A DNA stretch of 64,000 nucleotides from Vicinamibacteria bacterium (GTDB lineage: Bacteria > Acidobacteriota > Vicinamibacteria > Fen-336). The translations under genes and the position numbers were made by a program. The notes under the pieces were generated by a model, which worked only from the letters and a program-made list of their open reading frames with translations, was not told the DNA's origin and searched no databases. The stretch is taken from NCBI GenBank assembly GCA_035570235.1, contig DATMML010000137.1, positions 62,001 through 126,000 of the forward strand, in the 5' to 3' direction. Position 1 is the stretch's first letter. Each line of letters starts with the position of its first letter. Positions 1 through 64,000 of the stretch are shown here, piece after piece.

Positions 1-336
1 GGGCTGGAAGGACAGGCTCCCCAGGCGGATCCAGCGGTGGGTCTCGTTCACGGGGCGCAGGAAGAGGACCAGGATCAGGAGGAGCGTAGTGCCTGCCACC
101 ACCGTGTAGACGACGGTCGGCCGGCGAAGCTTGCGGTAGTCGATGCGCAGGGCCGCCACCATGACCGCGAGGCCGAGGGTGGCCCACACCACCTGCTTGA
201 ACAGGAAGTAGTAGGCGCTGCCATGCCGCTCCTGGGCGAGGGCGGAGGACGCGCTCCACACCATGACCAGGCCGAGCCCGAGGAGGGCGGCGGTCACGGC
301 AAAGAGGGTGAGGTCGGAGGAGAGCTTCTTAGCCAT
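1..336 (-). CDS. ftsW: Cell-division lipid II flippase/glycosyltransferase FtsW, N-terminal part
   Basis: The first 112 codons of a SEDS-family protein are visible; the gene runs off the left edge of the window. FtsW polymerises septal peptidoglycan with FtsI in the inner membrane. The translation starts MAKKLSSDLTLFAVTAALLG, has a first membrane segment with the typical VMVWSASSA stretch, a second hydrophobic segment, and reaches the NETHRWIRLGSLSFQP region typical of FtsW/RodA loop sequences. The ATG (334-336) overlaps the 3' end of murD by 8 bases (ATGGCTAA), indicating translational coupling at the end of the dcw operon. FtsW rather than RodA is inferred from the position next to murD. 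Confidence 0.93.
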   Translation of the reverse strand, partial: MAKKLSSDLTLFAVTAALLGLGLVMVWSASSALAQERHGSAYYFLFKQVVWATLGLAVMVAALRIDYRKLRRPTVVYTVVAGTTLLLILVLFLRPVNETHRWIRLGSLSFQP

Positions 337-1738
337 CTTCCGAGGGCCCCCTTCCGCCCGCCCCCTCCCGCGCGGCCAGCCGACCCACCTCCTCCTTGAA
401 CTGTCGCCCGCGGTCGGCGTAGTCCGTGAACATGTCGAAGGAAGAGCACGCCGGGGCCAGGAGAACGGTGTCTCCGGGGCGGGCGGCCCTAAAGGCCAGC
501 TCCACCGCCTCGACCAGGCTGGCGCAGGGAACGACGGGCACGCTCCCCCCCAGGGCGGACACGATGCGTTCCCGCGCCTCGCCGATGGCCAGGACGCGCT
601 TGCCCCGCTCGCGCAGCCCGGGCCCGAGCTCGGCGAAGTCCCCCCCCTTGTAGCGGCCGCCCAGGATCATCAGCACCGGTCCGGAGAAGGCCTCCAGGCT
701 CCGGCGCGCCGCGTCCACGTTGGTGGCCTTCGAGTCGTTGAAGAAGTCCACGCCCCGGACGGTGGCCACGGGCTCGAGCACGTGCTCGAGGCCGAGGAAG
801 CCGGTTACGGCCCGGGTGATGGCCTCGGGGCTCGCCCCCATGAGGCGGGCGGCGGCCGCGGCGGCCAGGAGGTCGGCCATGAGGTGCGCCCCGCGCAGAC
901 GGACCGCGGACCGGGGGAAGAGAGTCTCCGCGACCCCTCCACGGGCGAGGCGCGCCTCGCCCCCGGCGAAAAACGCGGCGTCCGGTCGACCCACGGCGGA
1001 GGCAGGCTCGTTCCGGGGATGGAAGGGCAGCACCCTCGCTCGGCCCTTCTTGGCCAGGCCGAGGACCGCCGCATCGTCCGCGTTCACCACCGCCCAGTCC
1101 TCCGCCGTCTGCTTGGCGAAGATCCTCGCCTTGGCCTCCGCGTAGGCCTCGAACGACGGGTGCCGATCCAGGTGATCGGGGGAGATGTTCAGGAAGACGG
1201 CCACCCGGGGGCGGAAGCTTTCGACCCCTTCCAGCTGGAAGCTCGAGACCTCGACCGCAAACACGGTGTCCGCGGTCGAGCCCTCCACGAGGCCGATCAA
1301 GGCCTCCCCGATGTTGCCGCCCACCCTCACGTCGCCCCCCGCTTCCTTCAGCATCGCCCCCAGGGCAGCGGTGGTCGTGGATTTCCCCTTGGTCCCGGTC
1401 ACCGCCGCTACCCGCCCCTGGAGGTGGCGGAAGGCGAGCTCCACCTCTCCGATCACGGGCACCCCTGCGGCCCGGGCGGTTCGGAGCGCGGACGCCTCCC
1501 AGGGCACCCCCGGAGACACCACCACTTGGGCGGCCCCCGCGAATGTTTCCGGGTGGTGGCCACCCAGCTCCAGGCGCACGCCCCGGGCCGCGAGCCTCAC
1601 GGCCTCCGCCGGAAGCTGCCCCGCCTCACGGAGGTCCGTAGCCACCACCGCCTCCCCCCGCCGCGCGAGGAACTCCGCGGCCGCGATACCCGACCGCGCC
1701 AGCCCGACCACCACGATGGGTTTCCCCTCCACAGCCAT
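329..1738 (-). CDS. murD: UDP-N-acetylmuramoyl-L-alanine--D-glutamate ligase MurD
   Basis: Cytoplasmic Mur ligase adding D-glutamate to UDP-MurNAc-L-Ala. The 469-residue protein has an N-terminal Rossmann-like UMP-binding domain (IVVVGLARSGIAAAEFLARRG), the ATP-binding P-loop GTKGKSTTT at about residues 115-123, the central-domain motif NISPDHLDRH, and the C-terminal ligase domain with NDSKATN and LLAPACSSFDMF. Length is near the family norm. It follows mraY after a 33-base gap and overlaps ftsW by 8 bases, the classical mraY-murD-ftsW order. Confidence 0.97.
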   Translation of the reverse strand: MAVEGKPIVVVGLARSGIAAAEFLARRGEAVVATDLREAGQLPAEAVRLAARGVRLELGGHHPETFAGAAQVVVSPGVPWEASALRTARAAGVPVIGEVELAFRHLQGRVAAVTGTKGKSTTTAALGAMLKEAGGDVRVGGNIGEALIGLVEGSTADTVFAVEVSSFQLEGVESFRPRVAVFLNISPDHLDRHPSFEAYAEAKARIFAKQTAEDWAVVNADDAAVLGLAKKGRARVLPFHPRNEPASAVGRPDAAFFAGGEARLARGGVAETLFPRSAVRLRGAHLMADLLAAAAAARLMGASPEAITRAVTGFLGLEHVLEPVATVRGVDFFNDSKATNVDAARRSLEAFSGPVLMILGGRYKGGDFAELGPGLRERGKRVLAIGEARERIVSALGGSVPVVPCASLVEAVELAFRAARPGDTVLLAPACSSFDMFTDYADRGRQFKEEVGRLAAREGAGGRGPSEDG

Positions 1739-1771
1739 GGCGTCCTCATGCCGTCGTGCTTCTCATTCAAT

Positions 1772-2863
1772 TCACCTCAGCTTGAGCGTGGTGAGACTGA
1801 AGAGGGCGAAGACGAAAGCGGCGATCCAGAACCGGATGACGATCTGGGGCTCCTTCCAGCCCACGAGCTCGAAGTGGTGGTGCAGGGGCGACATGCGGAA
1901 GATGCGCTTTCCCACCAGCTTGAAGGAGGCCACCTGCAGGATCACGGAGAGACCCTCGATGACGAAGAGCCCGCCCACCGAGAAGAGCAGGAGCTCCTGC
2001 TTGATCAGGATGGCCACCGTGCCCAGGGCCCCGCCCAGGGAGAGGCTGCCCACGTCGCCCATGAAGACCTGGGCGGGATAGCAGTTCCACCAGAGGAAGC
2101 CCATGGAGGCCCCCACCATGGCCCCGCAGAAGACGGTCACCTCCCCCGCTCCCGGCTGGTAGAGGAGGTCGAGATAGCTCGAGAACACGCGGTGGCCGGT
2201 CACATAGGCGAGGACGGTGAAGGCGGCGGCCGCGATCAGGGTGGAGCCGATGGCTAGGCCGTCCAGCCCGTCCGTGAGGTTCACGCAGTTGCTGGCCGCC
2301 ACCACCACGAGCACCGCAAAGAGGATGTAGAAGGCGGAGAGGTCGGGCATCACGGTCTTGAAGAAGGGGAAGACCACTCGCGTCGAGTACGAGGTGGGAT
2401 CCACGCGCGCGAGCACGAAGAGCACGACCCCCAAGACCAGGCCGACCGCGATCTGCCCATGGAGCTTGCGGCGAGGGGAGAGGCCCAGGCTCTGCTTCTT
2501 CACGACTTTGACGTAGTCGTCCCAAAAGCCGATGGCCCCGAAGGCGAGCGTGGACAGGACCAGGATCCAGATGTTGCGGTTGGTGAGGTCGCCCCAGAGG
2601 AGGCTGGGCACGAGGATGCCGGACAGGATGAGGACGCCGCCCATGGTGGGGGTGCCGGCCTTGGCCTTGTGGGCCTGCGGCCCCTCCTCCCGGATGGGCT
2701 GTCCGACCTGCAGCCGCCGCAGGCGCTCGATCGCCCACGGCCCGAGGGCGAGGACCAGGAAGAGCGCGGTCAGGCTGGCCACCGCGGTGCGGAAGGTGAT
2801 GTAGCGGATCACGTTCAGGGCCGTGACCTGGTGGCGGAAGGCGTAGAGGAGGTGGAAGAGCAT
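1772..2863 (-). CDS. mraY: Phospho-N-acetylmuramoyl-pentapeptide-transferase MraY
   Basis: Integral membrane enzyme that moves phospho-MurNAc-pentapeptide to undecaprenyl phosphate, making lipid I. The 363 residues carry about ten hydrophobic segments and the family signatures: KAGTPTMGG near residues 68-76, [19 protein letters not shown], the catalytic [10 protein letters not shown] loop, [12 protein letters not shown], and the PLHHHFE histidine motif close to the C-terminus. The ATG shares one base with the murF stop (TAATG at 2861-2865), so it is translationally coupled to murF. Confidence 0.97.
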
Positions 2864-4269
2864 TACTCACGGACCTCTCCGTAGCGGGCCAGGAGAGCCT
2901 CCACCACCGACTCCAGGGAGACGCCGCGCGAGCCCTTCACGAGCACCGCGTCCCCGGGCCGCACGAGCTCAGGGACGGCGGCCGCGGCAGCGGCCGCGTC
3001 CGGGAAGGCGTGGAGGGCACTCGGTGCCATCCCCCCCCGTTTCGCACCCTCCAGGAAGTGGAGGGCGAGGGGCCCCACCGCGGCCAGGACCTCCGTCCTC
3101 TCCGCCAGCCGCTCGCCCGCCTCGCGGTGGAACTCGGGGCCCCGCGGACCGAGCTCCCGCATGTCGCCCAGGATGAAGACCCGCCGGCCGCCCCCCGCCG
3201 AGGCCATGGCCTGAGCGGCGGCCGCGAGCGCCTCCGGGTTCGAGTTGTAGGAGTCATCCAGCAGGGTGATCCCGCCCGCGAGGCGGCGGATCTCCCCGCG
3301 GTGCGGGGCGGCGACAAGATGCGTGGCCGCCGCGGCCAGGGCCTGGGGCTCGATCCCGCGGGCGTGGGCCACCGCGGCCGCGGCCAGGAAGTTCATGACG
3401 GAGTGGAAGCCGGCCAAGGGGAGGGCCACGTCCACCGTCTGGCCCCCCACCTTGAGGTCGAAGCGCATCCCGAACGCGCTGGCGCGCGCGTTTTCGGCGA
3501 ACACGTGGTGGCGGGGGTCGCGGCCAAACCAGACCACGCGCCCGCCCCACTCCTCGCCCGCCCGGCGCACCCGCGGATCGTCGCCGTTCAGGACCGCGAG
3601 CCCTCCCGGGACCAGGCCCGCGAAGACCTCGGCCTTGGCCCGGGCGATCTCGTCGACGGAGGCGAAGAACTCGAGGTGGACGGGGGCCACGTTGGTGAGG
3701 ACCGCGATGTCGGGACGCGCGACGAGGGAGAGCGCCTTGAGCTCGCCCTTGGCCGACATCCCGAGCTCGAGCACGGCCGCGGTGTGCTCGGGGCGAAGGC
3801 GGAAGAGGGTCAGGGGCAGGCCGAACTGGTTGTTCAGGTTGCCCTCCGTCTTGAGGACGGGGCCGGCGGTGGCGAGGAGGGCGGCCGTCATGTCCTTGGT
3901 GGTGGTCTTTCCCATGGAGCCGGTGATGGCCACGACCGGCAGGTCGGCGAGCCGGCGCACGTGAGAGGCCAGATCGGAGAGGGCGCGGGTGGTGTCCGCC
4001 ACGCGCAGCAGGGTGAGCCCGCCCGGAGCCTCCACCGTCCGCTCCACCACCGCCGCCGCCGCCCCCCGCCCCGCCGCCTCGGCCAGGAACGCGTGGCCGT
4101 CGAAGCGGGGGCCGGCTATGGCGAAGAAGAGCTCTCCCCGGGCGAGGGTGCGGGAGTCGATGGAGACGCCGCTGAAAGAGACCCCCGCCCGGCCCCGGAC
4201 CTCGCCGCGGACCGCCTCCGCCGCCTCCTCGATCGCGAACGTGGCCGGGACGCTCAGGACATGCCTCAT
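2863..4269 (-). CDS. murF: UDP-N-acetylmuramoyl-tripeptide--D-alanyl-D-alanine ligase MurF
   Basis: Last cytoplasmic Mur ligase, adding D-Ala-D-Ala to the UDP-MurNAc-tripeptide. The 468-residue protein shows the N-terminal domain phrase [17 protein letters not shown], the P-loop GSMGKTTTK at about 117-125, a [12 protein letters not shown] segment, the GMSAKGEL loop typical of MurF, and [13 protein letters not shown] in the C-terminal domain. The ATG overlaps the murE stop by four bases (ATGA), and the stop overlaps the mraY ATG by one. Confidence 0.97.
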
Positions 4270-5741
4270 TTCTTGCCGCCGCGGACGGCCAGCCGGTTCA
4301 GCATGTCGCGGGCCACCTGCCGGTCGTCGAAAGGCACGGTGCGGTCACGCAGGACCTGGTAGCCCTCGTGGCCTTTGCCCGCGATCACCACCGCCGACCC
4401 CTCGCGGCCCATCTCCAGGGCCTTGGCGATGGCCTCCCGCCGGTCCACGATGGTGTGGGTGGCGGCCCCCCGCCCCGCCGGCATCCCGCGCTTGATCTCT
4501 TCGACGATGGCCTCCGGGGGCTCGCTGCGCGGGTTGTCGGAGGTCACGATCACGACGTCGGAGAGACGCGCCGCCACCGCCCCCATGAGGGGGCGCTTGG
4601 TGCGGTCCCGGTCCCCGCCGCAGCCGAAGACAGTGATGAGGCGCCGGGGGGAAAGCTCGCGCACCGTCTCCAGCAGGTTCTTGAGGGCGTCGTCGGTGTG
4701 GGCGTAGTCGACGATCACGGTGAAATCCTGGCCGGCGTCGACGCGCTCCAGCCGGCCGGGGACTCCGGGGAGGGAGGCGAAGCCGCGGAGGGCGGCCTCC
4801 GCGGGCAGGCCCAGGGCAAGGGCAGCCCCTAGGGCGGCCAGCAGGTTCTGCACGTTGAAGCGTCCGAGCAGGGGCGAGCCCACCTCCAGGACGCCCACCG
4901 GGGTCTTGGCCCGGAACCGGGTCCCGGCTAGGGAGAGGGTTATCCCCTCCGCGCGGAGGTCGGCGGGGCGGGATAGGGAATAGGTCCAGACCCGCCCCCT
5001 GGCCACCCGGGCCAGGTCCGCGCCGCGGTCGTCGTCGGCGTTCAGGATGGCGTGTCCGTCCTCCCGCAGCAGCGTGTCGAAGAGGAGGCGCTTGGCCGCG
5101 AAGTAGCGTTCCATGTCGCCGTGGAAGTCCAGGTGGTCGCGGGTGAGGTTGGTGAACACGGCCACCTTGAAGGGGCAGCCGTCCACGCGGTGCAAGGCCA
5201 GGGAATGGGAGGACACCTCGAGCACGGCGCGGCGGCAGCCCGCCTCCACGATCTCCCGGAACAGGGCTTGCAGGTCCGAGGACTCGGGGGTGGTCCGCGA
5301 GGCCTCGACCTGGCGGGACCCGAGCCGGTACTCGATCGTGCCCAGAAGCCCCACCGTCTCCCCCGCCGCCCGCAGGGCGGCGTCGATCAGGTAGGTGGTG
5401 GTGGTCTTTCCGTTGGTGCCCGTAACTCCCACCAGGTCCAGTTGCTGGGCGGGATCCCCGAAGACCGCCGCCGCCAGCGCGGCCAGGGCCACCCGGGCGT
5501 CTGCCACCCGGATCCAGGGCCCCCCGGGGATGGGCGGGGCTTCGGAAACGACGGCCAGGGCTCCCTTCTTGCGCGCGGCCTCCACAAACGCGTTGCCGTC
5601 CGTGACCATCCCGTGGATGGCCACGAACAGGGACCCCGGCCCGACCCGGCGCGAATCGTGGGTGACCCCCGTCACGACCAGGCGAGGGTCCCCGTGGTAC
5701 TCGGCCCCCGGCAGCCGAAGGAGGAGGTCACCGAGGGTCAC
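4266..5741 (-). CDS. murE: UDP-N-acetylmuramoyl-tripeptide synthetase MurE, diaminopimelate type
   Basis: Adds the third stem-peptide residue. The P-loop GTNGKTTTT lies near residue 108 and the motif DNPR (in VTSDNPRSEPPE) is the known marker of meso-diaminopimelate selectivity, as opposed to lysine. The open frame extends upstream to an ATG at 5801, but that would overlap ftsI by 64 bases; I place the start at the GTG (5739-5741), which overlaps the ftsI stop as GTGA and begins VTLGDLLLRLPG, matching where MurE proteins normally start. This gives 491 codons before the stop is counted out, near the family length. Confidence 0.96.
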   Translation of the reverse strand: MTLGDLLLRLPGAEYHGDPRLVVTGVTHDSRRVGPGSLFVAIHGMVTDGNAFVEAARKKGALAVVSEAPPIPGGPWIRVADARVALAALAAAVFGDPAQQLDLVGVTGTNGKTTTTYLIDAALRAAGETVGLLGTIEYRLGSRQVEASRTTPESSDLQALFREIVEAGCRRAVLEVSSHSLALHRVDGCPFKVAVFTNLTRDHLDFHGDMERYFAAKRLLFDTLLREDGHAILNADDDRGADLARVARGRVWTYSLSRPADLRAEGITLSLAGTRFRAKTPVGVLEVGSPLLGRFNVQNLLAALGAALALGLPAEAALRGFASLPGVPGRLERVDAGQDFTVIVDYAHTDDALKNLLETVRELSPRRLITVFGCGGDRDRTKRPLMGAVAARLSDVVIVTSDNPRSEPPEAIVEEIKRGMPAGRGAATHTIVDRREAIAKALEMGREGSAVVIAGKGHEGYQVLRDRTVPFDDRQVARDMLNRLAVRGGKK

Positions 5742-7774
5742 GGCCGCACCTTGGCCGGCCCCTCGCTCGGGTCGCCATCCCGTCGGAGCGTAAGCACACA
5801 CGTATAGCCAGCTTCAATCTCCGTGCCCGGCTCCGGGCTCTGGCCCACCACCCGTCCCGAGCCCTTGAGCTCCACGATCAGGCCCCGCCGGGCGGCGGCG
5901 ATGGCGGCCTCGCGCGCCGACCGGCCACGCAGGTCCGGCATGAGCCCGGGCTCGCCCTCGGCGCGCGGGCCGGGAGCAGGCTCCGTCCGGTAAGCGACGG
6001 GGACCACGTCCTCCCGGGGATAGGCCAGGGCGTGCAGGACCCGGTTGGCGTCGTCCGGGGGGACGGCCAGGTGGCGCAGGGCCTGCTCGGCCACGCGCGC
6101 GAACACGGGAGCGGCCACGTCGCCCCCCTGGTTCTTGGTCCCCCGCGGGGAGTCGAGCGAGACCAGGATCACGAGGGCGGGCCGGGCGGCGGGAACGAAG
6201 CCTACGAACGAGGCCACGTGGTCCTGCATCGAGTAGTGGCCGGAGGCCTCCACCTTCTGGGCCGTGCCCGTCTTCCCCGCCACCTGGTAGCCGGGCACGG
6301 CCGCGTTCCGGCCCGTCCCCTCCCGGACCACCGCCTTCAGGATCTCGGTCAGGGTGAAGACGCTGTCGGGCTCCAAGACCCGGCGCACCGCCACCGGCTT
6401 GAACACCTTGAGCGGGCGTCCCGCGCTGTCCTCCACCTGGCGCACCACCAGCGGCCTCATGAGGTAACCCCCGTTGGCCACCGCCCCCGCCGCCATGGCC
6501 ATTTGCAGGGCGGTCACCCCCACCTCCTGGCCGAAGGAGAGGGAGGCGAGTGAGATCGCGCTCCACTTCGAAGGGGGGCGGAGGAGCCCGCTCGACTCCC
6601 CGGGCAGATCCACCCCCGTCGTGGTCCCGAAGCCGAAGTCCCTGAGGTAGCGGTTGAAGTTCTCCCGCCCCACCCGCTGCGCCACACGGATCATGCCGAT
6701 GTCGCTGGACTTGGCCACCGCGTCCTTGAAGCTCAGCTTGTCGAAGACCGCATGGTCGTTGATGCGCGTCCCCGCGATCTCGATCGAGCCGTTGCCGCAG
6801 TCCAGGATCTCGTCCGGCTCCACCACCTTCTCCTGGATGCCGGCGGCGGCGGTGACGATCTTGAACATGCTGCCGGGCTCGTAGGCATCGGCCACCGCCC
6901 GGTTCCGCCAGTGCGAGCTGGGATAGGCGGCGAAGCGGTTGGGGTTGAAGGTGGGACGGTTGGCGAGGGCCAGGATCTCCCCCGCGAAGGGCTCGAGCAC
7001 GATCACCACCCCCGAGAGGGCCTGGGTCTCGGCCATGGCCCGGTCCAGCTCCCGCTCCGCCGCATACTGGATGGACTCGTCGAGGGTGAGGGTCACGGTG
7101 GCCCCGTCCGTGGACGGCTTCTCCGTCTCCCCCACCGGCCGGCGGCGGGCGTCGGTGTGGACCACCACCTTGGCCGCGCGGCCCCGGATCACGTCCTCGA
7201 AGGCGTACTCGATGCCGCTCATCCCCGTGTTGTCGAGGCCCACGTAGCCGAGGACCTGGCTGGCCAGCTCGCGCTTGGGGTAGTAGCGGCGGTTCTCGGT
7301 CAGGAAGCCGATGCCGTCCAGCTGCAGCTCGCGCACGGAGCGCGCGGTCGTGGGGTCCACCTTGCGCTTGACCCAGATGAAGGCCCGGTTGCGCTGGAGC
7401 TGGAGGGTCAGGTCCTTGCGGCCGGCCGCGTCCATGCCGAACGCGCGGGCGAGGGCGGAGGCGGTCTGGCCAAGATCGGCGATGTCCTGGGGGACGGCGT
7501 AGAGCGACTCCGCGTCGACGGACACGGCCAGGGTCTTGCCGTTGCGGTCCAGGATGGGGCCCCGGCGGGGGTCGAGGTTGATGGTGCGCTCGCTCTGGCG
7601 GGCGCTCTGTTTCTCGAAGACCCGCCGTTGCAGGACCTGGAGGTGGAAGAGGCGCACGCCGATCACGACCGCCCACAAGGAGACGGAGAGGGCCAGGAGC
7701 ATGAGGCGCAGCCGGGTCAGTCGCTCCCGCGAGGGGGCGGGCCCGGGTTCAGGCGGCGCCAGGGGGCGATCCAT
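5738..7774 (-). CDS. ftsI: Septal peptidoglycan transpeptidase FtsI (PBP3) with PASTA domain
   Basis: Class B penicillin-binding protein, 678 residues. A single membrane anchor spans about 22-45, then the PBP dimerisation domain (RRGPILDRNGKTLAVS). The transpeptidase motifs are SMFK at 302-305 (catalytic Ser), SSD at 356-358 in the place of the usual SxN, and KTGT at 501-504. Residues about 611-663 (LMPDLRGRSAREA... GQSPEPG) form one C-terminal PASTA repeat, which in other FtsI/PBP proteins binds peptidoglycan or stabilises the enzyme. AGGAG lies just upstream of the ATG; ftsL ends 6 bases before it. Confidence 0.96.
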   Translation of the reverse strand: MDRPLAPPEPGPAPSRERLTRLRLMLLALSVSLWAVVIGVRLFHLQVLQRRVFEKQSARQSERTINLDPRRGPILDRNGKTLAVSVDAESLYAVPQDIADLGQTASALARAFGMDAAGRKDLTLQLQRNRAFIWVKRKVDPTTARSVRELQLDGIGFLTENRRYYPKRELASQVLGYVGLDNTGMSGIEYAFEDVIRGRAAKVVVHTDARRRPVGETEKPSTDGATVTLTLDESIQYAAERELDRAMAETQALSGVVIVLEPFAGEILALANRPTFNPNRFAAYPSSHWRNRAVADAYEPGSMFKIVTAAAGIQEKVVEPDEILDCGNGSIEIAGTRINDHAVFDKLSFKDAVAKSSDIGMIRVAQRVGRENFNRYLRDFGFGTTTGVDLPGESSGLLRPPSKWSAISLASLSFGQEVGVTALQMAMAAGAVANGGYLMRPLVVRQVEDSAGRPLKVFKPVAVRRVLEPDSVFTLTEILKAVVREGTGRNAAVPGYQVAGKTGTAQKVEASGHYSMQDHVASFVGFVPAARPALVILVSLDSPRGTKNQGGDVAAPVFARVAEQALRHLAVPPDDANRVLHALAYPREDVVPVAYRTEPAPGPRAEGEPGLMPDLRGRSAREAAIAAARRGLIVELKGSGRVVGQSPEPGTEIEAGYTCVLTLRRDGDPSEGPAKVRP

Positions 7775-7780
7775 GGGCTC

Positions 7781-8290
7781 CTAGTTCGGCTCCGCCCGCT
7801 CCGGACCACGCCCCGGAGAGGGCACGGGCGGGCGCGGGCCGCGCTCGCGGGTTGCGGCTTCGGGGGGGAGGGCGGTCTCGCTCGGCCCCGTCCCCTTGCC
7901 CCCCGCGACCCGCGCCGCCCCCGCCACCGGCCGCGCGGTCTCGACCACGATGGACCGCTCGGGAGGGGGAGGGGCGAGGCCGAGATCGCGGACCGCGATC
8001 GTCTCCACGCGCCGGAGGTTCTCGAGGGCCGCCTTTTCCAGGCGCAGTTTGCGGTTCTCCTCGAGGAGGCGCTCGCGCTCCCGCGAGGACTGCTCGGCGG
8101 CGACCCCCGCTTGCTTGAGCTTCAGCGCGGGCCAGGCGTAGAGCACGAGGCCGCCCACCAGGACGCCCACGAGCAGGAGCAGCCAGCCGATGTCCCGGCT
8201 GGCGCGGGGGTCCACCTGTCGCACCACCTGCGAGTTGTCGATGGCCTTGCCGATGAGGACCACGCCGCTGTCCAGGCCCTCGTCCCTCAC
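7781..8290 (-). CDS. ftsL: FtsL-like divisome protein
   Basis: Small bitopic membrane protein of 169 residues in the ftsL position. Residues about 34-52 (IGWLLLLVGVLVGGLVLYAW) form one membrane helix, followed by a charged helix rich in Glu/Arg/Leu (about 60-95) predicted to be a coiled coil, then a proline-rich tail. FtsL proteins share only this architecture, so identification rests on topology and on the slot between rsmH and ftsI. The GTG start overlaps the rsmH stop as GTGA. The long Pro/Gly-rich tail after residue 105 exceeds the usual FtsL length. Confidence 0.8.
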   Translation of the reverse strand: MRDEGLDSGVVLIGKAIDNSQVVRQVDPRASRDIGWLLLLVGVLVGGLVLYAWPALKLKQAGVAAEQSSRERERLLEENRKLRLEKAALENLRRVETIAVRDLGLAPPPPERSIVVETARPVAGAARVAGGKGTGPSETALPPEAATRERGPRPPVPSPGRGPERAEPN

Positions 8291-9165
8291 GCCGCCGCCC
8301 GCTCGATGGCGCGCAGCCGGGCGCTGCGGGCCCGTGGGTTGTCGCGGACCTCCTCCGCGCTCGGGCGGAGGGGTCGCCGGGTCAGGGCGTTAAAGCCCTG
8401 GGTGAGGAGGGCCCGAAAGGTCACCTTGACCTCACGATCCTCCAGGCTGTGGAAGGCGATCACGACCATCCGCCCCCCGGGGGCGAGACAAGAAGCCAGC
8501 GCCTCGAGGGTCGAGCCGAGGGCCTCGAGCTCGCGGTTCACACGGATGCGGAGGGCCTGGAAGGTGCGGGTGGCGGGGTGGAGGCCGGGCCGGCGGCTCC
8601 GGCCCGCGGAGCGGCGCACGATCTCGGCCAGGGCGGTGGTGGTCGCGATGCGGGAAACGCGGCGCGCCTCCACGATGGCGCGGGCGATCCGCCGCGATGC
8701 GGGCTCCTCCCCGTAGCGGTAGATGAGGTCCGCCAGCTCGCGCTCGGGCATCCGGTTCACCACCTCCGCCGCCGTCTCCCCCCGGCTCCGATCCATGCGC
8801 ATGTCGAGGGGCCCCGCAGCTTGGAAGCTGAACCCCCGCTCCGGCGCGTCGAGCTGCGCGGAGCTGATCCCGAGGTCGAGGAGGATGCCGGCCGCCCTCT
8901 CGCCGCCGAGGAGGGTGGGGATCTCGCGGTAGTCCGTGTGCACGAGGCGCGCGCGCGAGGCGAACGGCAGGAGGGCGGCGCGCGCCCTCTCCAGGGTCTC
9001 CCCATCGTGGTCGACGCCGAGGAGGCGCCCGTCGGGCGCGCTCCGCCGCAGAAGCTCGACCGCGTGTCCGCCCAGGCCCACCGTCCCGTCCACGTAGAGG
9101 CCTCCCCGCCTCACGGCCAGCAGCTCCAGGCTCTCGGCCAGGAGGACCGGCCGATGGTCCACCAC
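8287..9165 (-). CDS. rsmH: 16S rRNA (cytosine-1402-N4)-methyltransferase RsmH (MraW)
   Basis: S-adenosylmethionine-dependent enzyme that methylates C1402 of 16S rRNA. The 292-residue protein begins with the family phrase HRPVLLAESLELL and has the SAM-binding motif DGTVGLGGHA at about 26-35, LLDLGISSAQLD, the ERGFSF segment and the C-terminal ALTRRPLRPSAEEVRDNPRARSA block. It starts with GTG one base after the mraZ stop; a second GTG immediately follows, so the start is ambiguous by one codon. Confidence 0.97.
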   Translation of the reverse strand: MVDHRPVLLAESLELLAVRRGGLYVDGTVGLGGHAVELLRRSAPDGRLLGVDHDGETLERARAALLPFASRARLVHTDYREIPTLLGGERAAGILLDLGISSAQLDAPERGFSFQAAGPLDMRMDRSRGETAAEVVNRMPERELADLIYRYGEEPASRRIARAIVEARRVSRIATTTALAEIVRRSAGRSRRPGLHPATRTFQALRIRVNRELEALGSTLEALASCLAPGGRMVVIAFHSLEDREVKVTFRALLTQGFNALTRRPLRPSAEEVRDNPRARSARLRAIERAAA

Positions 9166-9166
9166 A

Positions 9167-9607
9167 TCAGATCCCGAACTCCGAAAGGGCCTTCCCGTCG
9201 TCGTCGGTGAAGGGCTCCTTCTTGAAGCGCTCCAGGAGGCGCTTCTGGTTCCATACTTCCATGTAAGTGTGCGCCCCGAGCACGCTCACCTCGCCCACCA
9301 TGGCCGCGGACTCGCGCAGGAGCTGGGGCAGGAGCACGCGACCCTGCTTGTCCAGGGCCACGACCTGACCGAAGTAGTTGACGCGGTCCAGGAAGCGAAG
9401 CTTCGAGGGATTGGTGGAGGGAACCGCGGCCAGCTTCCGCTCGATCTCCAGCCAGACCGCCATCGGATACAGCCGCACGTACTCCCCGGTCACGCTGGTC
9501 ACGAACAGCTCGGGCCCGTACTGCGACTCCACGAGCGTGCGGAAGCCGTTCGGCACCTTGAGGCGGCCCTTGTCGTCGATGCGTGCCGGATGATTACCCC
9601 GGAGCAT
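9167..9607 (-). CDS. mraZ: Transcriptional regulator MraZ (dcw-proximal copy)
   Basis: DNA-binding repressor of the dcw operon in other bacteria. The 146-residue protein has two AbrB-like half-domains: DDKGRLKVPNGFR at about 11-23 and DKQGRVLLPQLLR at about 86-98. GGGGGAG directly precedes the ATG. Its promoter and three GTGG repeats lie 104-160 bases upstream. A divergent second MraZ is encoded immediately upstream on the same strand (9780-10286), so two family members are adjacent. Confidence 0.95.
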   Translation of the reverse strand: MLRGNHPARIDDKGRLKVPNGFRTLVESQYGPELFVTSVTGEYVRLYPMAVWLEIERKLAAVPSTNPSKLRFLDRVNYFGQVVALDKQGRVLLPQLLRESAAMVGEVSVLGAHTYMEVWNQKRLLERFKKEPFTDDDGKALSEFGI

Positions 9608-9710
9608 CTCCCCCCACGCGCGTTTGAAGTGTCACGCCGCCCCGCGAACCGCACGGGGGACGACACCTATCTCGAAAGGTCGCCGGCCTGCCCAAACGGG
9701 GGCAGTTCGA

Positions 9711-9734
9711 CCACTTCCTTCCACAAAAATCCAC
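9711..9734 (-). promoter_or_regulatory. Candidate MraZ operator: three GTGG repeats at 10-base period
   Basis: On the minus strand GTGGA, GTGGA and GTGGT occur at exactly 10-base spacing (plus-strand ccac at 9711, 9721 and 9731). MraZ of E. coli binds three TGGGN repeats with 5-base spacers, which has the same 10-base period, so this is the expected operator form with a modified core. The repeats start at the predicted transcription start and extend about 20 bases downstream. Confidence 0.75.
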
Positions 9735-9738
9735 CAGG

Positions 9739-9767
9739 AGTCTAGATCCCGGACAGGGGCCTGTCAA
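9739..9767 (-). promoter_or_regulatory. Sigma-70-type promoter of the dcw operon
   Basis: On the minus strand a perfect -35 TTGACA (9762-9767) is followed after 17 bases by -10 TAGACT (9739-9744). The predicted transcription start is near 9732, giving a leader of about 125 bases before mraZ. An inverted repeat GACAG-N4-CTGTC (9752-9765) overlaps the -35 box and may be a second regulatory site. Confidence 0.75.
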
Positions 9768-9779
9768 GGCGAAAATGAA

Positions 9780-10286
9780 CTAGCGGTTGGGTTTCCCCTG
9801 TGGATGCGTCGGCCGGGAGGGCCCCTCCCCAGGGGTAGGGGGCGCGGGAGGCAGCGGCCACTGCAGGTCGAGGGACACGTCGTCGAGCAGCCGCTCCGAG
9901 TCCTTCAGGAACGAGGCCCAAGCGTCGGGCCTCCACACCTCGAATCGGTTCAGGACACCCACCACGACCACTTCGCGCAGGAGGCCCGTGGCCACGCGCA
10001 GCGTGGGGGGCAGCAGGATCCGTCCCTGCCCGTCGAGCTCGCAGTCCGCGGCCCGACTGGTCAGGAGGCGGGTCAGGGCCTTGACGGGACGGCTGAAGGC
10101 GGGCAGGGCCCCGAGCTGCACCTCGAGGCGTGCCCACTCGGCCGGGGGGTAGGCGGCCAGGCATTCGTCGAGGAGCGTGACCACCACGACGGCGGCCCCT
10201 TGAGCGGCGAGCACCCGGCGGAAGGGAGCGGGGACGGGCAGTCTCCCCTTCGGATCCATCTTGTGGCGATAAGTCCCTTTGAACAC
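9780..10286 (-). CDS. Second MraZ-family regulator
   Basis: A divergent MraZ paralogue of 168 residues. Two AbrB-like motifs are visible: DPKGRLPVPAPFR at about 11-23 and DGQGRILLPPTLR at about 85-97, each in the spacing seen in MraZ. The frame is open to a GTG at 10319, but starting at the GTG at 10284-10286 gives VFKGTYRHKMDPKGRL, which aligns with the usual MraZ N-terminus (M-F-x-G-...-D-x-KGRL), so I use that. It ends in a Pro-rich tail of about 20 residues absent from the first copy. It lies directly upstream of the dcw promoter on the same strand, and divergent to folC. Confidence 0.88.
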   Translation of the reverse strand: MFKGTYRHKMDPKGRLPVPAPFRRVLAAQGAAVVVVTLLDECLAAYPPAEWARLEVQLGALPAFSRPVKALTRLLTSRAADCELDGQGRILLPPTLRVATGLLREVVVVGVLNRFEVWRPDAWASFLKDSERLLDDVSLDLQWPLPPAPPTPGEGPSRPTHPQGKPNR

Positions 10287-10303
10287 AGGAGTCTGAGAGT
10301 ATT

Positions 10304-10327
10304 CCACACTTTCTTCCACTTTTCCAC
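10304..10327 (-). promoter_or_regulatory. GTGGA repeats upstream of the second mraZ
   Basis: Three GTGGA words on the minus strand (plus-strand ccac at 10304, 10316 and 10324) lie 18-41 bases before the chosen start. The outer two are 20 bases apart, i.e. two 10-base periods, while the middle one is shifted by 2 bases. The likeness to the operator at 9711-9734 suggests autoregulation or cross-regulation by the MraZ pair. Confidence 0.5.
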
Positions 10328-10397
10328 ATTCTCTCCCGCCCGCCCCCGGGAACCGCTTCGCAGGTTCTTGCTATCATTCGCGGCCCGTCTCCGACCC

Positions 10398-11705
10398 ATG
10401 CCACGACGCTCCTCTCAAACGCCCCCCGGAGCTGCCGCTTACCTCGCGGCGCGGACCCGCTTCGGCATCAAGTTCGGCTTGGACACCATCCGCGCCCTCG
10501 TCAGGGCCATGGGCCACCCCGAGCGGCGCTACCCCACGCTGCTCATCGCGGGGACCAACGGAAAGGGTTCGGTGGCGGCTTATTCCGACTTCGCCCTCCG
10601 GGCCTCCGGGCTTCAGGTGGGACGCTACACCTCACCGCACCTCGTGCGCGTGAACGAGCGGATCGTCGTGGGAGGGCGGGAGATCTCGGACCGGGACCTG
10701 GAGATGGCCGTGGGGCGCGTCCGGGAGACGGCCGAGGCCCTGGTGCGGGACCGCGTGATCGCCGCCCACCCCACCCATTTTGAAGTCCTCACCGCCGCCG
10801 CCTTCGAGCATTTCCGCCGCTCGCGCGTGGAAGTCGCGGTGCTGGAGGTCGGGATGGGAGGACGCCTCGACGCCACCAACGTCGCGGCGCCTCTCGCCTC
10901 CGCCATCGTGAACGTCGACCTCGACCACCAGGCTTACCTAGGGACGACGCTCGCCGCCATCGCGGGAGAGAAGGCGGGCGTCTTGCGGCGCGGCCGCGTC
11001 ACCGTCCTGGGCCCCCTCCCTCCCCAAGCCCGAGGGGCGGTGCTTCGCCGGGCCCGCGCGCTTCGTGCTCGTCTCGTGGATGCGCGGGCGGGTTGCGTGA
11101 TGGCGACGCGGGGCGAGCGCCTCGACCTGCGCACTCCCCGGGGCCAATATCGCGGCCTGCGGCCGTTGCCCGGAGCCCATCAGCGCGACAACCTGCTGGT
11201 GGCGATCCGTCTCCTGGAGGAGGCCCAGGCGGCGGGTCTTCCCCTGGACCTGTCCCGCCTGGGCGCGGGGATCTCACGCACGCGCTGGCGGGGACGCCTG
11301 GAGTGGATACCCGGTCGCCCCCCCCTGCTGCTCGACGGCGCCCACAACCCGGCCGGGGGGCGGGCCCTGGCCGAGTATCTCCGGACCCGGCGCCCCTTCG
11401 TCCTCCTCTTCGGCGTGATGGCGGACAAGGACGTAGCCGAGCTGGCGCGCATCCTGTTTCCCCTCGCGCGGGCGGTGGTCCTGACCCAGCCCCGGGGGGG
11501 GAGGGCGGCGAGCCCGGAGGAGATCGCGCGGCGGGCGGGGGCGTGGGGGGCGCGCGCGCACCGGGAGGCCGTGCCCGGCCGCGCCCTCGACCTCGCCCGG
11601 GGCCTGGCCACGCGGGGGGCACCCGTGGTGGTGGCGGGCAGCCTGTTTCTCCTGGGCGAGGTGATCGCGATCCTGAAGAAGGAACGCCGTGCGCGGCCAG
11701 GCTAG
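10398..11705 (+). CDS. folC: Bifunctional folylpolyglutamate synthase/dihydrofolate synthase FolC
   Basis: ATP-dependent cytoplasmic ligase of the Mur-ligase superfamily that adds glutamate to (dihydro)folates. The 435-residue protein has the FolC N-terminal phrase RTRFGIKFGLDTIRALVRAMGHP, the P-loop GTNGKGS at about 52-58, YTSPHLVRVNERI, a GGRLDATNV motif and the C-terminal LLLDGAHNPAGGRAL and FGVMADKD blocks. The open frame continues upstream without homology, so the start is the ATG at 10398. An extended -10-like TGCTATCAT (ending 10377) precedes it by about 20 bases. Confidence 0.95.
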   Translation: MPRRSSQTPPGAAAYLAARTRFGIKFGLDTIRALVRAMGHPERRYPTLLIAGTNGKGSVAAYSDFALRASGLQVGRYTSPHLVRVNERIVVGGREISDRDLEMAVGRVRETAEALVRDRVIAAHPTHFEVLTAAAFEHFRRSRVEVAVLEVGMGGRLDATNVAAPLASAIVNVDLDHQAYLGTTLAAIAGEKAGVLRRGRVTVLGPLPPQARGAVLRRARALRARLVDARAGCVMATRGERLDLRTPRGQYRGLRPLPGAHQRDNLLVAIRLLEEAQAAGLPLDLSRLGAGISRTRWRGRLEWIPGRPPLLLDGAHNPAGGRALAEYLRTRRPFVLLFGVMADKDVAELARILFPLARAVVLTQPRGGRAASPEEIARRAGAWGARAHREAVPGRALDLARGLATRGAPVVVAGSLFLLGEVIAILKKERRARPG

Positions 11706-11736
11706 GCTCGGGTGGTCGAACGGGTCGCGGGCGCCC

Positions 11737-14430
11737 TCAAGCCTTCTTGGAGAGACGCCCCTTCTGTCCGCCCGGGCCCTCGAGCGACGCCAGCGCCTGC
11801 ACGGCCTTCGGGTGCCCGGGGTGTAGCTCGAGCGCCTTCCGGTAGGTCGCGGCCGCGCGGCCCACAAGGCCACTCGCACGATAGATGCTCCCCAGCACCA
11901 CGTACGCGTCCACGTAGGCGGGATTCTCGCGGAGCGCGCCCTGAAGAACCTCCTCCGCCCGCTTCAGCCACTTCGGGTTCTTCATGTAGGCCTGAGCGAG
12001 AGCCACCTTGGCCCGCACCCGGGGCGCCCCCTCCACGCGTCGAATCGCCGACTCCAGCAGTTGGATGGCGTCCCAGAACTTCTCTTCCTTCAGCAGCCGC
12101 TCCGCTTGACGGATGGAATCCATTGACGCTTCGAGTTCCATGACCGGGTCGATGGTCGGCGGTGGATCCGGGGCCGGGGGAGGCGGCGGGGGGGAGGGAG
12201 CGGCCGGGGCCGGAGCCGCCGCGGCCGGAGCCACCGGGGCCGGAGGGGCCGGCGCGAGACGGGGCCTTCTGGCGTCGAAAGCGGCTTCGTATTTCGAGCG
12301 CGTGAGGGGATCGCGCAGCGTCTCATACGCCTCGGAAAGGCGGAAGAAGACGGCCTCGCGTTTCTCCCGGATGTCCGCGAGCGAAGGATCCCGGCAAGCG
12401 TCCGGGTGGAGGAGTCGGGCGAACTGGCCGTAGGCCTCCCTGATCTGCGTCTCGTTCGCGGTGCGCGAGACCCCCAGCACCTCGAAGTAGTCCTTCTGAC
12501 GGAGGCCCTCGTAAACCTCGAGGACGATCTTCCGAATCTCTTCCGGCTGGCGCCCCTCAACCCGTCGCACCTCTTCCGACGGCGTCTTGGCCGTCGGGGG
12601 GGGCGGTGTGGGCGGGGCCATGGGCGCCGCCGGGCGTGCGGCCGCGGGGGGGGGCGTCGGGGGCCCGGTCGCCCCCTCCCGGCGAGCCGGCGTGCGCGTG
12701 GGGGCGGCCGGTGAGGTAGGAGGAGCGGTGGGGAGGTAGTCCACGGTCCCCGTGCAGACCAGGCCAAAGAGGCTCCGCTCGGTGTCCTCCGGAGGAAGGG
12801 GGATCAGGCTCACCACCTCGCGGGCACTCAGGGTTCCGTCGATCCGGGACAGTATGAACCCGTCTGTGGGGGTGAGCGTGATCCGCTGGGAGCGGAGGAG
12901 GGGGTCGCGGGAGAGGATCAGGATCCGGTTCATGTCGCCCAGGCCCTGGCGCACGAGGGCGGGATCCTGGACCCTGCGCGTGGCTTCCAGGATTACCTCG
13001 CCCGTAGAGAGCTGCGACACGAGCTCCGCCTCCACCGCGCTGTCGGAGAGCTCCTCGAAGGCCTGGGTGCCATCCGCACGGCTGAGAACGTTGAAGAGGA
13101 TCTCGCGCACATGCATTCCGACCGCCTCTTCGAGCCGCCCGCGTTCCAGCAGCCCAAGGTCGGAAAGCACGGCCCCCAGCCGCTTCCGCTCGCGGAGCAC
13201 GATGGCAATAGCCCGGTCCAGGTTGGCCTGGCTCAAGAGGCCGTAGCGGACGAGCACGTCCCCCAAGTGTTCGCCCTCCACGTCGCTCGTCCCGTGGACG
13301 ATCTGCCCCTTCACGATCCGAAGGCTGCGCCGCTCGCGGCCCCGGTCGTGGGCGAAATGAAGGTGGCCCGATTTGGAGCCCACATAGATCTCGCGCATGA
13401 GGCGGAAGAGGCCGCTCACGTCGGGGGGACGCGACGCCTCCTTGGTCAGGGAGATCGTAGGGGGGGTCTGGAGGAGTGGCCCGCCCAGGTTGCTGGTGGC
13501 CGCGGGCATGTCGGGAGCATCGAACAAGGGAGGCAGGGAAACCGTTTCCGCCGGGGCGGCCGCGGACGTGAGCCCGTGGCTCCCCTGAAAAAGCCGGAGG
13601 GCCACCGCGAACTCGGCTGCGGTGTATCGCTCCTCCGCGTTACGGGACAGGGCCTTCGCGAGGATGGGCCGCAGCCCCTCGTGCTCGGAGCCGGCCGGGA
13701 TCGCGAGCTCCGGTTTGTCGTGGGCGATCCGATAGAGGGTGGACATGATGTTCTCGGCGTCGAACGGTCGGCGTCCGGTCACGAGCTCGCAGAGCATGCA
13801 GCCGACGCTGAAAATGTCGCTCCTCCCGTCCAGACGACCCCCGAGCACTTGCTCCGGGGACATATAGTTCGCGGTGCCCACGACCACGCCGGTGCTGGTC
13901 ATGCTCGTGGAGGTGACGCGGGCCACGCCGAAGTCCATGATCTTCGCCGTGCCATCCTCTTTGAGGAAGATGTTGGCGGGCTTGATGTCCCGGTGCACGA
14001 TCCCGACCTTGTGGGCGTGGCCCAGGCCCTCCAGCACCTGAAGGATGATGGAGATCTTCGCGGACAGGGAGGGCTGCGGCCTCTGGCGCATGACGTTCAG
14101 CAGGTCATGACCCTTCAGCAGCTCCATGACGATGTAGGGGGAGCCGTCGGTGTGGTAGCCGAGATCGAACACCGTGACCACGTTGGGGTGCATCATCCGC
14201 GCCACCGCCCGGGCCTCGCGCTCGAAGCGGAGCTTGTGCTCAGGGTCGTCGGCGATCTGGGGAAGCATGACCTTCAGGGCCACGTCGCGCTCGAGGAAGG
14301 AGTCATGGGCGTGGTAGACCGCGCCCATCGCTCCCTTGCCTAGGAACTTGACGATGTCGTATTTCCCGACCCGGCCCTGAAGCTCGGCGGTCGGCTCGCG
14401 GACAGCCCTGTCCTCGTTTCGGTCACCCAC
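11737..14430 (-). CDS. Serine/threonine kinase fused to DUF4388, J domain and TPR repeats
   Basis: An 897-residue multidomain protein. Residues about 24-285 are a Hanks-type kinase with glycine loop GKGAMGAVY (31-39), Lys53, HRD 146-148, DFG 166-168 and SPE 191-193, so it should be active. Residues about 339-580 match DUF4388/PATAN (VGSKSGHLHFAHDRGRERRSL... VRYGLLSQANLDRAI). After a Pro/Ala linker a J domain (about 646-720) carries an intact HPD at 675-677, then a second Pro/Ala linker and TPR-like helices (about 770-885). No transmembrane segment is visible. It starts with GTG and has no strong ribosome binding site. The J domain suggests recruitment of DnaK to signalling complexes (inference). 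Convergent with folC. Confidence 0.9.
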   Translation of the reverse strand: MGDRNEDRAVREPTAELQGRVGKYDIVKFLGKGAMGAVYHAHDSFLERDVALKVMLPQIADDPEHKLRFEREARAVARMMHPNVVTVFDLGYHTDGSPYIVMELLKGHDLLNVMRQRPQPSLSAKISIILQVLEGLGHAHKVGIVHRDIKPANIFLKEDGTAKIMDFGVARVTSTSMTSTGVVVGTANYMSPEQVLGGRLDGRSDIFSVGCMLCELVTGRRPFDAENIMSTLYRIAHDKPELAIPAGSEHEGLRPILAKALSRNAEERYTAAEFAVALRLFQGSHGLTSAAAPAETVSLPPLFDAPDMPAATSNLGGPLLQTPPTISLTKEASRPPDVSGLFRLMREIYVGSKSGHLHFAHDRGRERRSLRIVKGQIVHGTSDVEGEHLGDVLVRYGLLSQANLDRAIAIVLRERKRLGAVLSDLGLLERGRLEEAVGMHVREILFNVLSRADGTQAFEELSDSAVEAELVSQLSTGEVILEATRRVQDPALVRQGLGDMNRILILSRDPLLRSQRITLTPTDGFILSRIDGTLSAREVVSLIPLPPEDTERSLFGLVCTGTVDYLPTAPPTSPAAPTRTPARREGATGPPTPPPAAARPAAPMAPPTPPPPTAKTPSEEVRRVEGRQPEEIRKIVLEVYEGLRQKDYFEVLGVSRTANETQIREAYGQFARLLHPDACRDPSLADIREKREAVFFRLSEAYETLRDPLTRSKYEAAFDARRPRLAPAPPAPVAPAAAAPAPAAPSPPPPPPAPDPPPTIDPVMELEASMDSIRQAERLLKEEKFWDAIQLLESAIRRVEGAPRVRAKVALAQAYMKNPKWLKRAEEVLQGALRENPAYVDAYVVLGSIYRASGLVGRAAATYRKALELHPGHPKAVQALASLEGPGGQKGRLSKKA

Positions 14431-14560
14431 GGCGCAAACCCCCCCGTCTGCTATGAGCGTACACGATTCGTGCCATAACGGCGCGGGTCGCGCGGCCAGA
14501 GCCGCTGACCTGGACGGAGGGCCGGGAGACCCCGGTCCTCACGGGGGGAGGGCTCGCTCT

Positions 14561-15628
14561 TCAGCGAGGCTTCTTTTGGGACTGGCTCTCCTGACGGGAG
14601 ACGACCCGTTGGGTCTCCTGTTGATGCTTCTGGTTCTGGGCCTGGTGTTCGCTCTCGTGACGGGCCTTGACCTGGTCCATAGAGACGCCCTTCGGAGGAT
14701 TTTGGATCTCTTTCGTGTGTCGAGCCTCGAGGGCGGCCTTCTCCTGAGCGTGCTTTTGCTCGATCGTCGCCCGCTCCGCCTCGGCACCGGAGCCGGACAC
14801 CCGGGCGAGGGCCGAGACCGGCTTCCTATCCGCGGGGGCGGGCTGGACCGCGGGGCGGAAGACCCTGACCTCGTTCCCTTGGACCTGGGCCCGGTGCGGG
14901 GCGGAAAGGGACGTAACTCCCACGCTTCGGGCTCGAGGAATGGCGTGCCCGACGGCGCGCTCCACGTTCTCTACCGCGACGCTGCGGTTCACGATCCGGG
15001 TCTGGACGATGTTGTAGTTCGTGGTGTTCCGAGTCGAATTCACGATGGTCACGTTCTGCTGGATGGGGACCACACGGCTCACGATGCGCTCCTCGGTGAA
15101 GTGCCTCTCCTCCACGAAGCAGTAGGCGCGGGGCTCGAGTAGGGTGTCGAGGGCCGCGGCCGCGATCGCGAGACCGACCTCCGCCCGGAAGGAGGCCTGG
15201 GGAGGCAGCGGTGCCCAGCCGATGTACCCGCCCCCCGTCCTCCAGGCGACCCAGGCCGGGGCCCAATCGCGGCCCGGCACCCAGGACCAGCGACCGGAGT
15301 CGTTGTACCACCGACCATAGTGATAAGCGGCCCAACCCCACTCTTCGTCCGAGACCCAGAGCCACCCGTCATCGTCGGTGTAGACCCAGTGGCCGAGCGT
15401 GTAGGGGCGCCACTCCGCCGCCATCCCGCGCGGGCTCCAGACCCAGCCGTAGGAGGAGGTCTCCACCCAATCGCCGTAGGGAGAGAGCTGATCGTAGAAG
15501 TATGAGACATCGACGGACCCACCCCACTGTTCGGGAGGGCCTGGCGGAGGCGGAGGGTAGTCCAGGGTGGCGCACGCAAACGACGAGGCCACGGCCAGGA
15601 TCATGAGGGGAACCTTGATTCGTTTCAC
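14561..15628 (-). CDS. Secreted DUF6600-like YXXW-repeat protein
   Basis: Exported protein of unknown function. It has an N-terminal hydrophobic signal (IKVPLMILAVASSFACA), possibly a lipoprotein signal with Cys after FA, and then the Trp/Tyr/Gly-rich DUF6600-type region: repeated patterns such as YGDWVETSSYGWVWSP, LGHWVYTDDDGWLWVS and GRWSWVPGRDWAPAWVAW. The C-terminal third is Gln/Glu/Lys-rich and probably helical. An ATG at 15649 opens the frame, but AGGAGG lies 6 bases before the GTG at 15626-15628, which I take as the start (355 residues). The repeats may bind surface polymers; this is not established. Confidence 0.82.
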   Translation of the reverse strand: MKRIKVPLMILAVASSFACATLDYPPPPPGPPEQWGGSVDVSYFYDQLSPYGDWVETSSYGWVWSPRGMAAEWRPYTLGHWVYTDDDGWLWVSDEEWGWAAYHYGRWYNDSGRWSWVPGRDWAPAWVAWRTGGGYIGWAPLPPQASFRAEVGLAIAAAALDTLLEPRAYCFVEERHFTEERIVSRVVPIQQNVTIVNSTRNTTNYNIVQTRIVNRSVAVENVERAVGHAIPRARSVGVTSLSAPHRAQVQGNEVRVFRPAVQPAPADRKPVSALARVSGSGAEAERATIEQKHAQEKAALEARHTKEIQNPPKGVSMDQVKARHESEHQAQNQKHQQETQRVVSRQESQSQKKPR

Positions 15629-15665
15629 CAGACGCCTCCTAATCCTCATATTAGAATATTAGACG
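15629..15665 (-). promoter_or_regulatory. Ribosome binding site and AT-rich promoter candidate of the DUF6600-like gene
   Basis: On the minus strand AGGAGG (15635-15640) sits 6 bases before the GTG start. Immediately upstream is the AT-rich direct repeat TAATAT-TC-TAATAT, unusual in this GC-rich DNA and usable as a -10 region. No convincing -35 box was seen. Confidence 0.45.
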
Positions 15666-15746
15666 AGACCACACCGAGTCGGGACTCCGACCCCGGGCGG
15701 GGCCTCGAGCCAGTTGTCAGACATCGGCAGTCTTTCGCGGTCTGGC

Positions 15747-16349
15747 TCACCGGGCCTGAATCTTCTTCAGGGCTTGGTTCGCGGAGGTGCGGACGGACGG
15801 GTCCTTGTCCCGGAGCGCGTCCGTTAAGGCGGGGATCCCGGCCTTGGCCGCGGGGCCCATGGCCCCAAGCGACCGTGCCGCCGCCTTGCGGACGATGGCG
15901 ATCCTATCCGTGAGCGCCTCGGCTAGGGCCGGAATCGCCTCCTGGGCCGCGGGGCCCAGGCTCCCCAGAGCGAGCGCGCTGGTCTCGCGGACGGCCGTGT
16001 GCCGATCCTTTAGCGTCTCGACCAGGCCGGGCACGGCGCTCGCCGCGGCGGGGCCGACTTGACCGAGGGCGCGCGCGGCCGAGATCTGCACAAACTGGCT
16101 CTCGTCCGAGAGCGCCTGGGTCAGGGCGGGGACGGCCGACCTCGCCGCCGGCCCCAGGCTCCCGAGGTCGTCCGCGGCCGCGACCCGGACCCGGGCCGCG
16201 GGGTCCTTGAGCCTCTGGATCAGTTGATCGACGGAGGGCCGAGCTGCGCCCAGGGCATGGCCCGCGCACAGGAGCACAGCCGTGGGAAGGAGAACCGCGA
16301 GCCGAGCCCTTCTCATCGCCGTCGAGGTCGAGGTTCCAACCGGCGCCAT
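15747..16349 (-). CDS. Secreted HEAT-repeat protein
   Basis: A 200-residue exported protein: a signal peptide (RRARLAVLLPTAVLLCAGHALG) is followed by about four HEAT/PBS-lyase-type repeats of 36-39 residues, each of the form VRxxAAxxLGxLGPAAxxAVPALxxALxD. Such repeats form helical scaffolds for protein binding. The partner is unknown. A second ATG at 16316 would place the signal peptide exactly at the N-terminus and is an equally good start. Confidence 0.8.
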   Translation of the reverse strand: MAPVGTSTSTAMRRARLAVLLPTAVLLCAGHALGAARPSVDQLIQRLKDPAARVRVAAADDLGSLGPAARSAVPALTQALSDESQFVQISAARALGQVGPAAASAVPGLVETLKDRHTAVRETSALALGSLGPAAQEAIPALAEALTDRIAIVRKAAARSLGAMGPAAKAGIPALTDALRDKDPSVRTSANQALKKIQAR

Positions 16350-16494
16350 GGATCAGCGCTCCCGATCCAGAACCCGCTCCCCGGGGTGACCACCCGGGGC
16401 AAGACGTCCGTGGGCCCTCCCCCCAGCCGGTCGGCCCGGGAGGCCGGCCGCCGCGGCCGCCCGATCCCGGGGCGGTGCGGTGAACCCGCCGCCC

Positions 16495-16884
16495 CTAGAG
16501 AAATGCGACTTCGCGCGTGGCCACGGACACCACGAAACAGCGCTCGTTGTTCGATTTGGCATCCGCCGGAACCACGAAGAAGCCAGGCCTTCCCGGCTGA
16601 TACCCTTGGGTCGTGCCCACCATGGTCTCGCCGTCTTTAAAAACCACCCGGATCTTGCGCCCCCCCGCCGCCTTTCCGGGGTCGAAGTCCGCGCTCTCCT
16701 TGTGTTGGGGATTCCCGGCGAAATCCCTCACGAAGAACACGGCCTTGAGGTCGGCGATGAGAACCTCGAGGGGCTTGCTGCCAGGAGGGCTCTCCAGGGG
16801 CACGACGTGGAAGCGGTCCTTGGCGGGAAGGAAGTCGTTGGTAACTCCCTTGAGAACGCGACCGTCCTGGTAGCGAGCGACCAC
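16495..16884 (-). CDS. Small hypothetical protein, DUF6982-like
   Basis: A 129-residue soluble protein starting with GTG. It has two halves of similar pattern: VARYQDGRVLKGVTNDFLPAKDRFHVVP and IRVVFKDGETMVGTTQGYQPGRPGFFVVP, i.e. a repeated beta-hairpin unit in which a DGxxxxG turn is followed by a PxxxxFxVxP motif. This resembles the DUF6982 family found in Acidobacteriota and Myxococcota. Function is unknown. It stands alone between the HEAT and thioredoxin genes on the same strand. Confidence 0.65.
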   Translation of the reverse strand: MVARYQDGRVLKGVTNDFLPAKDRFHVVPLESPPGSKPLEVLIADLKAVFFVRDFAGNPQHKESADFDPGKAAGGRKIRVVFKDGETMVGTTQGYQPGRPGFFVVPADAKSNNERCFVVSVATREVAFL

Positions 16885-16985
16885 TCGGTTCAGGGGTCAG
16901 TCTCCCGGCTAGGGTGCACCATCCAAGATAGTACACCCGCGTTGGCCCTTTTTCCCGGTCTCGGGCCCTTTTAGGACCGCGACCG

Positions 16986-17522
16986 CTAGCTCGCGGCCGC
17001 CGGCCTCAGCAGGCCGCGGAAGTGATCGATGGCCTCGGGAGTGGACCACTCCGCGGGGCCCACGTAGTGCGCGCGCACGAACCCCTCCCGGTCGATCACG
17101 AACGTCTCGGGGTAGCCGGTTGCGTGGTAGAAACCCTTGGCCACCGTCCCCCCGGGGTCACGCAGGACGGGGAAGGTGAGGCCGTGCTCGGACACGAAGC
17201 GCCGCAACGCCGTCTCGTCCTCGTCGACGGAGATCCCGAGCACCACCAGCCCCTCTCCTGCGAGCGCGCGGTGGAGGCGCTCCAGGGAGGGCATCTCTTG
17301 CACGCAGGGTGGGCACCAGGTGGCCCAGAAGTTCACGACCAGGAGCCGCCCCTTGAGGGAGCCAAGGTCCACCTCCCCTCCCGAGAGCGCGGCCAGCTTG
17401 AAGGGAGGAGCGAGCGTGCCGGGCTTGAGCGCGTAGCCCTTGTTTTCCAGAAGGTGGACGTAGCCAAAAGCCACGGCCACCACCGCCGCCCCCACCAGGA
17501 CGAGCCGAGCGCCTTCTTTCAT
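16986..17522 (-). CDS. TlpA/ResA-like membrane-anchored thioredoxin
   Basis: Periplasmic thiol-disulfide reductase of the AhpC/TSA-TlpA type. From the ATG at 17520-17522 (178 residues) there is one N-terminal membrane anchor (LVLVGAAVVAVAFGYVHLL), then the thioredoxin fold with active site WCPPC in NFWATWCPPCVQEMPSL, and the TlpA insert region ending GYPETFVIDREGFV (cis-Pro loop). The frame is open further upstream, but GGCGGAG just before this ATG and the membrane anchor support the start. The 5' end and upstream spacer are repeated at 19809-19883. Confidence 0.9.
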   Translation of the reverse strand: MKEGARLVLVGAAVVAVAFGYVHLLENKGYALKPGTLAPPFKLAALSGGEVDLGSLKGRLLVVNFWATWCPPCVQEMPSLERLHRALAGEGLVVLGISVDEDETALRRFVSEHGLTFPVLRDPGGTVAKGFYHATGYPETFVIDREGFVRAHYVGPAEWSTPEAIDHFRGLLRPAAAS

Positions 17523-17585
17523 CTCCGCCGACGATTGTAGGCCTGGAACCCGGTATGCCCCGCGCCTCCCCCGAGGTGCTCGCCC
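17511..17585. repeat. 75-base duplicated intergenic segment, left copy
   Basis: This segment aligns without gaps to 19809-19883, with roughly 13 mismatches by eye. It covers the first codons of tlpA (minus strand), the 33-base spacer, and a truncated copy of the first codons of the M20 gene on the plus strand (ATG at 17555, then SPEVLA as in the true gene). After about 12 codons the similarity ends. The left copy is therefore a remnant of an amidohydrolase start. Confidence 0.85.
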
Positions 17586-17637
17586 CGCGCCCTTCGCGAC
17601 ACGGTCCGGAAGAGGTGCCTGCCCGCACGGACAGCGG

Positions 17638-19485
17638 TCAAGCTTGCCTCCGGGCCAGCCATCGTTCCAGGACAACCAGAGCCCAGATCTGAGGCCCCCA
17701 GTCTTGACCGGCCAGATGACGCCGCCATAGCTTGTGCACCACTCCGCGTTCGAGGTACCGGTAGAGCGTCGAAGACTCGACCAGGGATTCTTCCGCCAGC
17801 CTCCGCCACCCGGTCCGGAACCAGTGGCCTAGGGGAACGCTGAAGCCCTGCTTGGGCCAACGCCCGACGGCCGCCGGCAGCAGATCTGCGGCAAGGTCGC
17901 GCAGGATCCGCTTCTGGTCCGCCGCCTGGACCTTCAGGTCGTCGGGCAGGGTCCACACGTATTCAACCAGGGCCCGGTCCAGAAAGGGGCACCGCGCCTC
18001 AACGGCATGAGCCATGGTCATGAAGTCCGTCTTCGGGAGAAGGTCATCGGCGAGATAGGTCTCCAGATTGACGGCGAGCAAGGAACGCAGCACACCGGAG
18101 CCGGCGTGGCGGAGGAGGCGGGCCTCGTAGGCCGCGACGATCGACCGGCGGTGGAAGCGGAGGTCGCGCCGGACCAGGACCGGCACGAAGTCCACATCGA
18201 AGACGGCGCTGGAGGCGAGCAGCGCCTCGGCCGGTGAGCGGGCGAAGCGAAACAACGCTCGCTGCAGCCGGCCGGCCCACAAGCGGGGCGCGAAGGCCCG
18301 CGCCACGCGTCCGAGGAAGCCTGGGCGGCGAGTGGCAAGTGCCCGGGAAAACCGCGCGTAACCTCCGAAGATCTCGTCTCCTCCCTCGCCGGTAAGAGCG
18401 ACCGGGCAATCCTCACGAACGAGGCGGGCCAAGAGATAAAGGGGAAGGGCGGTGGCGTCCGCAAAGGGCTCGCCGTAGTGGGCGAGGGCGGCGTCTACGG
18501 TGGCCGGGGGCGGAGGGCCGAGGAGGAGCTCCTTGTGGTCCGTCCCCAGTGCGTCCGCGACGAGGCGGGCGTTTTCGAGCTCCGACGAGCCGGGCGGTCC
18601 TTCGAACCCCACGGTAAAGGTCCGCACGCGCGCGCCGCTGAGACGAGCCATGAGGGCGACCACCACGGAGGAGTCCAGCCCCCCGCTGAGCATCGCTCCC
18701 ACCGGAACGTCGGCGACCAGGCGTTTCCGGACCGCTTCTTCCAGCCGCCTGCGCACTTGGAGCTTTGCCTCCGCGGGGGAGATGGAGACCACGTCCGCGA
18801 CGGGCAGGGACCAGTATGACTTTTGCGCGGAGCTGCCTTTGGAGTCGATCGTCATCACGGCCCCGGGGAGAAGCCGGTATACGCCGCGGAGGAGCGTGTT
18901 AGGGGCGGCGGCAAACCCGAAGGTCAGATATTCCCCGATCCGCTCAACGTCGACCTCCGAGGGTGGCCGCAGGCCTTCCATGAGCGCGCTGACCTCGGAG
19001 GCGAATGCGAAACGCCCTTGATGCTCGGCGTAGTACAGCGGTTTTTTTCCTAGCCGGTCCCGGGCGAGCAGAAGGCGTCCTCCACGGGAATCCCAGAGCG
19101 CGAAGGCAAACATCCCGTCCAGTGCGCGCACGCAGTCGTCGCCCTGCTCTTCGTAGAGATGGAGGATGACCTCCACGTCAGACCGGGACCGGAAGGCGTG
19201 GCGGCGTTCCAGATCCGCTCGGAGCTCCTTGAAGTTATAGATCTCCCCGTTCGCCACGACCTGCAGGGAGTCATCCTCGCTGCCCATGGGTTGGCGGCCG
19301 GCCGAGGAGAGATCGATGATCGACAGACGCCGATGGGCGAGGCCTACGCTAACGCCCGGGCCGGACCCGAAGTAGAACGCCCCGTCGTCGGGACCGCGGT
19401 GCCGCAGCGCCCGGGCCATGGCCTCAAGCCGATCGGCAGCAATCGGGCGCTCCTCGAAGTCGATGATCCCTGCGATGCCGCACAC
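17638..19485 (-). CDS. asnB: Glutamine-hydrolysing asparagine synthetase AsnB (first copy)
   Basis: Class II amidotransferase. From the GTG at 19483-19485 the second residue is the nucleophile Cys (V-CGIAGII), as required after Met removal; the longer frame to 19536 would bury it, so I reject it. The N-terminal glutaminase domain shows RALRHRGPDD, AHRRLSIIDL and NGEIYNFKEL; the synthetase domain has the PP-loop SGGLDSS at about 267-273. In all 615 residues. It starts 2 bases after the stop of the 110-residue gene, suggesting an operon. In polysaccharide loci AsnB-like enzymes may amidate uronic acids rather than make asparagine. Confidence 0.9.
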   Translation of the reverse strand: MCGIAGIIDFEERPIAADRLEAMARALRHRGPDDGAFYFGSGPGVSVGLAHRRLSIIDLSSAGRQPMGSEDDSLQVVANGEIYNFKELRADLERRHAFRSRSDVEVILHLYEEQGDDCVRALDGMFAFALWDSRGGRLLLARDRLGKKPLYYAEHQGRFAFASEVSALMEGLRPPSEVDVERIGEYLTFGFAAAPNTLLRGVYRLLPGAVMTIDSKGSSAQKSYWSLPVADVVSISPAEAKLQVRRRLEEAVRKRLVADVPVGAMLSGGLDSSVVVALMARLSGARVRTFTVGFEGPPGSSELENARLVADALGTDHKELLLGPPPPATVDAALAHYGEPFADATALPLYLLARLVREDCPVALTGEGGDEIFGGYARFSRALATRRPGFLGRVARAFAPRLWAGRLQRALFRFARSPAEALLASSAVFDVDFVPVLVRRDLRFHRRSIVAAYEARLLRHAGSGVLRSLLAVNLETYLADDLLPKTDFMTMAHAVEARCPFLDRALVEYVWTLPDDLKVQAADQKRILRDLAADLLPAAVGRWPKQGFSVPLGHWFRTGWRRLAEESLVESSTLYRYLERGVVHKLWRRHLAGQDWGPQIWALVVLERWLARRQA

Positions 19486-19487
19486 GC

Positions 19488-19820
19488 TCAAGCCGCCTGC
19501 GGGCGGGGGTGCCGCCCGCGGCAACGGGAGCCGCATTCCTCGAGTCGGGTCGCTCGATCCGCGGAGTTGAACAGCACGAGAATGCCGTCGTCGTGCCGCG
19601 TCCCCCCGATCCCGTGGCCGACCGCTCGCCCCACACCGAGCGAGGCGGCGGCCGGATAGCGCCCAGGGTCGGACAGGGACGCCGGCGCGAGGTAGCTTGC
19701 CGCCTTAGCCCAGTCCCAATCATCCCGGAGCCGCCGCAGGCACGACCCGCAAATCACCTGGGTCGTGGGCTTCACGGCTGCCGCCGCTCCGGCGATGATC
19801 AGCGGCGTGCCTTCCTTCAT
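19488..19820 (-). CDS. Hypothetical 110-residue protein sharing the TlpA N-terminus
   Basis: The first 15 residues (MKEGTPLIIAGAAAA) match those of the TlpA-like protein at 17522 (MKEGARLVLVGAAVV), and the DNA upstream is the duplicated segment, so its 5' end is derived from a tlpA copy. The remainder is unlike TlpA: it has a CGSC motif (TQVICGSCLRRL), then a region ending in a Cys-containing basic tail. I recognise no family. Its stop lies 2 bases before asnB, which suggests a co-expressed small partner. It may be a chimaera or gene remnant. Confidence 0.5.
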   Translation of the reverse strand: MKEGTPLIIAGAAAAVKPTTQVICGSCLRRLRDDWDWAKAASYLAPASLSDPGRYPAAASLGVGRAVGHGIGGTRHDDGILVLFNSADRATRLEECGSRCRGRHPRPQAA

Positions 19821-19883
19821 TTCCGCCGACGATTGTAAGCTTAGAATTCGGTATGCTCGATCTCTCCCCCGAGGTGCTCGCCC
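19809..19883. repeat. 75-base duplicated intergenic segment, right copy
   Basis: Partner of 17511-17585. The two divergent start codons are 33 bases apart in both copies. Here both flanking genes are open: the 110-residue gene on the minus strand and the M20 gene on the plus strand. A -10-like TAGAAT (19842-19847) for the M20 gene exists only in this copy; the left copy has TGGAAC at that place. Confidence 0.85.
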
Positions 19884-21013
19884 TACGCGCGGAAATGATC
19901 GCCCTCCGCCGCGACCTTCACCAGCATCCTGAGTTGGCCTACGCGGAGACCCGGACCGGGGACCGGGTGGCGGCGTTCCTGGAGGGAAGCGGGCTCGTGG
20001 TGCGCCGGGGGGTCGGGGGCACCGGTCTTCTGGCCACCCCGGAGGGGGGACGGGGGCGGACCGTCCTCCTGCGCGTGGACCTCGACGCTCTGCCCATCCA
20101 GGAACAGAGCGGCGCCCCCTACGCGTCGCTGACGCCCGGCGTCATGCACGCCTGCGGCCACGACGGCCACACCGCGATGGGGGCGGCGGCGGCGCGCATC
20201 TTGGGCCGGCGCCAAGCCCAAGGGTCGGTGCGCGTGCTCTTCCAGCCCGCGGAGGAGGGGGAGGGGGGGGCGCAGGCCGTGGTCGCGGATGGCGTGCTCG
20301 CGGGCGTCGACCTTGTGCTTGGGGTCCACCTCTGGAACGAGCTGCCCGTGGGCACCCTGGGCGTAAAGCCGGGGGCCCTTATGGCCGCCGTGGACCGCCT
20401 CAAGATCGTGATCCATGGCCGAGGCGGGCACGGCGGCCAGCCTCAACGGTCGGCGGATCCGGTGGTGGCCGCGGCCCACGTGGTCACCGCCTTGCAAACG
20501 ATCGTGTCCCGCGAGGTCTCGCCCCTGCGGTCGGTGGTGGTCACGCTGGGCTCCATCCATGGCGGCCAGGCGTTCAACGTGATCCCCGACGAGGTCACGC
20601 TTCTGGGCACGATTCGGACCTTCGATGCCGACCTGAGACGCTCTCTGCCGGACCGGATCCGGCGCATCGCGGGCGGGATTGCCGAGGGCCTGAACTGTCG
20701 GGCCGAGGTGGAGGTCAAGGCCGGCAACCCCGCGGTGGTGAACGACCCCCGGGCAGCGGAGATCGCCCGGCGGGCGGCACTGCGGGTGGTGGGGGAGGCG
20801 GGCGTGGTCGAGCCCGAGCCCACCATGGGGGGGGAGGACATGGCCGTCTACTTCGCGCACGCCCCTGGCTGCTTCGTCTTCGTCGGCTCCGCCAACCCCG
20901 AGAAGGGGCTGGACCAACCCCACCACAGCCCCCGCTTCGACTTCGACGAGGATGCCCTTGCCATCGGCTGCGAGTTCCTGCTGCGGGCGGCGGAGGAGGC
21001 CCTCAGGGCCTGA
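19853..21013 (+). CDS. M20 family metal-dependent amidohydrolase (N-acyl-amino-acid type)
   Basis: Zinc amidohydrolase related to hippurate/indole-acetyl-amino-acid hydrolases, 386 residues, with no signal peptide. Metal ligands are visible in MHACGHDGHTAMG (Cys101, His103), the PAEEGEGG motif (Glu134-Glu135) and LGVHLWNELPVGT (His159); the dimerisation domain with RGGHGGQPQRSADP follows and a late His (PHHSPRFDFDE) completes the site. Substrate is not predictable. The ATG lies only 5 bases after a -10-like TAGAAT, so the mRNA may be leaderless. Confidence 0.93.
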   Translation: MLDLSPEVLALRAEMIALRRDLHQHPELAYAETRTGDRVAAFLEGSGLVVRRGVGGTGLLATPEGGRGRTVLLRVDLDALPIQEQSGAPYASLTPGVMHACGHDGHTAMGAAAARILGRRQAQGSVRVLFQPAEEGEGGAQAVVADGVLAGVDLVLGVHLWNELPVGTLGVKPGALMAAVDRLKIVIHGRGGHGGQPQRSADPVVAAAHVVTALQTIVSREVSPLRSVVVTLGSIHGGQAFNVIPDEVTLLGTIRTFDADLRRSLPDRIRRIAGGIAEGLNCRAEVEVKAGNPAVVNDPRAAEIARRAALRVVGEAGVVEPEPTMGGEDMAVYFAHAPGCFVFVGSANPEKGLDQPHHSPRFDFDEDALAIGCEFLLRAAEEALRA

Positions 21014-21076
21014 CCGGCCTCCGGGCCCAGATCAAGGACAGGGGCGAAAGGCGGGATGCGGGGCGGCCTGCGATGG

Positions 21077-22186
21077 TCACGGCCTCCACTCCTCCTTGAA
21101 AGTCGTCGCTTTCTCGACCCGGGCCCAGAGGACGGCGTGTCCAATGCCGGGGCCCTCAGGAACGGCGATGGTGCCGTCGGGGGCGACCGTGACCGGGGGA
21201 TCGATGAGATCCTCTTCGAAATAGCGGGCGCTCGCGGAGGTGTCGCCGGGGAGCGTGAAGCCGGGGAGGGTCTGGAGGTGGACGTTGGCGAGGCGCCCAA
21301 TCCCGGACTCCAGCATTCCTCCGCACCAGACCGGCATCCCCCGCGCCGAGCAGAGATCGTGGATGGCGAGGGCGGCCGCGAAGCCCCCCACCCGCCCCAC
21401 CTTGATATTAATGATGCGGCAGGCCCCGAAATCGAGCGCGTGGCGGGCGTCGTCCGCGGAGCGGATCGACTCGTCCAGGCAGACGGGGGTCCAGATCTGC
21501 CGCTGGAGGGCGGCATGATCCAGGATGTCGTTCCAGGCCAAGGGCTGCTCCACCATCAGGAGGCGGTGCTCGTCCAGCTCGCGGAAGAGGGCCACGTCGT
21601 CCAATGTGTAGGCGCTGTTGGCGTCCACCATGAGGGGGATTTCCGGGAAACGCGCGCGTAGGGCGCCGACGAGCTCGCGGTCGCGGCCGGGCTTGATCTT
21701 GATCTTGATCCGGCGGTAGCCGGCCGCGACCTCCGCCTCCACGCGGTCGAGGAGGGTGGGAATGTCCTTCTGCAGGCCCACGGAGACGCCGGCGGCGATG
21801 GTGCCGCCGCGGCCGCCCAAGAGCCGGTGAAGGGGCGCGCCCTCGCGTCGGGCCCACAGCTCCCAGACCGCCATCTCCAGGGCGGCCTTGGCCATCTCGT
21901 GCCCGCGCACGCGGGCGAAGGCCGCGGGCAGCTCGCGGGGGTGCCCGATCTCGAGGGTGAAGGCAAGGGGGGCCAGGAAGTCGCGCAGGATGTGGAGGAC
22001 GGTGGTGTTGGTCTCGGGCAAGTAGAAGGGGTCGACATCCGCCACGCACTCCCCGTAACCGGTCACGCCCTGGGCGGAGACGGAGACGAGGAGGAAGTTC
22101 TTGGCCGTGGTGCGGGTGAAGGAGGTTTCGAAGGGGTGGCGAAGGGGCAGGCTCAGCCCCCGGACCTCGACCCGCTCCAGCCTCAC
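21077..22186 (-). CDS. MenC-type o-succinylbenzoate synthase / N-acylamino-acid racemase
   Basis: Enolase-superfamily enzyme of 369 residues. The capping domain is at the N-terminus (PLRHPFETSFTRT). The barrel has the acid/base Lys pair KIKIKP (about 161-166), metal ligands in DANSAY (Asp188), VEQPL (Glu213) and CLDES (Asp238), and the second catalytic Lys in INIKVGRVGG (about 262). This pattern is that of the MenC/NSAR branch. No other menaquinone genes are nearby, and the neighbouring M20 amidohydrolase fits N-acylamino-acid metabolism equally well, so the reaction is left open. Confidence 0.87.
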   Translation of the reverse strand: MRLERVEVRGLSLPLRHPFETSFTRTTAKNFLLVSVSAQGVTGYGECVADVDPFYLPETNTTVLHILRDFLAPLAFTLEIGHPRELPAAFARVRGHEMAKAALEMAVWELWARREGAPLHRLLGGRGGTIAAGVSVGLQKDIPTLLDRVEAEVAAGYRRIKIKIKPGRDRELVGALRARFPEIPLMVDANSAYTLDDVALFRELDEHRLLMVEQPLAWNDILDHAALQRQIWTPVCLDESIRSADDARHALDFGACRIINIKVGRVGGFAAALAIHDLCSARGMPVWCGGMLESGIGRLANVHLQTLPGFTLPGDTSASARYFEEDLIDPPVTVAPDGTIAVPEGPGIGHAVLWARVEKATTFKEEWRP

Positions 22187-22189
22187 GCG

Positions 22190-22687
22190 CTAGGCCCTTC
22201 GCGAGGGTAAGGGCGCGGCTTCGCTTCCCCGCGCCTCCCGCGGCGCGCGGGAGGCGCAGCGTCGGCACAGGCCGAAGATCTGGTGACGGTGCCCCTCGAT
22301 CACGAACCCGAAGTCCGCCGCGATCTCGTCCTGGATGCGCTCGATCTCCGGATTCGCGAATTCAAAGATCTCGCCGCAGGACTTGCAGATGAAATGGTCG
22401 TGGTGGGCCCGCTTGTAGTCCACCTCGAAGCGGGTGTCGCCCTGCAGGGACAGCTCACTGGCCAGGCCCGCCGCCTGCAGGAGCTTGAGCGTGCGGTAGA
22501 CGGTGGTGCGGCCGATGTCGGGCCGACGCTTCTGGACGATCTGGAGCAGGTCGTCCACGGAGAGGTGCCGCTCCGAGCGGAGGAAGGCGTCCAGGATCAC
22601 CTCGCGCTGCCCGCTCCGCTTGAGCCGGTTCTTCGCCAGGTAGGTGGCGAAGACTTCCTTCTCCTCGCGCCCGGCCTTCCCCTTCAC
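22190..22687 (-). CDS. Fur-family metal-responsive transcriptional regulator
   Basis: A 165-residue winged-helix repressor. The DNA-binding helix region is RPDIGRTTVYRTLKLLQAAGL, followed by HHDHFICKSCGEIFEF, which holds the regulatory metal site histidines and the first structural Cys pair (101, 104), and a second pair CRRC (141, 144). Members include Fur, Zur and PerR; the sequence alone does not tell which metal. It has a GTG start 3 bases before the menC-like gene begins downstream, and a good promoter upstream (22697-22726). Confidence 0.93.
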   Translation of the reverse strand: MKGKAGREEKEVFATYLAKNRLKRSGQREVILDAFLRSERHLSVDDLLQIVQKRRPDIGRTTVYRTLKLLQAAGLASELSLQGDTRFEVDYKRAHHDHFICKSCGEIFEFANPEIERIQDEIAADFGFVIEGHRHQIFGLCRRCASRAPREARGSEAAPLPSRRA

Positions 22688-22696
22688 AATGCGGCC

Positions 22697-22726
22697 AGAC
22701 TAGCCCGGGGGGTCGAGGGCTGTCAA
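22697..22726 (-). promoter_or_regulatory. Sigma-70-type promoter of the fur-like gene
   Basis: On the minus strand TTGACA (22721-22726) is followed after 18 bases by TAGTCT (22697-22702). The predicted start of transcription falls within about 5 bases of the GTG start codon (22687), so the transcript is probably leaderless or nearly so. Confidence 0.6.
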
Positions 22727-22747
22727 CGACACGAGCGGCGACAGCGC

Positions 22748-25700
22748 CTAGGGCTCGTCCTCCAGGCGCAGCGCGGGATCCCCGAGGAGGCCGAAGCCCT
22801 CCACCACCGGGGCCATGGCCGGGTTCGCCTTCAGGGCCTCCGTCTTGGCACGCTGCATCGCCTTGCCCAGCGTCTCCCCAGCCAGGAAGTGGGCGTAGAG
22901 CCGCCGCGAGAGCTGCTGCTGCAGGAGGGGGTCGCTGATTCCCACCGGTCCCACGCTGGCCAGGGTGCCTCCCTGGGGGACGAAGAGGAGCGCCTCGTTG
23001 ACGGTGGGGCCGCCGTCGTTCTGGTAGTACTGGACCTCGCACGTCCAGGTGAAGAGGACGGTCTCCCGGCCCGAACCGGAGAGGGAGGCGGCATCCCCCA
23101 CCCGCAGCAAGCCGCCGTTGGACCAGCGGTCAAAGCCCCCGTGCCCGAAGTAGTGCGTGGTCTGCACTCCCGCCGCCAGGCTCCCCAGGAGGACGCCCTG
23201 CGCTTCGGCCAGGCCGCTCGCCGTGTCCGCCCAGGTCACCTGGCCGGGGAGCTGCCCGGCCACCGCTTCACCCTCCCCGCGGAACGAGATGTCTCCCGGG
23301 CCCGCCTTCTCCACCGCGATCAGGTGACGCCCGCGCAGCTGCTTCACCACATCCCCTTGACGTGCGATCTTGTCCACCATCACCTCGGCCTCCGCGACCG
23401 TCTGCACGGGCAGCCGACCGATGGCGAGATCCGGGCTCCCGTCCCCGTCCACGTCCGCGTAGGCGTTCTCCGAAGGCACGCGCCCGTAGACCCCGTCCCA
23501 GCCGTTCAAGGACGGCACGTAGGACACGAGGCCCTCCCCCAGGTGGTTCCGGGGGTCGAAGGTGTCGCCCCCCACCAGGAGCACGTACTTGACCCGGCTC
23601 TGCTGCCAGGCCTCCCGGATCAGGGCCTGCACGGCCTTGGCTTCGAACACTCCCCCGCTGAACCGGTCGTAGGCCCGCTCCACGTCCACCACCACCGCGT
23701 GGAGCCCCTCCCGCCTCTTGAGCTCGGCTATGCGCTCCGCCGGCTCGAGGAAGGCCCCGTGGGTCACGATCAGGTAGTCGGCGCCGCGGAGCGAGGGCAG
23801 CCGCGGGTCGTAGGCCACCACCTCGTCCACCGGGGCCGGCCCGGTGGGGGCTTCGAGGACGACGCCCAGGTCGACGACGTCCAGGAAGGCCAGGCCGGGA
23901 GCATCCGCCGTCGCCCCCGTCGCCTGGTAGGTGAACGTCAGCTCGTTCCCGGCCGCGCGCAAGGCCGATCCCGGCACGGACCCCACGAGGAGCGCGGGGA
24001 CCTTGCCCTGGAACGCCACCTGCCCCACGCGGACGCCGTTGATCTGCGCCTCCACGATGTGATGGTGGTCCGTCGCCCCCAGGAGCCCGATCTGGACGCG
24101 CACCGCGCCCCCGGGAGCCACGAGCCCGGGAAGGTCGAAGCTGTCGGGGCCGGTCGGAAAGGCCGTGGACAGGAAGTCCCAGACCCAGGGGTCCATTCCC
24201 TGGGCCACGAAGGGCGCGAAGAAGAAGTCCTGCTCGACGCGCACCATTCCGGGCACGCGCGGGAACCCCGAGCGGCTGAGCTCTACCACCGGCGGAGGCG
24301 GCGTACCTGCCGTGACGAGATAGGCGTTCTCGCCCGTGAAATCCGTGGACAGCTCCTCGGCCCGGAACTGGATCCCTCCCGCCGCCGCGCGGAAGGGGAC
24401 GAGCCGGCCCAGATTCGTGACCAGGAGGCGCTCCGGATGCTCCACCGGCAGTCCGAGGGCGGCGAGCTGCGCGAGCGGGACCGTCACCATCCCCGCATGG
24501 CTCACCTCCACCTTCACGCCCAGAGAGCCCCAGACCGGCCGCCGCTCGGGCCGGGGGGCCGCCCGCCGCAGGGCGGGATCCCTCCGGCCGGTCAGCATGC
24601 GGGCCCCGTCCGTCTGGTGCACCTCCTCGTCCCCGTGCCGGACTTCGATCTCTTCGAGCGACGCCCGTAGGCCGGCATCGGAGGCGGCAAACGGCCCCAT
24701 CACGCGGTGGCGGCCGCCCACCTCGATCTCCTCGATCTCGACCTCGTCCACCCTCACCGGCCCTGTCTCCACCCGGTAGAGGGTGGGCCGCGAGGTGTCC
24801 GGCGCGGGGGCCGCGAGCAGGCTCCGGTTCAGGGGGACCCGAGTGCCGTCCCCCTCCAGGGCGTAGACGTTGAAGCCCGAGGTCCCCCGCTGGACCCCGG
24901 TCGCGAATTCCAGGCTTCCCCCCTCCACGCGCAGGCCGATCACGCTCGTGCGGGTCAAGGCCGGGCAGATCTGCACTCCGGGGATCGTGTTCAGGGTGAG
25001 GGTGGTCTGGAGGATGCCGACCGCCCCGTTCGTAGCCCCATACGTCAGGGTGGGCGTGGTGTGGCTGCTGTCGCACTGGTTCGTGAGGCCGGAGACGCCG
25101 CCCGCCACGCTGGTGGAGGCCGCATTGGCAGAGAGAAGAATGACGCCGCCCCCACCCCCGCCCCCCGGACCGTGGTGGCTGCCCCCGGGTGTGGGGGGAG
25201 GATCCGGGGCCGGAGGCGAGGAAAGGTTGGCGTAGCCGCCCCCGCCGCCGTTGGCGGTCGCAGTGAGCCCGCCGAGGCCTCCCGACGCCACCGCCACGAC
25301 GATGCTTCCGCCGGCGCCGCCGCCCCCGCCGCCATCGTTGGCGGTCGACGGAGGCCGCACGCCGTTGGCGGTGATGGTCCCCGTGCCCGCCACCGCGTTC
25401 GCACGGATGAGGACGATCCCGCCCCCGTTGCCGCCCCCGCTCGGCCCGGCGTTGTTGCGGCTCCCCGCCCCGCCCCCGCCGCCGAGGAAGAGACGAGTGG
25501 CGGACGCCCCCGGGGCTTGGCCACCGAGGCCCCCCGTCTTCGAGCCATCCGTGATGGGCGGGCAGGGCGTGGGGTTATCGAGCCAGCCCCAACCCCCCTG
25601 ACCGCCCGCACCCCCGTTGCCGCCCGCCCCGCCGCCCGTGTTGTCGTCGTTGCCACCCGGGTCGCCGTCGGTGCCGCCGCCCCCCGCGTTGGCGGGAGCC

Positions 25701-26536
25701 CCCCGCGCCCGGTCGCCGTTAGGGTAGGCATCGTTCCCGGTGCCGGCCCCCAGGATGTCGGGCGTGCCCGCAATTCCTTCGCCCTTGCCCCCGTTGAGGT
25801 TGAAGGTGATGCTGGTCACGTAGTCGGTGGTGTTCCCGGTGTCCCCCCCCAGCGGCTCCCCGGGCGCGCCCCGGAACCCCTGGCCGGTCACGGTCACGCT
25901 GTTGAGGGAGAGCGTGAGGGTGCCGCTCGCGTCGATGGCCACCACACCGCCCGCCGCGCCGTTCCAGGCCGTGGCGGTCACGCCGGAGATCGTGACGTTC
26001 GCGAAGCGGGCGACTTTCACGACCTGGAATGTCCGCTGGCCGGCGGTGGCAGTGGCGGCCGCCGACCGATAGGCGTTCAGGGTGCCGAAGGGCCCCACAC
26101 CCGCGTTGGCGCTCGTGATGTTGAGGTTGACGTTGGCCCCCGAGCCGACGGCCACCGCGTTCTGCGCGACCACGTACTCGAAGAGGCCGCTGCTGTTGAG
26201 TCCGGTCCCGGCGAACGCGCCGTAGGCGGCGGTGTTCGTAGTGTTGATGTCCGCATCCTGCATCTGGATGAGGAGGAGCATGTCGCCCACGGCGATGTTC
26301 TGCGCCAGGCCAAGGACGGCGTTGGTATTGACGTGGATGTGCGTCGAGCCCGCGGCCCAGGTCCCAACCCCCGGATAGTACGTGTTGAGCACGTTTGACT
26401 GGGTGGCGACCGGGCTCGGAAAGCCGCAGGTCTGGGCAAAGACAGCCGAAGGGGACGCCCCCGCCAACGACAAGGTAAGAAGACCAGGAATCAGACGAAA
26501 AAGAGCTTGGGTGAGTCGCATTTTGTCCGCTTTCAT
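22748..26536 (-). CDS. Secreted C25 (gingipain-like) cysteine peptidase with glycine-rich region
   Basis: A 1262-residue exported protein. Residues 1-35 are a signal peptide ending SAVFAQ. Residues about 40-520 form a beta-rich, very Gly-rich region with runs of GGGGG (about 280-470), resembling beta-helical surface proteins. The last 400 residues are a C25 domain: YLIVTHGAFLEPAERI, KYVLLVGGDTFDPRNHLG, DVDGDGSPDLAIGRLPVQT, then catalytic His near 1132 (HYFGHGG) and Cys near 1166 (FTWTCEV). No type IX sorting domain is visible. It starts 43 bases after the HprK-like gene on the same strand, so co-transcription with the RiPP genes is possible. A second Met at codon 6 is an alternative start. 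Confidence 0.88.
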   Translation of the reverse strand: MKADKMRLTQALFRLIPGLLTLSLAGASPSAVFAQTCGFPSPVATQSNVLNTYYPGVGTWAAGSTHIHVNTNAVLGLAQNIAVGDMLLLIQMQDADINTTNTAAYGAFAGTGLNSSGLFEYVVAQNAVAVGSGANVNLNITSANAGVGPFGTLNAYRSAAATATAGQRTFQVVKVARFANVTISGVTATAWNGAAGGVVAIDASGTLTLSLNSVTVTGQGFRGAPGEPLGGDTGNTTDYVTSITFNLNGGKGEGIAGTPDILGAGTGNDAYPNGDRARGAPANAGGGGTDGDPGGNDDNTGGGAGGNGGAGGQGGWGWLDNPTPCPPITDGSKTGGLGGQAPGASATRLFLGGGGGAGSRNNAGPSGGGNGGGIVLIRANAVAGTGTITANGVRPPSTANDGGGGGGAGGSIVVAVASGGLGGLTATANGGGGGYANLSSPPAPDPPPTPGGSHHGPGGGGGGGVILLSANAASTSVAGGVSGLTNQCDSSHTTPTLTYGATNGAVGILQTTLTLNTIPGVQICPALTRTSVIGLRVEGGSLEFATGVQRGTSGFNVYALEGDGTRVPLNRSLLAAPAPDTSRPTLYRVETGPVRVDEVEIEEIEVGGRHRVMGPFAASDAGLRASLEEIEVRHGDEEVHQTDGARMLTGRRDPALRRAAPRPERRPVWGSLGVKVEVSHAGMVTVPLAQLAALGLPVEHPERLLVTNLGRLVPFRAAAGGIQFRAEELSTDFTGENAYLVTAGTPPPPVVELSRSGFPRVPGMVRVEQDFFFAPFVAQGMDPWVWDFLSTAFPTGPDSFDLPGLVAPGGAVRVQIGLLGATDHHHIVEAQINGVRVGQVAFQGKVPALLVGSVPGSALRAAGNELTFTYQATGATADAPGLAFLDVVDLGVVLEAPTGPAPVDEVVAYDPRLPSLRGADYLIVTHGAFLEPAERIAELKRREGLHAVVVDVERAYDRFSGGVFEAKAVQALIREAWQQSRVKYVLLVGGDTFDPRNHLGEGLVSYVPSLNGWDGVYGRVPSENAYADVDGDGSPDLAIGRLPVQTVAEAEVMVDKIARQGDVVKQLRGRHLIAVEKAGPGDISFRGEGEAVAGQLPGQVTWADTASGLAEAQGVLLGSLAAGVQTTHYFGHGGFDRWSNGGLLRVGDAASLSGSGRETVLFTWTCEVQYYQNDGGPTVNEALLFVPQGGTLASVGPVGISDPLLQQQLSRRLYAHFLAGETLGKAMQRAKTEALKANPAMAPVVEGFGLLGDPALRLEDEP

Positions 26537-26578
26537 GCCTCCGCCGGTGGCCCCATTGGGGTTACCGGTCTCGGCCCC

Positions 26579-27460
26579 TCAAGAAGCAAGGGCCATGCCT
26601 GGGCCCGCAAGGGCCTCGTCCACGGCCCGCACAGCCGAGCCATCGGCCCGGGACCCGAGCTCGTACGCGGGCACCGCGCCCAGGAGGCGCGCGCAGGTCT
26701 GAAGCACGGTGCCCACGCCCTCGGCCTCCCAGATTGGCGGGAAGCACCGAGCGAAGAGCTCGGCTCCCGCCCGGGGTGCGGTCAGGATTTTGACCCGAGT
26801 TCGGGAAGATTGCCGCAGGAAGAAGATTGCGCGGAGGGGCGCGCCCCGGGGCGAGGCATATCGGCCAGAGCCGTGCCAGGGCGTTCCGTAGATCCAGGGT
26901 CGGCCGTCGCGCCAGCGCACGACGGTCCGATCGTCGCTGAGCACGAGCGCGCCCTTTCGATGCCTGCGCCACAGCCGGGCCATGGTCGTCTTCCCCGCAC
27001 CCGATCGACCGCAGAAGAGAAACGCCCCTCCTCCCCGCACCTTGACGCCGCACGCATGGACAACGAGGGCGCCCGCGCACGCCAGGTGGTGCTGGAAGAG
27101 GAGCTCGTCCAGGGGATAAGACAGGGCACAGCCGCGTCGAGCGTCCTCCGCGGAGGGAGGCAGGTAGAGCCGTCCGCGCCGACGGCCGCGGTCGATGGCC
27201 ACGGCTCGAGCCACGCCGCCCAAAGCGGCAGGGAAGCTGTAGAGGACGAGACGGCCTTGACCATGGACCCGCCAGGGCCCGCCGGAATCGAAGAGCAGGG
27301 GGCCGGGAGGGGGAGGTTCTTCCCTCACGACCTCGAGGCGAATGTCTTCTCCCTGGCGGGCGGAGAAGGGCCGGAGCGCCCGCGGGAGGAGCAGGCTGGG
27401 CAGGGAACAGGGCGCGTGGACGGCGAGGGTGACGCCAGCGATGCGCAGGCGAGTCACCAT
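26579..27460 (-). CDS. HprK-like kinase of RiPP cluster
   Basis: A 293-residue P-loop protein of the HPr-kinase-like family seen in peptide-modification clusters. Walker A is GRSGAGKTT (about 151-159), followed by VLSDDRTVV (about 173-181) and the GTPWHG motif (about 192-197) that typifies this subgroup; the N-terminal 100 residues are beta-rich. True HprK/P features for HPr are absent. In paeninodin lasso-peptide clusters a homologue phosphorylates the precursor peptide. I start at the ATG at 27458-27460, 5 bases after the radical SAM stop; the longer frame only shadows that gene. Confidence 0.87.
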   Translation of the reverse strand: MVTRLRIAGVTLAVHAPCSLPSLLLPRALRPFSARQGEDIRLEVVREEPPPPGPLLFDSGGPWRVHGQGRLVLYSFPAALGGVARAVAIDRGRRRGRLYLPPSAEDARRGCALSYPLDELLFQHHLACAGALVVHACGVKVRGGGAFLFCGRSGAGKTTMARLWRRHRKGALVLSDDRTVVRWRDGRPWIYGTPWHGSGRYASPRGAPLRAIFFLRQSSRTRVKILTAPRAGAELFARCFPPIWEAEGVGTVLQTCARLLGAVPAYELGSRADGSAVRAVDEALAGPGMALAS

Positions 27461-27465
27461 GCACG

Positions 27466-28734
27466 TCAGCGCGGGAGAGAAGCCCCTTTCGCTCTCGAGC
27501 CCTCCGGCCGACGCTGGATCTGGATGAGCGGGGCCTGCGCGGGCTGGGCCGAGCAGGACCCGCAGCCGCCCGCAGTTGTCGCCACCGTCCGGCTCGCTCC
27601 CGACACCCCGCCCAGGCAACAACTGGCGTCCCGCCGGTGGCCCGAGGCCTCGCCCAGGAGGGCATAGGTTCTGAGGTGCGTGATCTCGCAGAACTGGGGG
27701 ACGAGGCCCTCGATGTCGCCCGTCTCCATTTCCGCCGCCCCCGGGCAGCTCCCGCACACGGGCCTCAGATCGCAACGCCGGCAGACAGCGTTCGACTGCC
27801 ACTTCCGCGCCCGGAGCGCGGGGAAGAACTCGTGCCAGCCGCGGGCGAAGCGATCCTCCCGCAGGTCGAACGAGCGGCGGCGGGAAAGCTGGCAAAGTTG
27901 GAGGTGGCCGTAGGGATCCACCGTGAAGCCGATCTGCCCCGCCCCGCACGCGTAGACGTTCTCCTCCTGATGGGGGTCGCGTTCCGCATCGGCGAGCCGG
28001 CGGTAGGACTCTTGATAGGCAGTCCGCCGGGCGGGGTCCTCGAGATCCACCGCCACCGCGCGCTCGGGTGAAACCTGGAGGCCCGGGTCCCTATGGGCGC
28101 CGCAGTCCACGCGCGGGTTGAGCAGGCTGTCGTGCCGGAAGGCGACGCCCAGGGAGCGGGCGAACTCCCGCATCGCCGCAACCTCGTGCTCGTTCCAGGT
28201 CAGGACCATGGTCTTGAGCTTCAGGGGCAGGCCGCGTTCGTGCAGCCGACGGATCCCCGCCAGGCAGCGGTCGAACGAGCCCTCGACCCGGGTCACACGC
28301 TCGTAGGTCTCCCGGGTCATCCCGTAGAGGGTGATCTCCACGACCGCAGGGGGGTGAGCGGCGAAGAGGTCCGCGATCCTGTCCGTGACCAGGGTTCCGT
28401 TGGTGTAGATGCTGACCCGTAGACCCCGGCTCACGGCGTGGAGGTAGAGCTCGGGGAAGTCGGGACGCAGGAGCACCTCCCCTCCCGTGAGCAGGAGGTC
28501 GAGGCAGCCCTCGTCCACGATCTCGTCGATCAGCTCCTTCAAGCGGGGGAGGCCGAGTTCCTGCTCCCGGACCCCGCGCGCGCTGGCCGGCTCGTTGACG
28601 TAGCAGTGGACGCAGTTGAGGTTGCAGCGGAAGGTGGTCTCGATCGTTCCTTCGAGGGGGATCCGCCGCGCGTAGGCCCCCGCCTCCTCCAGGAATTCCC
28701 CGAGCGATACCTCTTCGATGGGCGGCGCGTCCAC
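27466..28734 (-). CDS. Radical SAM-SPASM peptide-modifying enzyme
   Basis: A 422-residue [4Fe-4S] enzyme. The radical SAM cluster motif CxxxCxxC is CNLNCVHC at residues 37-44, and LLTGGEVLLRPDF is the SAM-binding GGE motif. The SPASM domain supplies further Cys at about 263, 281, 318, 321, 327, 330 and 349 (CRRCDLRPVCGSC), ligands for auxiliary clusters. Enzymes of this class cross-link or otherwise modify precursor peptides. After SPASM comes a tail of about 60 residues with CC at 372-373 and CGSC at 391-394, not expected for the family. The GTG start is 3 bases after the precursor stop. Confidence 0.92.
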   Translation of the reverse strand: MDAPPIEEVSLGEFLEEAGAYARRIPLEGTIETTFRCNLNCVHCYVNEPASARGVREQELGLPRLKELIDEIVDEGCLDLLLTGGEVLLRPDFPELYLHAVSRGLRVSIYTNGTLVTDRIADLFAAHPPAVVEITLYGMTRETYERVTRVEGSFDRCLAGIRRLHERGLPLKLKTMVLTWNEHEVAAMREFARSLGVAFRHDSLLNPRVDCGAHRDPGLQVSPERAVAVDLEDPARRTAYQESYRRLADAERDPHQEENVYACGAGQIGFTVDPYGHLQLCQLSRRRSFDLREDRFARGWHEFFPALRARKWQSNAVCRRCDLRPVCGSCPGAAEMETGDIEGLVPQFCEITHLRTYALLGEASGHRRDASCCLGGVSGASRTVATTAGGCGSCSAQPAQAPLIQIQRRPEGSRAKGASLPR

Positions 28735-28737
28735 GGC

Positions 28738-28902
28738 CTAGCTGCCCTTGCTGAAGTTCACGAACCGGCCGCCGATCCGGCAAACGTTGACCCCGACCAT
28801 GACCGCCTTGCAGCCGGTCACCGCCAGCTCGTCCGGCACGAGCTTCACCTTGCGGATCCTTGGCGGCTCGTAGGTTTGCCTAGGCTTGGCTCGCTTGACC
28901 AT
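28738..28902 (-). CDS. RiPP precursor peptide, 54 residues
   Basis: A short gene directly upstream of the radical SAM gene. It reads MVKRAKPRQTYEPPRIRKV..., has a leader-like PDELAVTGCKAV segment around residues 23-34, and two Cys (31 and 41) in a Gly/Val-rich C-terminal part ending FVNFSKGS. GAGAGGAAGG precedes the ATG by 8 bases, a strong ribosome binding site. Position, size, leader style and the RRE-type carrier nearby support a precursor role. The cleavage site is not evident; GC before Cys31 is a plausible region. The stop (TAG) is 3 bases before the radical SAM GTG. Confidence 0.82.
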   Translation of the reverse strand: MVKRAKPRQTYEPPRIRKVKLVPDELAVTGCKAVMVGVNVCRIGGRFVNFSKGS

Positions 28903-28966
28903 GGCTAGCGCCTTCCTCTCAGTTTCTTCAGCGTACGGCCCCGACGCCGTGCTGTCCAGGGGCTCT

Positions 28967-28982
28967 TGCTATATTCCTGCCA
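28967..28982 (-). promoter_or_regulatory. Sigma-54-like promoter upstream of the RiPP precursor
   Basis: On the minus strand TGGCAGGAATATAGCA matches the sigma-54 consensus TGGCACGN4TTGCW at all but two positions, keeping GG and GC exactly ten bases apart. The predicted start at about 28957 would give a 54-base leader. No sigma-54 activator gene is present in the window. Confidence 0.5.
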
Positions 28983-29016
28983 CATCGCGGGGCCGGGAGG
29001 GGGGTTGTGACGCCGA

Positions 29017-29328
29017 TCACGGCCGGCACGGATGAACCGCCTCGATCGACAAGAGTTGGACCATGAAGGCACGGTAGTCGGCCACCGCGCGCAAGGAGTC
29101 CACGTCAAAATCCTCCACCAGGGCCCGCACGATCTCCTCCCCGCTCGAACGCCCGTCCAGCCGCTCCCAGATGAAGGCCCCCACGCGGTTCAGGTTGAAG
29201 ATGGCGTCGAGGTCGGCCCCCCGGCCCACGATGGGCACGAGCACGTACTCCTCGGCGATGCGGCGACCGACCATCCGCTCGGAGCGGGCGAAGACGTCGG
29301 CCAGGGATAGGCTCTCCGCGGACGTCAC
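29017..29328 (-). CDS. PqqD-like peptide-recognition protein
   Basis: A 103-residue member of the PqqD/RRE family that presents leader peptides to modifying enzymes. The signature IFNLNRVGAFIWERLDGRSSGEEIVRALVEDF is the winged-helix PqqD fold, with flanking VPIVGRGADLDAI strand. The longer open frame shadows the peptidase; I start at the GTG (29326-29328), which overlaps the peptidase stop as GTGA. It sits between the peptidase and the precursor gene, with 114 bases of spacer to the precursor ATG. Confidence 0.9.
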   Translation of the reverse strand: MTSAESLSLADVFARSERMVGRRIAEEYVLVPIVGRGADLDAIFNLNRVGAFIWERLDGRSSGEEIVRALVEDFDVDSLRAVADYRAFMVQLLSIEAVHPCRP

Positions 29329-29756
29329 GGCCGGCGGGGTACGGCCGCGACCAGCCGAAGCCGCGACCAGAGCCCCCCGAGAAGGGAGAGGAGCGCCCGC
29401 CAGACACCTCCCCCCTGCCCCTCGTCGATCACGGTGGCCAGGACGTGGTGCGGGTCCAGCAGCGGATCCCAGAGCCAGGATCGATCGCCCTTCGTCCGCC
29501 AGCGCGTTCCCCGGGGCGCCAGGGGCGGCCCCCACACCAAGCGGTGCAGCCGGAGTCCCGCGGGAAGGCGCACGAGCACGACGTCGCCCAGGCGGGGCGG
29601 CCTCCGGGCGGGCGAGGCGAGGCGAACCGCATCCCCCGCGACGAGGCCCGGCCTCATGCACTCTCCGCTCACCCGCAGCCGGACCGAGGGGAAGCGCTCG
29701 AGGCAGTCACGGACGATGAGATCGCTAAGGGCCGGTCCGACCTCGAGCGTTTGCAT
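29325..29756 (-). CDS. S24/S26-family peptidase-like protein with Cys in place of the catalytic Ser
   Basis: A 143-residue protein of the signal-peptidase/LexA superfamily. The sequence LRVSGECMRPGLVAGD corresponds to the SGxSMxP nucleophile box, but Cys33 (codon TGC) replaces Ser. LRLHRLV supplies a His at 71 where S26B (Sec11/SipW-like) enzymes have their general base, and WRTKGDRSWLWD matches the TKGDNNxxxD box. A hydrophobic C-terminal stretch (about 118-138) may anchor it. The chosen ATG is 29754-29756; the open frame upstream is a shadow of the nucleotidyltransferase. Role in leader removal is an inference. Confidence 0.82.
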   Translation of the reverse strand: MQTLEVGPALSDLIVRDCLERFPSVRLRVSGECMRPGLVAGDAVRLASPARRPPRLGDVVLVRLPAGLRLHRLVWGPPLAPRGTRWRTKGDRSWLWDPLLDPHHVLATVIDEGQGGGVWRALLSLLGGLWSRLRLVAAVPRRP

Positions 29757-29778
29757 GTCGGGTTCCAAGCCCGATCCT

Positions 29779-30858
29779 CTAGGGTGTGGCCCGCCAGGCG
29801 CGAAGGCTGGGAACGGCCCAGCGTCCAACCAAGAGAGCGGCGCGCCGGAGTGACCCCAGAAGAGACCCCGAGCCCGGCACGCCGCCTCGGAAGGTGAGGC
29901 GCAGGAGCTCGAGCCGGCGGCCGGCCAGGAGCTGCCACCGCACGGGGGCCAGCGCCGGCTCCGCGGGGGAGATGAGGGCGAGCGGCGTGCGCAGCCGCTG
30001 GCCGAGTCCCCTCGGAATCGCCCGGAAGGTCGCGAGCTTATCGCGGACTTCCCGCGGCACCCTGGCCCCGAGCACCGTCTCGGCCGCGGCCAGTGCCGCA
30101 AAGACGGGGGCCCCGGCGGACGACCGGGCGGCCAGCTCGAGGAGTCGGTCCGAATCAATGGGCGCGCGCTCCAGAAGGCGGCGAAAGTCCAGCCATTGGA
30201 CGAGGGACAGGACTAAGCCATGTTGGAACGCGGCGTGCAAGCAGAGGTGTAGGAGGACATCTTCCGTGGCTGGAATCCGGGCGATTTGCCCACTTGCGGG
30301 CCGACTTCTTGACCAGATGCCATCGGCATCGAAGGGAAAAAGGCCCGGGCAGGAAGTCAGGGAATGGTGGAGCTCCAGAACGCCGCCCCAAACGGGGTCC
30401 AGAAGGGCGACCGCATGATCCGAGCGTCCGATCTCTTTGAACCCCTCAGCCGCGAGCAGGCGCTGGGCACCCGGCCCGTCGTCCAGGGCCAAGAGGTCCA
30501 CGTCGGCCATGGGGCGTTCGGCCACGGATTCGTAGAGCCACTCGGCAACGGCCGCGCCCTTCAGAGGCAGCGAGCGCAGGCCGTGGCCGGCCAGGAGGCG
30601 CTCCACGCGCGCCGCCATCTCCAGCTGCCGGACCCCGCGCACGAAGGCCTCGCGGTGGGAGCTCGCCAGGATGTCGAGGGCGGCGGCCGGCCAGGGAGCC
30701 GAAGATGATCGGGCCGTCTGGTGAAGAAGCCCGGAAAGGCCTTGACGTCGGGCCTCCTCGGCGAGGGCTTGGGCGGCTGCCGCATCGGGGAAGGAGGGCG
30801 GAATGCCCGCGCGCAACCACTCGCGCAGCTGGGCCCGCGCCCTTTTTGACTTGGGCAT
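29779..30858 (-). CDS. Uncharacterised nucleotidyltransferase (NTP_transf_5 type)
   Basis: First gene of the RiPP cluster, 359 residues. The family signature LPLKGAAVAEWLYESVAERPMADVDLLAL (about 97-125) holds the KG and DVD catalytic features of the MNT-like nucleotidyltransferase fold, and the rest is helical. Such proteins recur in lasso-peptide and related clusters with HprK- and PqqD-like genes; the reaction is unknown. A TTG at 30894 also opens the frame but lies inside the -35 box, so I use the ATG at 30856-30858. Confidence 0.85.
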   Translation of the reverse strand: MPKSKRARAQLREWLRAGIPPSFPDAAAAQALAEEARRQGLSGLLHQTARSSSAPWPAAALDILASSHREAFVRGVRQLEMAARVERLLAGHGLRSLPLKGAAVAEWLYESVAERPMADVDLLALDDGPGAQRLLAAEGFKEIGRSDHAVALLDPVWGGVLELHHSLTSCPGLFPFDADGIWSRSRPASGQIARIPATEDVLLHLCLHAAFQHGLVLSLVQWLDFRRLLERAPIDSDRLLELAARSSAGAPVFAALAAAETVLGARVPREVRDKLATFRAIPRGLGQRLRTPLALISPAEPALAPVRWQLLAGRRLELLRLTFRGGVPGSGSLLGSLRRAALLVGRWAVPSLRAWRATP

Positions 30859-30865
30859 CAAATCG

Positions 30866-30894
30866 AGGTTAGGGTGGTGATGCGGGGTTGTCAA
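30866..30894 (-). promoter_or_regulatory. Sigma-70-type promoter of the RiPP cluster
   Basis: On the minus strand TTGACA (30889-30894) is followed after 17 bases by TAACCT (30866-30871). Only 7 bases separate the -10 box from the ATG of the nucleotidyltransferase gene, so the transcript would start at or next to the A of ATG, i.e. leaderless. The same TTGAC-N17-TAACCT layout precedes the polysaccharide operon at 40092-40120. Confidence 0.55.
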
Positions 30895-30914
30895 ACTTCG
30901 CGAGGGGAATGAGA

Positions 30915-32261
30915 ATGGTGCGCACGCTTCGGACTGTGTCTCTCCTCACCGTCGTGGCCGTGGGCGCGCTCCTGCCCCTCTTTGGTGATCCCCGGCCCTC
31001 CCCGGTGACTCATCCCGAATGGGCGCGGATGCTCCTGAGGGCCTTGGATCTTCTGCAGGCCAGCGGGGGCTTTGCCGACCAGGCCTCGCAGGTCTTCACC
31101 ACCCTCTCCGGTCGGGACAGCCTCTCCTACCGCGCGGACCGCTACGTGAAGGCGGACGGGATCGAAGTCCTGGACGCGCCGCGCCGGGTGCGGGCCAGCG
31201 GGGCGGTGGGGGAGATCACCTATCCCCTGGCCGTGGCGCGGGGGGGTGACTACCGGGTGCGATTGCACCTGGCCGGGAGCCCGGAGACGCCCGCCGAGAC
31301 CGAGATCGCCCGTTTCGGCGAGGCCAAGCCCGAGAAGTCCTTCACCGTGGTCCCGGCGTCGGTCCCGGGGTGGGTGCAGGCGGGTACGGCCCATCTCGAT
31401 CCCGGCGCCTACACCGCGTCCGTGCTCCTCCCCCGGGGGGCCGTGCTCGACTACGTCGAGGTGAGCCCACCCTGCGTGAACGCGATCGAGCCCCTTTCCG
31501 GCTGGCAGCCGACCGCGGTCACCTCCACCGAGGACGTCGCGGTGACGGTCGTGAAGGCTCTGGACCTGGAGCCCGAGCTTCCACCGGCCTCGCCGCCCAT
31601 CGAGCTCGCCGGCTCCGACTTTCGGGTAGAGGAGCCGGCGCGGGTGGCCATCCCGGCCTCTTTGAGCCCGCTCGATGAGCGAGAGCTCAAAGCGGGTACG
31701 GGGTGGCTGCAGGCCGTGGTCGTGGCCACCCTCCCAGAGCCGGGGACCTACACCCTGTCCGTCTTCGGGACTCTGGGGGCGGGACAGAGCTGGACCGCCG
31801 ACGCCTGCCGACGCTCCGTTCTTTGCCCCTCGGAGGCGGGGGGCCCGAGTTGGCGGCCGATCCTGACCGGCGTCTTCGGGGCGGGGCGCCACTCCTTCAG
31901 CGTGACCCTGAGCCCGGGTGCGAGCGTCGGGAGCCTGCGTCTCGAGCGGAAGAAGGCTTCGGCCGCCGACTACCTCGCCACCCTCCGGCGCCTGGGCTTC
32001 GAGCCCGGCCCGGACGGTCCCATCGCCCGCGACAAGGCGATGGACGCGCGGGGCTTCATCGAGCACCGCCGTGGTCTGCGCGGGAACGAGAGCTGCGGCG
32101 ACATCGTCCGCCCTGGCGTGTTGGCCGCGGGTGTCACCCTCGCCCAGCCCGTGGTCCCCGTGGGTCCGCTCAGTCCCCCGGGAGGCACGGGCCCCAACCA
32201 GCTCCCCCTCGTCCCGCCCGCGCTGCCACCCCAGCAGGTGGCGAGCCCCGTGCTGCCCTAG
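30915..32261 (+). CDS. Secreted protein of unknown function near polysaccharide genes
   Basis: A 448-residue exported protein. A signal peptide (TLRTVSLLTVVAVGALLPLF) is followed by two similar beta-rich stretches that look like carbohydrate-binding or CBM-like sandwiches (GDYRVRLHLAGSPETPAET and PEPGTYTLSVFGTLGAGQSW), a conserved-looking RRLGFEPGPDGPIARDKAM segment and a Pro-rich tail. I recognise no family. GAGGGG lies 7 bases before the third possible start (ATG 30915); earlier starts at 30888 and 30909 are less well placed. It ends back to back with the FecR-like gene. Confidence 0.75.
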   Translation: MVRTLRTVSLLTVVAVGALLPLFGDPRPSPVTHPEWARMLLRALDLLQASGGFADQASQVFTTLSGRDSLSYRADRYVKADGIEVLDAPRRVRASGAVGEITYPLAVARGGDYRVRLHLAGSPETPAETEIARFGEAKPEKSFTVVPASVPGWVQAGTAHLDPGAYTASVLLPRGAVLDYVEVSPPCVNAIEPLSGWQPTAVTSTEDVAVTVVKALDLEPELPPASPPIELAGSDFRVEEPARVAIPASLSPLDERELKAGTGWLQAVVVATLPEPGTYTLSVFGTLGAGQSWTADACRRSVLCPSEAGGPSWRPILTGVFGAGRHSFSVTLSPGASVGSLRLERKKASAADYLATLRRLGFEPGPDGPIARDKAMDARGFIEHRRGLRGNESCGDIVRPGVLAAGVTLAQPVVPVGPLSPPGGTGPNQLPLVPPALPPQQVASPVLP

Positions 32262-33113
32262 CTACTTCTCCACCACGCAGATGTAGCCGGGGGCCGAGGG
32301 CCGGCTCTCGATCCCCCGCGCGTCCCGCGCCGACACGCGCCAGCGGTAGGTGCCGAGCCACGCGAACGTGAGGGCCTGGGGCGGTCCGCTCACGTCCTTC
32401 TCGATCAGCACCTCGTCCGAGTTGAGGGGGAGAAGCTGGATGTGATGGGTCTCGGCGGCGGGGCTCCAGGACAGGCGCACGGGTTCTCCCCGCGTCACGT
32501 ACACCGGGTCCTGGCCAGGCTGAAGGGCAGTGGGCGGCTCCGGCAGCCTCGCGGGAGGCTCGGGTTGCCGGCCGTCCATGATCACCGTGCCCTCCCCCGC
32601 CTGCAGGATCACCGCCACCCCCGAGGCCTCCACCCGGAAGGTCCCGTCCAGGGCCATGGCCATCACCATCGTTCGCTCCTGCTCGCGGCGGACGATGAGC
32701 CGGCCCTCGCCCCGGATCTCGGCCTCCGCGGTGCGGACCTTGATGATCTCGCGCCCCTGGGCCAGGAGCTCGGCCCGCCCCTCATCGAGGACGGTGGAAA
32801 GAATGAAGCCGGCGGGGATGTGCACAACGGTGGAGGGACCGGCGGTCAAGGACATCCAGGGATACTTGAGTCGAGCCAGCCCGTCGGGCGCCGTCCTTAT
32901 GCGGTCCCCGGTGCGGACGCTCTCACCCTCCGCGAGGCGTTGCCAGCCGCGCCCGGAGGCGGTCTCGCGCTCGACCCCTTTGTCGACGTAGGCGAGGGTG
33001 GCCACGGGCACCCCCGTGTTGGGGGGCTTTATCGCCCGCACCTCCCGGGCGGTCGCGGGCGCAAGCGCGCTCGCAAGCGCGCCGGCCAGGAGCCCGGCGC
33101 CGGGGACCCGCAT
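32262..33113 (-). CDS. FecR-domain periplasmic protein
   Basis: A 283-residue exported protein with an N-terminal signal (GAGLLAGALASALAPATA). Residues about 45-165 show the FecR/DUF4880-like pattern: GWQRLAEGESVRTGDRIRTAPDGLARLKYP, then TVLDEGRAELLAQGREIIKVRTAEAEIRGEG. The C-terminal part (PVRLSWSPAAETHHIQLLPL... YRWRVSARDARGIES) is a fibronectin-like strand set. In the polysaccharide operon it follows wzc by 4 bases. It lacks any sigma/anti-sigma partner here, so a structural or polymer-binding role is more likely than signalling. Confidence 0.82.
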   Translation of the reverse strand: MRVPGAGLLAGALASALAPATAREVRAIKPPNTGVPVATLAYVDKGVERETASGRGWQRLAEGESVRTGDRIRTAPDGLARLKYPWMSLTAGPSTVVHIPAGFILSTVLDEGRAELLAQGREIIKVRTAEAEIRGEGRLIVRREQERTMVMAMALDGTFRVEASGVAVILQAGEGTVIMDGRQPEPPARLPEPPTALQPGQDPVYVTRGEPVRLSWSPAAETHHIQLLPLNSDEVLIEKDVSGPPQALTFAWLGTYRWRVSARDARGIESRPSAPGYICVVEK

Positions 33114-33117
33114 GGTC

Positions 33118-35211
33118 TCAGCTCTTAGCCGCCACCGCCGGGCGCGGCCCCCGTTTCTGGCCGCCCGCCCCTGAGCCCTCGTGATCGTAGTAGTAGTAGT
33201 GGTACCCCTGGGTCTGGATGTCCACCGCGTTCAGCACGAACCCGAGCAGGTTGTCGGTGGCCTTGCGCAGGGTGGCCAGGCTCCGCTTGACCAGCTTCTT
33301 GTCGACTTTGTTGTGCTGCACCACCATCACCACCATGTCGGCGTGGCGGGCGAGAAGAAGGGCGTCCGTCACGGAGGCAAGCGGGGGCGAGTCGAGGAGG
33401 ACCCACTCGAAGTGGCGGCGCAGGTGGGCGAGGAGATCGGCCACATTCTTGCGGGCAAGGATCGCGGGCGGGTTCGGGGGCAGGGGGCCGGCGGTGAGGG
33501 CGAAGAGGTTGGGCATGCGGGTGGCCTGGATGAGCGAATCCACGTCGTCGTGCTTCACGAAGAAATCGGTGAGCCCGGGCTCGCGCGGGAGGTCCAGCCG
33601 GTCGTGGATCTGGGCGCGGCGGAGGTCGCAGTCGAGTACCACCGTCCTCTCCCCCGACCCCGCCAGCAGCTTGGCGATGTTCACGAGGGTGGTGGTCTTG
33701 CCCTCCTGGGGTGCGGTGCCGGTGATAAGCACCACCTGCCCCCCCTCGTCCTTGCGCCCGAAGATGAGGGCCGTCCTCAGGTTCTGGTAGGCTTCGGTCA
33801 CGAGGTGGACGTTGTCCGCATCGTAGCGGGGCACCGCGGCCAGGAGCTCGAGGTGGAGGTAGCGCTCGGTCTCTTCCGGGTCCCGCAGCGTGTTGGCCAG
33901 GAAGTCCCGGGCCAGCACCAGGCCCAGCCCGAGGACGAGTCCGAGCAGGAGGCCCATGGCCCCGATCTTCCGTTTCTCGGGCCGCACGGGGTAGACGGGG
34001 ACGGAGGCCCGCTCCACCACGCTCACGTTGTTGGTGCGGATGGAGGCCGCGATATCGGTCTCGTGCAGCTTCTGGAGCAGGACTTCGTAGAGGCTCTTCG
34101 CGGAGTCCGCCTCCTTCTTCAAAGCCTCGAGCTCCGAGGCCTTTCGGCTCTGGGTCGCGGCTTGAGCCTTCTGGTTGTCGATCGCTGACCGGAGTTCCGT
34201 TTCCCGCTTCTGAAGCTGGCCGTACTCGGCCTGCAGGCCGCCCACAATCTGTGCTGTCCGGGCGTCCTTGGCTTTTCGAATCTGGGCGATCTGGGCCTGG
34301 ACCTTCTGCACCTCCGGGTGGCCTTCCTTGTACTTCTCGCTCAGCCGCGAGAGGTCGACGGTCAGGCCCGCGATCTGGCTGTTGAAGTTCAGAACCACCG
34401 GGTCCGCGGCCACCTGGGGAACGGTGTCCAGGCTCTGGCCCCCCTGCCGCATGTCCGTCACTTGCTTGAGAGCGGCCTCGATCGTGATCCGCCGCGCCTG
34501 GGCCTGGATGTAGTCGTCGTTCAGCTTGGTGATGGAGCTGGTCACGGCGGAGACGCTCCCCTCGGGTACGAAGAGGTCCTGGCTCTGGTAGCTCTTGAAG
34601 AGCTTGTCCTGGGCGTCCCGCATCCCGCGCTGGGTGTCGGCCAACCGCTCTTGGAGCCATTCGTAGGCCTTCCGCGCCGACTCGACGCGGCTGGCAAGCG
34701 TCTGCTCGATATAGACGTCGGCCAGCGTGTTGGCCCAGAGCGCCGCTTCCTTGGGGACCGTGTGGATGACCGAGACCACGACCAGACGGCTCTCCGGAAC
34801 GGGCTCCACCCCCACGTGGGACATGAAGAGGCTGCCCGCCTCGGGGCTGTCCTTGAAGGGCGGACGATCCCTGAGCTTGAGCTGGTCGACGACCTTCTCC
34901 CCCAGCCCCTTGGAGCGGAGCACGCGGAACTGCGTGTTGTAGAAGTCGGAGTTCTGCCAGAAGTTGCCCGCGCCCACCAGGGCATCGGTCACGGTCATGA
35001 AGGTAGGGGTGGGGGGCTCGATCTGGATCATGGCCCCCGCCCGGTACTCGGGGGTCTGCAGGAAGGCCACCAGGAGGGCGAGGCCGAGGCCCACGACCGC
35101 GGCCGCGCCGATGAAGACGCGGCTCCGCCAGAGAACGTCCGCGTAGTAGCGGATGTCCAGCTGCCGCTCGGTGGGGAGGCCCAGGCCGGGATCGTGGGGA
35201 ATCGTCGACAA
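33118..35211 (-). CDS. Wzc-type polysaccharide co-polymerase and bacterial tyrosine kinase
   Basis: A 697-residue inner-membrane protein. The N-terminal Wzz domain has a membrane helix (about 31-51) and a long periplasmic coiled coil (GNVR type), closed by a second helix near 400-430. The cytoplasmic BY-kinase has Walker A GTAPQEGKTT (about 498-507), Walker A' VVLDCDLRR (about 525-533), Walker B VLLDSPP (about 604-610) and a C-terminal Tyr cluster (670 and 672-675) for autophosphorylation. It controls chain length and export with Wza. The start is a TTG 11 bases after wza; an upstream alternative is not seen. Confidence 0.95.
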   Translation of the reverse strand: MSTIPHDPGLGLPTERQLDIRYYADVLWRSRVFIGAAAVVGLGLALLVAFLQTPEYRAGAMIQIEPPTPTFMTVTDALVGAGNFWQNSDFYNTQFRVLRSKGLGEKVVDQLKLRDRPPFKDSPEAGSLFMSHVGVEPVPESRLVVVSVIHTVPKEAALWANTLADVYIEQTLASRVESARKAYEWLQERLADTQRGMRDAQDKLFKSYQSQDLFVPEGSVSAVTSSITKLNDDYIQAQARRITIEAALKQVTDMRQGGQSLDTVPQVAADPVVLNFNSQIAGLTVDLSRLSEKYKEGHPEVQKVQAQIAQIRKAKDARTAQIVGGLQAEYGQLQKRETELRSAIDNQKAQAATQSRKASELEALKKEADSAKSLYEVLLQKLHETDIAASIRTNNVSVVERASVPVYPVRPEKRKIGAMGLLLGLVLGLGLVLARDFLANTLRDPEETERYLHLELLAAVPRYDADNVHLVTEAYQNLRTALIFGRKDEGGQVVLITGTAPQEGKTTTLVNIAKLLAGSGERTVVLDCDLRRAQIHDRLDLPREPGLTDFFVKHDDVDSLIQATRMPNLFALTAGPLPPNPPAILARKNVADLLAHLRRHFEWVLLDSPPLASVTDALLLARHADMVVMVVQHNKVDKKLVKRSLATLRKATDNLLGFVLNAVDIQTQGYHYYYYDHEGSGAGGQKRGPRPAVAAKS

Positions 35212-35222
35212 GAGAGGCCTTG

Positions 35223-36095
35223 CTAGAAGAGCCGGCGAGGCACGGAGACCACGTCGTTCGAGAGAAGGGCCAGGTCCGGTTCCTTGCCCTTCCGGACCGC
35301 CTTCAGATCCACGTCCAGGATCCGGGTCTGGCCCGTCTCCGGGTCCACCCGTCTGACCTTAAGGTTACTGCTGCCGAAGCGGGTCAGCCCCCCCGCGGTG
35401 GAGATGGCCCCCGTGATCGTGAGCTCGCCCTCGATCGGGTAGCGACCCGGCCGCACGATCTCGCCCTCCACGGTTACATAATACTTCGGCAAGGCGGTAA
35501 TGAGGTCGCCGTTTCTCAGCGGGACCTCCAGGTTGACCTGGTCCTGGGGCGAGGGTGCGGAGCCGGAGAGCCGCATGCGCAGGATCCGCGCACCTCCCTC
35601 GAATGACCCTTCCCGCCGGGCGATCTGGACGTCCCCCGAGGCGCGGGGGGTGAAGCCCCCCGCTTCCACGAGTACGTCGATGAGCCGTGTCCGCCCGCGC
35701 AGGGACTTCCGCCCGGGGCTGTTGACCTCGCCCACCACGGAGACGAACTGGCTTTGGTATTCCTTGACCTTCACCTCCACCTGCGGGTTCACGAGGTAGT
35801 CGCGGGCGAGGAGGGTGGTGAGCTTCCTCTGCACTTCGGGCAGCGTCAGCCCTGCCACCTCGACCTCGCCCAGCAAGGGGAGGGCGATGACACCGCTCGT
35901 CTGGACGGTGGAGGTGCGGGAGAGGTCGTCGTTGCCGAAGACGGTCACCTCCAGCACGTCCCCCGGTCCCACCCGGTAATCGGGAGCGGCCACCGGTGAG
36001 GGGGCGGTCGGGGGGGGTGCAGAGGCCGGGGCCTGGCCTCGGGCGGGAGCGGCCAGGGCCAGACCGACTACGGCTAGGAGGGTGATGCCTTTCAT
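35223..36095 (-). CDS. Wza-type polysaccharide export protein
   Basis: A 290-residue periplasmic/outer-membrane protein with a signal peptide (KGITLLAVVGLALAAPARGQ). The poly-export domain begins YRVGPGDVLEVTVFGNDDLSR and is followed by SLBB domains (VSVVGEVNSPGRKSLRGRTRLIDVLVEAGG and VTVEGEIVRPGRYPIEGELT). The ATG overlaps the stop of the outer-membrane barrel gene by 4 bases (ATGA), and wzc follows 11 bases later. The longer frame shadows the barrel gene. Confidence 0.95.
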   Translation of the reverse strand: MKGITLLAVVGLALAAPARGQAPASAPPPTAPSPVAAPDYRVGPGDVLEVTVFGNDDLSRTSTVQTSGVIALPLLGEVEVAGLTLPEVQRKLTTLLARDYLVNPQVEVKVKEYQSQFVSVVGEVNSPGRKSLRGRTRLIDVLVEAGGFTPRASGDVQIARREGSFEGGARILRMRLSGSAPSPQDQVNLEVPLRNGDLITALPKYYVTVEGEIVRPGRYPIEGELTITGAISTAGGLTRFGSSNLKVRRVDPETGQTRILDVDLKAVRKGKEPDLALLSNDVVSVPRRLF

Positions 36096-37744
36096 CGGCC
36101 CCCGGGGGCCCCGGAAAGGCCGATGCCGACTTGGACGATGAGCGAGTGGGTGGTGATCGTGAATTCCCGCAAGTTCGAGTCCCGGCGCTCCCGGCGGTAG
36201 TCCCCGCGCAGGAAGGCACGGCTGCCGAGCGGCCGCCCCAGGCCGACCGACCACGCGAAGATCGTGTCCTCACGGGGCACGCCGATGGCGCTGGCCACGG
36301 TCTGGTAGGTGTTCCACTGGTAGCCGGCGCCCCCCCGAAAGGCGCAGGAGAATGGAACCGGCAACGTGATCCCCGCCTGGACCGCTGTCGTCACGTAGAA
36401 GGCGTTCTGCTCGAAGGCGGAGAGGTCGGTCCCCCGGTTCACAAACAGTTCCAGCCAGGTGTCGGGACGAAATTCCTTCTTCAGTGAGACGCCGGTCGTG
36501 AGCCCCTGGAAGCGCTGACCGCCCGCCGCCGCCAGCGGGCTCGTCTGGTCGCGGAAGGCGAGCTCGATCTGACCCGTGACCAAGGGGGTGATTTCGCCCT
36601 TCAGGCTGAGGCCGACCGAGTTTGCGGTGGATTCCGCCAGGGGCCGCTGATCCGGCCGGGGCACGCGGTCGTACGTGTAGCCGAAGACGGCGCGCAGGCT
36701 CGGGGTCACCTCGTAGCCGAGGCCGGCGCGGAGGGAATAGTTGCTGAAGGGGAAGAAGCTGGAGGCGGTGTCGAAACTCACCTGGTTCCAGCCCGCGCCC
36801 AGATCCAGCCCGAGCCGCCCCCCCAGTTCCCAACGGGCTCCGAGATCGGTGCTCCAGCGTGTGAAGCGGCCGAGAGCGAAGAAGTATTCCCGCCCGGGGT
36901 CCACCTCGGTGGTTTCGAGAATGCCGTGGGCAAAATGCTCGCTCGCCCGCACAGTGAGGGACGTGCCCACGGGCAGGTCGAGGGAGGCGTTGGCAAGGTG
37001 GGTGGTGGTGCCCACCTCCGGGTAGGAGGAGAAGCTCCGCAGCCGCGGCTCATAGCTCGCCTGCAACTTGCCGTCGAAGAGGGGCATTTCCCCCGTCAGG
37101 CCTGGCTGGATTTGGAGATAGCGGTCCCGCACCGGCGTGGGTCCGTTCACACCGGCAACGTCCGCGTCCACATAGCTGAGAACGATGCTGGGTCGTAGCG
37201 ATAGGGGGCCCAAGCTCAAGCCCCCCCGCGTCTCCCCGCCAAAGCCGGCGGGGCGCTCCTCGGTACGCTCGCCCGCCTCCCCCGCGGAGCTCGGGAAGAG
37301 CCTCGAGTACAGCTCCTCCACCGGGGCCGTCGGCGGCACCGCCGGCCGCGCGGTCTCCTCTCCTCCGAAGAACACCGTGACGAGGGTCTCCTGCCGGTGC
37401 ACCTCGAACCCCACCTCGGAAGAGACGCGTACCCAGAGCGACACCCCACCGGGGCGGCGGACGATCCGGATGGCCTCCAAAGGCGGAGTCGCGGGCGGCT
37501 CCGTCAGGTTGTCGGGTGCCTCCGCGTCCAAGGAGATCACAACCTCGCTCCCCTGCCGCTCGACCTTCGCCCCCACCACCGGGCGCGAGCAGAGGACGTG
37601 CAGGGCCTGCCGCGAGCCGGCTGCGGTCACGCGCACGGCCAGGACCCGCGGCGTCTCGGCCTCCGGGACGGCGGGGAGCGCGGCTCCCGCCCCGCCATCC
37701 ACGGCCGAGGTCACGGCCAGGACCAGGGCCACCAAGGGGCTCAC
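36092..37744 (-). CDS. Outer-membrane beta-barrel protein of the polysaccharide operon
   Basis: A 550-residue exported protein. It starts at a GTG overlapping the WecA-like stop as GTGA, with a short signal (LVALVLAVTSAVDG). An AMIN-like N-terminal domain (RVLAVRVTAAGSRQALHVLCSRPV...) is followed by a long barrel of about 16 antiparallel strands with alternating hydrophobic residues and C-terminal Arg, e.g. RYLQIQPGLTGEMPLFDGKL and LELFVNRGTDLSAFEQNAFY. This resembles the barrel proteins of Acidobacteria and Myxococcota polysaccharide loci. A role in export at the outer membrane is inferred from context. Confidence 0.83.
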   Translation of the reverse strand: MSPLVALVLAVTSAVDGGAGAALPAVPEAETPRVLAVRVTAAGSRQALHVLCSRPVVGAKVERQGSEVVISLDAEAPDNLTEPPATPPLEAIRIVRRPGGVSLWVRVSSEVGFEVHRQETLVTVFFGGEETARPAVPPTAPVEELYSRLFPSSAGEAGERTEERPAGFGGETRGGLSLGPLSLRPSIVLSYVDADVAGVNGPTPVRDRYLQIQPGLTGEMPLFDGKLQASYEPRLRSFSSYPEVGTTTHLANASLDLPVGTSLTVRASEHFAHGILETTEVDPGREYFFALGRFTRWSTDLGARWELGGRLGLDLGAGWNQVSFDTASSFFPFSNYSLRAGLGYEVTPSLRAVFGYTYDRVPRPDQRPLAESTANSVGLSLKGEITPLVTGQIELAFRDQTSPLAAAGGQRFQGLTTGVSLKKEFRPDTWLELFVNRGTDLSAFEQNAFYVTTAVQAGITLPVPFSCAFRGGAGYQWNTYQTVASAIGVPREDTIFAWSVGLGRPLGSRAFLRGDYRRERRDSNLREFTITTHSLIVQVGIGLSGAPGGR

Positions 37745-38865
37745 GCCGCCCCCCGCGGGGCCGGCTTGCGCTTCTCGCTCCGCCGCTCGAAGAAGAGCAG
37801 GATCAGGATCAACGCCACGAAGCTGGCCGACTGGACCAGGATGAGCAGGGTCTCCATGGGGGTGGCGTCGGCGAGGGAGGCCGCGCCCAGGCCCAGGCAG
37901 AAGGTGATCAAGTAGATGATGAGCACGGCCGTGCGTTGGGAGAGGCCCAGGGACACGAGCCGGTGCGAGAGGTGGCGGCTGTCCCCGACGTAGATCGGTC
38001 GGCGTTCGCGCAGGCGGATCACGATCACGGTGGCGGTGTCGAGCAGCGGCACGGCCAAGACCAGGACCGGCATGAGCACGGGGAAATAAGTGCTGGAGGC
38101 GTGGGAGACATAGCGCTCGAGCAGCGTGAGCGAGGCCAGGACGGAGCCGATGAAAAGGCTGCCGCAGTCTCCCAGGAAGACGGAGGCGGGGTTGAAGTTG
38201 AAGAGCAGGAACCCCAGCAGGCTCCCCATGAAGGCGACCAAGATCAAGCTGATGAAGAACTCCCCCAGCATCCAGGCATTGATGAGGAGCACGGCGGAGG
38301 CCACGAAGGCGACCCCGGTGCACAGGCCGTCCATGTTGTCGAGGAGGTTGAAGGCGTTCGTGACCCCCACCACCCAGAGAAGCGTGATCGCGGTGTTCAG
38401 CCAGTCGTAGGGCATGAACGACGTGCGGACGTCCGCCGCGATGACCACGAGGGCAGCCACGACCTGGCCCGCGGCTTTCCAGCCCACTGGGAACCGCGTC
38501 CCCAGGATGTCGTCCGCGAGGCCCACGCCAAAGACCAGGGCCGAGCTCACGAGCAGGGCCAGGAGCTTCTTCTCCACTCGGTAGGCTTCTTGAAGGAGGG
38601 CGAGGGGCGTGCCGAAATGGGTCTGCACGAACGGGAGCGCGTTCAGGAAGGGGACGAGGGCGTAGCCGGCCAGGACGACGCCCGAAAAGGAAAGGAAGAC
38701 CGCCAAGCCACCCAGACGGGGCATGGGCGCGGCGTGGACCTTGCGGGGCCCCGGCTGGTCCATGACCCCCAGTTTTCGGGCCAGGGCCCGGCTCAGGGGA
38801 ACCACAGCCGCGCTCAAGGCCAGCGCGGCAACCATGACCAGGATGGCGGGAAGGGCGGAGCTCAT
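37741..38865 (-). CDS. wecA: WecA-like undecaprenyl-phosphate sugar-1-phosphate transferase
   Basis: A 374-residue membrane enzyme of the MraY/WecA family that starts chain assembly on undecaprenyl phosphate. There are about eleven hydrophobic segments. Signatures are KVHAAPMPRLGG, GLADDILG, the catalytic NLLDNMDGLCTG, VFLGDCGSLFIG and the cytoplasmic loop DSRHLSHRL, the WecA counterpart of HHHFE. The sugar is probably GlcNAc or GalNAc, but that cannot be read from the sequence. Overlaps the barrel-protein start by 4 bases and follows a GT4 gene by 5 bases. Confidence 0.93.
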   Translation of the reverse strand: MSSALPAILVMVAALALSAAVVPLSRALARKLGVMDQPGPRKVHAAPMPRLGGLAVFLSFSGVVLAGYALVPFLNALPFVQTHFGTPLALLQEAYRVEKKLLALLVSSALVFGVGLADDILGTRFPVGWKAAGQVVAALVVIAADVRTSFMPYDWLNTAITLLWVVGVTNAFNLLDNMDGLCTGVAFVASAVLLINAWMLGEFFISLILVAFMGSLLGFLLFNFNPASVFLGDCGSLFIGSVLASLTLLERYVSHASSTYFPVLMPVLVLAVPLLDTATVIVIRLRERRPIYVGDSRHLSHRLVSLGLSQRTAVLIIYLITFCLGLGAASLADATPMETLLILVQSASFVALILILLFFERRSEKRKPAPRGAA

Positions 38866-38870
38866 GACGG

Positions 38871-40067
38871 TCAGGCCGCCAATCGCTTAGACGCCAGCAA
38901 CTCGCGGTAGAGGGCGTCGACGTCTTCGATCAGACGCGAGAGGGAATGGCGCTTGAGAACGTGGTCGCGACCGGCGAGGGCCCGCCGACGCGCGGCCTCG
39001 GGACTGCGGAGCGTCTCCAGGATGGCCGCGGCGAGGGCCTCCGCCTCGCCCGGGGGGACCAGAAGCCCGCGGGTTCCTTCCCCCAACAGGTCGGGTGTTC
39101 CCCCCACGCGGGTCGCCACCACCGGGCGGGACGCGGCCAAGGCCTCGATGAGGGCCACCGGCGTCCCTTCGTTTCTCGACGAATTGACCACGACGTCCAG
39201 GTCTCCGTACACCGCTCCGATATCGCGCCGCCAGCCGCAGAACGACACGGCTTCGGCCAAGCCAAGCCGGCTCACCTCCTGTTCTAGCAAGGTCCGTTCC
39301 TCGCCGTCTCCGATCAGGGCGAAGCGGCACGCCGGCAAAGCCTTAAGGACGAGAGCGGCGGCCTTGAGGAACGTCGGCACGTCCTTGATGGGTACGAGGC
39401 GGCCCACCATCCCGACCAAGGGTGCCCCCGCAGGCACGCCGGCTTCGGTGCGGATCCCTCCCCGCGGCAGGGGCCGGGTGAGGGGCTCGAGCTCGAGGCC
39501 GAGAGGAACGACTCGTATCCGTTCTGGCCTCGCAACCCCTAGATCCACAAGGTCTTGCTTCACGGCCTCCGACACGGCGACCAGACCGTCGGAGAGCCGG
39601 CCGAGGAAGGCTTCGAGAGCCCGGAAGAGACGGGTCTTGACCGCGCCGAAGTAGCCCCGCAGCACATGGCCGTGATAGGTGTGGACGATGACGGGCACGC
39701 CGGCCAGGCGGGCGGCGAGACGGCCAAGCATCCCCGCCTTGGCGGTGTGGGTGTGGACGATGGACGGCCTGAACGCCCGAAGCAGGCGGTAGAGGCCCCA
39801 GAGCGCCCGAAAATCGGACAGGAGCCGGATTTCCCGGCCGAGCCCCCCCATCGGCTCGCAGGCCACCCCCTTTTCCGCGGCCAGAGCAAGCATGTTGCCC
39901 TCGTGTGGGGATTCTTGTCCGACAACGAGGCGTGTGTGGTAACCCCGCTGCTCAAGCCCGGCCGTCAGGAGGATGACGTGAATGGAAGGTCCTCCGATAT
40001 TCAGCCGGGAGAAAAGGCGAACGATCCTTATTCCCCCCGACGCCGCTGGAACTGGGGTGTCATTCAT
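38871..40067 (-). CDS. GT4-family glycosyltransferase
   Basis: A 398-residue retaining glycosyltransferase (GT-B fold), probably adding the second or later sugar to the lipid-linked unit. The N-terminal half has the NIGGPSIHVILLTAGLEQRGY acceptor-side region and a HTHTAKAGMLGRLAARLAGVPV stretch; the nucleotide-sugar half has VGMVGRLVPIKDVPTFL, GDGEER and the EGTPVALIEALAASRPVVATRVGG motif with its conserved Glu residues. It heads the operon and a promoter lies upstream (40092-40120). Confidence 0.93.
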   Translation of the reverse strand: MNDTPVPAASGGIRIVRLFSRLNIGGPSIHVILLTAGLEQRGYHTRLVVGQESPHEGNMLALAAEKGVACEPMGGLGREIRLLSDFRALWGLYRLLRAFRPSIVHTHTAKAGMLGRLAARLAGVPVIVHTYHGHVLRGYFGAVKTRLFRALEAFLGRLSDGLVAVSEAVKQDLVDLGVARPERIRVVPLGLELEPLTRPLPRGGIRTEAGVPAGAPLVGMVGRLVPIKDVPTFLKAAALVLKALPACRFALIGDGEERTLLEQEVSRLGLAEAVSFCGWRRDIGAVYGDLDVVVNSSRNEGTPVALIEALAASRPVVATRVGGTPDLLGEGTRGLLVPPGEAEALAAAILETLRSPEAARRRALAGRDHVLKRHSLSRLIEDVDALYRELLASKRLAA

Positions 40068-40091
40068 GCCCTGGGGACAGGTCGCCGTCCG

Positions 40092-40120
40092 AGGTTAGCA
40101 CCCCCCCTTGATCGGGTCAA
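40092..40120 (-). promoter_or_regulatory. Promoter of the polysaccharide operon
   Basis: On the minus strand TTGACC (40115-40120) is followed after 17 bases by TAACCT (40092-40097), giving a leader of about 18 bases. The inverted repeat CCTTGA-N5-TCAAGG (40106-40122) overlaps the -35 box and could be an operator. The same -10 word is used at the RiPP promoter (30866-30871). Confidence 0.5.
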
Positions 40121-40191
40121 GGAAGTTGTGGCATTCAAATGACTTTCGGGCCCCAGCCCTAAGGTAACACTTTACGATTGGGGACAGCCTT

Positions 40192-40779
40192 CTAGAGCCA
40201 ACCTCGGAGCGCAGCGTAGAGGATTTTGGCGTACTCGGTCACGACGATCCGGCGGGAACGAGAGTCTCGCCACCACGCGCGGGGCGACCAGGAGGAGGGC
40301 CGGGCGGGACAGTTGAACAGATGGACGCCACGCAGGACCCCCCGCGCCAGGAGGAAAGTCCGGCGCTGATGGTACGGGGACGTGACAAGGGCCACGGTGC
40401 GGACGCCTTCCTGACGCAGGATGGGCGCCACCGCCAGAAGGGACTCGCGCGTGCTGTGGGAAACCCTCTCCAGGCGGATCCGTTCTTCCGGAACGCCCCA
40501 CGCGAGAGCCTTCTCGCGGAGGCTCTCCGCGCTGTCCCCGGGCCCCGCCTCGCCCCCGGTGAGGACGAGCAGGCGCGCGGCCCCAGCGCGCACGAGCTCC
40601 GCCCCCGCCCTCGTCCGCTCGTAGGAAGGGTCGCCCGCGAGCACGACCGCGGCGTCGACCCTTGTCGGCGGATCTTCGAGAACCAGCCAGCGGGCCGGGA
40701 GATCGGTGAGCCCGAGACCGACAAGGCCGAGGAAAACGATCAGAACAACCGAGGCGGCGTGGGAGCGCCCAACCTTCAA
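40192..40779 (-). CDS. YdcF-like (DUF218) membrane-anchored protein
   Basis: A 195-residue protein with one N-terminal membrane helix (SVVLIVFLGLVGLGLTDL) and the DUF218 Rossmann-like domain: DAAVVLAGDPSYERTRAGAELVRAGAARLLVLTGG, ERVSHSTRESLLAVAPIL and ALVTSPYHQRRTFLLARG. Members such as ElyC and SanA act in envelope biogenesis. The start is a TTG without a strong ribosome binding site, so the N-terminus is uncertain. It lies between asnB (86 bases upstream) and the polysaccharide operon (124 bases downstream) on the same strand. Confidence 0.75.
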   Translation of the reverse strand: MKVGRSHAASVVLIVFLGLVGLGLTDLPARWLVLEDPPTRVDAAVVLAGDPSYERTRAGAELVRAGAARLLVLTGGEAGPGDSAESLREKALAWGVPEERIRLERVSHSTRESLLAVAPILRQEGVRTVALVTSPYHQRRTFLLARGVLRGVHLFNCPARPSSWSPRAWWRDSRSRRIVVTEYAKILYAALRGWL

Positions 40780-40864
40780 CGCGGCGAAGCCGAAAGAGAC
40801 CCGCCGTGGAAAACCGCGGCTCCGGCATGGGCGGCGATCAGCATCCAGCCGTCACCCGGGCTGG

Positions 40865-42754
40865 TCAAGCCGTCGCCGCCTGCTGGGCCGGGCGCACTCT
40901 CTCCTGTCGCAGCCAGCTCTCGAGGGTCATGAGGGCCCAGATCTGCGGGCTCAGGTCGGCGGCGGCGGCCATGTGACTCCTCACCAGCCGAGTCACCGGA
41001 TCCGGCCGCAGGTAGTCGTAGAGCGGGCTTCCGGGATCGAGCAGCCGCTCCTCGACCAAACCGTTCAGGTCATTGCGAAACCACGCCCCGAGCGGCGCCC
41101 CGAACCCCATCTTGCCCCGGGCCAGGATCGACGGGGGCAGGATGTCCTTCATGGCTCGCCTCAGCAGCAGCTTGCCGCGACCCCAGCGCATGCGGAGGCG
41201 GTCGGGCAGCGCCGCGCCAAACTCCACGAGCGCGGTGTCGAGGAACGGAGAGCGGGCCTCCAGGCCGTGGGCCATGGACATTCGGTCGATCTTCACGAGC
41301 AGGTCGTCGAGGAGGTAAGTCTTGAAGTTGAGGTGGAGCAGTCGAGCTAGCGTGCTGCCCTCCCCATCCAAACCCGCGCGGAAGCTCGCGCGGACCAGCT
41401 CCGGGTCGCAAAACCGCTGGTACTCGGGCCGCAACAGTTCCGTGAGGTCGTTGGGGAAGTACGCGTTCCAGCGCAGGTAACGCTCCAGGAGCGGGAACCT
41501 CCCGGCCTCGACGAAGCGCTTGGCAAACCGGAGCGGGTGCCTTCGGTCTCGGGGCTCGGGGAGAAGACCGAGGACCGCGGCCAAGCCCCGGAAGATCGGC
41601 CGCGGGATCCGCTCCGAGAGTGCGCCCCCGTAAAGCCGCAGGTAGCCCGCGAACACCTCGTCGCCCCCGTCCCCGTTGAGTGCGACCGTGACCCGCGTGC
41701 GGGTCAACTCCGAGAGCAGGTACGTCGGCACGGCCGAGGAGTCGCCGAAGGGACCGTCGTGATGCCACACCAGGCGGTCGATGAGCTCGAGGGCCTTGGG
41801 CTCGACCACGAACTCCGTGTGATCGGTACCGAAGGCCTCCGCCACCGTGCGCGCGTGGGGCGTCTCGTCATATTCCTTCCCGCCCTTGAAGCCGATGGTG
41901 AATGTACGCACCCGGCCCCCAGCCGCCCGCGCCATGAAAGCGACGATGCTCGATGAGTCGAGGCCGCCCGATAGGAAGGCGCCGAGCGGAACGTCCGCCA
42001 CCAGCCGGCGCGTTACGGCTTCTTGCAGCAGGCTTCGGAAGCGCTCCTCTGCTTCGCGATCGTCCCCAACCACCCCGTCCCGAAAGCGCACAGTCCAGTA
42101 AGGCGTCGGTCCCTCACAGCCCTTCTCCGTTGCGACCAGGAAGTGAGCGGGGGGCAGCGCGCGGATCCCCTGGTAGAACGTGCCCGGTGTCGGCACATAC
42201 CCGTAGGTGAGGTAGAGAGGTAGGGCGGAAGGGTCTTGCGCACGGGGAATGCCCGGGTGGGCCAGGAGCGCCTTCACCTCGGAGGCGAAGGCGAACAAAT
42301 TCGGGCCATCGTGATAAAAGAGCGGCTTCTTGCCCGCCCGGTCGCGGGCCACCAGCAAGCGTCGTCTCTTTGCGTCCCAGAGGGCGAAGGCAAACATCCC
42401 GTCGAGGGCGGCGACGGCTCCGTCGCCCAGTTCCTCGTAGAGGTGCAGGATCACTTCCCCGTCGCCCTGGCTTCGGAACCGGTGGCGGGTCTTGAGGTCC
42501 TTGCTGAGCTCGCGGAAGTTGTAGATCTCCCCATTGAAGACGAGCCAGAGCGTGCCGTCTTCGTTGGTCATGGGCTCGCGGGCGGCGTCACTCAGGTCGA
42601 TGATCGAGAGCCGGCGGTGGCCGAGCGCCACGGGCGCGTCCACGTGTAGCCCCTCCCCGTCCGGGCCCCGGTGACCGAGAGCCCGGGTCATGGTGGCGAT
42701 CCGTCCGCGCTCGGGCGCACCGTTACGGGAGAGCAGGCCGCAGATGCCGCACAT
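40865..42754 (-). CDS. asnB: Glutamine-hydrolysing asparagine synthetase-like enzyme (second copy)
   Basis: A 629-residue class II amidotransferase. The N-terminus is MCGICGLL (nucleophile Cys2), with GHRGPDGEGL, HRRLSIIDLSDA and NGEIYNFREL in the glutaminase domain, and the PP-loop SGGLDSS at about 262-268 in the synthetase domain. AGGAA lies directly before the ATG. It is distinct from the copy at 17638-19485 (same family, different sequence). At the head of a polysaccharide region, it may amidate a uronic acid in the polymer, as in other capsule loci; alternatively it makes asparagine. Confidence 0.9.
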   Translation of the reverse strand: MCGICGLLSRNGAPERGRIATMTRALGHRGPDGEGLHVDAPVALGHRRLSIIDLSDAAREPMTNEDGTLWLVFNGEIYNFRELSKDLKTRHRFRSQGDGEVILHLYEELGDGAVAALDGMFAFALWDAKRRRLLVARDRAGKKPLFYHDGPNLFAFASEVKALLAHPGIPRAQDPSALPLYLTYGYVPTPGTFYQGIRALPPAHFLVATEKGCEGPTPYWTVRFRDGVVGDDREAEERFRSLLQEAVTRRLVADVPLGAFLSGGLDSSSIVAFMARAAGGRVRTFTIGFKGGKEYDETPHARTVAEAFGTDHTEFVVEPKALELIDRLVWHHDGPFGDSSAVPTYLLSELTRTRVTVALNGDGGDEVFAGYLRLYGGALSERIPRPIFRGLAAVLGLLPEPRDRRHPLRFAKRFVEAGRFPLLERYLRWNAYFPNDLTELLRPEYQRFCDPELVRASFRAGLDGEGSTLARLLHLNFKTYLLDDLLVKIDRMSMAHGLEARSPFLDTALVEFGAALPDRLRMRWGRGKLLLRRAMKDILPPSILARGKMGFGAPLGAWFRNDLNGLVEERLLDPGSPLYDYLRPDPVTRLVRSHMAAAADLSPQIWALMTLESWLRQERVRPAQQAATA

Positions 42755-43203
42755 TTCCTGGGATGCGTCAGGCGAGGGGCTTGGTCATCATCGAGGGACC
42801 GGGGCCCTTTCGTTCTGGCGAATCCTCCGAGTCAACGCGCGCCACATCCGGCTCGAGGCCGGCGGCGACGAGCGCCCAGGGCATTTGCCAAGGCAGGACG
42901 CCATCGGCCGCACCGGCTACAATTTTGAGGGCTTGCTGCCGTCGGTCAGAGTTTGACTTGTCACAGCTGGAGACGGGAACGCTCGCAGAGGCGATCATAC
43001 GAGTCCCGAGAATGGAGACGCAACGTCGGAGGTGAAGTTCATCCCGATAGTCCCGGCAGGGACGCGGTCAAGTGCCGTAGCTCGGTCGATCCGCGCCTTT
43101 GGTATATGGGTCAATAGTCAAGGGCACGGGCGGCGACTCGTGGAGGTCTAGATCGGGGAGTGGTAGAGCCACTTTCCCGTGGACGGCATCTGTCTCTTGG
43201 ATC
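42755..43203. other. 449-base gap between divergent asnB and O-antigen ligase-like gene
   Basis: No convincing gene here. Several short frames exist on both strands (up to about 90 codons) but none has a recognisable domain or ribosome binding site. It must hold both divergent promoters. I see an isolated TTGACT (42953-42958) without a matching -10, and an AT-rich TATATG (43103-43108) after TTTGG. Confidence 0.5.
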
Positions 43204-44988
43204 ATGGCGCCCACTTCGCCAATTCTAACGCAGCATGAGTCGCCCGCGGCCCCGACCGCGCTCATTGTCCTTGTCTTCCTAACCGTCGCTTCACCCTGGC
43301 CATTCGGGAGCGTCCATCCTCTGGCCATCCTGGTTATCACGCTCATCGCCCTGGTCACTGCGCTCAGCGTGGCCGCGACGGGGGCCTGGCGGGGGCGTTT
43401 GATGCTGCCCTCTTTTCCGATCTGGCCCCTATTGGGCCTTGTCGCGCTGGCTGCCCTTCAGCTCGTGCCGCTGGCGCCGAGCCTCCATGCGGTCCTGGCC
43501 CCTGGCTCCTATGCGATCTGGCATCCGGAAGAGTCCGCCGCCGCGGCCCTCCTTGGACCCGTTTCGCAGCCGATCTCCATCGATCCACAGTCCACCCATC
43601 GGTGGCTGGCGTTCACGTTTGGTCTCGCCGCCCTGGCCGTCCTCGCCGCGCCGGCACTGCGGGAGCGCCGCTTCGCCCTGCGTGCCACGCTCGTCGTCGC
43701 CGGGGGTGGGCTGGCCGTAGCGCTCTACGGCATCGTGGCCCGCACCCTCTTTGGCAATTTGCTCTACGGCACCGTGGCTGTGCCCACCGTGAGCCCCTTC
43801 GGTCCCTTCGTCAGCAAGAACCACTTTGCGGGGTACGTGGAGATGGCGGCGTTGCTGATCTCTGGCCTTGCCATCGGCCTCGCGGACGCGGCGCGGCGGC
43901 GCTCGTCTCCCCTGGGTTGGGTGGAGAGCCGCCGGGCGGGACGCGTGGTCCTCGCCGGGGGTGCGGCAGCCGCGATGGGGTTGGCGGTTCTCGTCTCGCT
44001 CTCTCGAGGCGGGGTCGTGGCCCTGGCCCTCGGTGGGGTCGTTCTCGTCGCCCTCGGGGCCCTCGTACGCGGACGAAAGCGCCCGCGCCGCTCGGCAATA
44101 TGGGGCTTGGGGGCACTCCTGGGGCTTGCGGTGCTAGCCCTGGCCGTCGTGCCAAGAGAGGGACGGCAACGGATCGAGAGCCTGGGCGGCATAACGGCGG
44201 ATTCCTCCGGTTCGTTCCGCACGGTCCTTTGGCACGATACGGTACGGCTCGCCGCCGCCAGCCCGTTCTTGGGCCATGGTCTGGGAGCCTTCGCGGATGC
44301 TCTGCCTCGCTTCAAGACCGCCGCTGGCGAGCTGCGGGTCGAGCACGCCGAGAACGACTACCTGGAGATGCTGGCGGAGGGCGGCGTGCTCGGGCTGGGC
44401 TTGGCCCTGGCCTTGGTGGCGTTGTTAACGCGGCATGCGGTTCGGGGCCTCAAGGAGCAGGAGGATCGTCTCCTTCGCGGGCTCGGGCTTGGCGCGGCGG
44501 CGGGCTTTTGGGCGCTGCTCGTCCACAGCGCCTTTGATTTCAACCTGCACATCCCCTCGAGCGCGCTGCTCTTTGCGTTCCTAGCCGCGTTGAGTGTGGG
44601 CGCCAGCGGCCACGCCACGCGCTCTCCCTCTCGCCGGTGGCCCTTGGTTGCAGCGAGCGCGGTGGTGTTCTGTCTTCTCCTGGCAACGGTGGCCACGCCT
44701 CCTGCCGGGTCCTCCACCCTGGACACCATGCACCGCCTCTCCGCGACGGGGGCCATCACCCCTCTTCGAGGCGCTCTGGCCGAGGCATCGCTCGTGGACA
44801 GTCTTCGTCATCACCCCGCCGACGCCGAAGCTTGGGTCGTTTTGGGCTGGCTGCATTCGATCCGTGGGGCCAGGAAGGAGGGCGCCGCGCTCGCTCGCTA
44901 TGGTGCCAACCTTGATCCGCGACGCAAGTCGCTTCAAGAAACAGCGGCACAGCTGGCGGCCGCGGCGGGACCGCCGGCAAGAGATTGA
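43204..44988 (+). CDS. O-antigen ligase/polymerase-like membrane protein (Wzy_C family) with C-terminal TPR-like part
   Basis: A 594-residue polytopic membrane protein. About twelve hydrophobic segments are visible, with the family pattern SLSRGGVVALALGGVVLVALGALVRG and the loop FLGHGLGAFADALP... EHAENDYLEMLAEGGVLGLGL, typical of WaaL/Wzy_C ligases and polymerases. The C-terminal 100 residues (DSLRHHPADAEAWVVLGWLH... NLDPRRKSLQET) resemble one or two TPR units. The frame opens at 43099, but the ATG at 43204 gives a sensible N-terminus before the first membrane helix; its ribosome binding site is weak. Confidence 0.85.
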   Translation: MAPTSPILTQHESPAAPTALIVLVFLTVASPWPFGSVHPLAILVITLIALVTALSVAATGAWRGRLMLPSFPIWPLLGLVALAALQLVPLAPSLHAVLAPGSYAIWHPEESAAAALLGPVSQPISIDPQSTHRWLAFTFGLAALAVLAAPALRERRFALRATLVVAGGGLAVALYGIVARTLFGNLLYGTVAVPTVSPFGPFVSKNHFAGYVEMAALLISGLAIGLADAARRRSSPLGWVESRRAGRVVLAGGAAAAMGLAVLVSLSRGGVVALALGGVVLVALGALVRGRKRPRRSAIWGLGALLGLAVLALAVVPREGRQRIESLGGITADSSGSFRTVLWHDTVRLAAASPFLGHGLGAFADALPRFKTAAGELRVEHAENDYLEMLAEGGVLGLGLALALVALLTRHAVRGLKEQEDRLLRGLGLGAAAGFWALLVHSAFDFNLHIPSSALLFAFLAALSVGASGHATRSPSRRWPLVAASAVVFCLLLATVATPPAGSSTLDTMHRLSATGAITPLRGALAEASLVDSLRHHPADAEAWVVLGWLHSIRGARKEGAALARYGANLDPRRKSLQETAAQLAAAAGPPARD

Positions 44989-45004
44989 GCCGGACCGCGG
45001 TTCC

Positions 45005-46069
45005 TTACGCGCGCCGGCGGCGCCCAATCGCCCGCCAGCCCAAGCCAGCCAGGATATCCCGAACCTCGAGGCCGGCTGTTTCCAGCCAGGCCGCCACTTC
45101 CTCCCGGCCGTAGCGACCCTCGATAGGGGCGCAGAGTCGATCGAACTGCTCGGCCACGAGCATGCGGAAGGGCACATCTGCGTACTGTACGAGGGGCAGA
45201 CCCCGAGTCAGACGGTCGCCCAGCGCTGACCCCCGAAGCCACCGACGGGGCAAAATGAAGAGCACGCTGCCGAGGGCGGCTATAGCCCAAGAGATCGCAT
45301 GCACTACCGGAAAGGGAAGCCGCGTGGTGACGCGGCGGAGCAGGGTCACCGCTTCCAGAAGTAGTCTCCGCGGCCAGGGGTCACCGTCTAGAGACCGGTA
45401 CACGTAGAGACGCAGCTCTCCTGCGGGGCGCACGAGCGACGCCAAGGCGCGCACGCCCATGATGGGCTCCGCCAAGTGATGCACGACGCCAAGGCAATAG
45501 ACCAGGTCAAAAGCTGCGGGCGCGAAGGGCGCCCAGCACAGGTCGGCTTGGACGAAGTCTGCCCCGCTCCTTTCTCGCTCCGCCGCCACGTCTATGGCCG
45601 GGCTGACGTCCATGCCTACGACGGCTGCTCCGGACCGACGAGCAAAATGGAGCCAACGACCCATCCCGCACCCGGCGTCCAGCACGCGAAGGCCCTCCCA
45701 GGCCACCTCCTCAGGCCCCTCGAAGTACCAGCGGAAGATCCGATCGTGGCTAGCCAGCAGGTCGGGGAAGCGGCGCCATTCATCACCGAATGCGCGCAAG
45801 GTGCGGGTGGCGGTGGAAGCGTCTTCACGGCCCCGGAGGGGGCTTAGGTCGGGATAGCGGTCGAAGAAGGCGGCGTGGTCCCGAAGGAGCGTCGGGGCCA
45901 ACGCGGGGGGCAAGATCCGCGGGACCCCCGAGATGACCGGGAAGACCAGCCCACACGCGCTGCGCAGTGAGCCCTCCAACACCTCCTCCCCGGCCGTGGC
46001 GCCCACCCCGAGCTCGAGGGGCTGGCCGCAACGGGGACAGCGGAGTGTCTCCGCGAAGGAGCGCCTCAC
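45005..46069 (-). CDS. Class I SAM-dependent methyltransferase with N-terminal Trm112-like zinc-ribbon
   Basis: A 354-residue protein. The first 40 residues hold Cys11/Cys14 (LRCPRCG) and a further Cys, then FPVISGVPRIL, as in methyltransferases of surface-sugar loci. The SAM-binding motif is VLDAGCGMGRWLHFARRSG and the post-motif region VYCLGVVHHLAEP. Long hydrophobic C-terminal helices (VVHAISWAIAALGSVLFIL) suggest membrane association. It probably methylates a polysaccharide sugar or terminates chains. The GTG start overlaps the acyltransferase stop by 4 bases. Confidence 0.85.
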   Translation of the reverse strand: MRRSFAETLRCPRCGQPLELGVGATAGEEVLEGSLRSACGLVFPVISGVPRILPPALAPTLLRDHAAFFDRYPDLSPLRGREDASTATRTLRAFGDEWRRFPDLLASHDRIFRWYFEGPEEVAWEGLRVLDAGCGMGRWLHFARRSGAAVVGMDVSPAIDVAAERERSGADFVQADLCWAPFAPAAFDLVYCLGVVHHLAEPIMGVRALASLVRPAGELRLYVYRSLDGDPWPRRLLLEAVTLLRRVTTRLPFPVVHAISWAIAALGSVLFILPRRWLRGSALGDRLTRGLPLVQYADVPFRMLVAEQFDRLCAPIEGRYGREEVAAWLETAGLEVRDILAGLGWRAIGRRRRA

Positions 46070-46806
46070 GGCCGGTTGTAGAAGTCGTCGGGAATGTCAC
46101 TGCGCGTCTTGAAACGCACGCGCTTCAAGTCTTCGTCCGTAAGGGCCCGCACCGTTTTGGCGGGAACGCCTGCCACCAACGACCGCGGCTGGTCGATCTT
46201 TCCCGTCAGCACCGAACCCATGGCCAGGATGCATTCCGAGGGCAGTCGCGCCCCCGGAGCGATCCGGATCTCGGAGCCGAGGTAGCAGAAGTCCTCTATG
46301 GTGATGGGACCCGTCTCCTGCCGGTTGTGTGTCCAGAGGGACGAGTTTCTGCCCCCTAGGATGACGTTGCGACCGATGCGAACCTGGTCGGTGAAGTCCA
46401 CGCGGTGGCCAGAGACAACGATCGCCCCGTCGCCCAACTCAAGGATCGAGACCGGGTTCGTGGTGCAGTCGTGATCGGGTATCGCGTTCAGGACGTTGAA
46501 GCGCATGACGGTCGAATACGCGCCAAGGGAGACCCTCTCGCCGCCGCGGATGATGTTGCCGAGGCCGACCTTGGCGTGGGGAGCCGCCTCCAAATGACCC
46601 ACCCGGAGAATCAGGTTGAAGTGGCCTATGTGTGTGCCTTCGGCCAGGTCAACATGCTCCGCATCGAGTAGCGACAGACCGATGCTTACTCCGGGGCCGA
46701 TGCGGTACCCGAAGAAGATCCGATAAGCGGGCCGCTTCAGAAAGTCGGGCAGAAAACCGACGAGGGCAAGACAAGCGAGCCGCAGTCGTCGATGCCAACG
46801 GCTCAA
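46066..46806 (-). CDS. Left-handed beta-helix acyltransferase (WcaF/CatB-like)
   Basis: A 246-residue protein with hexapeptide repeats. After an N-terminal hydrophobic patch (LRLACLALVGFLPDF), the region about 34-205 shows the LbH pattern (e.g. IGPGVSIGLSLLDAEHVDLAEGTHIG, VRIGRNVILGGRNSSLW, GSEIRIAPGARLPSECILAMGSVL) ending AGVPAKTVR. Such enzymes O-acetylate sugars or lipids. It overlaps both neighbours by 4 bases in one operon with the Wzy-like protein and the methyltransferase. Confidence 0.85.
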   Translation of the reverse strand: MSRWHRRLRLACLALVGFLPDFLKRPAYRIFFGYRIGPGVSIGLSLLDAEHVDLAEGTHIGHFNLILRVGHLEAAPHAKVGLGNIIRGGERVSLGAYSTVMRFNVLNAIPDHDCTTNPVSILELGDGAIVVSGHRVDFTDQVRIGRNVILGGRNSSLWTHNRQETGPITIEDFCYLGSEIRIAPGARLPSECILAMGSVLTGKIDQPRSLVAGVPAKTVRALTDEDLKRVRFKTRSDIPDDFYNRP

Positions 46807-48083
46807 CGTTGCCAGGCGGGCAGAACTGCGGTTTCCCGAAGCCGGAGCTGCTCCCTTTGCCGCCGCTTCTCTTCAATACCCGCGCCCATGAGAATGAAGA
46901 AAAACATGGTGACTTGAGTCCGCTGGCGGTAGGCGGTGCCGACGTTGCTTTGGAAGATCGCGTACGCGATGGTTAGGGTCGTGGCAAAGACCAGGATGGG
47001 AAGCGCGGGTCGAAGGCGTTCCTTGAGCGTGTGGCGCAAGCCTCTTAGCAGGGAGGGCATGAGCGCGTACCAGACCAGCGTCTCGGGAAGTGTCATCAGC
47101 TGCCTAAGCCCTGTGATGGCCCAGGGGAAGGGTGCGAAGAGCAAGTACGCAAGGCCAATGGGGAGGGCGGCCAGGGCCCCGGTTGGGGTCGACACGTCGA
47201 TCTCTCCAGCGAAGGCGGATTTCCCGAGGGTCGTCTGACCCAATCTCGCGGTCTGAAGCTTATCCAAATCGAAATACGAGGTCTGCTGTTCAATCGTCTC
47301 CGTCCGGACGCCGAAGGTCATGGCTCCTAGAAACACGGCCACGAGAGCAATCTGTGCCAGCACGCTGCCGAACAGGCCGCGCCGCTGTGCGAACAGGAAG
47401 GTCCCAAGGGTGGCGAACGCCACCATGTAGAAAATGTAGAAACGCAGCGTCATGAGAGCCAGACTGGATGCTACGAAGAGGGCGATATGAGCCAGCGTGA
47501 AGCGCTCCCTCAGCTTCAGGACAGCATACATGCACACCGATATGCAAAACAGGATTGAGGGGTCTTTGTACATGGCACAAGACCAGAAGATCATCTGCGG
47601 GAAGAATGCCATGAACAACGCTGCCCATCGCGCCGCCTTGGCGTCAAATAGGTGCTTCGCGATGCCGTAGATGACAAAGATGGAGAGGCCTCCAATTGTT
47701 CCGTTCAGGAACTGGACGACGAGCTGGTTGCGTCCGACGAGAAAGTAGATAGCACCCACGAAGTATTGGAAGCCGTACCCGCTAACGGCCGTCACAACCG
47801 TCGGCACAACAAACGTCTGGCCGGACCACTGGAGGGACATAAGATAGCCGCCGTAGTCATACGTACTCGAGTCGCCCCAGAATGTGTCGGCAAAAACCGA
47901 GTCCCCGGCGTACGCATTGAGGAATAGGGCCCCCGCGTAGCGAAGACCAAGGGACCACAAGTAGATCTTCGCCAGGAACTGCCCTTCGGCTCCCGGAAAA
48001 GACCGGCGCACTCGCGAGACGATCCACGCGTTCCAGAGGATTGCCAAGAACGCGGCAACGAGCCCATCGAAGAAGCCGGTCAT
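46803..48083 (-). CDS. Polytopic membrane protein, Wzy- or GT-C-like
   Basis: A 426-residue membrane protein with about ten hydrophobic segments. The first periplasmic loop (ADTFWGDSSTYDYGGYLMSL) and the repeated pattern of aromatic residues and charged loops, with FFPQMIFWSCAMYKDPSILF, resemble GT-C glycosyltransferases or O-antigen polymerases. No exact family is recognised. Its base composition is lower in GC than its neighbours, as is common for Wzy-type genes. Overlaps the acyltransferase and the GT4 gene by 4 bases each. Confidence 0.72.
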   Translation of the reverse strand: MTGFFDGLVAAFLAILWNAWIVSRVRRSFPGAEGQFLAKIYLWSLGLRYAGALFLNAYAGDSVFADTFWGDSSTYDYGGYLMSLQWSGQTFVVPTVVTAVSGYGFQYFVGAIYFLVGRNQLVVQFLNGTIGGLSIFVIYGIAKHLFDAKAARWAALFMAFFPQMIFWSCAMYKDPSILFCISVCMYAVLKLRERFTLAHIALFVASSLALMTLRFYIFYMVAFATLGTFLFAQRRGLFGSVLAQIALVAVFLGAMTFGVRTETIEQQTSYFDLDKLQTARLGQTTLGKSAFAGEIDVSTPTGALAALPIGLAYLLFAPFPWAITGLRQLMTLPETLVWYALMPSLLRGLRHTLKERLRPALPILVFATTLTIAYAIFQSNVGTAYRQRTQVTMFFFILMGAGIEEKRRQREQLRLRETAVLPAWQR

Positions 48084-49150
48084 GAGACCGTGCTCCGGAA
48101 GACGTCCGCGACCCGGGGAGCTTGCACCATCGCCGAGAAGCGCTCCTCGACTGTAGCCCTGGCGGCTCGGCCAACACGGAACCGTAGCTCGGGGTCGCCC
48201 AAGAGAAGGTCGAGAGTGTCTACCCAGTCGTCTTCCGTAGCGGCCAGGAATCCGTTTCGCCCGTGATCAACGATCTCCCGGTTGATGCCGACGGGGCTGA
48301 CCACCGGCGGTATCCCCAAGGCCATGTACTGGAGTGCTTTCAGGCCGCATTTCCCGCGCTCCCACTCGGCGTCGGGGAGGGGCATGATCCCTATGTCGAA
48401 ACAGGAGATGTCCTGGGCCTCTGTGGCCGAGCGCCAGGGGCAGTGCTCCACGTCGACCCCGTCCACGGAGAACCCGGTCCCTCCGACAACAACCACCTTG
48501 AAATCGCGCCGAGTCCGCAAACGCGCCAGTGCCGGGCCGACCAACTGAAGGTACTGAACGGTGCTGTAGCTTCCGGTCCATCCGATCACGGGTCGAGGCC
48601 CGGTCCGCGGGGCAAGGAGCTGGTATTTCGCGGTGTCGATGGTGGTGGGGATGACGCTCACCCGAGCATTGTAACGAGACGCGTAGTCGGCAAGGTACCT
48701 GTTTCCGGCCATGACGTGGGCGGCAAGACGACACAGCGTAGCCGTCTTTCTTGGAAAACGAAGGTAGGAGAGATAGGAGTTCGCAGGGCTGACATAGCGG
48801 ATCCAGATTGCGTCATCGAAGTCAAAGACGAACGGAATGCCACTGCGGGATAGAATCCGCTCGGCAATCGCAGGCCCCAGGAGCGCCCCCTCTCGAAAGA
48901 CATAGACGAGGTCGAACTCAGAAGCCTTCCAAGCTGCACGGATGCGCTGGCCGAGGGCTCGAGTGAGGCCCCAGGCCTTTCGGGCGAGCTCTCCCGACTC
49001 TTGCAGAAGCGTGGTCAGGCGGGCCGGAGCAAAGGGAGAGTAGGTGATTTCAATCCCCTCTCGGCGGAGATGGGGATCCCATTGCTCGATTCGAAATCTC
49101 TGACCGGGAGAGCGGTCCACTTCCTGCGGGACCCAGGCGAGTACTCTCAA
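48080..49150 (-). CDS. GT4-like glycosyltransferase
   Basis: A 356-residue GT-B glycosyltransferase. The N-terminal half contains VLAWVPQEVDRSPGQRFRIEQWDPHLRREG and DLVYVFREGALLGP; the donor half has VIGWTGSYSTVQYLQ, CPWRSATEAQDISCFDIGIMPLPDAEWERGKCGLKALQYMALG and the PPVVSPVGINREIVDHGRNG motif, including the Glu residues typical of GT4. The GTG/ATG overlaps the epimerase stop by 4 bases. Confidence 0.87.
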   Translation of the reverse strand: MRVLAWVPQEVDRSPGQRFRIEQWDPHLRREGIEITYSPFAPARLTTLLQESGELARKAWGLTRALGQRIRAAWKASEFDLVYVFREGALLGPAIAERILSRSGIPFVFDFDDAIWIRYVSPANSYLSYLRFPRKTATLCRLAAHVMAGNRYLADYASRYNARVSVIPTTIDTAKYQLLAPRTGPRPVIGWTGSYSTVQYLQLVGPALARLRTRRDFKVVVVGGTGFSVDGVDVEHCPWRSATEAQDISCFDIGIMPLPDAEWERGKCGLKALQYMALGIPPVVSPVGINREIVDHGRNGFLAATEDDWVDTLDLLLGDPELRFRVGRAARATVEERFSAMVQAPRVADVFRSTVS

Positions 49151-50280
49151 CGAACGAGTCCCTTCTTCGTCAGTTCGGCAAAGCTGGCCTCGACCCCATC
49201 GGCCGGCTGCTCATTCCGACACCAGGTGATGAGGTCGGGTATGCCCTCGTCGAGCGCGTAGCGCGCCTGGAATCCGAGCACACGGCGGGCCTCCGCGGTG
49301 TCCGCGACGCAATGACGGATATCGCCCGCTCGGTACTTGCCCAAGATTTGCGGCTTGAGATCGAGACCCAGGTGGGAGCTCAGGGCCTGGGCCACACCGG
49401 CGACGCTCGTGCGCCGGCCCGTGCCGACATTCAGGACGTGGGTCCCATTGCCCTGGAATTCGGTGGCTTTCACGAGGGCAGCGGTCACGTCTCGAACATC
49501 GATGAAATCGCGGCTCTGGCCGCCATCCTCAAAGATGAGCGGTGGACGCCCGTTCAGCAGTCGGGAGAGGAATATTGCGGCGACTCCTGTGTAGGGATTG
49601 CCCAGGCTTTGTCGACGACCAAAAACATTGAAGAAACGTAGGGCGAACGTGGGGATCCTATAGGCACGCCCGAAGGAGACGAAGAGATCTTCCTGGTGCT
49701 TCTTGGTGGCTGCGTAGATAGACGCGATAACAGGAACCTTCGTCTCTGGCGTGCCCACGGGTTCCATGTCCGAGCGACAGCCCGTACAGACGATCTCCCA
49801 GCGGCTCGCGGCAAGTTGCTCTTCGCTGCGCTCTTCTCCCGTATTGCCCCCGCAGGCCGGGCAGCGATAGGCACCCTCGCCGTAGAGGCTCATCGAAGAA
49901 GCAACGACGAGCTTGCGGATGGGCTTGGGGTTGCGGGCTAACAAGTCAAGAAGAAGACCTGTCCCGGTGGCGTTGGTGTGCACGTAGTAGTAGGGCTTGT
50001 ACATCGATTGGCCGACCCCAACCACGGCGGCCAAGTGGACGACGGCTTCTACACCCTCCAGGCTCGCCTTCAAGGCCTCGGGATCGGTCACGTCGCCAAG
50101 GTGGAACCGTACAGTGCCGTTTTCAATGTGGCTGACCAGGTGCCGGGGAGTTTTCGCTGCTGCCCCATGGACTTGGGGATCTAGGTTGTCGAGGACAGTA
50201 ACTGCGTGTGCCCGGGCCACCAGCTCGTCCACGAGGTGCGAGCCAATGAAGCCGGCTCCCCCGGTCACGAGGACGTTCAT
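49147..50280 (-). CDS. NAD-dependent sugar epimerase with Cys4 insertion
   Basis: A 377-residue extended short-chain dehydrogenase/reductase, of the UDP-glucose 4-epimerase type. NAD-binding GGAGFIGSH lies at the N-terminus, the catalytic pair is YAATK (about 189-193), and FGRRQSLGNPYTG and FIDVRDVTAALVKA are typical. Between the Rossmann core and YAATK there is an insertion with two CxxC pairs (140/143 and 165/168) that probably binds zinc. I use the ATG at 50278-50280; an upstream GTG adds three residues. Its start overlaps the stop of a 71-residue frame (50277-50492). Confidence 0.9.
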   Translation of the reverse strand: MNVLVTGGAGFIGSHLVDELVARAHAVTVLDNLDPQVHGAAAKTPRHLVSHIENGTVRFHLGDVTDPEALKASLEGVEAVVHLAAVVGVGQSMYKPYYYVHTNATGTGLLLDLLARNPKPIRKLVVASSMSLYGEGAYRCPACGGNTGEERSEEQLAASRWEIVCTGCRSDMEPVGTPETKVPVIASIYAATKKHQEDLFVSFGRAYRIPTFALRFFNVFGRRQSLGNPYTGVAAIFLSRLLNGRPPLIFEDGGQSRDFIDVRDVTAALVKATEFQGNGTHVLNVGTGRRTSVAGVAQALSSHLGLDLKPQILGKYRAGDIRHCVADTAEARRVLGFQARYALDEGIPDLITWCRNEQPADGVEASFAELTKKGLVR

Positions 50281-50492
50281 GGCCAACACCCGGCCAGGAG
50301 GTCGGCGGGCACTGCGTTGCCCGGCACAACGATGCCGGAAGCGCCACGGGGCCGACGCCCGTGGTTCTCAACCGAGGAGCGGGCGTGTCGGGAGAGCACT
50401 GACCGCCGGAGCACGAGAGGATCCTCGGTGACCGGCATGGGAAGAGCGCCTTCTCCCCGGACCTCCAGGGTCATGTGCTCAAAGTTTAGCAT
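50277..50492 (-). CDS. Hypothetical small protein coupled to the epimerase
   Basis: A 71-residue frame beginning MLNFEHMTLEVRGEGALPMP and followed by Val/Arg-rich sequence, with no recognised family. Its TGA overlaps the epimerase ATG by ATGA, the overlap form used throughout this operon, which supports a real gene. Against it, the ribosome binding site (GGAGGG) is 12 bases from the ATG and the C-terminal half is Arg/Pro-rich and may be random. Possible alternative: an untranslated leader. Confidence 0.4.
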   Translation of the reverse strand: MLNFEHMTLEVRGEGALPMPVTEDPLVLRRSVLSRHARSSVENHGRRPRGASGIVVPGNAVPADLLAGCWP

Positions 50493-50842
50493 GGGGACTG
50501 AATACCCTCCCCCTCGGCGCTCGGCGCTCGGCTGTTGCTCTCCGCTAAGGAGTCCTCAACGGGCCTGCTCAGCGCGGTCAGCGCAGACCTCAACCCCCGC
50601 GTGACAGCCCCCTGGGGTTTCTTTATCTGCTGTTATGATCTACTCAAGGACACCGTGCGACCCTTGGGCTGTTTGGACCCGTCGAGAACGCGCGAGAGAA
50701 ACGATCGCTCCGTGCTGCCAACGGGCTCCCCTCCGGCCGCTTTACGGTTTGGCCATGATACGTCGCTCATTGACCAACGGCTCGGAGACGGAGCCGCCGC
50801 GATTCCCCGACCACCGGGCGGCCGGAGCACGCGACGCCGCCC
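50493..50842. other. 350-base gap between divergent operons with an extended -10 promoter candidate
   Basis: No gene supported. On the plus strand TGTTATGAT (50631-50639) is an extended -10 (TATGAT, 5 of 6 to consensus) without a clear -35, placed about 205 bases before the GT2 gene. A tandem of the word ctcggcg occurs near 50511-50535. A 103-codon frame (50535-50846, TTG start) overlaps the GT2 GTG as GTGA but its sequence is not protein-like. Confidence 0.45.
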
Positions 50843-51802
50843 GTGACGAGTTCGCGGCTGCCGGCAACGCCGCTCGTTACCGTGTGCATGCCGGTCTACA
50901 ATGCAGGGAAGTACCTTTCCGGTGCGATTGAAAGCATCCTCCGACAGACCCTGCCCGACCTCGAGTTCCTCATCTTCGACGACGGATCAACCGACGGCTC
51001 GCTTGAGACCGCAGAACGCTTCGCGCGGAGCGACTCCCGGATTCGGGTCTTCCCGCAAGAACACTGCGGGTACACACCACATCTCAATGAGGGGCTTCGT
51101 CGCGCGTGCGCGCCTCTCTACGCTCGGATGGACGCCGACGACATCGCAGCCCCGGAAAGGCTGGAGAAGCAGCTTCGCTATCTTGATGACCATACCGATT
51201 GCGTGGCAGTTGGAACCCAGGCCCTTCTTGTTGATGAAGACGACTGTCCGGTACTCCGAACGCAGCATCCGCTCGAACACTCCGTTATTGAGTCCCTCCA
51301 TCTGCAAGGGCGAATTCGGGTGCACGACCCCAGCTTGGTCCTGCGCACGGAGGTCATGCGCCAGATCGGCGGTTACGACCCCCGCTTTGAGCCAGCGGAG
51401 GGCTTCGAGTTCCTACTCAGACTCGGCGAGGTGGGCCGGCTCGCCAACATGCCCGACTTTCTGTACCGCTACCGCCTGCATGACAAGCAAGTAACCGTCC
51501 GGCGCTATGAACGCCAGCAGCAAGCCATGAAGGAAGCACTCGTCGAGGCTTGCCGTCGCCGCGGGCTGACGATGACCCATGCGGGGCCCTATCTCGATCG
51601 TCGAACCGAGCGACCCTGGCAGACGCACATTCTGTGGGCGGAGTGTGCCTACCGCTCTGGATTCCAGGCGACCGCCATGAAGCATGCACGGCTGGGGGTT
51701 GCCCTTCGCCCCTGGTCACGCACCGCGTGGAGGGTCTTGTATCGCGTTGCGACGCGAGGCCCCGATCCTCTCGCCCAGGCCTCGTCGCCCCCGGAATCCT
51801 GA
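50843..51802 (+). CDS. GT2-family glycosyltransferase
   Basis: A 319-residue inverting GT-A glycosyltransferase. The N-terminal VTVCMPVYNAGKYLSGAIESILRQTLPDLEFLIFDDGSTDGSLE segment holds the nucleotide-binding DD, followed by ARMDADDIAAPERLEKQL (DxD metal site) and the acceptor-side VHDPSLVLR and GGYDPRFEPAEGFEFLLRL region with its catalytic Glu-Asp area. It starts with GTG; the previous stop-limited frame offers no better start. First gene of the plus-strand operon. Confidence 0.92.
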   Translation: MTSSRLPATPLVTVCMPVYNAGKYLSGAIESILRQTLPDLEFLIFDDGSTDGSLETAERFARSDSRIRVFPQEHCGYTPHLNEGLRRACAPLYARMDADDIAAPERLEKQLRYLDDHTDCVAVGTQALLVDEDDCPVLRTQHPLEHSVIESLHLQGRIRVHDPSLVLRTEVMRQIGGYDPRFEPAEGFEFLLRLGEVGRLANMPDFLYRYRLHDKQVTVRRYERQQQAMKEALVEACRRRGLTMTHAGPYLDRRTERPWQTHILWAECAYRSGFQATAMKHARLGVALRPWSRTAWRVLYRVATRGPDPLAQASSPPES

Positions 51803-51812
51803 GCCTAGCCGC

Positions 51813-52922
51813 TTGCGCTTCTACATCCTCTATCCGGAGCGAAGCACACCCGGTGGCGGCCACAAACAGATGCGACTCCTCGCCCGCAATCTCCGACAGC
51901 TCGGCGAGGAGAGCTACCTGCTGCAGGCTCCGGGGGCCAGCGATGACAACTACCTGTACGACGTCGAGGTCCCCGGGGCACCCTTCCGCTCCAACGAGGG
52001 AAACGAGTCCTTGCATCCCGAGGATGTTCTTCTCCTTCCGGAGATTTGGCTTGAACGCAATCTTGCCGCCACCAGTACCTGGAAGTGCCGAAGAGCAGTC
52101 TATGCGCAAGGCGGATTCCTGGCTCTTCTCTTTCGGCCCCCAGGAGGGTACGCCGCGCGCGGGATCGAGTTCATGCTCGGAGTGTCTCCCTACATCGTAG
52201 CTCTCGGCCACCGCTATCTTGGCTTGTCACCGAGTCGTGCCTTCCACGTACCGTACCCTGTCTTCAGAGGACCCTTCGCGGCGCCCCTGCCTCCCCAGGA
52301 GTCCAAACGACTTGCGGTCAGCTTCATGCCGCGCAAGCTCCCCGAGCATATCGAATGCGTGAGGACGCTCGTCCACAAACGCATGCCCGACGTGCCCTGG
52401 GTTCCCATCGATGGCCTCTCCGAACGTGAAGTCGCACAGCGACTCTCCGAGACCGCCGTCTTCTTCTCCACGCAGAATGGCGAAGGGTTCGGGCTGCCCG
52501 CGATCGAGGCGATGTCGCGAGGCTCCATTGTCTGCGGTTATCGAGGGACCGGCCTGTTCCCTCACCCTTACGCCACACCCCAGAATGGTCTCTGGGCCAG
52601 AGACCGGTCCGTTGGACCGGCCGCCGCGCGCGTCATCGACGCGATTGAGCTCGCGCGTCTTGGAGGACCGGCGCGCGAGCGCCTCCTGAGCGCGGCACAG
52701 GAAACGGCGGCCGCTTTCACGGAGGAGCGGGCGCTCGAGGCTCTCGGGGTCGCCCTTCAATGCATACGGACCGCGCACTACCCACGCCCTTCTCGTCAGG
52801 TTCAGCGGCTGGGGGTCCTGGGACATGTGCAGGCCTTGCGGACGCTTCAGCACGCTCGGACCATGCGCCGGGGCCAGGACTGGGTCCAAGCAGGTGTCTT
52901 ACCCACGGGGCGGGCTCAATGA
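51813..52922 (+). CDS. GT4-like glycosyltransferase, start uncertain
   Basis: A 369-residue protein if it begins at TTG 51813, which is 10 bases after the previous stop and gives LRFYILYPERSTPGGGHKQM at the N-terminus; upstream starts would overlap the GT2 gene by over 100 bases. GT-B features: GGGHKQMRLLARNLRQLGEE acceptor half, AVSFMPRKLPEHIECVRTL, and the donor-side FFSTQNGEGFGLPAIEAMSRGSIVCGYRGTG with conserved Glu residues. It overlaps the next GT2 start by ATGA. Confidence 0.8.
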   Translation: MRFYILYPERSTPGGGHKQMRLLARNLRQLGEESYLLQAPGASDDNYLYDVEVPGAPFRSNEGNESLHPEDVLLLPEIWLERNLAATSTWKCRRAVYAQGGFLALLFRPPGGYAARGIEFMLGVSPYIVALGHRYLGLSPSRAFHVPYPVFRGPFAAPLPPQESKRLAVSFMPRKLPEHIECVRTLVHKRMPDVPWVPIDGLSEREVAQRLSETAVFFSTQNGEGFGLPAIEAMSRGSIVCGYRGTGLFPHPYATPQNGLWARDRSVGPAAARVIDAIELARLGGPARERLLSAAQETAAAFTEERALEALGVALQCIRTAHYPRPSRQVQRLGVLGHVQALRTLQHARTMRRGQDWVQAGVLPTGRAQ

Positions 52923-53887
52923 GTGGTGCGGAAAGCCCCTCCCCCGGGCGAGTGCCGGTCATCATCCTCAACTGGAACGGGTGGCAGGACACCTTCCTCT
53001 GTCTTGAGTCTCTTAAGAAAAGCCCGGACGCGACAGACATCTGGCTGGTCGACAATGGGTCGACCGAGGATCACACCGCGGCCGCGGCCACCCTTTTTCC
53101 TGGCCTGCGGTCGTTGCGTTGGGACGAAAACTACGGATTCGCCGGTGGCTACAATCGGGCGCTCCGCCTGGCCTGCTCCGAGGGCTACACCTTTGCCTAC
53201 CTGCTCAACAACGACTGCAGGGTGCGCCCGGGCTTCCTGCGCGCGGTGCTTGAGCCCGCGCTACGTGAGGACCGCCTGGCCGCGGTCGGCAGTTGCATGG
53301 TGTTTGCGGACGATACGGCATGGGCGATCTTCGACGGAGAGTACCATCTCGTCGGTGAGCAGCCGCTAGAGCCCTTCGACCTTCGCTATGTCCCTCATGT
53401 GAACGGGGCCGGAATGCTCGTTCGCTTGCAGACCGTGGCCGAGCTGGGCCTGTTCGATGAGCGCTTCTTCTGCTACGGCGAAGAGATGGCCTGGTGCCAA
53501 CACGCCGTCGCCGCCGGCTGGCGAGTCGCGGCCTGCGGCCGGTCGGTCGTGGTCCACAGGCGCGAAGGCAGCGATGTCAACCACAACGCTGCCTACTACC
53601 GGACCAGAAACTACTTCCTCTTTGTAGAAGACTTTCGATGGCCACGTCGGTCGGTGTGGAAGGTGCTCCTTTGCGCACGCGCCGCGGGGGCGGTGCTCGA
53701 CGCCTTTCAGAGTGGCCACGTGGCCAGGGCGGAGGCCATCGCGGCCGCGGTTCGCGATGCCTTCCTGGGCAGGTTCGGCAGGCGGAGGTCCAAAGACGCA
53801 CCGTGGCTCGCTCGCGTGCTCCTTGTCTGGGGTTGGGCCCGAGCGTGGATGCCAGGGCGGCGGACTCGTGAGCGGCCTCCCTTCTGA
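52919..53887 (+). CDS. GT2-family glycosyltransferase (rhamnosyltransferase-like)
   Basis: A 322-residue GT-A enzyme. It begins after PVIILNWNGWQDTFLCLESLKKS, has IWLVDNGSTEDHT (nucleotide site), FAYLLNNDCRVRPGFL (DxD-like NDC) and VNGAGMLVRLQTVAELGLFDERFFCYGEEMAWCQHAVAAGW, the FDExFF...xEExDxCxR-like motif typical of the WsaE/RfbN rhamnosyltransferase group. The ATG overlaps the previous stop (ATGA). A hydrophobic C-terminal helix follows. Confidence 0.9.
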   Translation: MSGAESPSPGRVPVIILNWNGWQDTFLCLESLKKSPDATDIWLVDNGSTEDHTAAAATLFPGLRSLRWDENYGFAGGYNRALRLACSEGYTFAYLLNNDCRVRPGFLRAVLEPALREDRLAAVGSCMVFADDTAWAIFDGEYHLVGEQPLEPFDLRYVPHVNGAGMLVRLQTVAELGLFDERFFCYGEEMAWCQHAVAAGWRVAACGRSVVVHRREGSDVNHNAAYYRTRNYFLFVEDFRWPRRSVWKVLLCARAAGAVLDAFQSGHVARAEAIAAAVRDAFLGRFGRRRSKDAPWLARVLLVWGWARAWMPGRRTRERPPF

Positions 53888-54037
53888 TCGAGCCGGGCCA
53901 TCGGTGGCCTTGTCTCGAGCTTCTCCCGGGCGCTTCTTTCGTTCCCCGCGGCCCCGGGGGCTCGGCCTCGATTTCATTGGATGTTGCTAGCGGTAGAATG
54001 CGGAGTCTCTTCGAGCCCGCCCTGAGGAGTGGCCCGC

Positions 54038-54082
54038 ATGCCTGAGCGAGACCCGTTCTGGCACACCGGATGCGTTGCTTGA
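54038..54082 (+). CDS. 14-residue upstream reading frame before the methyltransferase fusion
   Basis: A short frame starting with ATG (MPERDPFWHTGCVA) has GAGGAG 8 bases upstream, a better ribosome site than the fusion gene has. Its stop overlaps the TTG start of the fusion gene in another frame. It may be a regulatory leader, or the true start of the fusion gene separated by a frameshift. Confidence 0.35.
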   Translation: MPERDPFWHTGCVA

Positions 54083-56255
54083 GCTGGACGTCGCGGTGAA
54101 GCGGCGCCCGCGCTTTCTAATCCTGGGCGGCGGGCCGTCAATCGAGGACCGCGTCCAGACCGCTCTCGATCGGGCGAGAATTGCTTCGGACGTCGTCCAT
54201 TTACCGCTGTCCCGGCGACGCCTCCTGGGCCGGATCGCGTGGGCCGACGTCATCGTTGACGTTGCCGCGGAAGGAGTCCCGGGGCGTAACGTGCTCGAGA
54301 TGTGGGCCGGGCGACTGGCTCGAAGAATCGTGAAGGTCGATCGTGACCGCATTTCTACCTCGCCTTCGGCCAACTCGACCAGCGCGGTGCTCTCAAGCCT
54401 TGATCTCGAAGCCGTTCCTGCCCCGGTCTTTCCGCGGCTGGGCGCGGACCTGCGTCGACGGCAGGATGAGATCTGGGCCGAGATCCCGTGGCCTCCGCCC
54501 GATCCCCAGAGCCGCATGGAATCCGATCAGGAACTGAGTGCCGTTCTTGCTCAAGCCCGCACTGCCGGAGACTGGGCTCTCGACGTCGGAGCCGGCGCGG
54601 GAAGAGGAGCGATAGCGCTTGCCGGCCGGAACCGCCACGTTGCCGCGATGGACGTGTCGCTTCATATGCTCCGGCGGCTCCGGGTAAAGGCCGAGGCCGC
54701 CGGTGGCGCCGTCCACTTGGTGCTCGGTGACGCCGAACGCCTCCCCTTCCGTTCTCAGGTGTTTTCGGTCGCCACTGCCCTCCAAGTCTGCGCGCACGTC
54801 GAGACACCCGAACGTTTTACGGACGAGTTGGCTCGTGTCACTCGGCCCGGAGCGGACGTTGTGCTCAGCACCGGGAACGCCCACTCTCTGGCGGAGCTTT
54901 CCGACCGTCTCACCCTCTTCCTGCACGAGCTGCGCCACGGCCGGGTGCGGAAGGCCTTCGCTGCGCTCCAGGGCGACCGCGTCTACTGGTTGAAGCTACG
55001 TGGCTTCGCCAGAAGCTCCGTCGCGGAGCTGGGGGGGCAGCTCGCACGCTCGGGTTTCCGAATCCAGCATCGGATGACCCTGGGACTGCTGAGGGCGCTC
55101 CGGTTTGATTTTCCCGTAGGGTGGGGGCGGCTTCCTGGCCTTCGGCGGTTCGGCCGCCTCATCGTGGTCAGCGCCTCGCACGAACCGGCGCCTCGCGTAC
55201 TACAGTCCTACGCGAAGCTCTCTCTCGCGGCGATTGGGCGCTTCGTGCACAGCGACGGCTCCCTCCTTTACCGCCAGGGCCTCCACCAAACACGACGAGA
55301 TTCGGAGCCGCCGTCGTATTCGACATCTGAACGATACCGCCTGATCTGCCTCATAGGTCTCGAGGCCTACCGGCGGTACCAAGGTGCCAGCCCGGATGTC
55401 GACTCGCTTCTTTCGCACCTCGGAAGCGCGCTCGGTCCACGCGCCTTGGATGACGAAGGTCTGTTTCTTTGGTGGAAGGCGCTCGCGGGCGAGGGCAGCG
55501 TGGAGCCAAGCTTGGAGCGAATCGCCGCCGCCATCCCTCGGCTCGGTGCGGAGGACTCCCAGACCCTGGCGTTTCTTCTCATGGGCCTCGCCTCCGGCCG
55601 CGATCCCAGCGGGCGCCGAGGGCAGTTGGCGGACGAAATCGCCGCCCATCTCCTGGCCCGCCAGGCCGCAACTGGCCTTTTCGCGACGGTCGCGCGCCGC
55701 GATGCGGTGTCGACATTCAACTACCAGGTCTATTCGAGCCTCGCGCTCGCCACTTACGGGAGGCAGCGTGGACGCGCCGACGCTGTGGAGGCCGCCCGTG
55801 GCTGCTGCGACCGTTTCTGTCGGCTTCAAGGTCCTCAGGGTCAATGGTGGTGGACCTACGACGTAGAACGCGGAACCGTGGCCGACAAGTACCCGGTGTT
55901 CTCGGTCCACCAGCTAGGCATGGCCCCCTTGGTTCTCTTAGCGGTCGGGCGCGTCAGTGGAGACGACTTCACGCCCTGGGTGCGACGGGGAGCGCGCTGG
56001 GTGGCGGGCCCAAACGAGGTCGGCCAGCCTCTCATAACGGGAGGGGACTCCACGGTCTGGCGTTCTGTGCGCCGGTGGGGGTCACAGCATCCCTGGGCAT
56101 CGGCTGTCCTCCAGCGGCTGGCTTGGCATCGATTCGGTCGATTGGCCGCGCTGTGGCCGGGCAAGGAGATCAATCGCGAGCACCGACCGTATGAATACGG
56201 CTGGCTCTTGGCCGCGCTGGCGGAGGCCAGGGGCGACGAATCTTGGCTGCCCTGA
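54075..56255 (+). CDS. Fusion of a SAM methyltransferase with a C-terminal (alpha/alpha) toroid domain
   Basis: A 726-residue protein. Residues about 10-125 form a Rossmann-like N-terminal part (RPRFLILGGGPSIEDRVQTAL). Residues about 165-262 are a class I methyltransferase (ALDVGAGAGRGAIALAG, then GDAERLPF and VCAHVETPERFTDEL). The last 340 residues, with repeats such as LFLWWKALAGEGS and GQWWWTYDVERGTVADKYPV, match the helical toroid seen in glycoside-processing or prenyltransferase-type folds of polysaccharide loci. The start TTG at 54075 is weak; a GTG at 54096 is possible. Role: probable modification of a sugar or lipid-linked glycan (inference). Confidence 0.75.
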   Translation: MLELDVAVKRRPRFLILGGGPSIEDRVQTALDRARIASDVVHLPLSRRRLLGRIAWADVIVDVAAEGVPGRNVLEMWAGRLARRIVKVDRDRISTSPSANSTSAVLSSLDLEAVPAPVFPRLGADLRRRQDEIWAEIPWPPPDPQSRMESDQELSAVLAQARTAGDWALDVGAGAGRGAIALAGRNRHVAAMDVSLHMLRRLRVKAEAAGGAVHLVLGDAERLPFRSQVFSVATALQVCAHVETPERFTDELARVTRPGADVVLSTGNAHSLAELSDRLTLFLHELRHGRVRKAFAALQGDRVYWLKLRGFARSSVAELGGQLARSGFRIQHRMTLGLLRALRFDFPVGWGRLPGLRRFGRLIVVSASHEPAPRVLQSYAKLSLAAIGRFVHSDGSLLYRQGLHQTRRDSEPPSYSTSERYRLICLIGLEAYRRYQGASPDVDSLLSHLGSALGPRALDDEGLFLWWKALAGEGSVEPSLERIAAAIPRLGAEDSQTLAFLLMGLASGRDPSGRRGQLADEIAAHLLARQAATGLFATVARRDAVSTFNYQVYSSLALATYGRQRGRADAVEAARGCCDRFCRLQGPQGQWWWTYDVERGTVADKYPVFSVHQLGMAPLVLLAVGRVSGDDFTPWVRRGARWVAGPNEVGQPLITGGDSTVWRSVRRWGSQHPWASAVLQRLAWHRFGRLAALWPGKEINREHRPYEYGWLLAALAEARGDESWLP

Positions 56256-56266
56256 GGCTTCGCGAC

Positions 56267-57478
56267 ATGCCCCTCCGCATCCTCATGGTGCTCGACAAGC
56301 CCTTTCGAACCGACCTCCGGGTGGAGCGGGAAATCCGAGCCCTCGTGGGCTCCGGTCACCGCGTGAGCCTTCTCTGCGAGCGCATGGACGGTGAGGCGGA
56401 GCGCGATGACTGGAACGGGGCGGCGGTGTGTCGAATCAGCTCCTCCCGAAACCGCCGGTCACGCTGGGCGCACTACCTCACCGGAACCCTAACCGGCCGG
56501 AGCCGGGGTTGGGAGGGGGCCATCGAAGCGGGGGCGGTGGAACAATCGAGCGACGTGATCCACGCTCACGATCTTCCCGTGGCGACGTCGGCGCTTCGGG
56601 TCGCACGGCGACGCGGGGCCGCTTTCGTGTTCGATCGTCACGAGAACTGGGCCGGCCTCTTGGCCGGCCTTCGTGACGATTTCCCGCCCGGCCTCCGCCG
56701 GAAGGTCCTGTGGAGCTCCATCAATAGCCCCGCTATCTGGAGGCACTGGGAGAAGCGGGTGGTCCGGGACGCCGACCTCGTGATCACGGTGAGCCGCGAG
56801 GCCGGCCTGGAACTCCCCTCATCGCCGCGCGACCTCGAGATTGTGTCGAACTACGTAGACCTCGACACGCTACCCGCGGCGTCGCCCCTGCCGCCGGCGA
56901 CGCGGCCACTAAGGCTTTGCTTCTCGGGCGTCTTCAATGCCATGTTCGCGCTGGCCGACACTGTCCGGGCCATTTCTCTGCTTCCCCAGGGCTCGACCGA
57001 ATTGACTCTGGTGGGTGACGGCGACGACAAGGCCTCGCTGGTGAGCCTGGTCCACGAGTTGAGGCTCGAGCCTTTTGTCCACTTCCACGGCTGGCGCCCC
57101 CGCGACGAGGCGCTCGCGACCATCCAGAGATCGCACCTCTGCTTGCTGCCGCTCCGCGACAACGCTCTCACCCGCACTACGGTTGGCAACAAATTGTTCG
57201 AGTACATGGGGCTTGGCCGGCCCGTGCTCTGCTCAGCGGTTGGAGTGATGGCGCGTCTGGTGGGTGAAACGGGTGCGGGCATCATCGTGGAGCCCTGGAC
57301 CAGCGAGACCGTGGCCGCCGCCATCGCCGATCTGTCGGAGCGGCCTGAGCGACTAGCCGTGATGGGCGGGGAAGGCGCGCGGGCGGTGCGGACCGTCTAC
57401 AACTGGGGTCGCGAACGGGAATCACTATTGAGTGCGTACCGCCGACTGGAGAGAGCCCGCTCTGGAGCTGGAGTGTGA
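56267..57478 (+). CDS. GT4-family glycosyltransferase
   Basis: A 403-residue GT-B enzyme from the ATG at 56267 (PLRILMVLDKPFRTDLRVEREIRAL). The acceptor half includes DVIHAHDLPVATSALRVARRRGAAFVFDRHENW; the donor half has LRLCFSGVFNAMFALADTVRAI, VGDGDDKASL, FHGWRPRDEALATIQRSHLCLLPLRDNALTRTTVGNKLFEYMGLGRPVLCSAVGV. A TTG at 56243 would also open the frame but gives no family match. Follows the fusion gene by 11 bases. Confidence 0.92.
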   Translation: MPLRILMVLDKPFRTDLRVEREIRALVGSGHRVSLLCERMDGEAERDDWNGAAVCRISSSRNRRSRWAHYLTGTLTGRSRGWEGAIEAGAVEQSSDVIHAHDLPVATSALRVARRRGAAFVFDRHENWAGLLAGLRDDFPPGLRRKVLWSSINSPAIWRHWEKRVVRDADLVITVSREAGLELPSSPRDLEIVSNYVDLDTLPAASPLPPATRPLRLCFSGVFNAMFALADTVRAISLLPQGSTELTLVGDGDDKASLVSLVHELRLEPFVHFHGWRPRDEALATIQRSHLCLLPLRDNALTRTTVGNKLFEYMGLGRPVLCSAVGVMARLVGETGAGIIVEPWTSETVAAAIADLSERPERLAVMGGEGARAVRTVYNWGRERESLLSAYRRLERARSGAGV

Positions 57479-58431
57479 CCGAACCCAGCTCCACTTGGCT
57501 CAGGGTTCCGCCTCCGGACAAAATGGGCCGTCCCGGCCCCCTACTCCTGCGCTTCGCCGCGTGGCTACGCGCCTCCGCCCGCCAGGCTGCCCGACCGATC
57601 GCTACTGACGATGCCTACCTCGACTGGGAAGCCTCTTCGGCCGGCACCGCCTGGGACTACTACCAGCGCTTCCTGCCGCGGGAGGGACGTTTGCGCATCC
57701 TCGACGTGGGCGCGGGGCCCAGCGGCCGCACCGCGCACTACGCACGGAGTCGCGACGCACTCTTCATGTGCCTGGACCTTGACCACGAGCTCCAGAGAGT
57801 CGCCTCGCGTAACCTCGCCGACGAGCTGCGGGACCGGGTGGTCCCGGTGGTCGGTGAAGCCGGCTGCCTGCCGTTCCCGGCCGGAAGCCTCGACGCCTGT
57901 CTTTGCGAGAATGCCCTGGAGCATTTCACGGCTTCGGATCAAGCCATTCGTGACATGGCCCGGGTCCTCAGACCCGGCGGCCTGTTGCTGGCCCTTCTTC
58001 CGCCATGGCGAGGACCTTTCGCAGGGCACTTGTCACGCCTCACTTGGCTCCCTTGGATCCACCTCCTCCCGCCCTGGGTATTCCTCCGACTGCTCTGCGC
58101 TCTGCAGCCTGGTCCGGAGGCGGTCGAGCGCGCGCGCCGGGCTCATGTCACGGCAACCTACCTTGCCACGCATCTCAACGGCTGGCCGCTCAAGCGCGTC
58201 CTCCAAGCATTCGAGGCTTCCCGCAATCTCGCTTTGGTGGATGCCTATGTCCTCGGCGAGGGACGGGTGGGGCGCGTGTTGCGCTTCATTCCCTGGCTCG
58301 GCGAGTTTTTTACGGGAGCCATCTATCTCGTGTTCCGCCGCCTTGAGGCCGAGCGGACCATGAGACTGAGCTTTGGCCGGCTCCTCTGGACGACATTGCG
58401 CGGCCGCTCGCACCGGCGTTTGGAAGACTGA
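57475..58431 (+). CDS. SAM-dependent methyltransferase
   Basis: A 318-residue class I methyltransferase starting at a GTG that overlaps the previous stop (GTGA). The SAM site is ILDVGAGPSGRTAHYARS, followed by GEAGCLPFPAGSLDACLCENALEHFTASDQAIRDMARVLRPGG. The C-terminal half carries hydrophobic helices (FAGHLSRLTWLPWIHLLPPWVFLRLLC), suggesting membrane or lipid-linked substrate contact. Substrate is not known; the neighbours suggest a glycan. Confidence 0.85.
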   Translation: MTEPSSTWLRVPPPDKMGRPGPLLLRFAAWLRASARQAARPIATDDAYLDWEASSAGTAWDYYQRFLPREGRLRILDVGAGPSGRTAHYARSRDALFMCLDLDHELQRVASRNLADELRDRVVPVVGEAGCLPFPAGSLDACLCENALEHFTASDQAIRDMARVLRPGGLLLALLPPWRGPFAGHLSRLTWLPWIHLLPPWVFLRLLCALQPGPEAVERARRAHVTATYLATHLNGWPLKRVLQAFEASRNLALVDAYVLGEGRVGRVLRFIPWLGEFFTGAIYLVFRRLEAERTMRLSFGRLLWTTLRGRSHRRLED

Positions 58432-58433
58432 CC

Positions 58434-59435
58434 TTGGAAACGCTTGCCTCTACGACGCGGCCGGGTGGAGCGGAGGCCCTGCGCGCCGGGACTTCACGCC
58501 TTCCCGTGTCGGTAGCCATCCCAGCTCGAGACGAGACGGAGACGATTGTGGCCTTGCTCGACAGCCTTCTCAATCAGACCCATGCCCCGGAAGAAATCAT
58601 CGTTGCCGACGGCGGTTCTAAGGACGGCACTGCCGAAAAAGCCAGGGGCTACGCGGCGCGCGGTGTGATAACTCTGGAAATCGGACCTGCCTTCCCCGGC
58701 CGCGGACGCAATGCCGCGATCCGGGCCGCTCGGCACGAGTGGATTGCGCTTGTCGATGCGGGGTGCGTACCAGACGTGGGTTGGATCGAGGCGCTTCTCG
58801 AACCTCTTACCACCGATCCGACCCTCGAGGTTGTTTGCGGGGAGCACGTTCCCATACTCGACGACGAGTGGGACTGCGCCCAGGCTCTCACCCTCGTAGC
58901 TCCGCGTCAGCACAGTACATCTCTGCGCCCACCCAGCATCGTTTCCACACTGCTCCGCCGTTCGGTCTGGGAGCGGGTCGGTGGGTTCCGGGAGGACCTG
59001 CGGGCGGCGGAAGATCTCGTGTTCTTCACAGCCGTCGCCGCGGCGGGTGCGCGTGTGGCCCGTGCGCCCAGAGCCATCGTGCGCTGGCGCTTGTCTCCGG
59101 GCCCAATTGCCGCCTTCCGTCGCCTATCTCTTTACTCGCGCCACCACCTCCGAGCGGGGCTCTTCCGAACCTGGCACCTGCGGGTTCTGTCCATGGATTT
59201 GGTCGCACTCCTCTTGCTCTGGGCGTTGCCGCTATCAGAAGGTGTGGCCGCGCTCCTCGCCGCCCTCGCCGGACGCACGATCCTCACGGCTTGGAAGCGT
59301 CGTGAAAACGTGCCCGGCCCGCGGCCCCTTACCCCCCTCCGGCTCGTCAGGGTCGCAGTGCTCATCGTGCTGGCGGACATCGCGGCGTGGTTCGGGGTCT
59401 TTCATGCCGCCTTCGGCTGGCGAAGGGCGCCGTGA
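58434..59435 (+). CDS. GT2-family glycosyltransferase with C-terminal membrane helices
   Basis: A 333-residue GT-A enzyme. The core begins PVSVAIPARDETETIVALLDSLLNQTHAPEEIIVADGGSKDGTAE, with ALVDAGCVPDVGWIEALLEPL and VGGFREDLRAAEDLVFFTAVAAAG. At the C-terminus two hydrophobic helices (MDLVALLLLWALPLSEGVAALLAAL and VRVAVLIVLADIAAWFGVFHAAF) point to membrane attachment. The start is a TTG right after the methyltransferase stop; a GTG before the VSVAIPA segment is an alternative. Confidence 0.87.
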   Translation: METLASTTRPGGAEALRAGTSRLPVSVAIPARDETETIVALLDSLLNQTHAPEEIIVADGGSKDGTAEKARGYAARGVITLEIGPAFPGRGRNAAIRAARHEWIALVDAGCVPDVGWIEALLEPLTTDPTLEVVCGEHVPILDDEWDCAQALTLVAPRQHSTSLRPPSIVSTLLRRSVWERVGGFREDLRAAEDLVFFTAVAAAGARVARAPRAIVRWRLSPGPIAAFRRLSLYSRHHLRAGLFRTWHLRVLSMDLVALLLLWALPLSEGVAALLAALAGRTILTAWKRRENVPGPRPLTPLRLVRVAVLIVLADIAAWFGVFHAAFGWRRAP

Positions 59436-60634
59436 GCCTCGACAGCCTCTACATCGCATACTGGAGCCTGCGAGATCCCCTTTGCCAGAGCCAGGTGTTG
59501 CCTATCCTCCGCGGGCTCGCCGCCGATGGCTACCGGATGGGGCTCATGACCTTCGAGAACCCGCGTTGGGCGATGCCGCCGGAAGAGCAGCAAGCAGTGA
59601 GCGCCGAGCTCCGCGGTCAGAGAATCGAATGGCTCCCGCGACAATACCATTCGCAGCCTCCGACCTTCTCCACAATCCGTGACATTCTCGGGGGCGCCAT
59701 CCGGGCGCGGAAAGAGCGGCCGCGACTCGTCCATGGCCGAGGTTCCGTAGCTGCCGCGGTCGCCTATATGGCCACCCGCGGATCGGGCGCTCTTTTTTTC
59801 AACGATGCCGACGGGCCACTCTCGAAGGAGTATGTGGAAGCCGGAATCTGGAAGGCGGGCTCTCCCGTCGCGAAAATGGTGGCCCGCGCGGAGGATCTCT
59901 TTCTCGACGCGGCCGATGCGAACGCGGTCCTGACATCCGTGCGTGCGACAGAAGTCGCGCGTCGGTCCCGGGCCGAACCAACCGTCCTGCCCTGCGCCGT
60001 GGAGAGCGAGTTGTTCCGCCCGCGCCCAGTTGAAGCAGAGAAGATTCGACGGGAACTCTCGTTGGCGGGCACGGTCTTCATATACGCGGGAAAGGTCGGA
60101 GGTTGGTATCTCGTCGAACCTATGATGGATTTTGTGGCCGCTTACCAAGGCCTGGGGGAGGCGACCACTCTGCTCGTCCTGACGACCGGGCCGGGGGAGC
60201 CCTTCCAGCGCACCGCCGCCACCCGCAACGTCGTTTGTCGAGTGCGTAGTGCCACCCGAGAAGAAGTGCCGGCATATCTGTCTGCAGCCAATGTCGGTCT
60301 GAGCTTTCGGTTGGCGACGCCCTCGCAGCGCGCTGCGTCCCCCGTGAAAAACGGAGAGTATCTCGCTTGCGGACTGCCCGTGGTCTCGACCGCAGGAGTC
60401 GGTGATTACAGCAATTTGATTGCCGCCCAGGGTGTGGGTGTCGTGGTCGAGTCTCTATCGCCGGAAGAGCTTCGCCGGTACGCATCCAACCTTCGTGACC
60501 TTCTCTTCGGGGACCCAACCTTGGCCCGCCGTTGTCGAGAGGCCGCCCTCGCGCACGCCGGGTTGAAGGAGGTCGTCCTCCCGCGATACCGGGCGCTCTA
60601 CAGTCGCCTGCTGGGGTCAGGAGCGCGAGTCTGA
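59432..60634 (+). CDS. GT4-like glycosyltransferase
   Basis: A 400-residue GT-B enzyme starting at GTG 59432, which overlaps the previous stop by GTGA (SLDSLYIAYWSLRDPLCQSQ). It has PRLVHGRGSVAAAVAYMATRGSGALFFNDADG, ADANAVLTSVRATEVARR, VFIYAGKVGGWYLVEPMMDF (donor half start) and ATREEVPAYLSAANVGLSF... KNGEYLACGLPVVSTAGVGDYSNLI. Last gene of the plus-strand operon; it meets the ABC exporter tail to tail. Confidence 0.88.
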   Translation: MSLDSLYIAYWSLRDPLCQSQVLPILRGLAADGYRMGLMTFENPRWAMPPEEQQAVSAELRGQRIEWLPRQYHSQPPTFSTIRDILGGAIRARKERPRLVHGRGSVAAAVAYMATRGSGALFFNDADGPLSKEYVEAGIWKAGSPVAKMVARAEDLFLDAADANAVLTSVRATEVARRSRAEPTVLPCAVESELFRPRPVEAEKIRRELSLAGTVFIYAGKVGGWYLVEPMMDFVAAYQGLGEATTLLVLTTGPGEPFQRTAATRNVVCRVRSATREEVPAYLSAANVGLSFRLATPSQRAASPVKNGEYLACGLPVVSTAGVGDYSNLIAAQGVGVVVESLSPEELRRYASNLRDLLFGDPTLARRCREAALAHAGLKEVVLPRYRALYSRLLGSGARV

Positions 60635-60641
60635 TGAAGCC

Positions 60642-61934
60642 TCAGCCGTTTCGCGTTCGTTGTTCTTGAGAGCTCGCCCGGGCCTCGGCCCGCGATGCCG
60701 GCCGTATTGAAAAGCGCGTCGGCCACCAGAGGGCAGCCGGGCGAGGCGGGGGCGTGCCTCCCAGGCCCCAGATGTCGCGTTCGATGACTCGAAATGCGAG
60801 CGCGTGCTCCACGACGTGGGTGTCGACGAGGGAATCGTTCAACCAAAACGAAATCGTGTAGTGGCCCGGTACCAGGGGCACCCGGCCAAGTTCGCAATGG
60901 ATGGTACCCGCGGAGGCGGGAGCCGAGAGCGGCTCGGCGGTTGGCTGATAGCGGTTGTTCGCGTGCAGCACCTCGACGCCAGTCGAAGAGTTGATACCAA
61001 AGCCGAAGCGAGGATTCGCCACCGGAGTTGTTGCCTCGAATTCCACGACCAGGCCGAGGCTACCCCCCAGCGGGCAAAGGTCTGACGCGATGCCATCGAT
61101 TTCCAGTCTGGCCTCGGTCATCCAGAAGCTCGTGCTGGGGGGTCGCTCGAATCCTATCCTGCCGCCAAGGCTGACTTCCCGATGTGCACCGAGGTAAGCC
61201 TCGACGCATCGTTCAACGTCGCCCTCGGCAACCAGCCGTCCTTCACTGAGGACGATTGCGCGGTCGCAGAGCGCCCTAACCGCCTGAAGGTTGTGACTCA
61301 CGAAGAGAACCGTTCGGTCGCTCTTTCCCGCGACCTCCTTCATCTTGCCCAGGCAGCGTGCTTGGAATTCAGCATCCCCGACAGCCAAGACCTCGTCCAC
61401 GATGAGGATCTCGGGGTCCATATAGGCAGCGACGGCGAAGCCTAGCCGTACAAACATCCCGGAGGAATAGTGCTTGACCGGGGTGTCGAGGAATCGCTCT
61501 ACCCCCGAGAAGGCGATGATCTCCGGAAATCGTCGATCTATTTCCGCCCTCGTCATCCCGAGAATGCAGCCGTTCAAGTAAACGTTTTCCCTTCCCGTAA
61601 GCTCAGGATGAAACCCGGTACCCACTTCCAGAAGGCTCCCGACCCGGCCCCATACCCTCGCCTCGCCGGAGGTCGGTTCCATGATTCCGGAGAGAAGCTT
61701 GAGCAGCGTGCTCTTGCCGGCCCCATTCGGACCGATGACGCCCAGGACTTCTCCCCGGTGCACTTCAAAGGACACGTCGGACAGGGCGTAGAGGGTCTCT
61801 TGATTGCTAGAGCTCCTTTGCCGGAACAACTGGGCCACTGCCTCGCCAAGCGTCGTAGCCCTCTCGGCCCTGTGACTGATGACGTAAGACTTCGAGACTC
61901 CCGAAACCGCTACCGCTGGCCGCTCAGATGACAT
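60642..61934 (-). CDS. wzt: Wzt-type ABC transporter ATPase for polysaccharide export
   Basis: A 430-residue ATPase. The ABC core has Walker A GPNGAGKST at about 68-76, signature YSSGM (about 156-160) and Walker B ILIVDE at about 176-181, with GSLLEVGTGFHPELTGRENVYLNGCILGM, typical of Wzt/KpsT/TagH. The C-terminal 170 residues (VVEFEATTPVANPRFGFGINSSTGVEV... YTISFWLNDSLVDTHVVEHALAFRV) are the beta-sandwich that recognises the chain terminus in O-antigen Wzt. Overlaps the permease stop by 11 bases. Confidence 0.94.
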   Translation of the reverse strand: MSSERPAVAVSGVSKSYVISHRAERATTLGEAVAQLFRQRSSSNQETLYALSDVSFEVHRGEVLGVIGPNGAGKSTLLKLLSGIMEPTSGEARVWGRVGSLLEVGTGFHPELTGRENVYLNGCILGMTRAEIDRRFPEIIAFSGVERFLDTPVKHYSSGMFVRLGFAVAAYMDPEILIVDEVLAVGDAEFQARCLGKMKEVAGKSDRTVLFVSHNLQAVRALCDRAIVLSEGRLVAEGDVERCVEAYLGAHREVSLGGRIGFERPPSTSFWMTEARLEIDGIASDLCPLGGSLGLVVEFEATTPVANPRFGFGINSSTGVEVLHANNRYQPTAEPLSAPASAGTIHCELGRVPLVPGHYTISFWLNDSLVDTHVVEHALAFRVIERDIWGLGGTPPPRPAALWWPTRFSIRPASRAEARASSQEQRTRNG

Positions 61935-62772
61935 CTGCGAATCGTCGCTCTGCTCTCGCGAAAAACAGCCAGCCGGCGACGAAGAGGGTCGCGCTGACGA
62001 AGAACGCCAGGAACACTAATCCGTCGGCTTCGGTGCGACGCCCGAGGGTCGAATCACGCAACCCATCGACCATGACCGCTAGCGGATTCAAGCGATACAT
62101 GACGCGTGCCCTCTCCGGGACCACCTCCATCGGATATGCGACGGGGCTCATGAAGAGCAGGATCTGAAGGGCGAACGGCAGAAGGTGTTGGACATCTCTA
62201 TAGGTGACAGCAAGACTCGAGAGAAAGAAACCGAGCCCAAGGGAAAGGCCGAGTAGACCAACAAGCCACAGGGGTACGAACAACATCGTGAGCGTCGGCC
62301 GGAGTCCACTCACAAAGAGAAGGGGCACCAACGCCAGGAGCGAGACAACAAAATCCACGATTGGCGCTATTGCCGTGGACAGCGGAACCACGAGACGCGG
62401 GAAGGAGACTTTCGTTATCAGCTGAGGCTGATTGACTAGGCAGGTGGTTGCCCTGGTCAGGGTCACGCTGAAGATCGACCAACCCACGAGTCCGGTGAAA
62501 GCCACCAGAAAATACGGCGCACCTCCACCCTTGAGCCCGGCTAAACGTCCGAAAACAAGGGCTATAGCGGCCGCACCCAGCAGCGGCTGCAGGATCACCC
62601 AAGCCGTACCGAGAACGGTCTGCCGGTATCTGAGCTTCAGTTCGCGGAACCCTAACAGAAGAAGGAGGTCGCGATAACGCCAGATCTCTTGGAGGTTGAT
62701 CATGCGCCAGCCTTCACGCCGGCGAATGACCATGGGCGTTTCCTGCCAAGCCATGGGACATTCTACAGCCAT
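61924..62772 (-). CDS. wzm: Wzm-type ABC transporter permease
   Basis: A 282-residue permease of the ABC-2 type. Six membrane segments are visible, with the Wzm N-terminus INLQEIWRYRDLLLLLGFRELKLRYRQTVLG, the DLVGWSIF-like region, RDVQHLLPFALQILLFMSPVAYP and NPLAVMVDGLRDSTLG. It forms the channel paired with the ATPase. Several in-frame ATG codons precede INLQEIW (the latest at residue 24), so the N-terminus is uncertain. Upstream is the FkbM gene, 58 bases away. Confidence 0.93.
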   Translation of the reverse strand: MAVECPMAWQETPMVIRRREGWRMINLQEIWRYRDLLLLLGFRELKLRYRQTVLGTAWVILQPLLGAAAIALVFGRLAGLKGGGAPYFLVAFTGLVGWSIFSVTLTRATTCLVNQPQLITKVSFPRLVVPLSTAIAPIVDFVVSLLALVPLLFVSGLRPTLTMLFVPLWLVGLLGLSLGLGFFLSSLAVTYRDVQHLLPFALQILLFMSPVAYPMEVVPERARVMYRLNPLAVMVDGLRDSTLGRRTEADGLVFLAFFVSATLFVAGWLFFARAERRFADVI

Positions 62773-62830
62773 CGCGGATGGTTGACGGCGAACGCGAAGT
62801 GAGCGAAGGAGCTAGAGTCGGCGCGGTAGC

Positions 62831-63676
62831 CTAGGGGTTGCCTGTCACACCAGCCCGAATCTCATTGGAGATCGAAAAGGCGTTCTCACCGATGACAACG
62901 AAATCGCGGTTTCGACTCGAGTGCCAGCGGAGGAAGTTGCGACTCATTGCCTCCTTGGGAAACATCCAGTCGTGGAACTCTATGACGATAACTGGAAACA
63001 GATCGAAAGCGGGGTCCTCCTCCGAGAAGAGGTCCTTCTCCGCGCCTTCCACGTCGATCTTCAGTATGAACGGATTGCCGCGATGCTCTCGCAGCAATCC
63101 CGATACCGTCACAGCGGGCACGGTGTTGCCGGCCGTGGTGGGCTGGGCTAGTGATGTCCGGTAAGCCCACTCACCCAGCCCGGGATCACTGACCACAAGC
63201 GCTCCCGGCCTGGAAGCAACGCCGGCTTTGATGGGCAGGACGGCGGACAACGAGGACGCATTGCGCTCGAGAAGGACGAAATTCCCTTCCTCTGGCTCGA
63301 TGGCCAATACCCGGCACCTTGGAAAATCCAGCGCGAACCAGGCCGACGTTGCGCCGATGTTCGCCCCACAGTCGATGATCAGGGGATCGGGGCAGGACTT
63401 GTAGAACGCCCGAATCTCAACGTCCCGCTGGAGGTGCCCGAGCCAATATTCCCTTCGCTGGAACACCTGCTCGATGACGCCCAGATCCGCCCGCGTGTGT
63501 CGATGGAAAAAGGGGACCTGCGAATTCAAGATCAGCTTTCCCCTTCCGCCACCGGTTATGGCCACCGAGCACTCACTCCCTTCCTTTGGTGCGACGTCTC
63601 CCCGGCGAACGGTCAGAAGGCGAAGTAGGGCGGGCGGCAGAATATCTCTGAGGAGGGCCTTAGCGGTCGCGAGCAC
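62831..63676 (-). CDS. FkbM-family methyltransferase
   Basis: A 281-residue protein with the FkbM domain: IIDCGANIGATSAWFAL (SAM site), AIEPEEGNFVLLERN, then NPFILKIDVEGAEKDLF and FPVIVIEFHDWMF. Such enzymes often methylate glycans in polysaccharide loci. A GTG start is assumed at 63674-63676. It is upstream of wzm on the same strand and likely belongs to the same unit. Confidence 0.88.
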   Translation of the reverse strand: MLATAKALLRDILPPALLRLLTVRRGDVAPKEGSECSVAITGGGRGKLILNSQVPFFHRHTRADLGVIEQVFQRREYWLGHLQRDVEIRAFYKSCPDPLIIDCGANIGATSAWFALDFPRCRVLAIEPEEGNFVLLERNASSLSAVLPIKAGVASRPGALVVSDPGLGEWAYRTSLAQPTTAGNTVPAVTVSGLLREHRGNPFILKIDVEGAEKDLFSEEDPAFDLFPVIVIEFHDWMFPKEAMSRNFLRWHSSRNRDFVVIGENAFSISNEIRAGVTGNP

Positions 63677-64000
63677 TCAAGCTCCGCCGCCACGATGGGA
63701 GGGGGCAAAGAAACCTGAGGAAGCGCGTCGATGTGTCACGGGCGACTGGTTTCGAGAGGTGCCCATAGAGCAAATCGGTGCAGTCATTGGACCCGGGACG
63801 CGGCGAGGGCGTGCGCTTAGCAAGATGGGCTCTCGGTGGTTTGCCCATTCAAGAACTGCCGGCTCCTATGCCCTCCCCGGACCCCGTGCTCGCGTAACGG
63901 CGCTCGAGCTTGGCACAGGTTACCTAGAGTCACCATGAGGGTCAATCCATTGGTATCGCGGGTTGCCCTGAAGATCTCGCCGCCTAGGATCGGCTCTCGT
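63677..64000. other. 324 bases at the right edge without a supported gene
   Basis: No domain-bearing frame is seen. A plus-strand frame starts at ATG 63935 and is open to the window end (22 codons, MRVNPLVSRVALKISPP); it could be the N-terminus of the next gene but nothing identifies it. Minus-strand sequence upstream of the FkbM gene should hold its promoter, but no clear box pair was found. Confidence 0.35.

Follow-up and report, generated by a model that had tools for sequence, protein, structure and literature searches.

Described systems that share genes with the locus

The closest described systems are the clusters for phosphorylated lasso peptides (paeninodin and pseudomycoidin type), which combine a YxxP leader, a stand-alone PqqD/RRE protein, an HprK-homologous kinase and, optionally, a nucleotidyltransferase, and in which the HprK homologues place a phosphate on the precursor's C-terminal Ser (PMC8498205, PMC10368454). 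The kinase BsfK acts on another residue than the terminal one (PMC10368454), and in the published precedent for a nucleotidyltransferase gene in a lasso cluster a hexose is added on the phosphate, not a nucleotide. Sactipeptides and ranthipeptides (SkfB and PapB type) pair a SPASM/twitch radical SAM maturase with a small precursor carrying conserved Cys, and the SynChlorMet cassette (NCBIfam TIGR04248-TIGR04251) comprises a PqqD homologue, an HprK-like protein (ScmC) and SPASM radical SAM proteins.

One locus of the window, i.e. the whole stretch of 64,000 nucleotides that was analysed, shares these features with each of the systems. Compared with the lasso clusters, a radical SAM/SPASM enzyme stands here for the cyclase and an S26-like protein for the transglutaminase-like B2 protease, the core contains Cys, a C25 peptidase is linked, and no ABC exporter is. 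Compared with sactipeptides and ranthipeptides, the maturase fell far below the family cut-offs (curated SkfB, AlbA, StsB and PapB models), the RRE is a separate protein, and a predicted C-terminal-residue kinase is a constant partner and a C25 peptidase a frequent one. The SynChlorMet models include a pair of radical SAM proteins (ScmE, ScmF), whereas usually one is present here, and their scores stayed below the cut-offs for PqqD (33 vs 100 bits), the kinase (24 vs 125 bits) and the radical SAM protein (about 80 vs 400 bits). SynChlorMet, GeoRSP and mycofactocin assignments were rejected, as the curated cut-offs were not reached.

No NCBIfam model matched the gene combination above its cut-off. 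The literature search on this combination returned nothing beyond the lasso papers, which is weak evidence since subscription journals lay mostly outside the search, and the radical SAM/RRE papers examined did not mention a kinase. The locus represents a real, widespread and apparently undescribed RiPP type.

Operon layout and distribution in two phyla

Inspection of the ORFs in the window showed seven genes arranged head-to-tail on the minus strand:

29779..30858 (-): nucleotidyltransferase-family protein (PF14907, NTP_transf_5; Pfam E=2.2e-39), encoded first in the operon
29325..29756 (-): S24/S26-like peptidase with Cys replacing the nucleophilic Ser, from alignments; the family profile matches the signal peptidase SEC11C (E=1.8e-10)
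29017..29328 (-): stand-alone PqqD-like RRE (PF05402, E=1.7e-15)
28738..28902 (-): precursor peptide, 54 aa, MVKRAKPRQTYEPPRIRKVKLVPDELAVTGCKAVMVGVNVCRIGGRFVNFSKGS
28738..28743 (-): codon of precursor Ser54 (predicted phosphorylation site) and stop codon
27466..28734 (-): radical SAM/SPASM maturase (PF04055, E=5.6e-27) with CxxxCxxC, seven SPASM-type cysteines and a Cys-rich C-terminal tail
26579..27460 (-): HprK/PEPCK-fold kinase, predicted to act on the C-terminal Ser, from its P-loop, conserved residues and predicted structure
22748..26536 (-): secreted C25 (gingipain/PorU-type) peptidase, seventh gene (PF01364, E=2.3e-58)

The initial annotation had described the first six genes, in this order on one strand, as a RiPP cluster of no characterised class lacking a lasso cyclase, a B2 protease and an adjacent exporter. 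All six ORFs were present as described, and the class-level reading gained support from gene linkage, the leader motif and the invariant terminal Ser. The extent given for the cluster (26579-30858) covered the six genes but was too short, as the operon runs on into the C25 gene, which starts 42 nt downstream of the kinase gene on the same strand. Two features missed in that annotation, the terminal-Ser rule and the linkage of a C25 peptidase, are the most informative ones of the locus.

The three absences were likewise borne out. No transporter shared between loci was found among 39 neighbouring ORFs scanned, and none is linked to the operon. The operon contains neither a lasso cyclase (asparagine-synthetase-like, C) nor a transglutaminase-like B2 protease, for which a single Transglut_core3 match was obtained among the 39 neighbouring ORFs, at other loci; a lasso peptide assignment was rejected on these two absences. 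Two asnB-like ORFs (17638-19536 and 40865-42754) lie outside the operon, and their N-termini look like those of ordinary amidotransferases. The window locus also adjoins exopolysaccharide genes.

The distribution of the genes was surveyed by searches of whole genomes, yielding 56 related loci in 53 genomes of Acidobacteriota and Chloroflexota. The HprK-like kinase was present in 54 of the 56, the precursor in 53, PqqD in 51, the S26-like peptidase in 40 and the C25 peptidase in 29, so that neither loss of co-occurrence nor absence of the precursor from orthologous loci, which had been proposed as refuting observations, was encountered. Used alone as query, the precursor profile retrieved loci in both phyla with radical SAM, kinase and PqqD genes alongside. 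Most Chloroflexota loci shared the order PqqD-radical SAM-precursor-kinase-S26-C25. A scan of a genome collection with the single radical SAM protein as query returned two loci only, and a plasmid search with it gave no match. Three loci (L044-L046) carried a related radical SAM gene and kinase gene with no recognisable precursor; two matches of the precursor profile (L127, L128) were discarded as false, having no neighbouring cluster genes and no terminal Ser.

This distribution also bears on the idea that the locus is a degenerate lasso cluster, from which the cyclase and B2 protease have disappeared while the tailoring genes remain. The YxxP leader, stand-alone PqqD/RRE, HprK-type kinase and nucleotidyltransferase are all shared with paeninodin- and pseudomycoidin-type clusters, and the lasso PqqD models do score on the PqqD protein, under their cut-offs. 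Over two phyla, however, the constant partner is a radical SAM gene and not a cyclase, invariant core Cys are no lasso feature, and a gene set this widely kept is not degenerate, which together make such an origin extremely improbable.

Precursor, tailoring enzymes and proposed pathway

The precursor is a short peptide whose leader is conserved over related loci, as is required of a RiPP precursor, and it has no signal-peptide-like N-terminus, unlike the C25 protein. In the alignment of 34 precursors, Tyr, Pro, two Cys and the terminal Ser were invariant, the Tyr and Pro belonging to the YxxP....L motif of the leader. The core holds two cysteines in the peptide of the window and three in most precursors; as the residue preceding the first Cys varies in the alignment, no single position could be assigned to leader cleavage.

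All 45 complete precursors from the Acidobacteriota set and one Chloroflexi MAG ended in Ser, despite core variation and core indels. The terminal codons were mixed (30 TCN and 15 AGY), as were the stop codons, and Ser was still the last residue in precursors whose profile match had ended before the C-terminus. Of 12 precursors from additional Chloroflexota loci, 10 ended in Ser or Thr, with near-identical peptides swapping the two. The exceptions, L156 (...PPTQP) and L157 (...YICAM), have no terminal hydroxyl residue and belong to clusters with a kinase, which may mean either that the rule has exceptions or that, as with BsfK, some other residue can serve as the substrate of the kinase.

The kinase had no Pfam match above cut-off. 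Its predicted structure (AlphaFold pLDDT 93) showed a PEPCK/HPr-kinase fold, matching PEPCK (Z 13.9) and HprK/P (Foldseek E=3.6e-4). The P-loop GRSGAGKTT is retained in relatives as SGaGK(S/T), and His135, Lys157 and Asp176 are invariant; ABC transporters, the top PDB sequence matches to the kinase profile, were rejected as P-loop-only similarity. Because the HprK homologues of lasso systems target the C-terminal Ser, the same residue is predicted to be phosphorylated here. If true, phosphorylation of the terminal residue, which has been reported to date for lasso peptides, would also occur on a second, unrelated RiPP scaffold, and the pair of terminal Ser and HprK would be a tailoring module portable between scaffolds and could serve as a search signature. 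The prediction is easily testable in many genomes, belonging to phyla that have been little studied.

The maturase residues C37, C41, C44, C263, C281, C318, C321, C327, C330 and C349 are conserved, although the Pfam SPASM model scored under its cut-off. The closest solved structure was SkfB (E=1.8e-28), a thioether-forming maturase, and since the core cysteines are invariant as well, these are likely joined to neighbouring residues as thioethers. The similarity to SkfB may, however, reflect the shared radical SAM core only. SPASM enzymes catalyse many reactions and make C-C and ether bonds too, and with no NCBIfam maturase model near its cut-off the chemistry is not assignable by family. A change other than a thioether (C-C or ether cross-link, epimerisation), with the cysteines forming disulfides or ligating metal and the kinase still acting on the terminal Ser, is thus a real possibility, if not the favoured one given that the nearest solved maturase forms thioethers and that the conserved core residues are the cysteines.

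Thioether formation followed by phosphorylation is the preferred reading, and a pathway can be proposed from the observed gene linkage, the conserved leader, the invariant Cys, the hydroxyl residue at the C-terminus and the intact catalytic motifs. As in other RRE families, the PqqD protein, encoded side by side with the modifying enzyme, would hold the precursor leader, upon which the SPASM enzyme would bond the core cysteines to their neighbours. The PF14907 protein, where present, would add a group to the phosphate, most likely a sugar by analogy with the one lasso precedent. The S26-like protein, a candidate leader peptidase, would cut off the leader in the cytoplasm, and the secreted C25 peptidase might act on the peptide or a carrier after export. 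As a whole, this operon for a cross-linked, terminally phosphorylated peptide of undescribed type is considered probable.

Two earlier proposals were modified in this light. A radical-SAM change with a possible phosphate or nucleotide group had been suggested; the first two were supported and the nucleotide was not, the lasso precedent being a hexose and the gene an accessory component, because a homologue was found within 10 kb in only 19 of the 56 loci and in none of the 12 Chloroflexota loci. The Cys at the nucleophile position of the S26-like peptidase is real (box SGECMRP, partner His conserved) but is a local variant rather than a defining feature, as Cys + His occurs in the window, L033, L034 and L046 and Ser + His in the other aligned relatives.

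The linked C25 peptidase

The C25 protein (1262 aa) has a signal-peptide-like N-terminus, a long N-terminal region and a C-terminal C25 domain, and its gene is the only C25 gene in the whole 5.7-Mb genome. The catalytic His and Cys (GHG/GHA and Cys motifs) were kept in linked homologues with a complete region. Among 100 relatives, C25 and the cluster were associated (Fisher p=1.8e-10, without phylogenetic correction), and about half of the loci had no C25 gene nearby, partly since contigs end. The C25 peptidase thus belongs genetically to the RiPP system, which ties peptide biosynthesis to a gingipain/PorU-type peptidase; no such connection was found in the accessible literature.

The closest solved structure to the C25 domain was PorU (E=3.2e-10), a C25 protein that acts as the sortase of type IX secretion. 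Both are C25 domains in large secreted proteins with His and Cys intact; the gene described here differs in its linkage to a RiPP operon. A PorU-like sortase might attach the C-terminal end of the peptide to a polysaccharide of the cell surface, leaving the terminal Ser as an unphosphorylated recognition or anchoring residue; a transpeptidation site would indeed be a C-terminal residue, and exopolysaccharide genes adjoin the window locus. This is nevertheless unlikely: the kinase recurs much more regularly than C25 (54 vs 29 of 56 loci), loci without detected C25 keep the terminal Ser, and a sortase normally recognises a motif and not a single residue. A wider version of the phosphorylated-peptide reading, put forward tentatively and with considerable doubt, is a new RiPP class in at least two phyla whose cross-linked peptide is phosphorylated on a C-terminal Ser/Thr, sometimes glycosylated, and then trimmed, or attached to an envelope glycan, at the cell surface by a dedicated PorU-like C25 peptidase.

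The modified peptide might instead regulate or inhibit the C25 peptidase as a built-in component of the system, and not be a diffusible product, which would suit the genome's only C25 gene lying in the operon, the gene order shared by most Chloroflexota loci and the lack of a linked exporter. Its probability is low, given that about half of the loci have no C25 within contig reach and that the signal-peptide-like N-terminus is found on the C25 protein and not on the precursor.

Gene content and surroundings of the operon

The six minus-strand genes listed as a modified-peptide cluster in the initial annotation were all present, arranged head-to-tail with small gaps or short overlaps, and were followed by a seventh encoding a gingipain/PorU-type (C25) peptidase:

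29779-30858, minus strand, nucleotidyltransferase (PF14907; Pfam, above cut-off)
29325-29756, minus strand, S26-like peptidase (alignment, profile and structure)
29017-29328, minus strand, PqqD (Pfam, above cut-off)
28738-28902, minus strand, precursor of 54 aa
27466-28734, minus strand, radical SAM/SPASM protein (Pfam, above cut-off)
26579-27460, minus strand, HprK-like kinase (alignment, profile and structure)
22748-26536, minus strand, C25 peptidase of 1262 aa (Peptidase_C25, E=2.3e-58)

For the S26-like and HprK-like proteins of the window, all Pfam and NCBIfam scores were under cut-off. As read from their sequences, the catalytic motifs of the operon enzymes were intact.

On one side of the operon lay mra/mur-like ORFs forming a peptidoglycan/division cluster (window 329-9607), and on the other an exopolysaccharide cluster (33118-63676) that included Wzc-like (33118-35211) and Wza-like (35223-36254) genes as well as glycosyltransferases; nine related loci likewise had Wzc-like neighbours. 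Immediately 3' of the C25 gene, on the same strand (21077-22687), two products were recognized by eye in the ORF sequences, one a Fur-like regulator and the other an epimerase-like enzyme of the enolase superfamily. No exporter linked to the operon was found among 39 neighbouring ORFs scanned at other loci.

Conservation of the cluster and its precursor

Relatives were gathered with the radical SAM protein, with a radical SAM alignment, and with the precursor profile alone, the last being the cleanest linkage test because the query excluded all other genes. Across 56 loci (53 other genomes), the kinase was found at 54, the precursor at 53, PqqD at 51, S26 at 40, C25 at 29 and the nucleotidyltransferase at 19, some absences coinciding with contig ends. 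Gene linkage spanned two phyla, and these counts leave standing a cluster that the initial annotation would have given up had co-occurrence failed or the precursor been absent. A related cluster (L043:7355-13305) carried three radical SAM genes, one kinase gene and a longer precursor with a terminal Ser.

Leader, Cys and terminal hydroxyl were conserved in the precursors. Among 34 aligned sequences, five columns were invariant: a leader Tyr, a leader Pro, a pair of core Cys, and a Ser at or near the end (one row, "...VGSS", carrying an extra Ser beyond it). Nearly invariant were a Leu of the leader and the Lys that follows the first Cys. The leader would be presented by PqqD. A terminal Ser closed 45 of 45 complete peptides from the window, Acidobacteriota loci and L048, a locus labelled as a Chloroflexi MAG. 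It was first spotted in the initial 14-17 peptides, of which 14 formed the seed profile, and later-found peptides served as the test, several of them aligning to the profile over leader and core only. Since the last Ser used both TCN (30) and AGY (15) codons and was followed by all three stop codons, it is held by selection rather than by common DNA.

In Chloroflexota clusters, 10/12 precursors ended in Ser or Thr, and near-identical peptides alternated between CFS and CFT endings; the exceptions, both in kinase-containing clusters, ended in Pro (L156:7055-7243) and Met (L157:7140-7289) and are unexplained. One Chloroflexota genome (G469) held five more near-identical precursor genes on other contigs (L141, L143-L146), all with terminal Thr; partner genes were not detected nearby, some of these contigs being short.

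Predicted modifications and related systems

Radical SAM relatives kept the CxxxCxxC motif and SPASM-type cysteines, and the closest solved structure was SkfB, a thioether-forming sactisynthase; thioether formation is therefore the likeliest reaction. No NCBIfam maturase model came near its cut-off for the window protein or four relatives. The Cys-rich C-terminal tail of the window protein (CCLGG...GCGSC; 27466-27620), kept in L032-L034 and absent from most relatives, is possibly an extra metal site.

The kinase matched HPr kinase among P-loop proteins (E about 1e-5), and its predicted model (pLDDT 93) matched PEP carboxykinase (Z 13.9) and HprK/P, which belong to one fold superfamily. The last precursor residue is probably phosphorylated. 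Published work offers a direct precedent: lasso-cluster HprK homologues phosphorylate the side chain of a C-terminal Ser, the rest of the peptide mattering little, and in the pseudomycoidin cluster a nucleotidyltransferase decorates the phosphopeptide with one or two hexoses (PMC8498205); the phosphorylated peptide may be glycosylated here too. As the lasso kinase BsfK targets Ser3 instead (PMC10368454), the site would be fixed by the terminal-residue rule and not by kinase presence alone.

Given its gene linkage, the S26-like protein is a candidate leader peptidase and presumably removes the leader. Its His was conserved and its family profile matched SEC11. The Cys noted initially does occupy the putative nucleophile position in the window, but elsewhere only in L033, L034 and L046, all of the window's taxonomic family, the remaining aligned relatives having Ser; Ser versus Cys is a lineage-specific difference.

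The operon was placed among RiPP clusters. Its working scheme resembles that of phosphorylated lasso clusters, with a radical SAM maturase in place of the cyclase; a lasso system was rejected, cyclase and the transglutaminase-like B2 protease both being absent. Sactipeptides share the enzyme type, and membership in that group would depend on the chemistry of the product. The SynChlorMet cassette (TIGR04248-TIGR04251) was rejected on curated scores.

The linked C25 peptidase

The C25 ORF began 42 nt past the kinase stop on the same strand, and encoded a signal-peptide-like N-terminus and a C-terminal Peptidase_C25 domain; its closest solved structure was PorU. The operon copy was the only C25 gene of the window genome, and in many single-C25 genomes the sole copy lay no more than about 9 kb away from the precursor. 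Among 100 relatives, 12 had cluster and C25, 3 the cluster alone, 3 C25 alone and 82 neither (Fisher p=1.8e-10, uncorrected for shared ancestry). Physical adjacency, seen again in other genomes, is an argument separate from this statistic. Any role for C25, like the purpose of the product, is speculative; the operon gains significance if the link proves functional. The His and Cys motifs were intact in linked copies with a complete region. In Chloroflexota, a same-strand C25 gene occurred at 11/12 cluster loci and in most cases closed the series PqqD, radical SAM, precursor, kinase, S26, C25.
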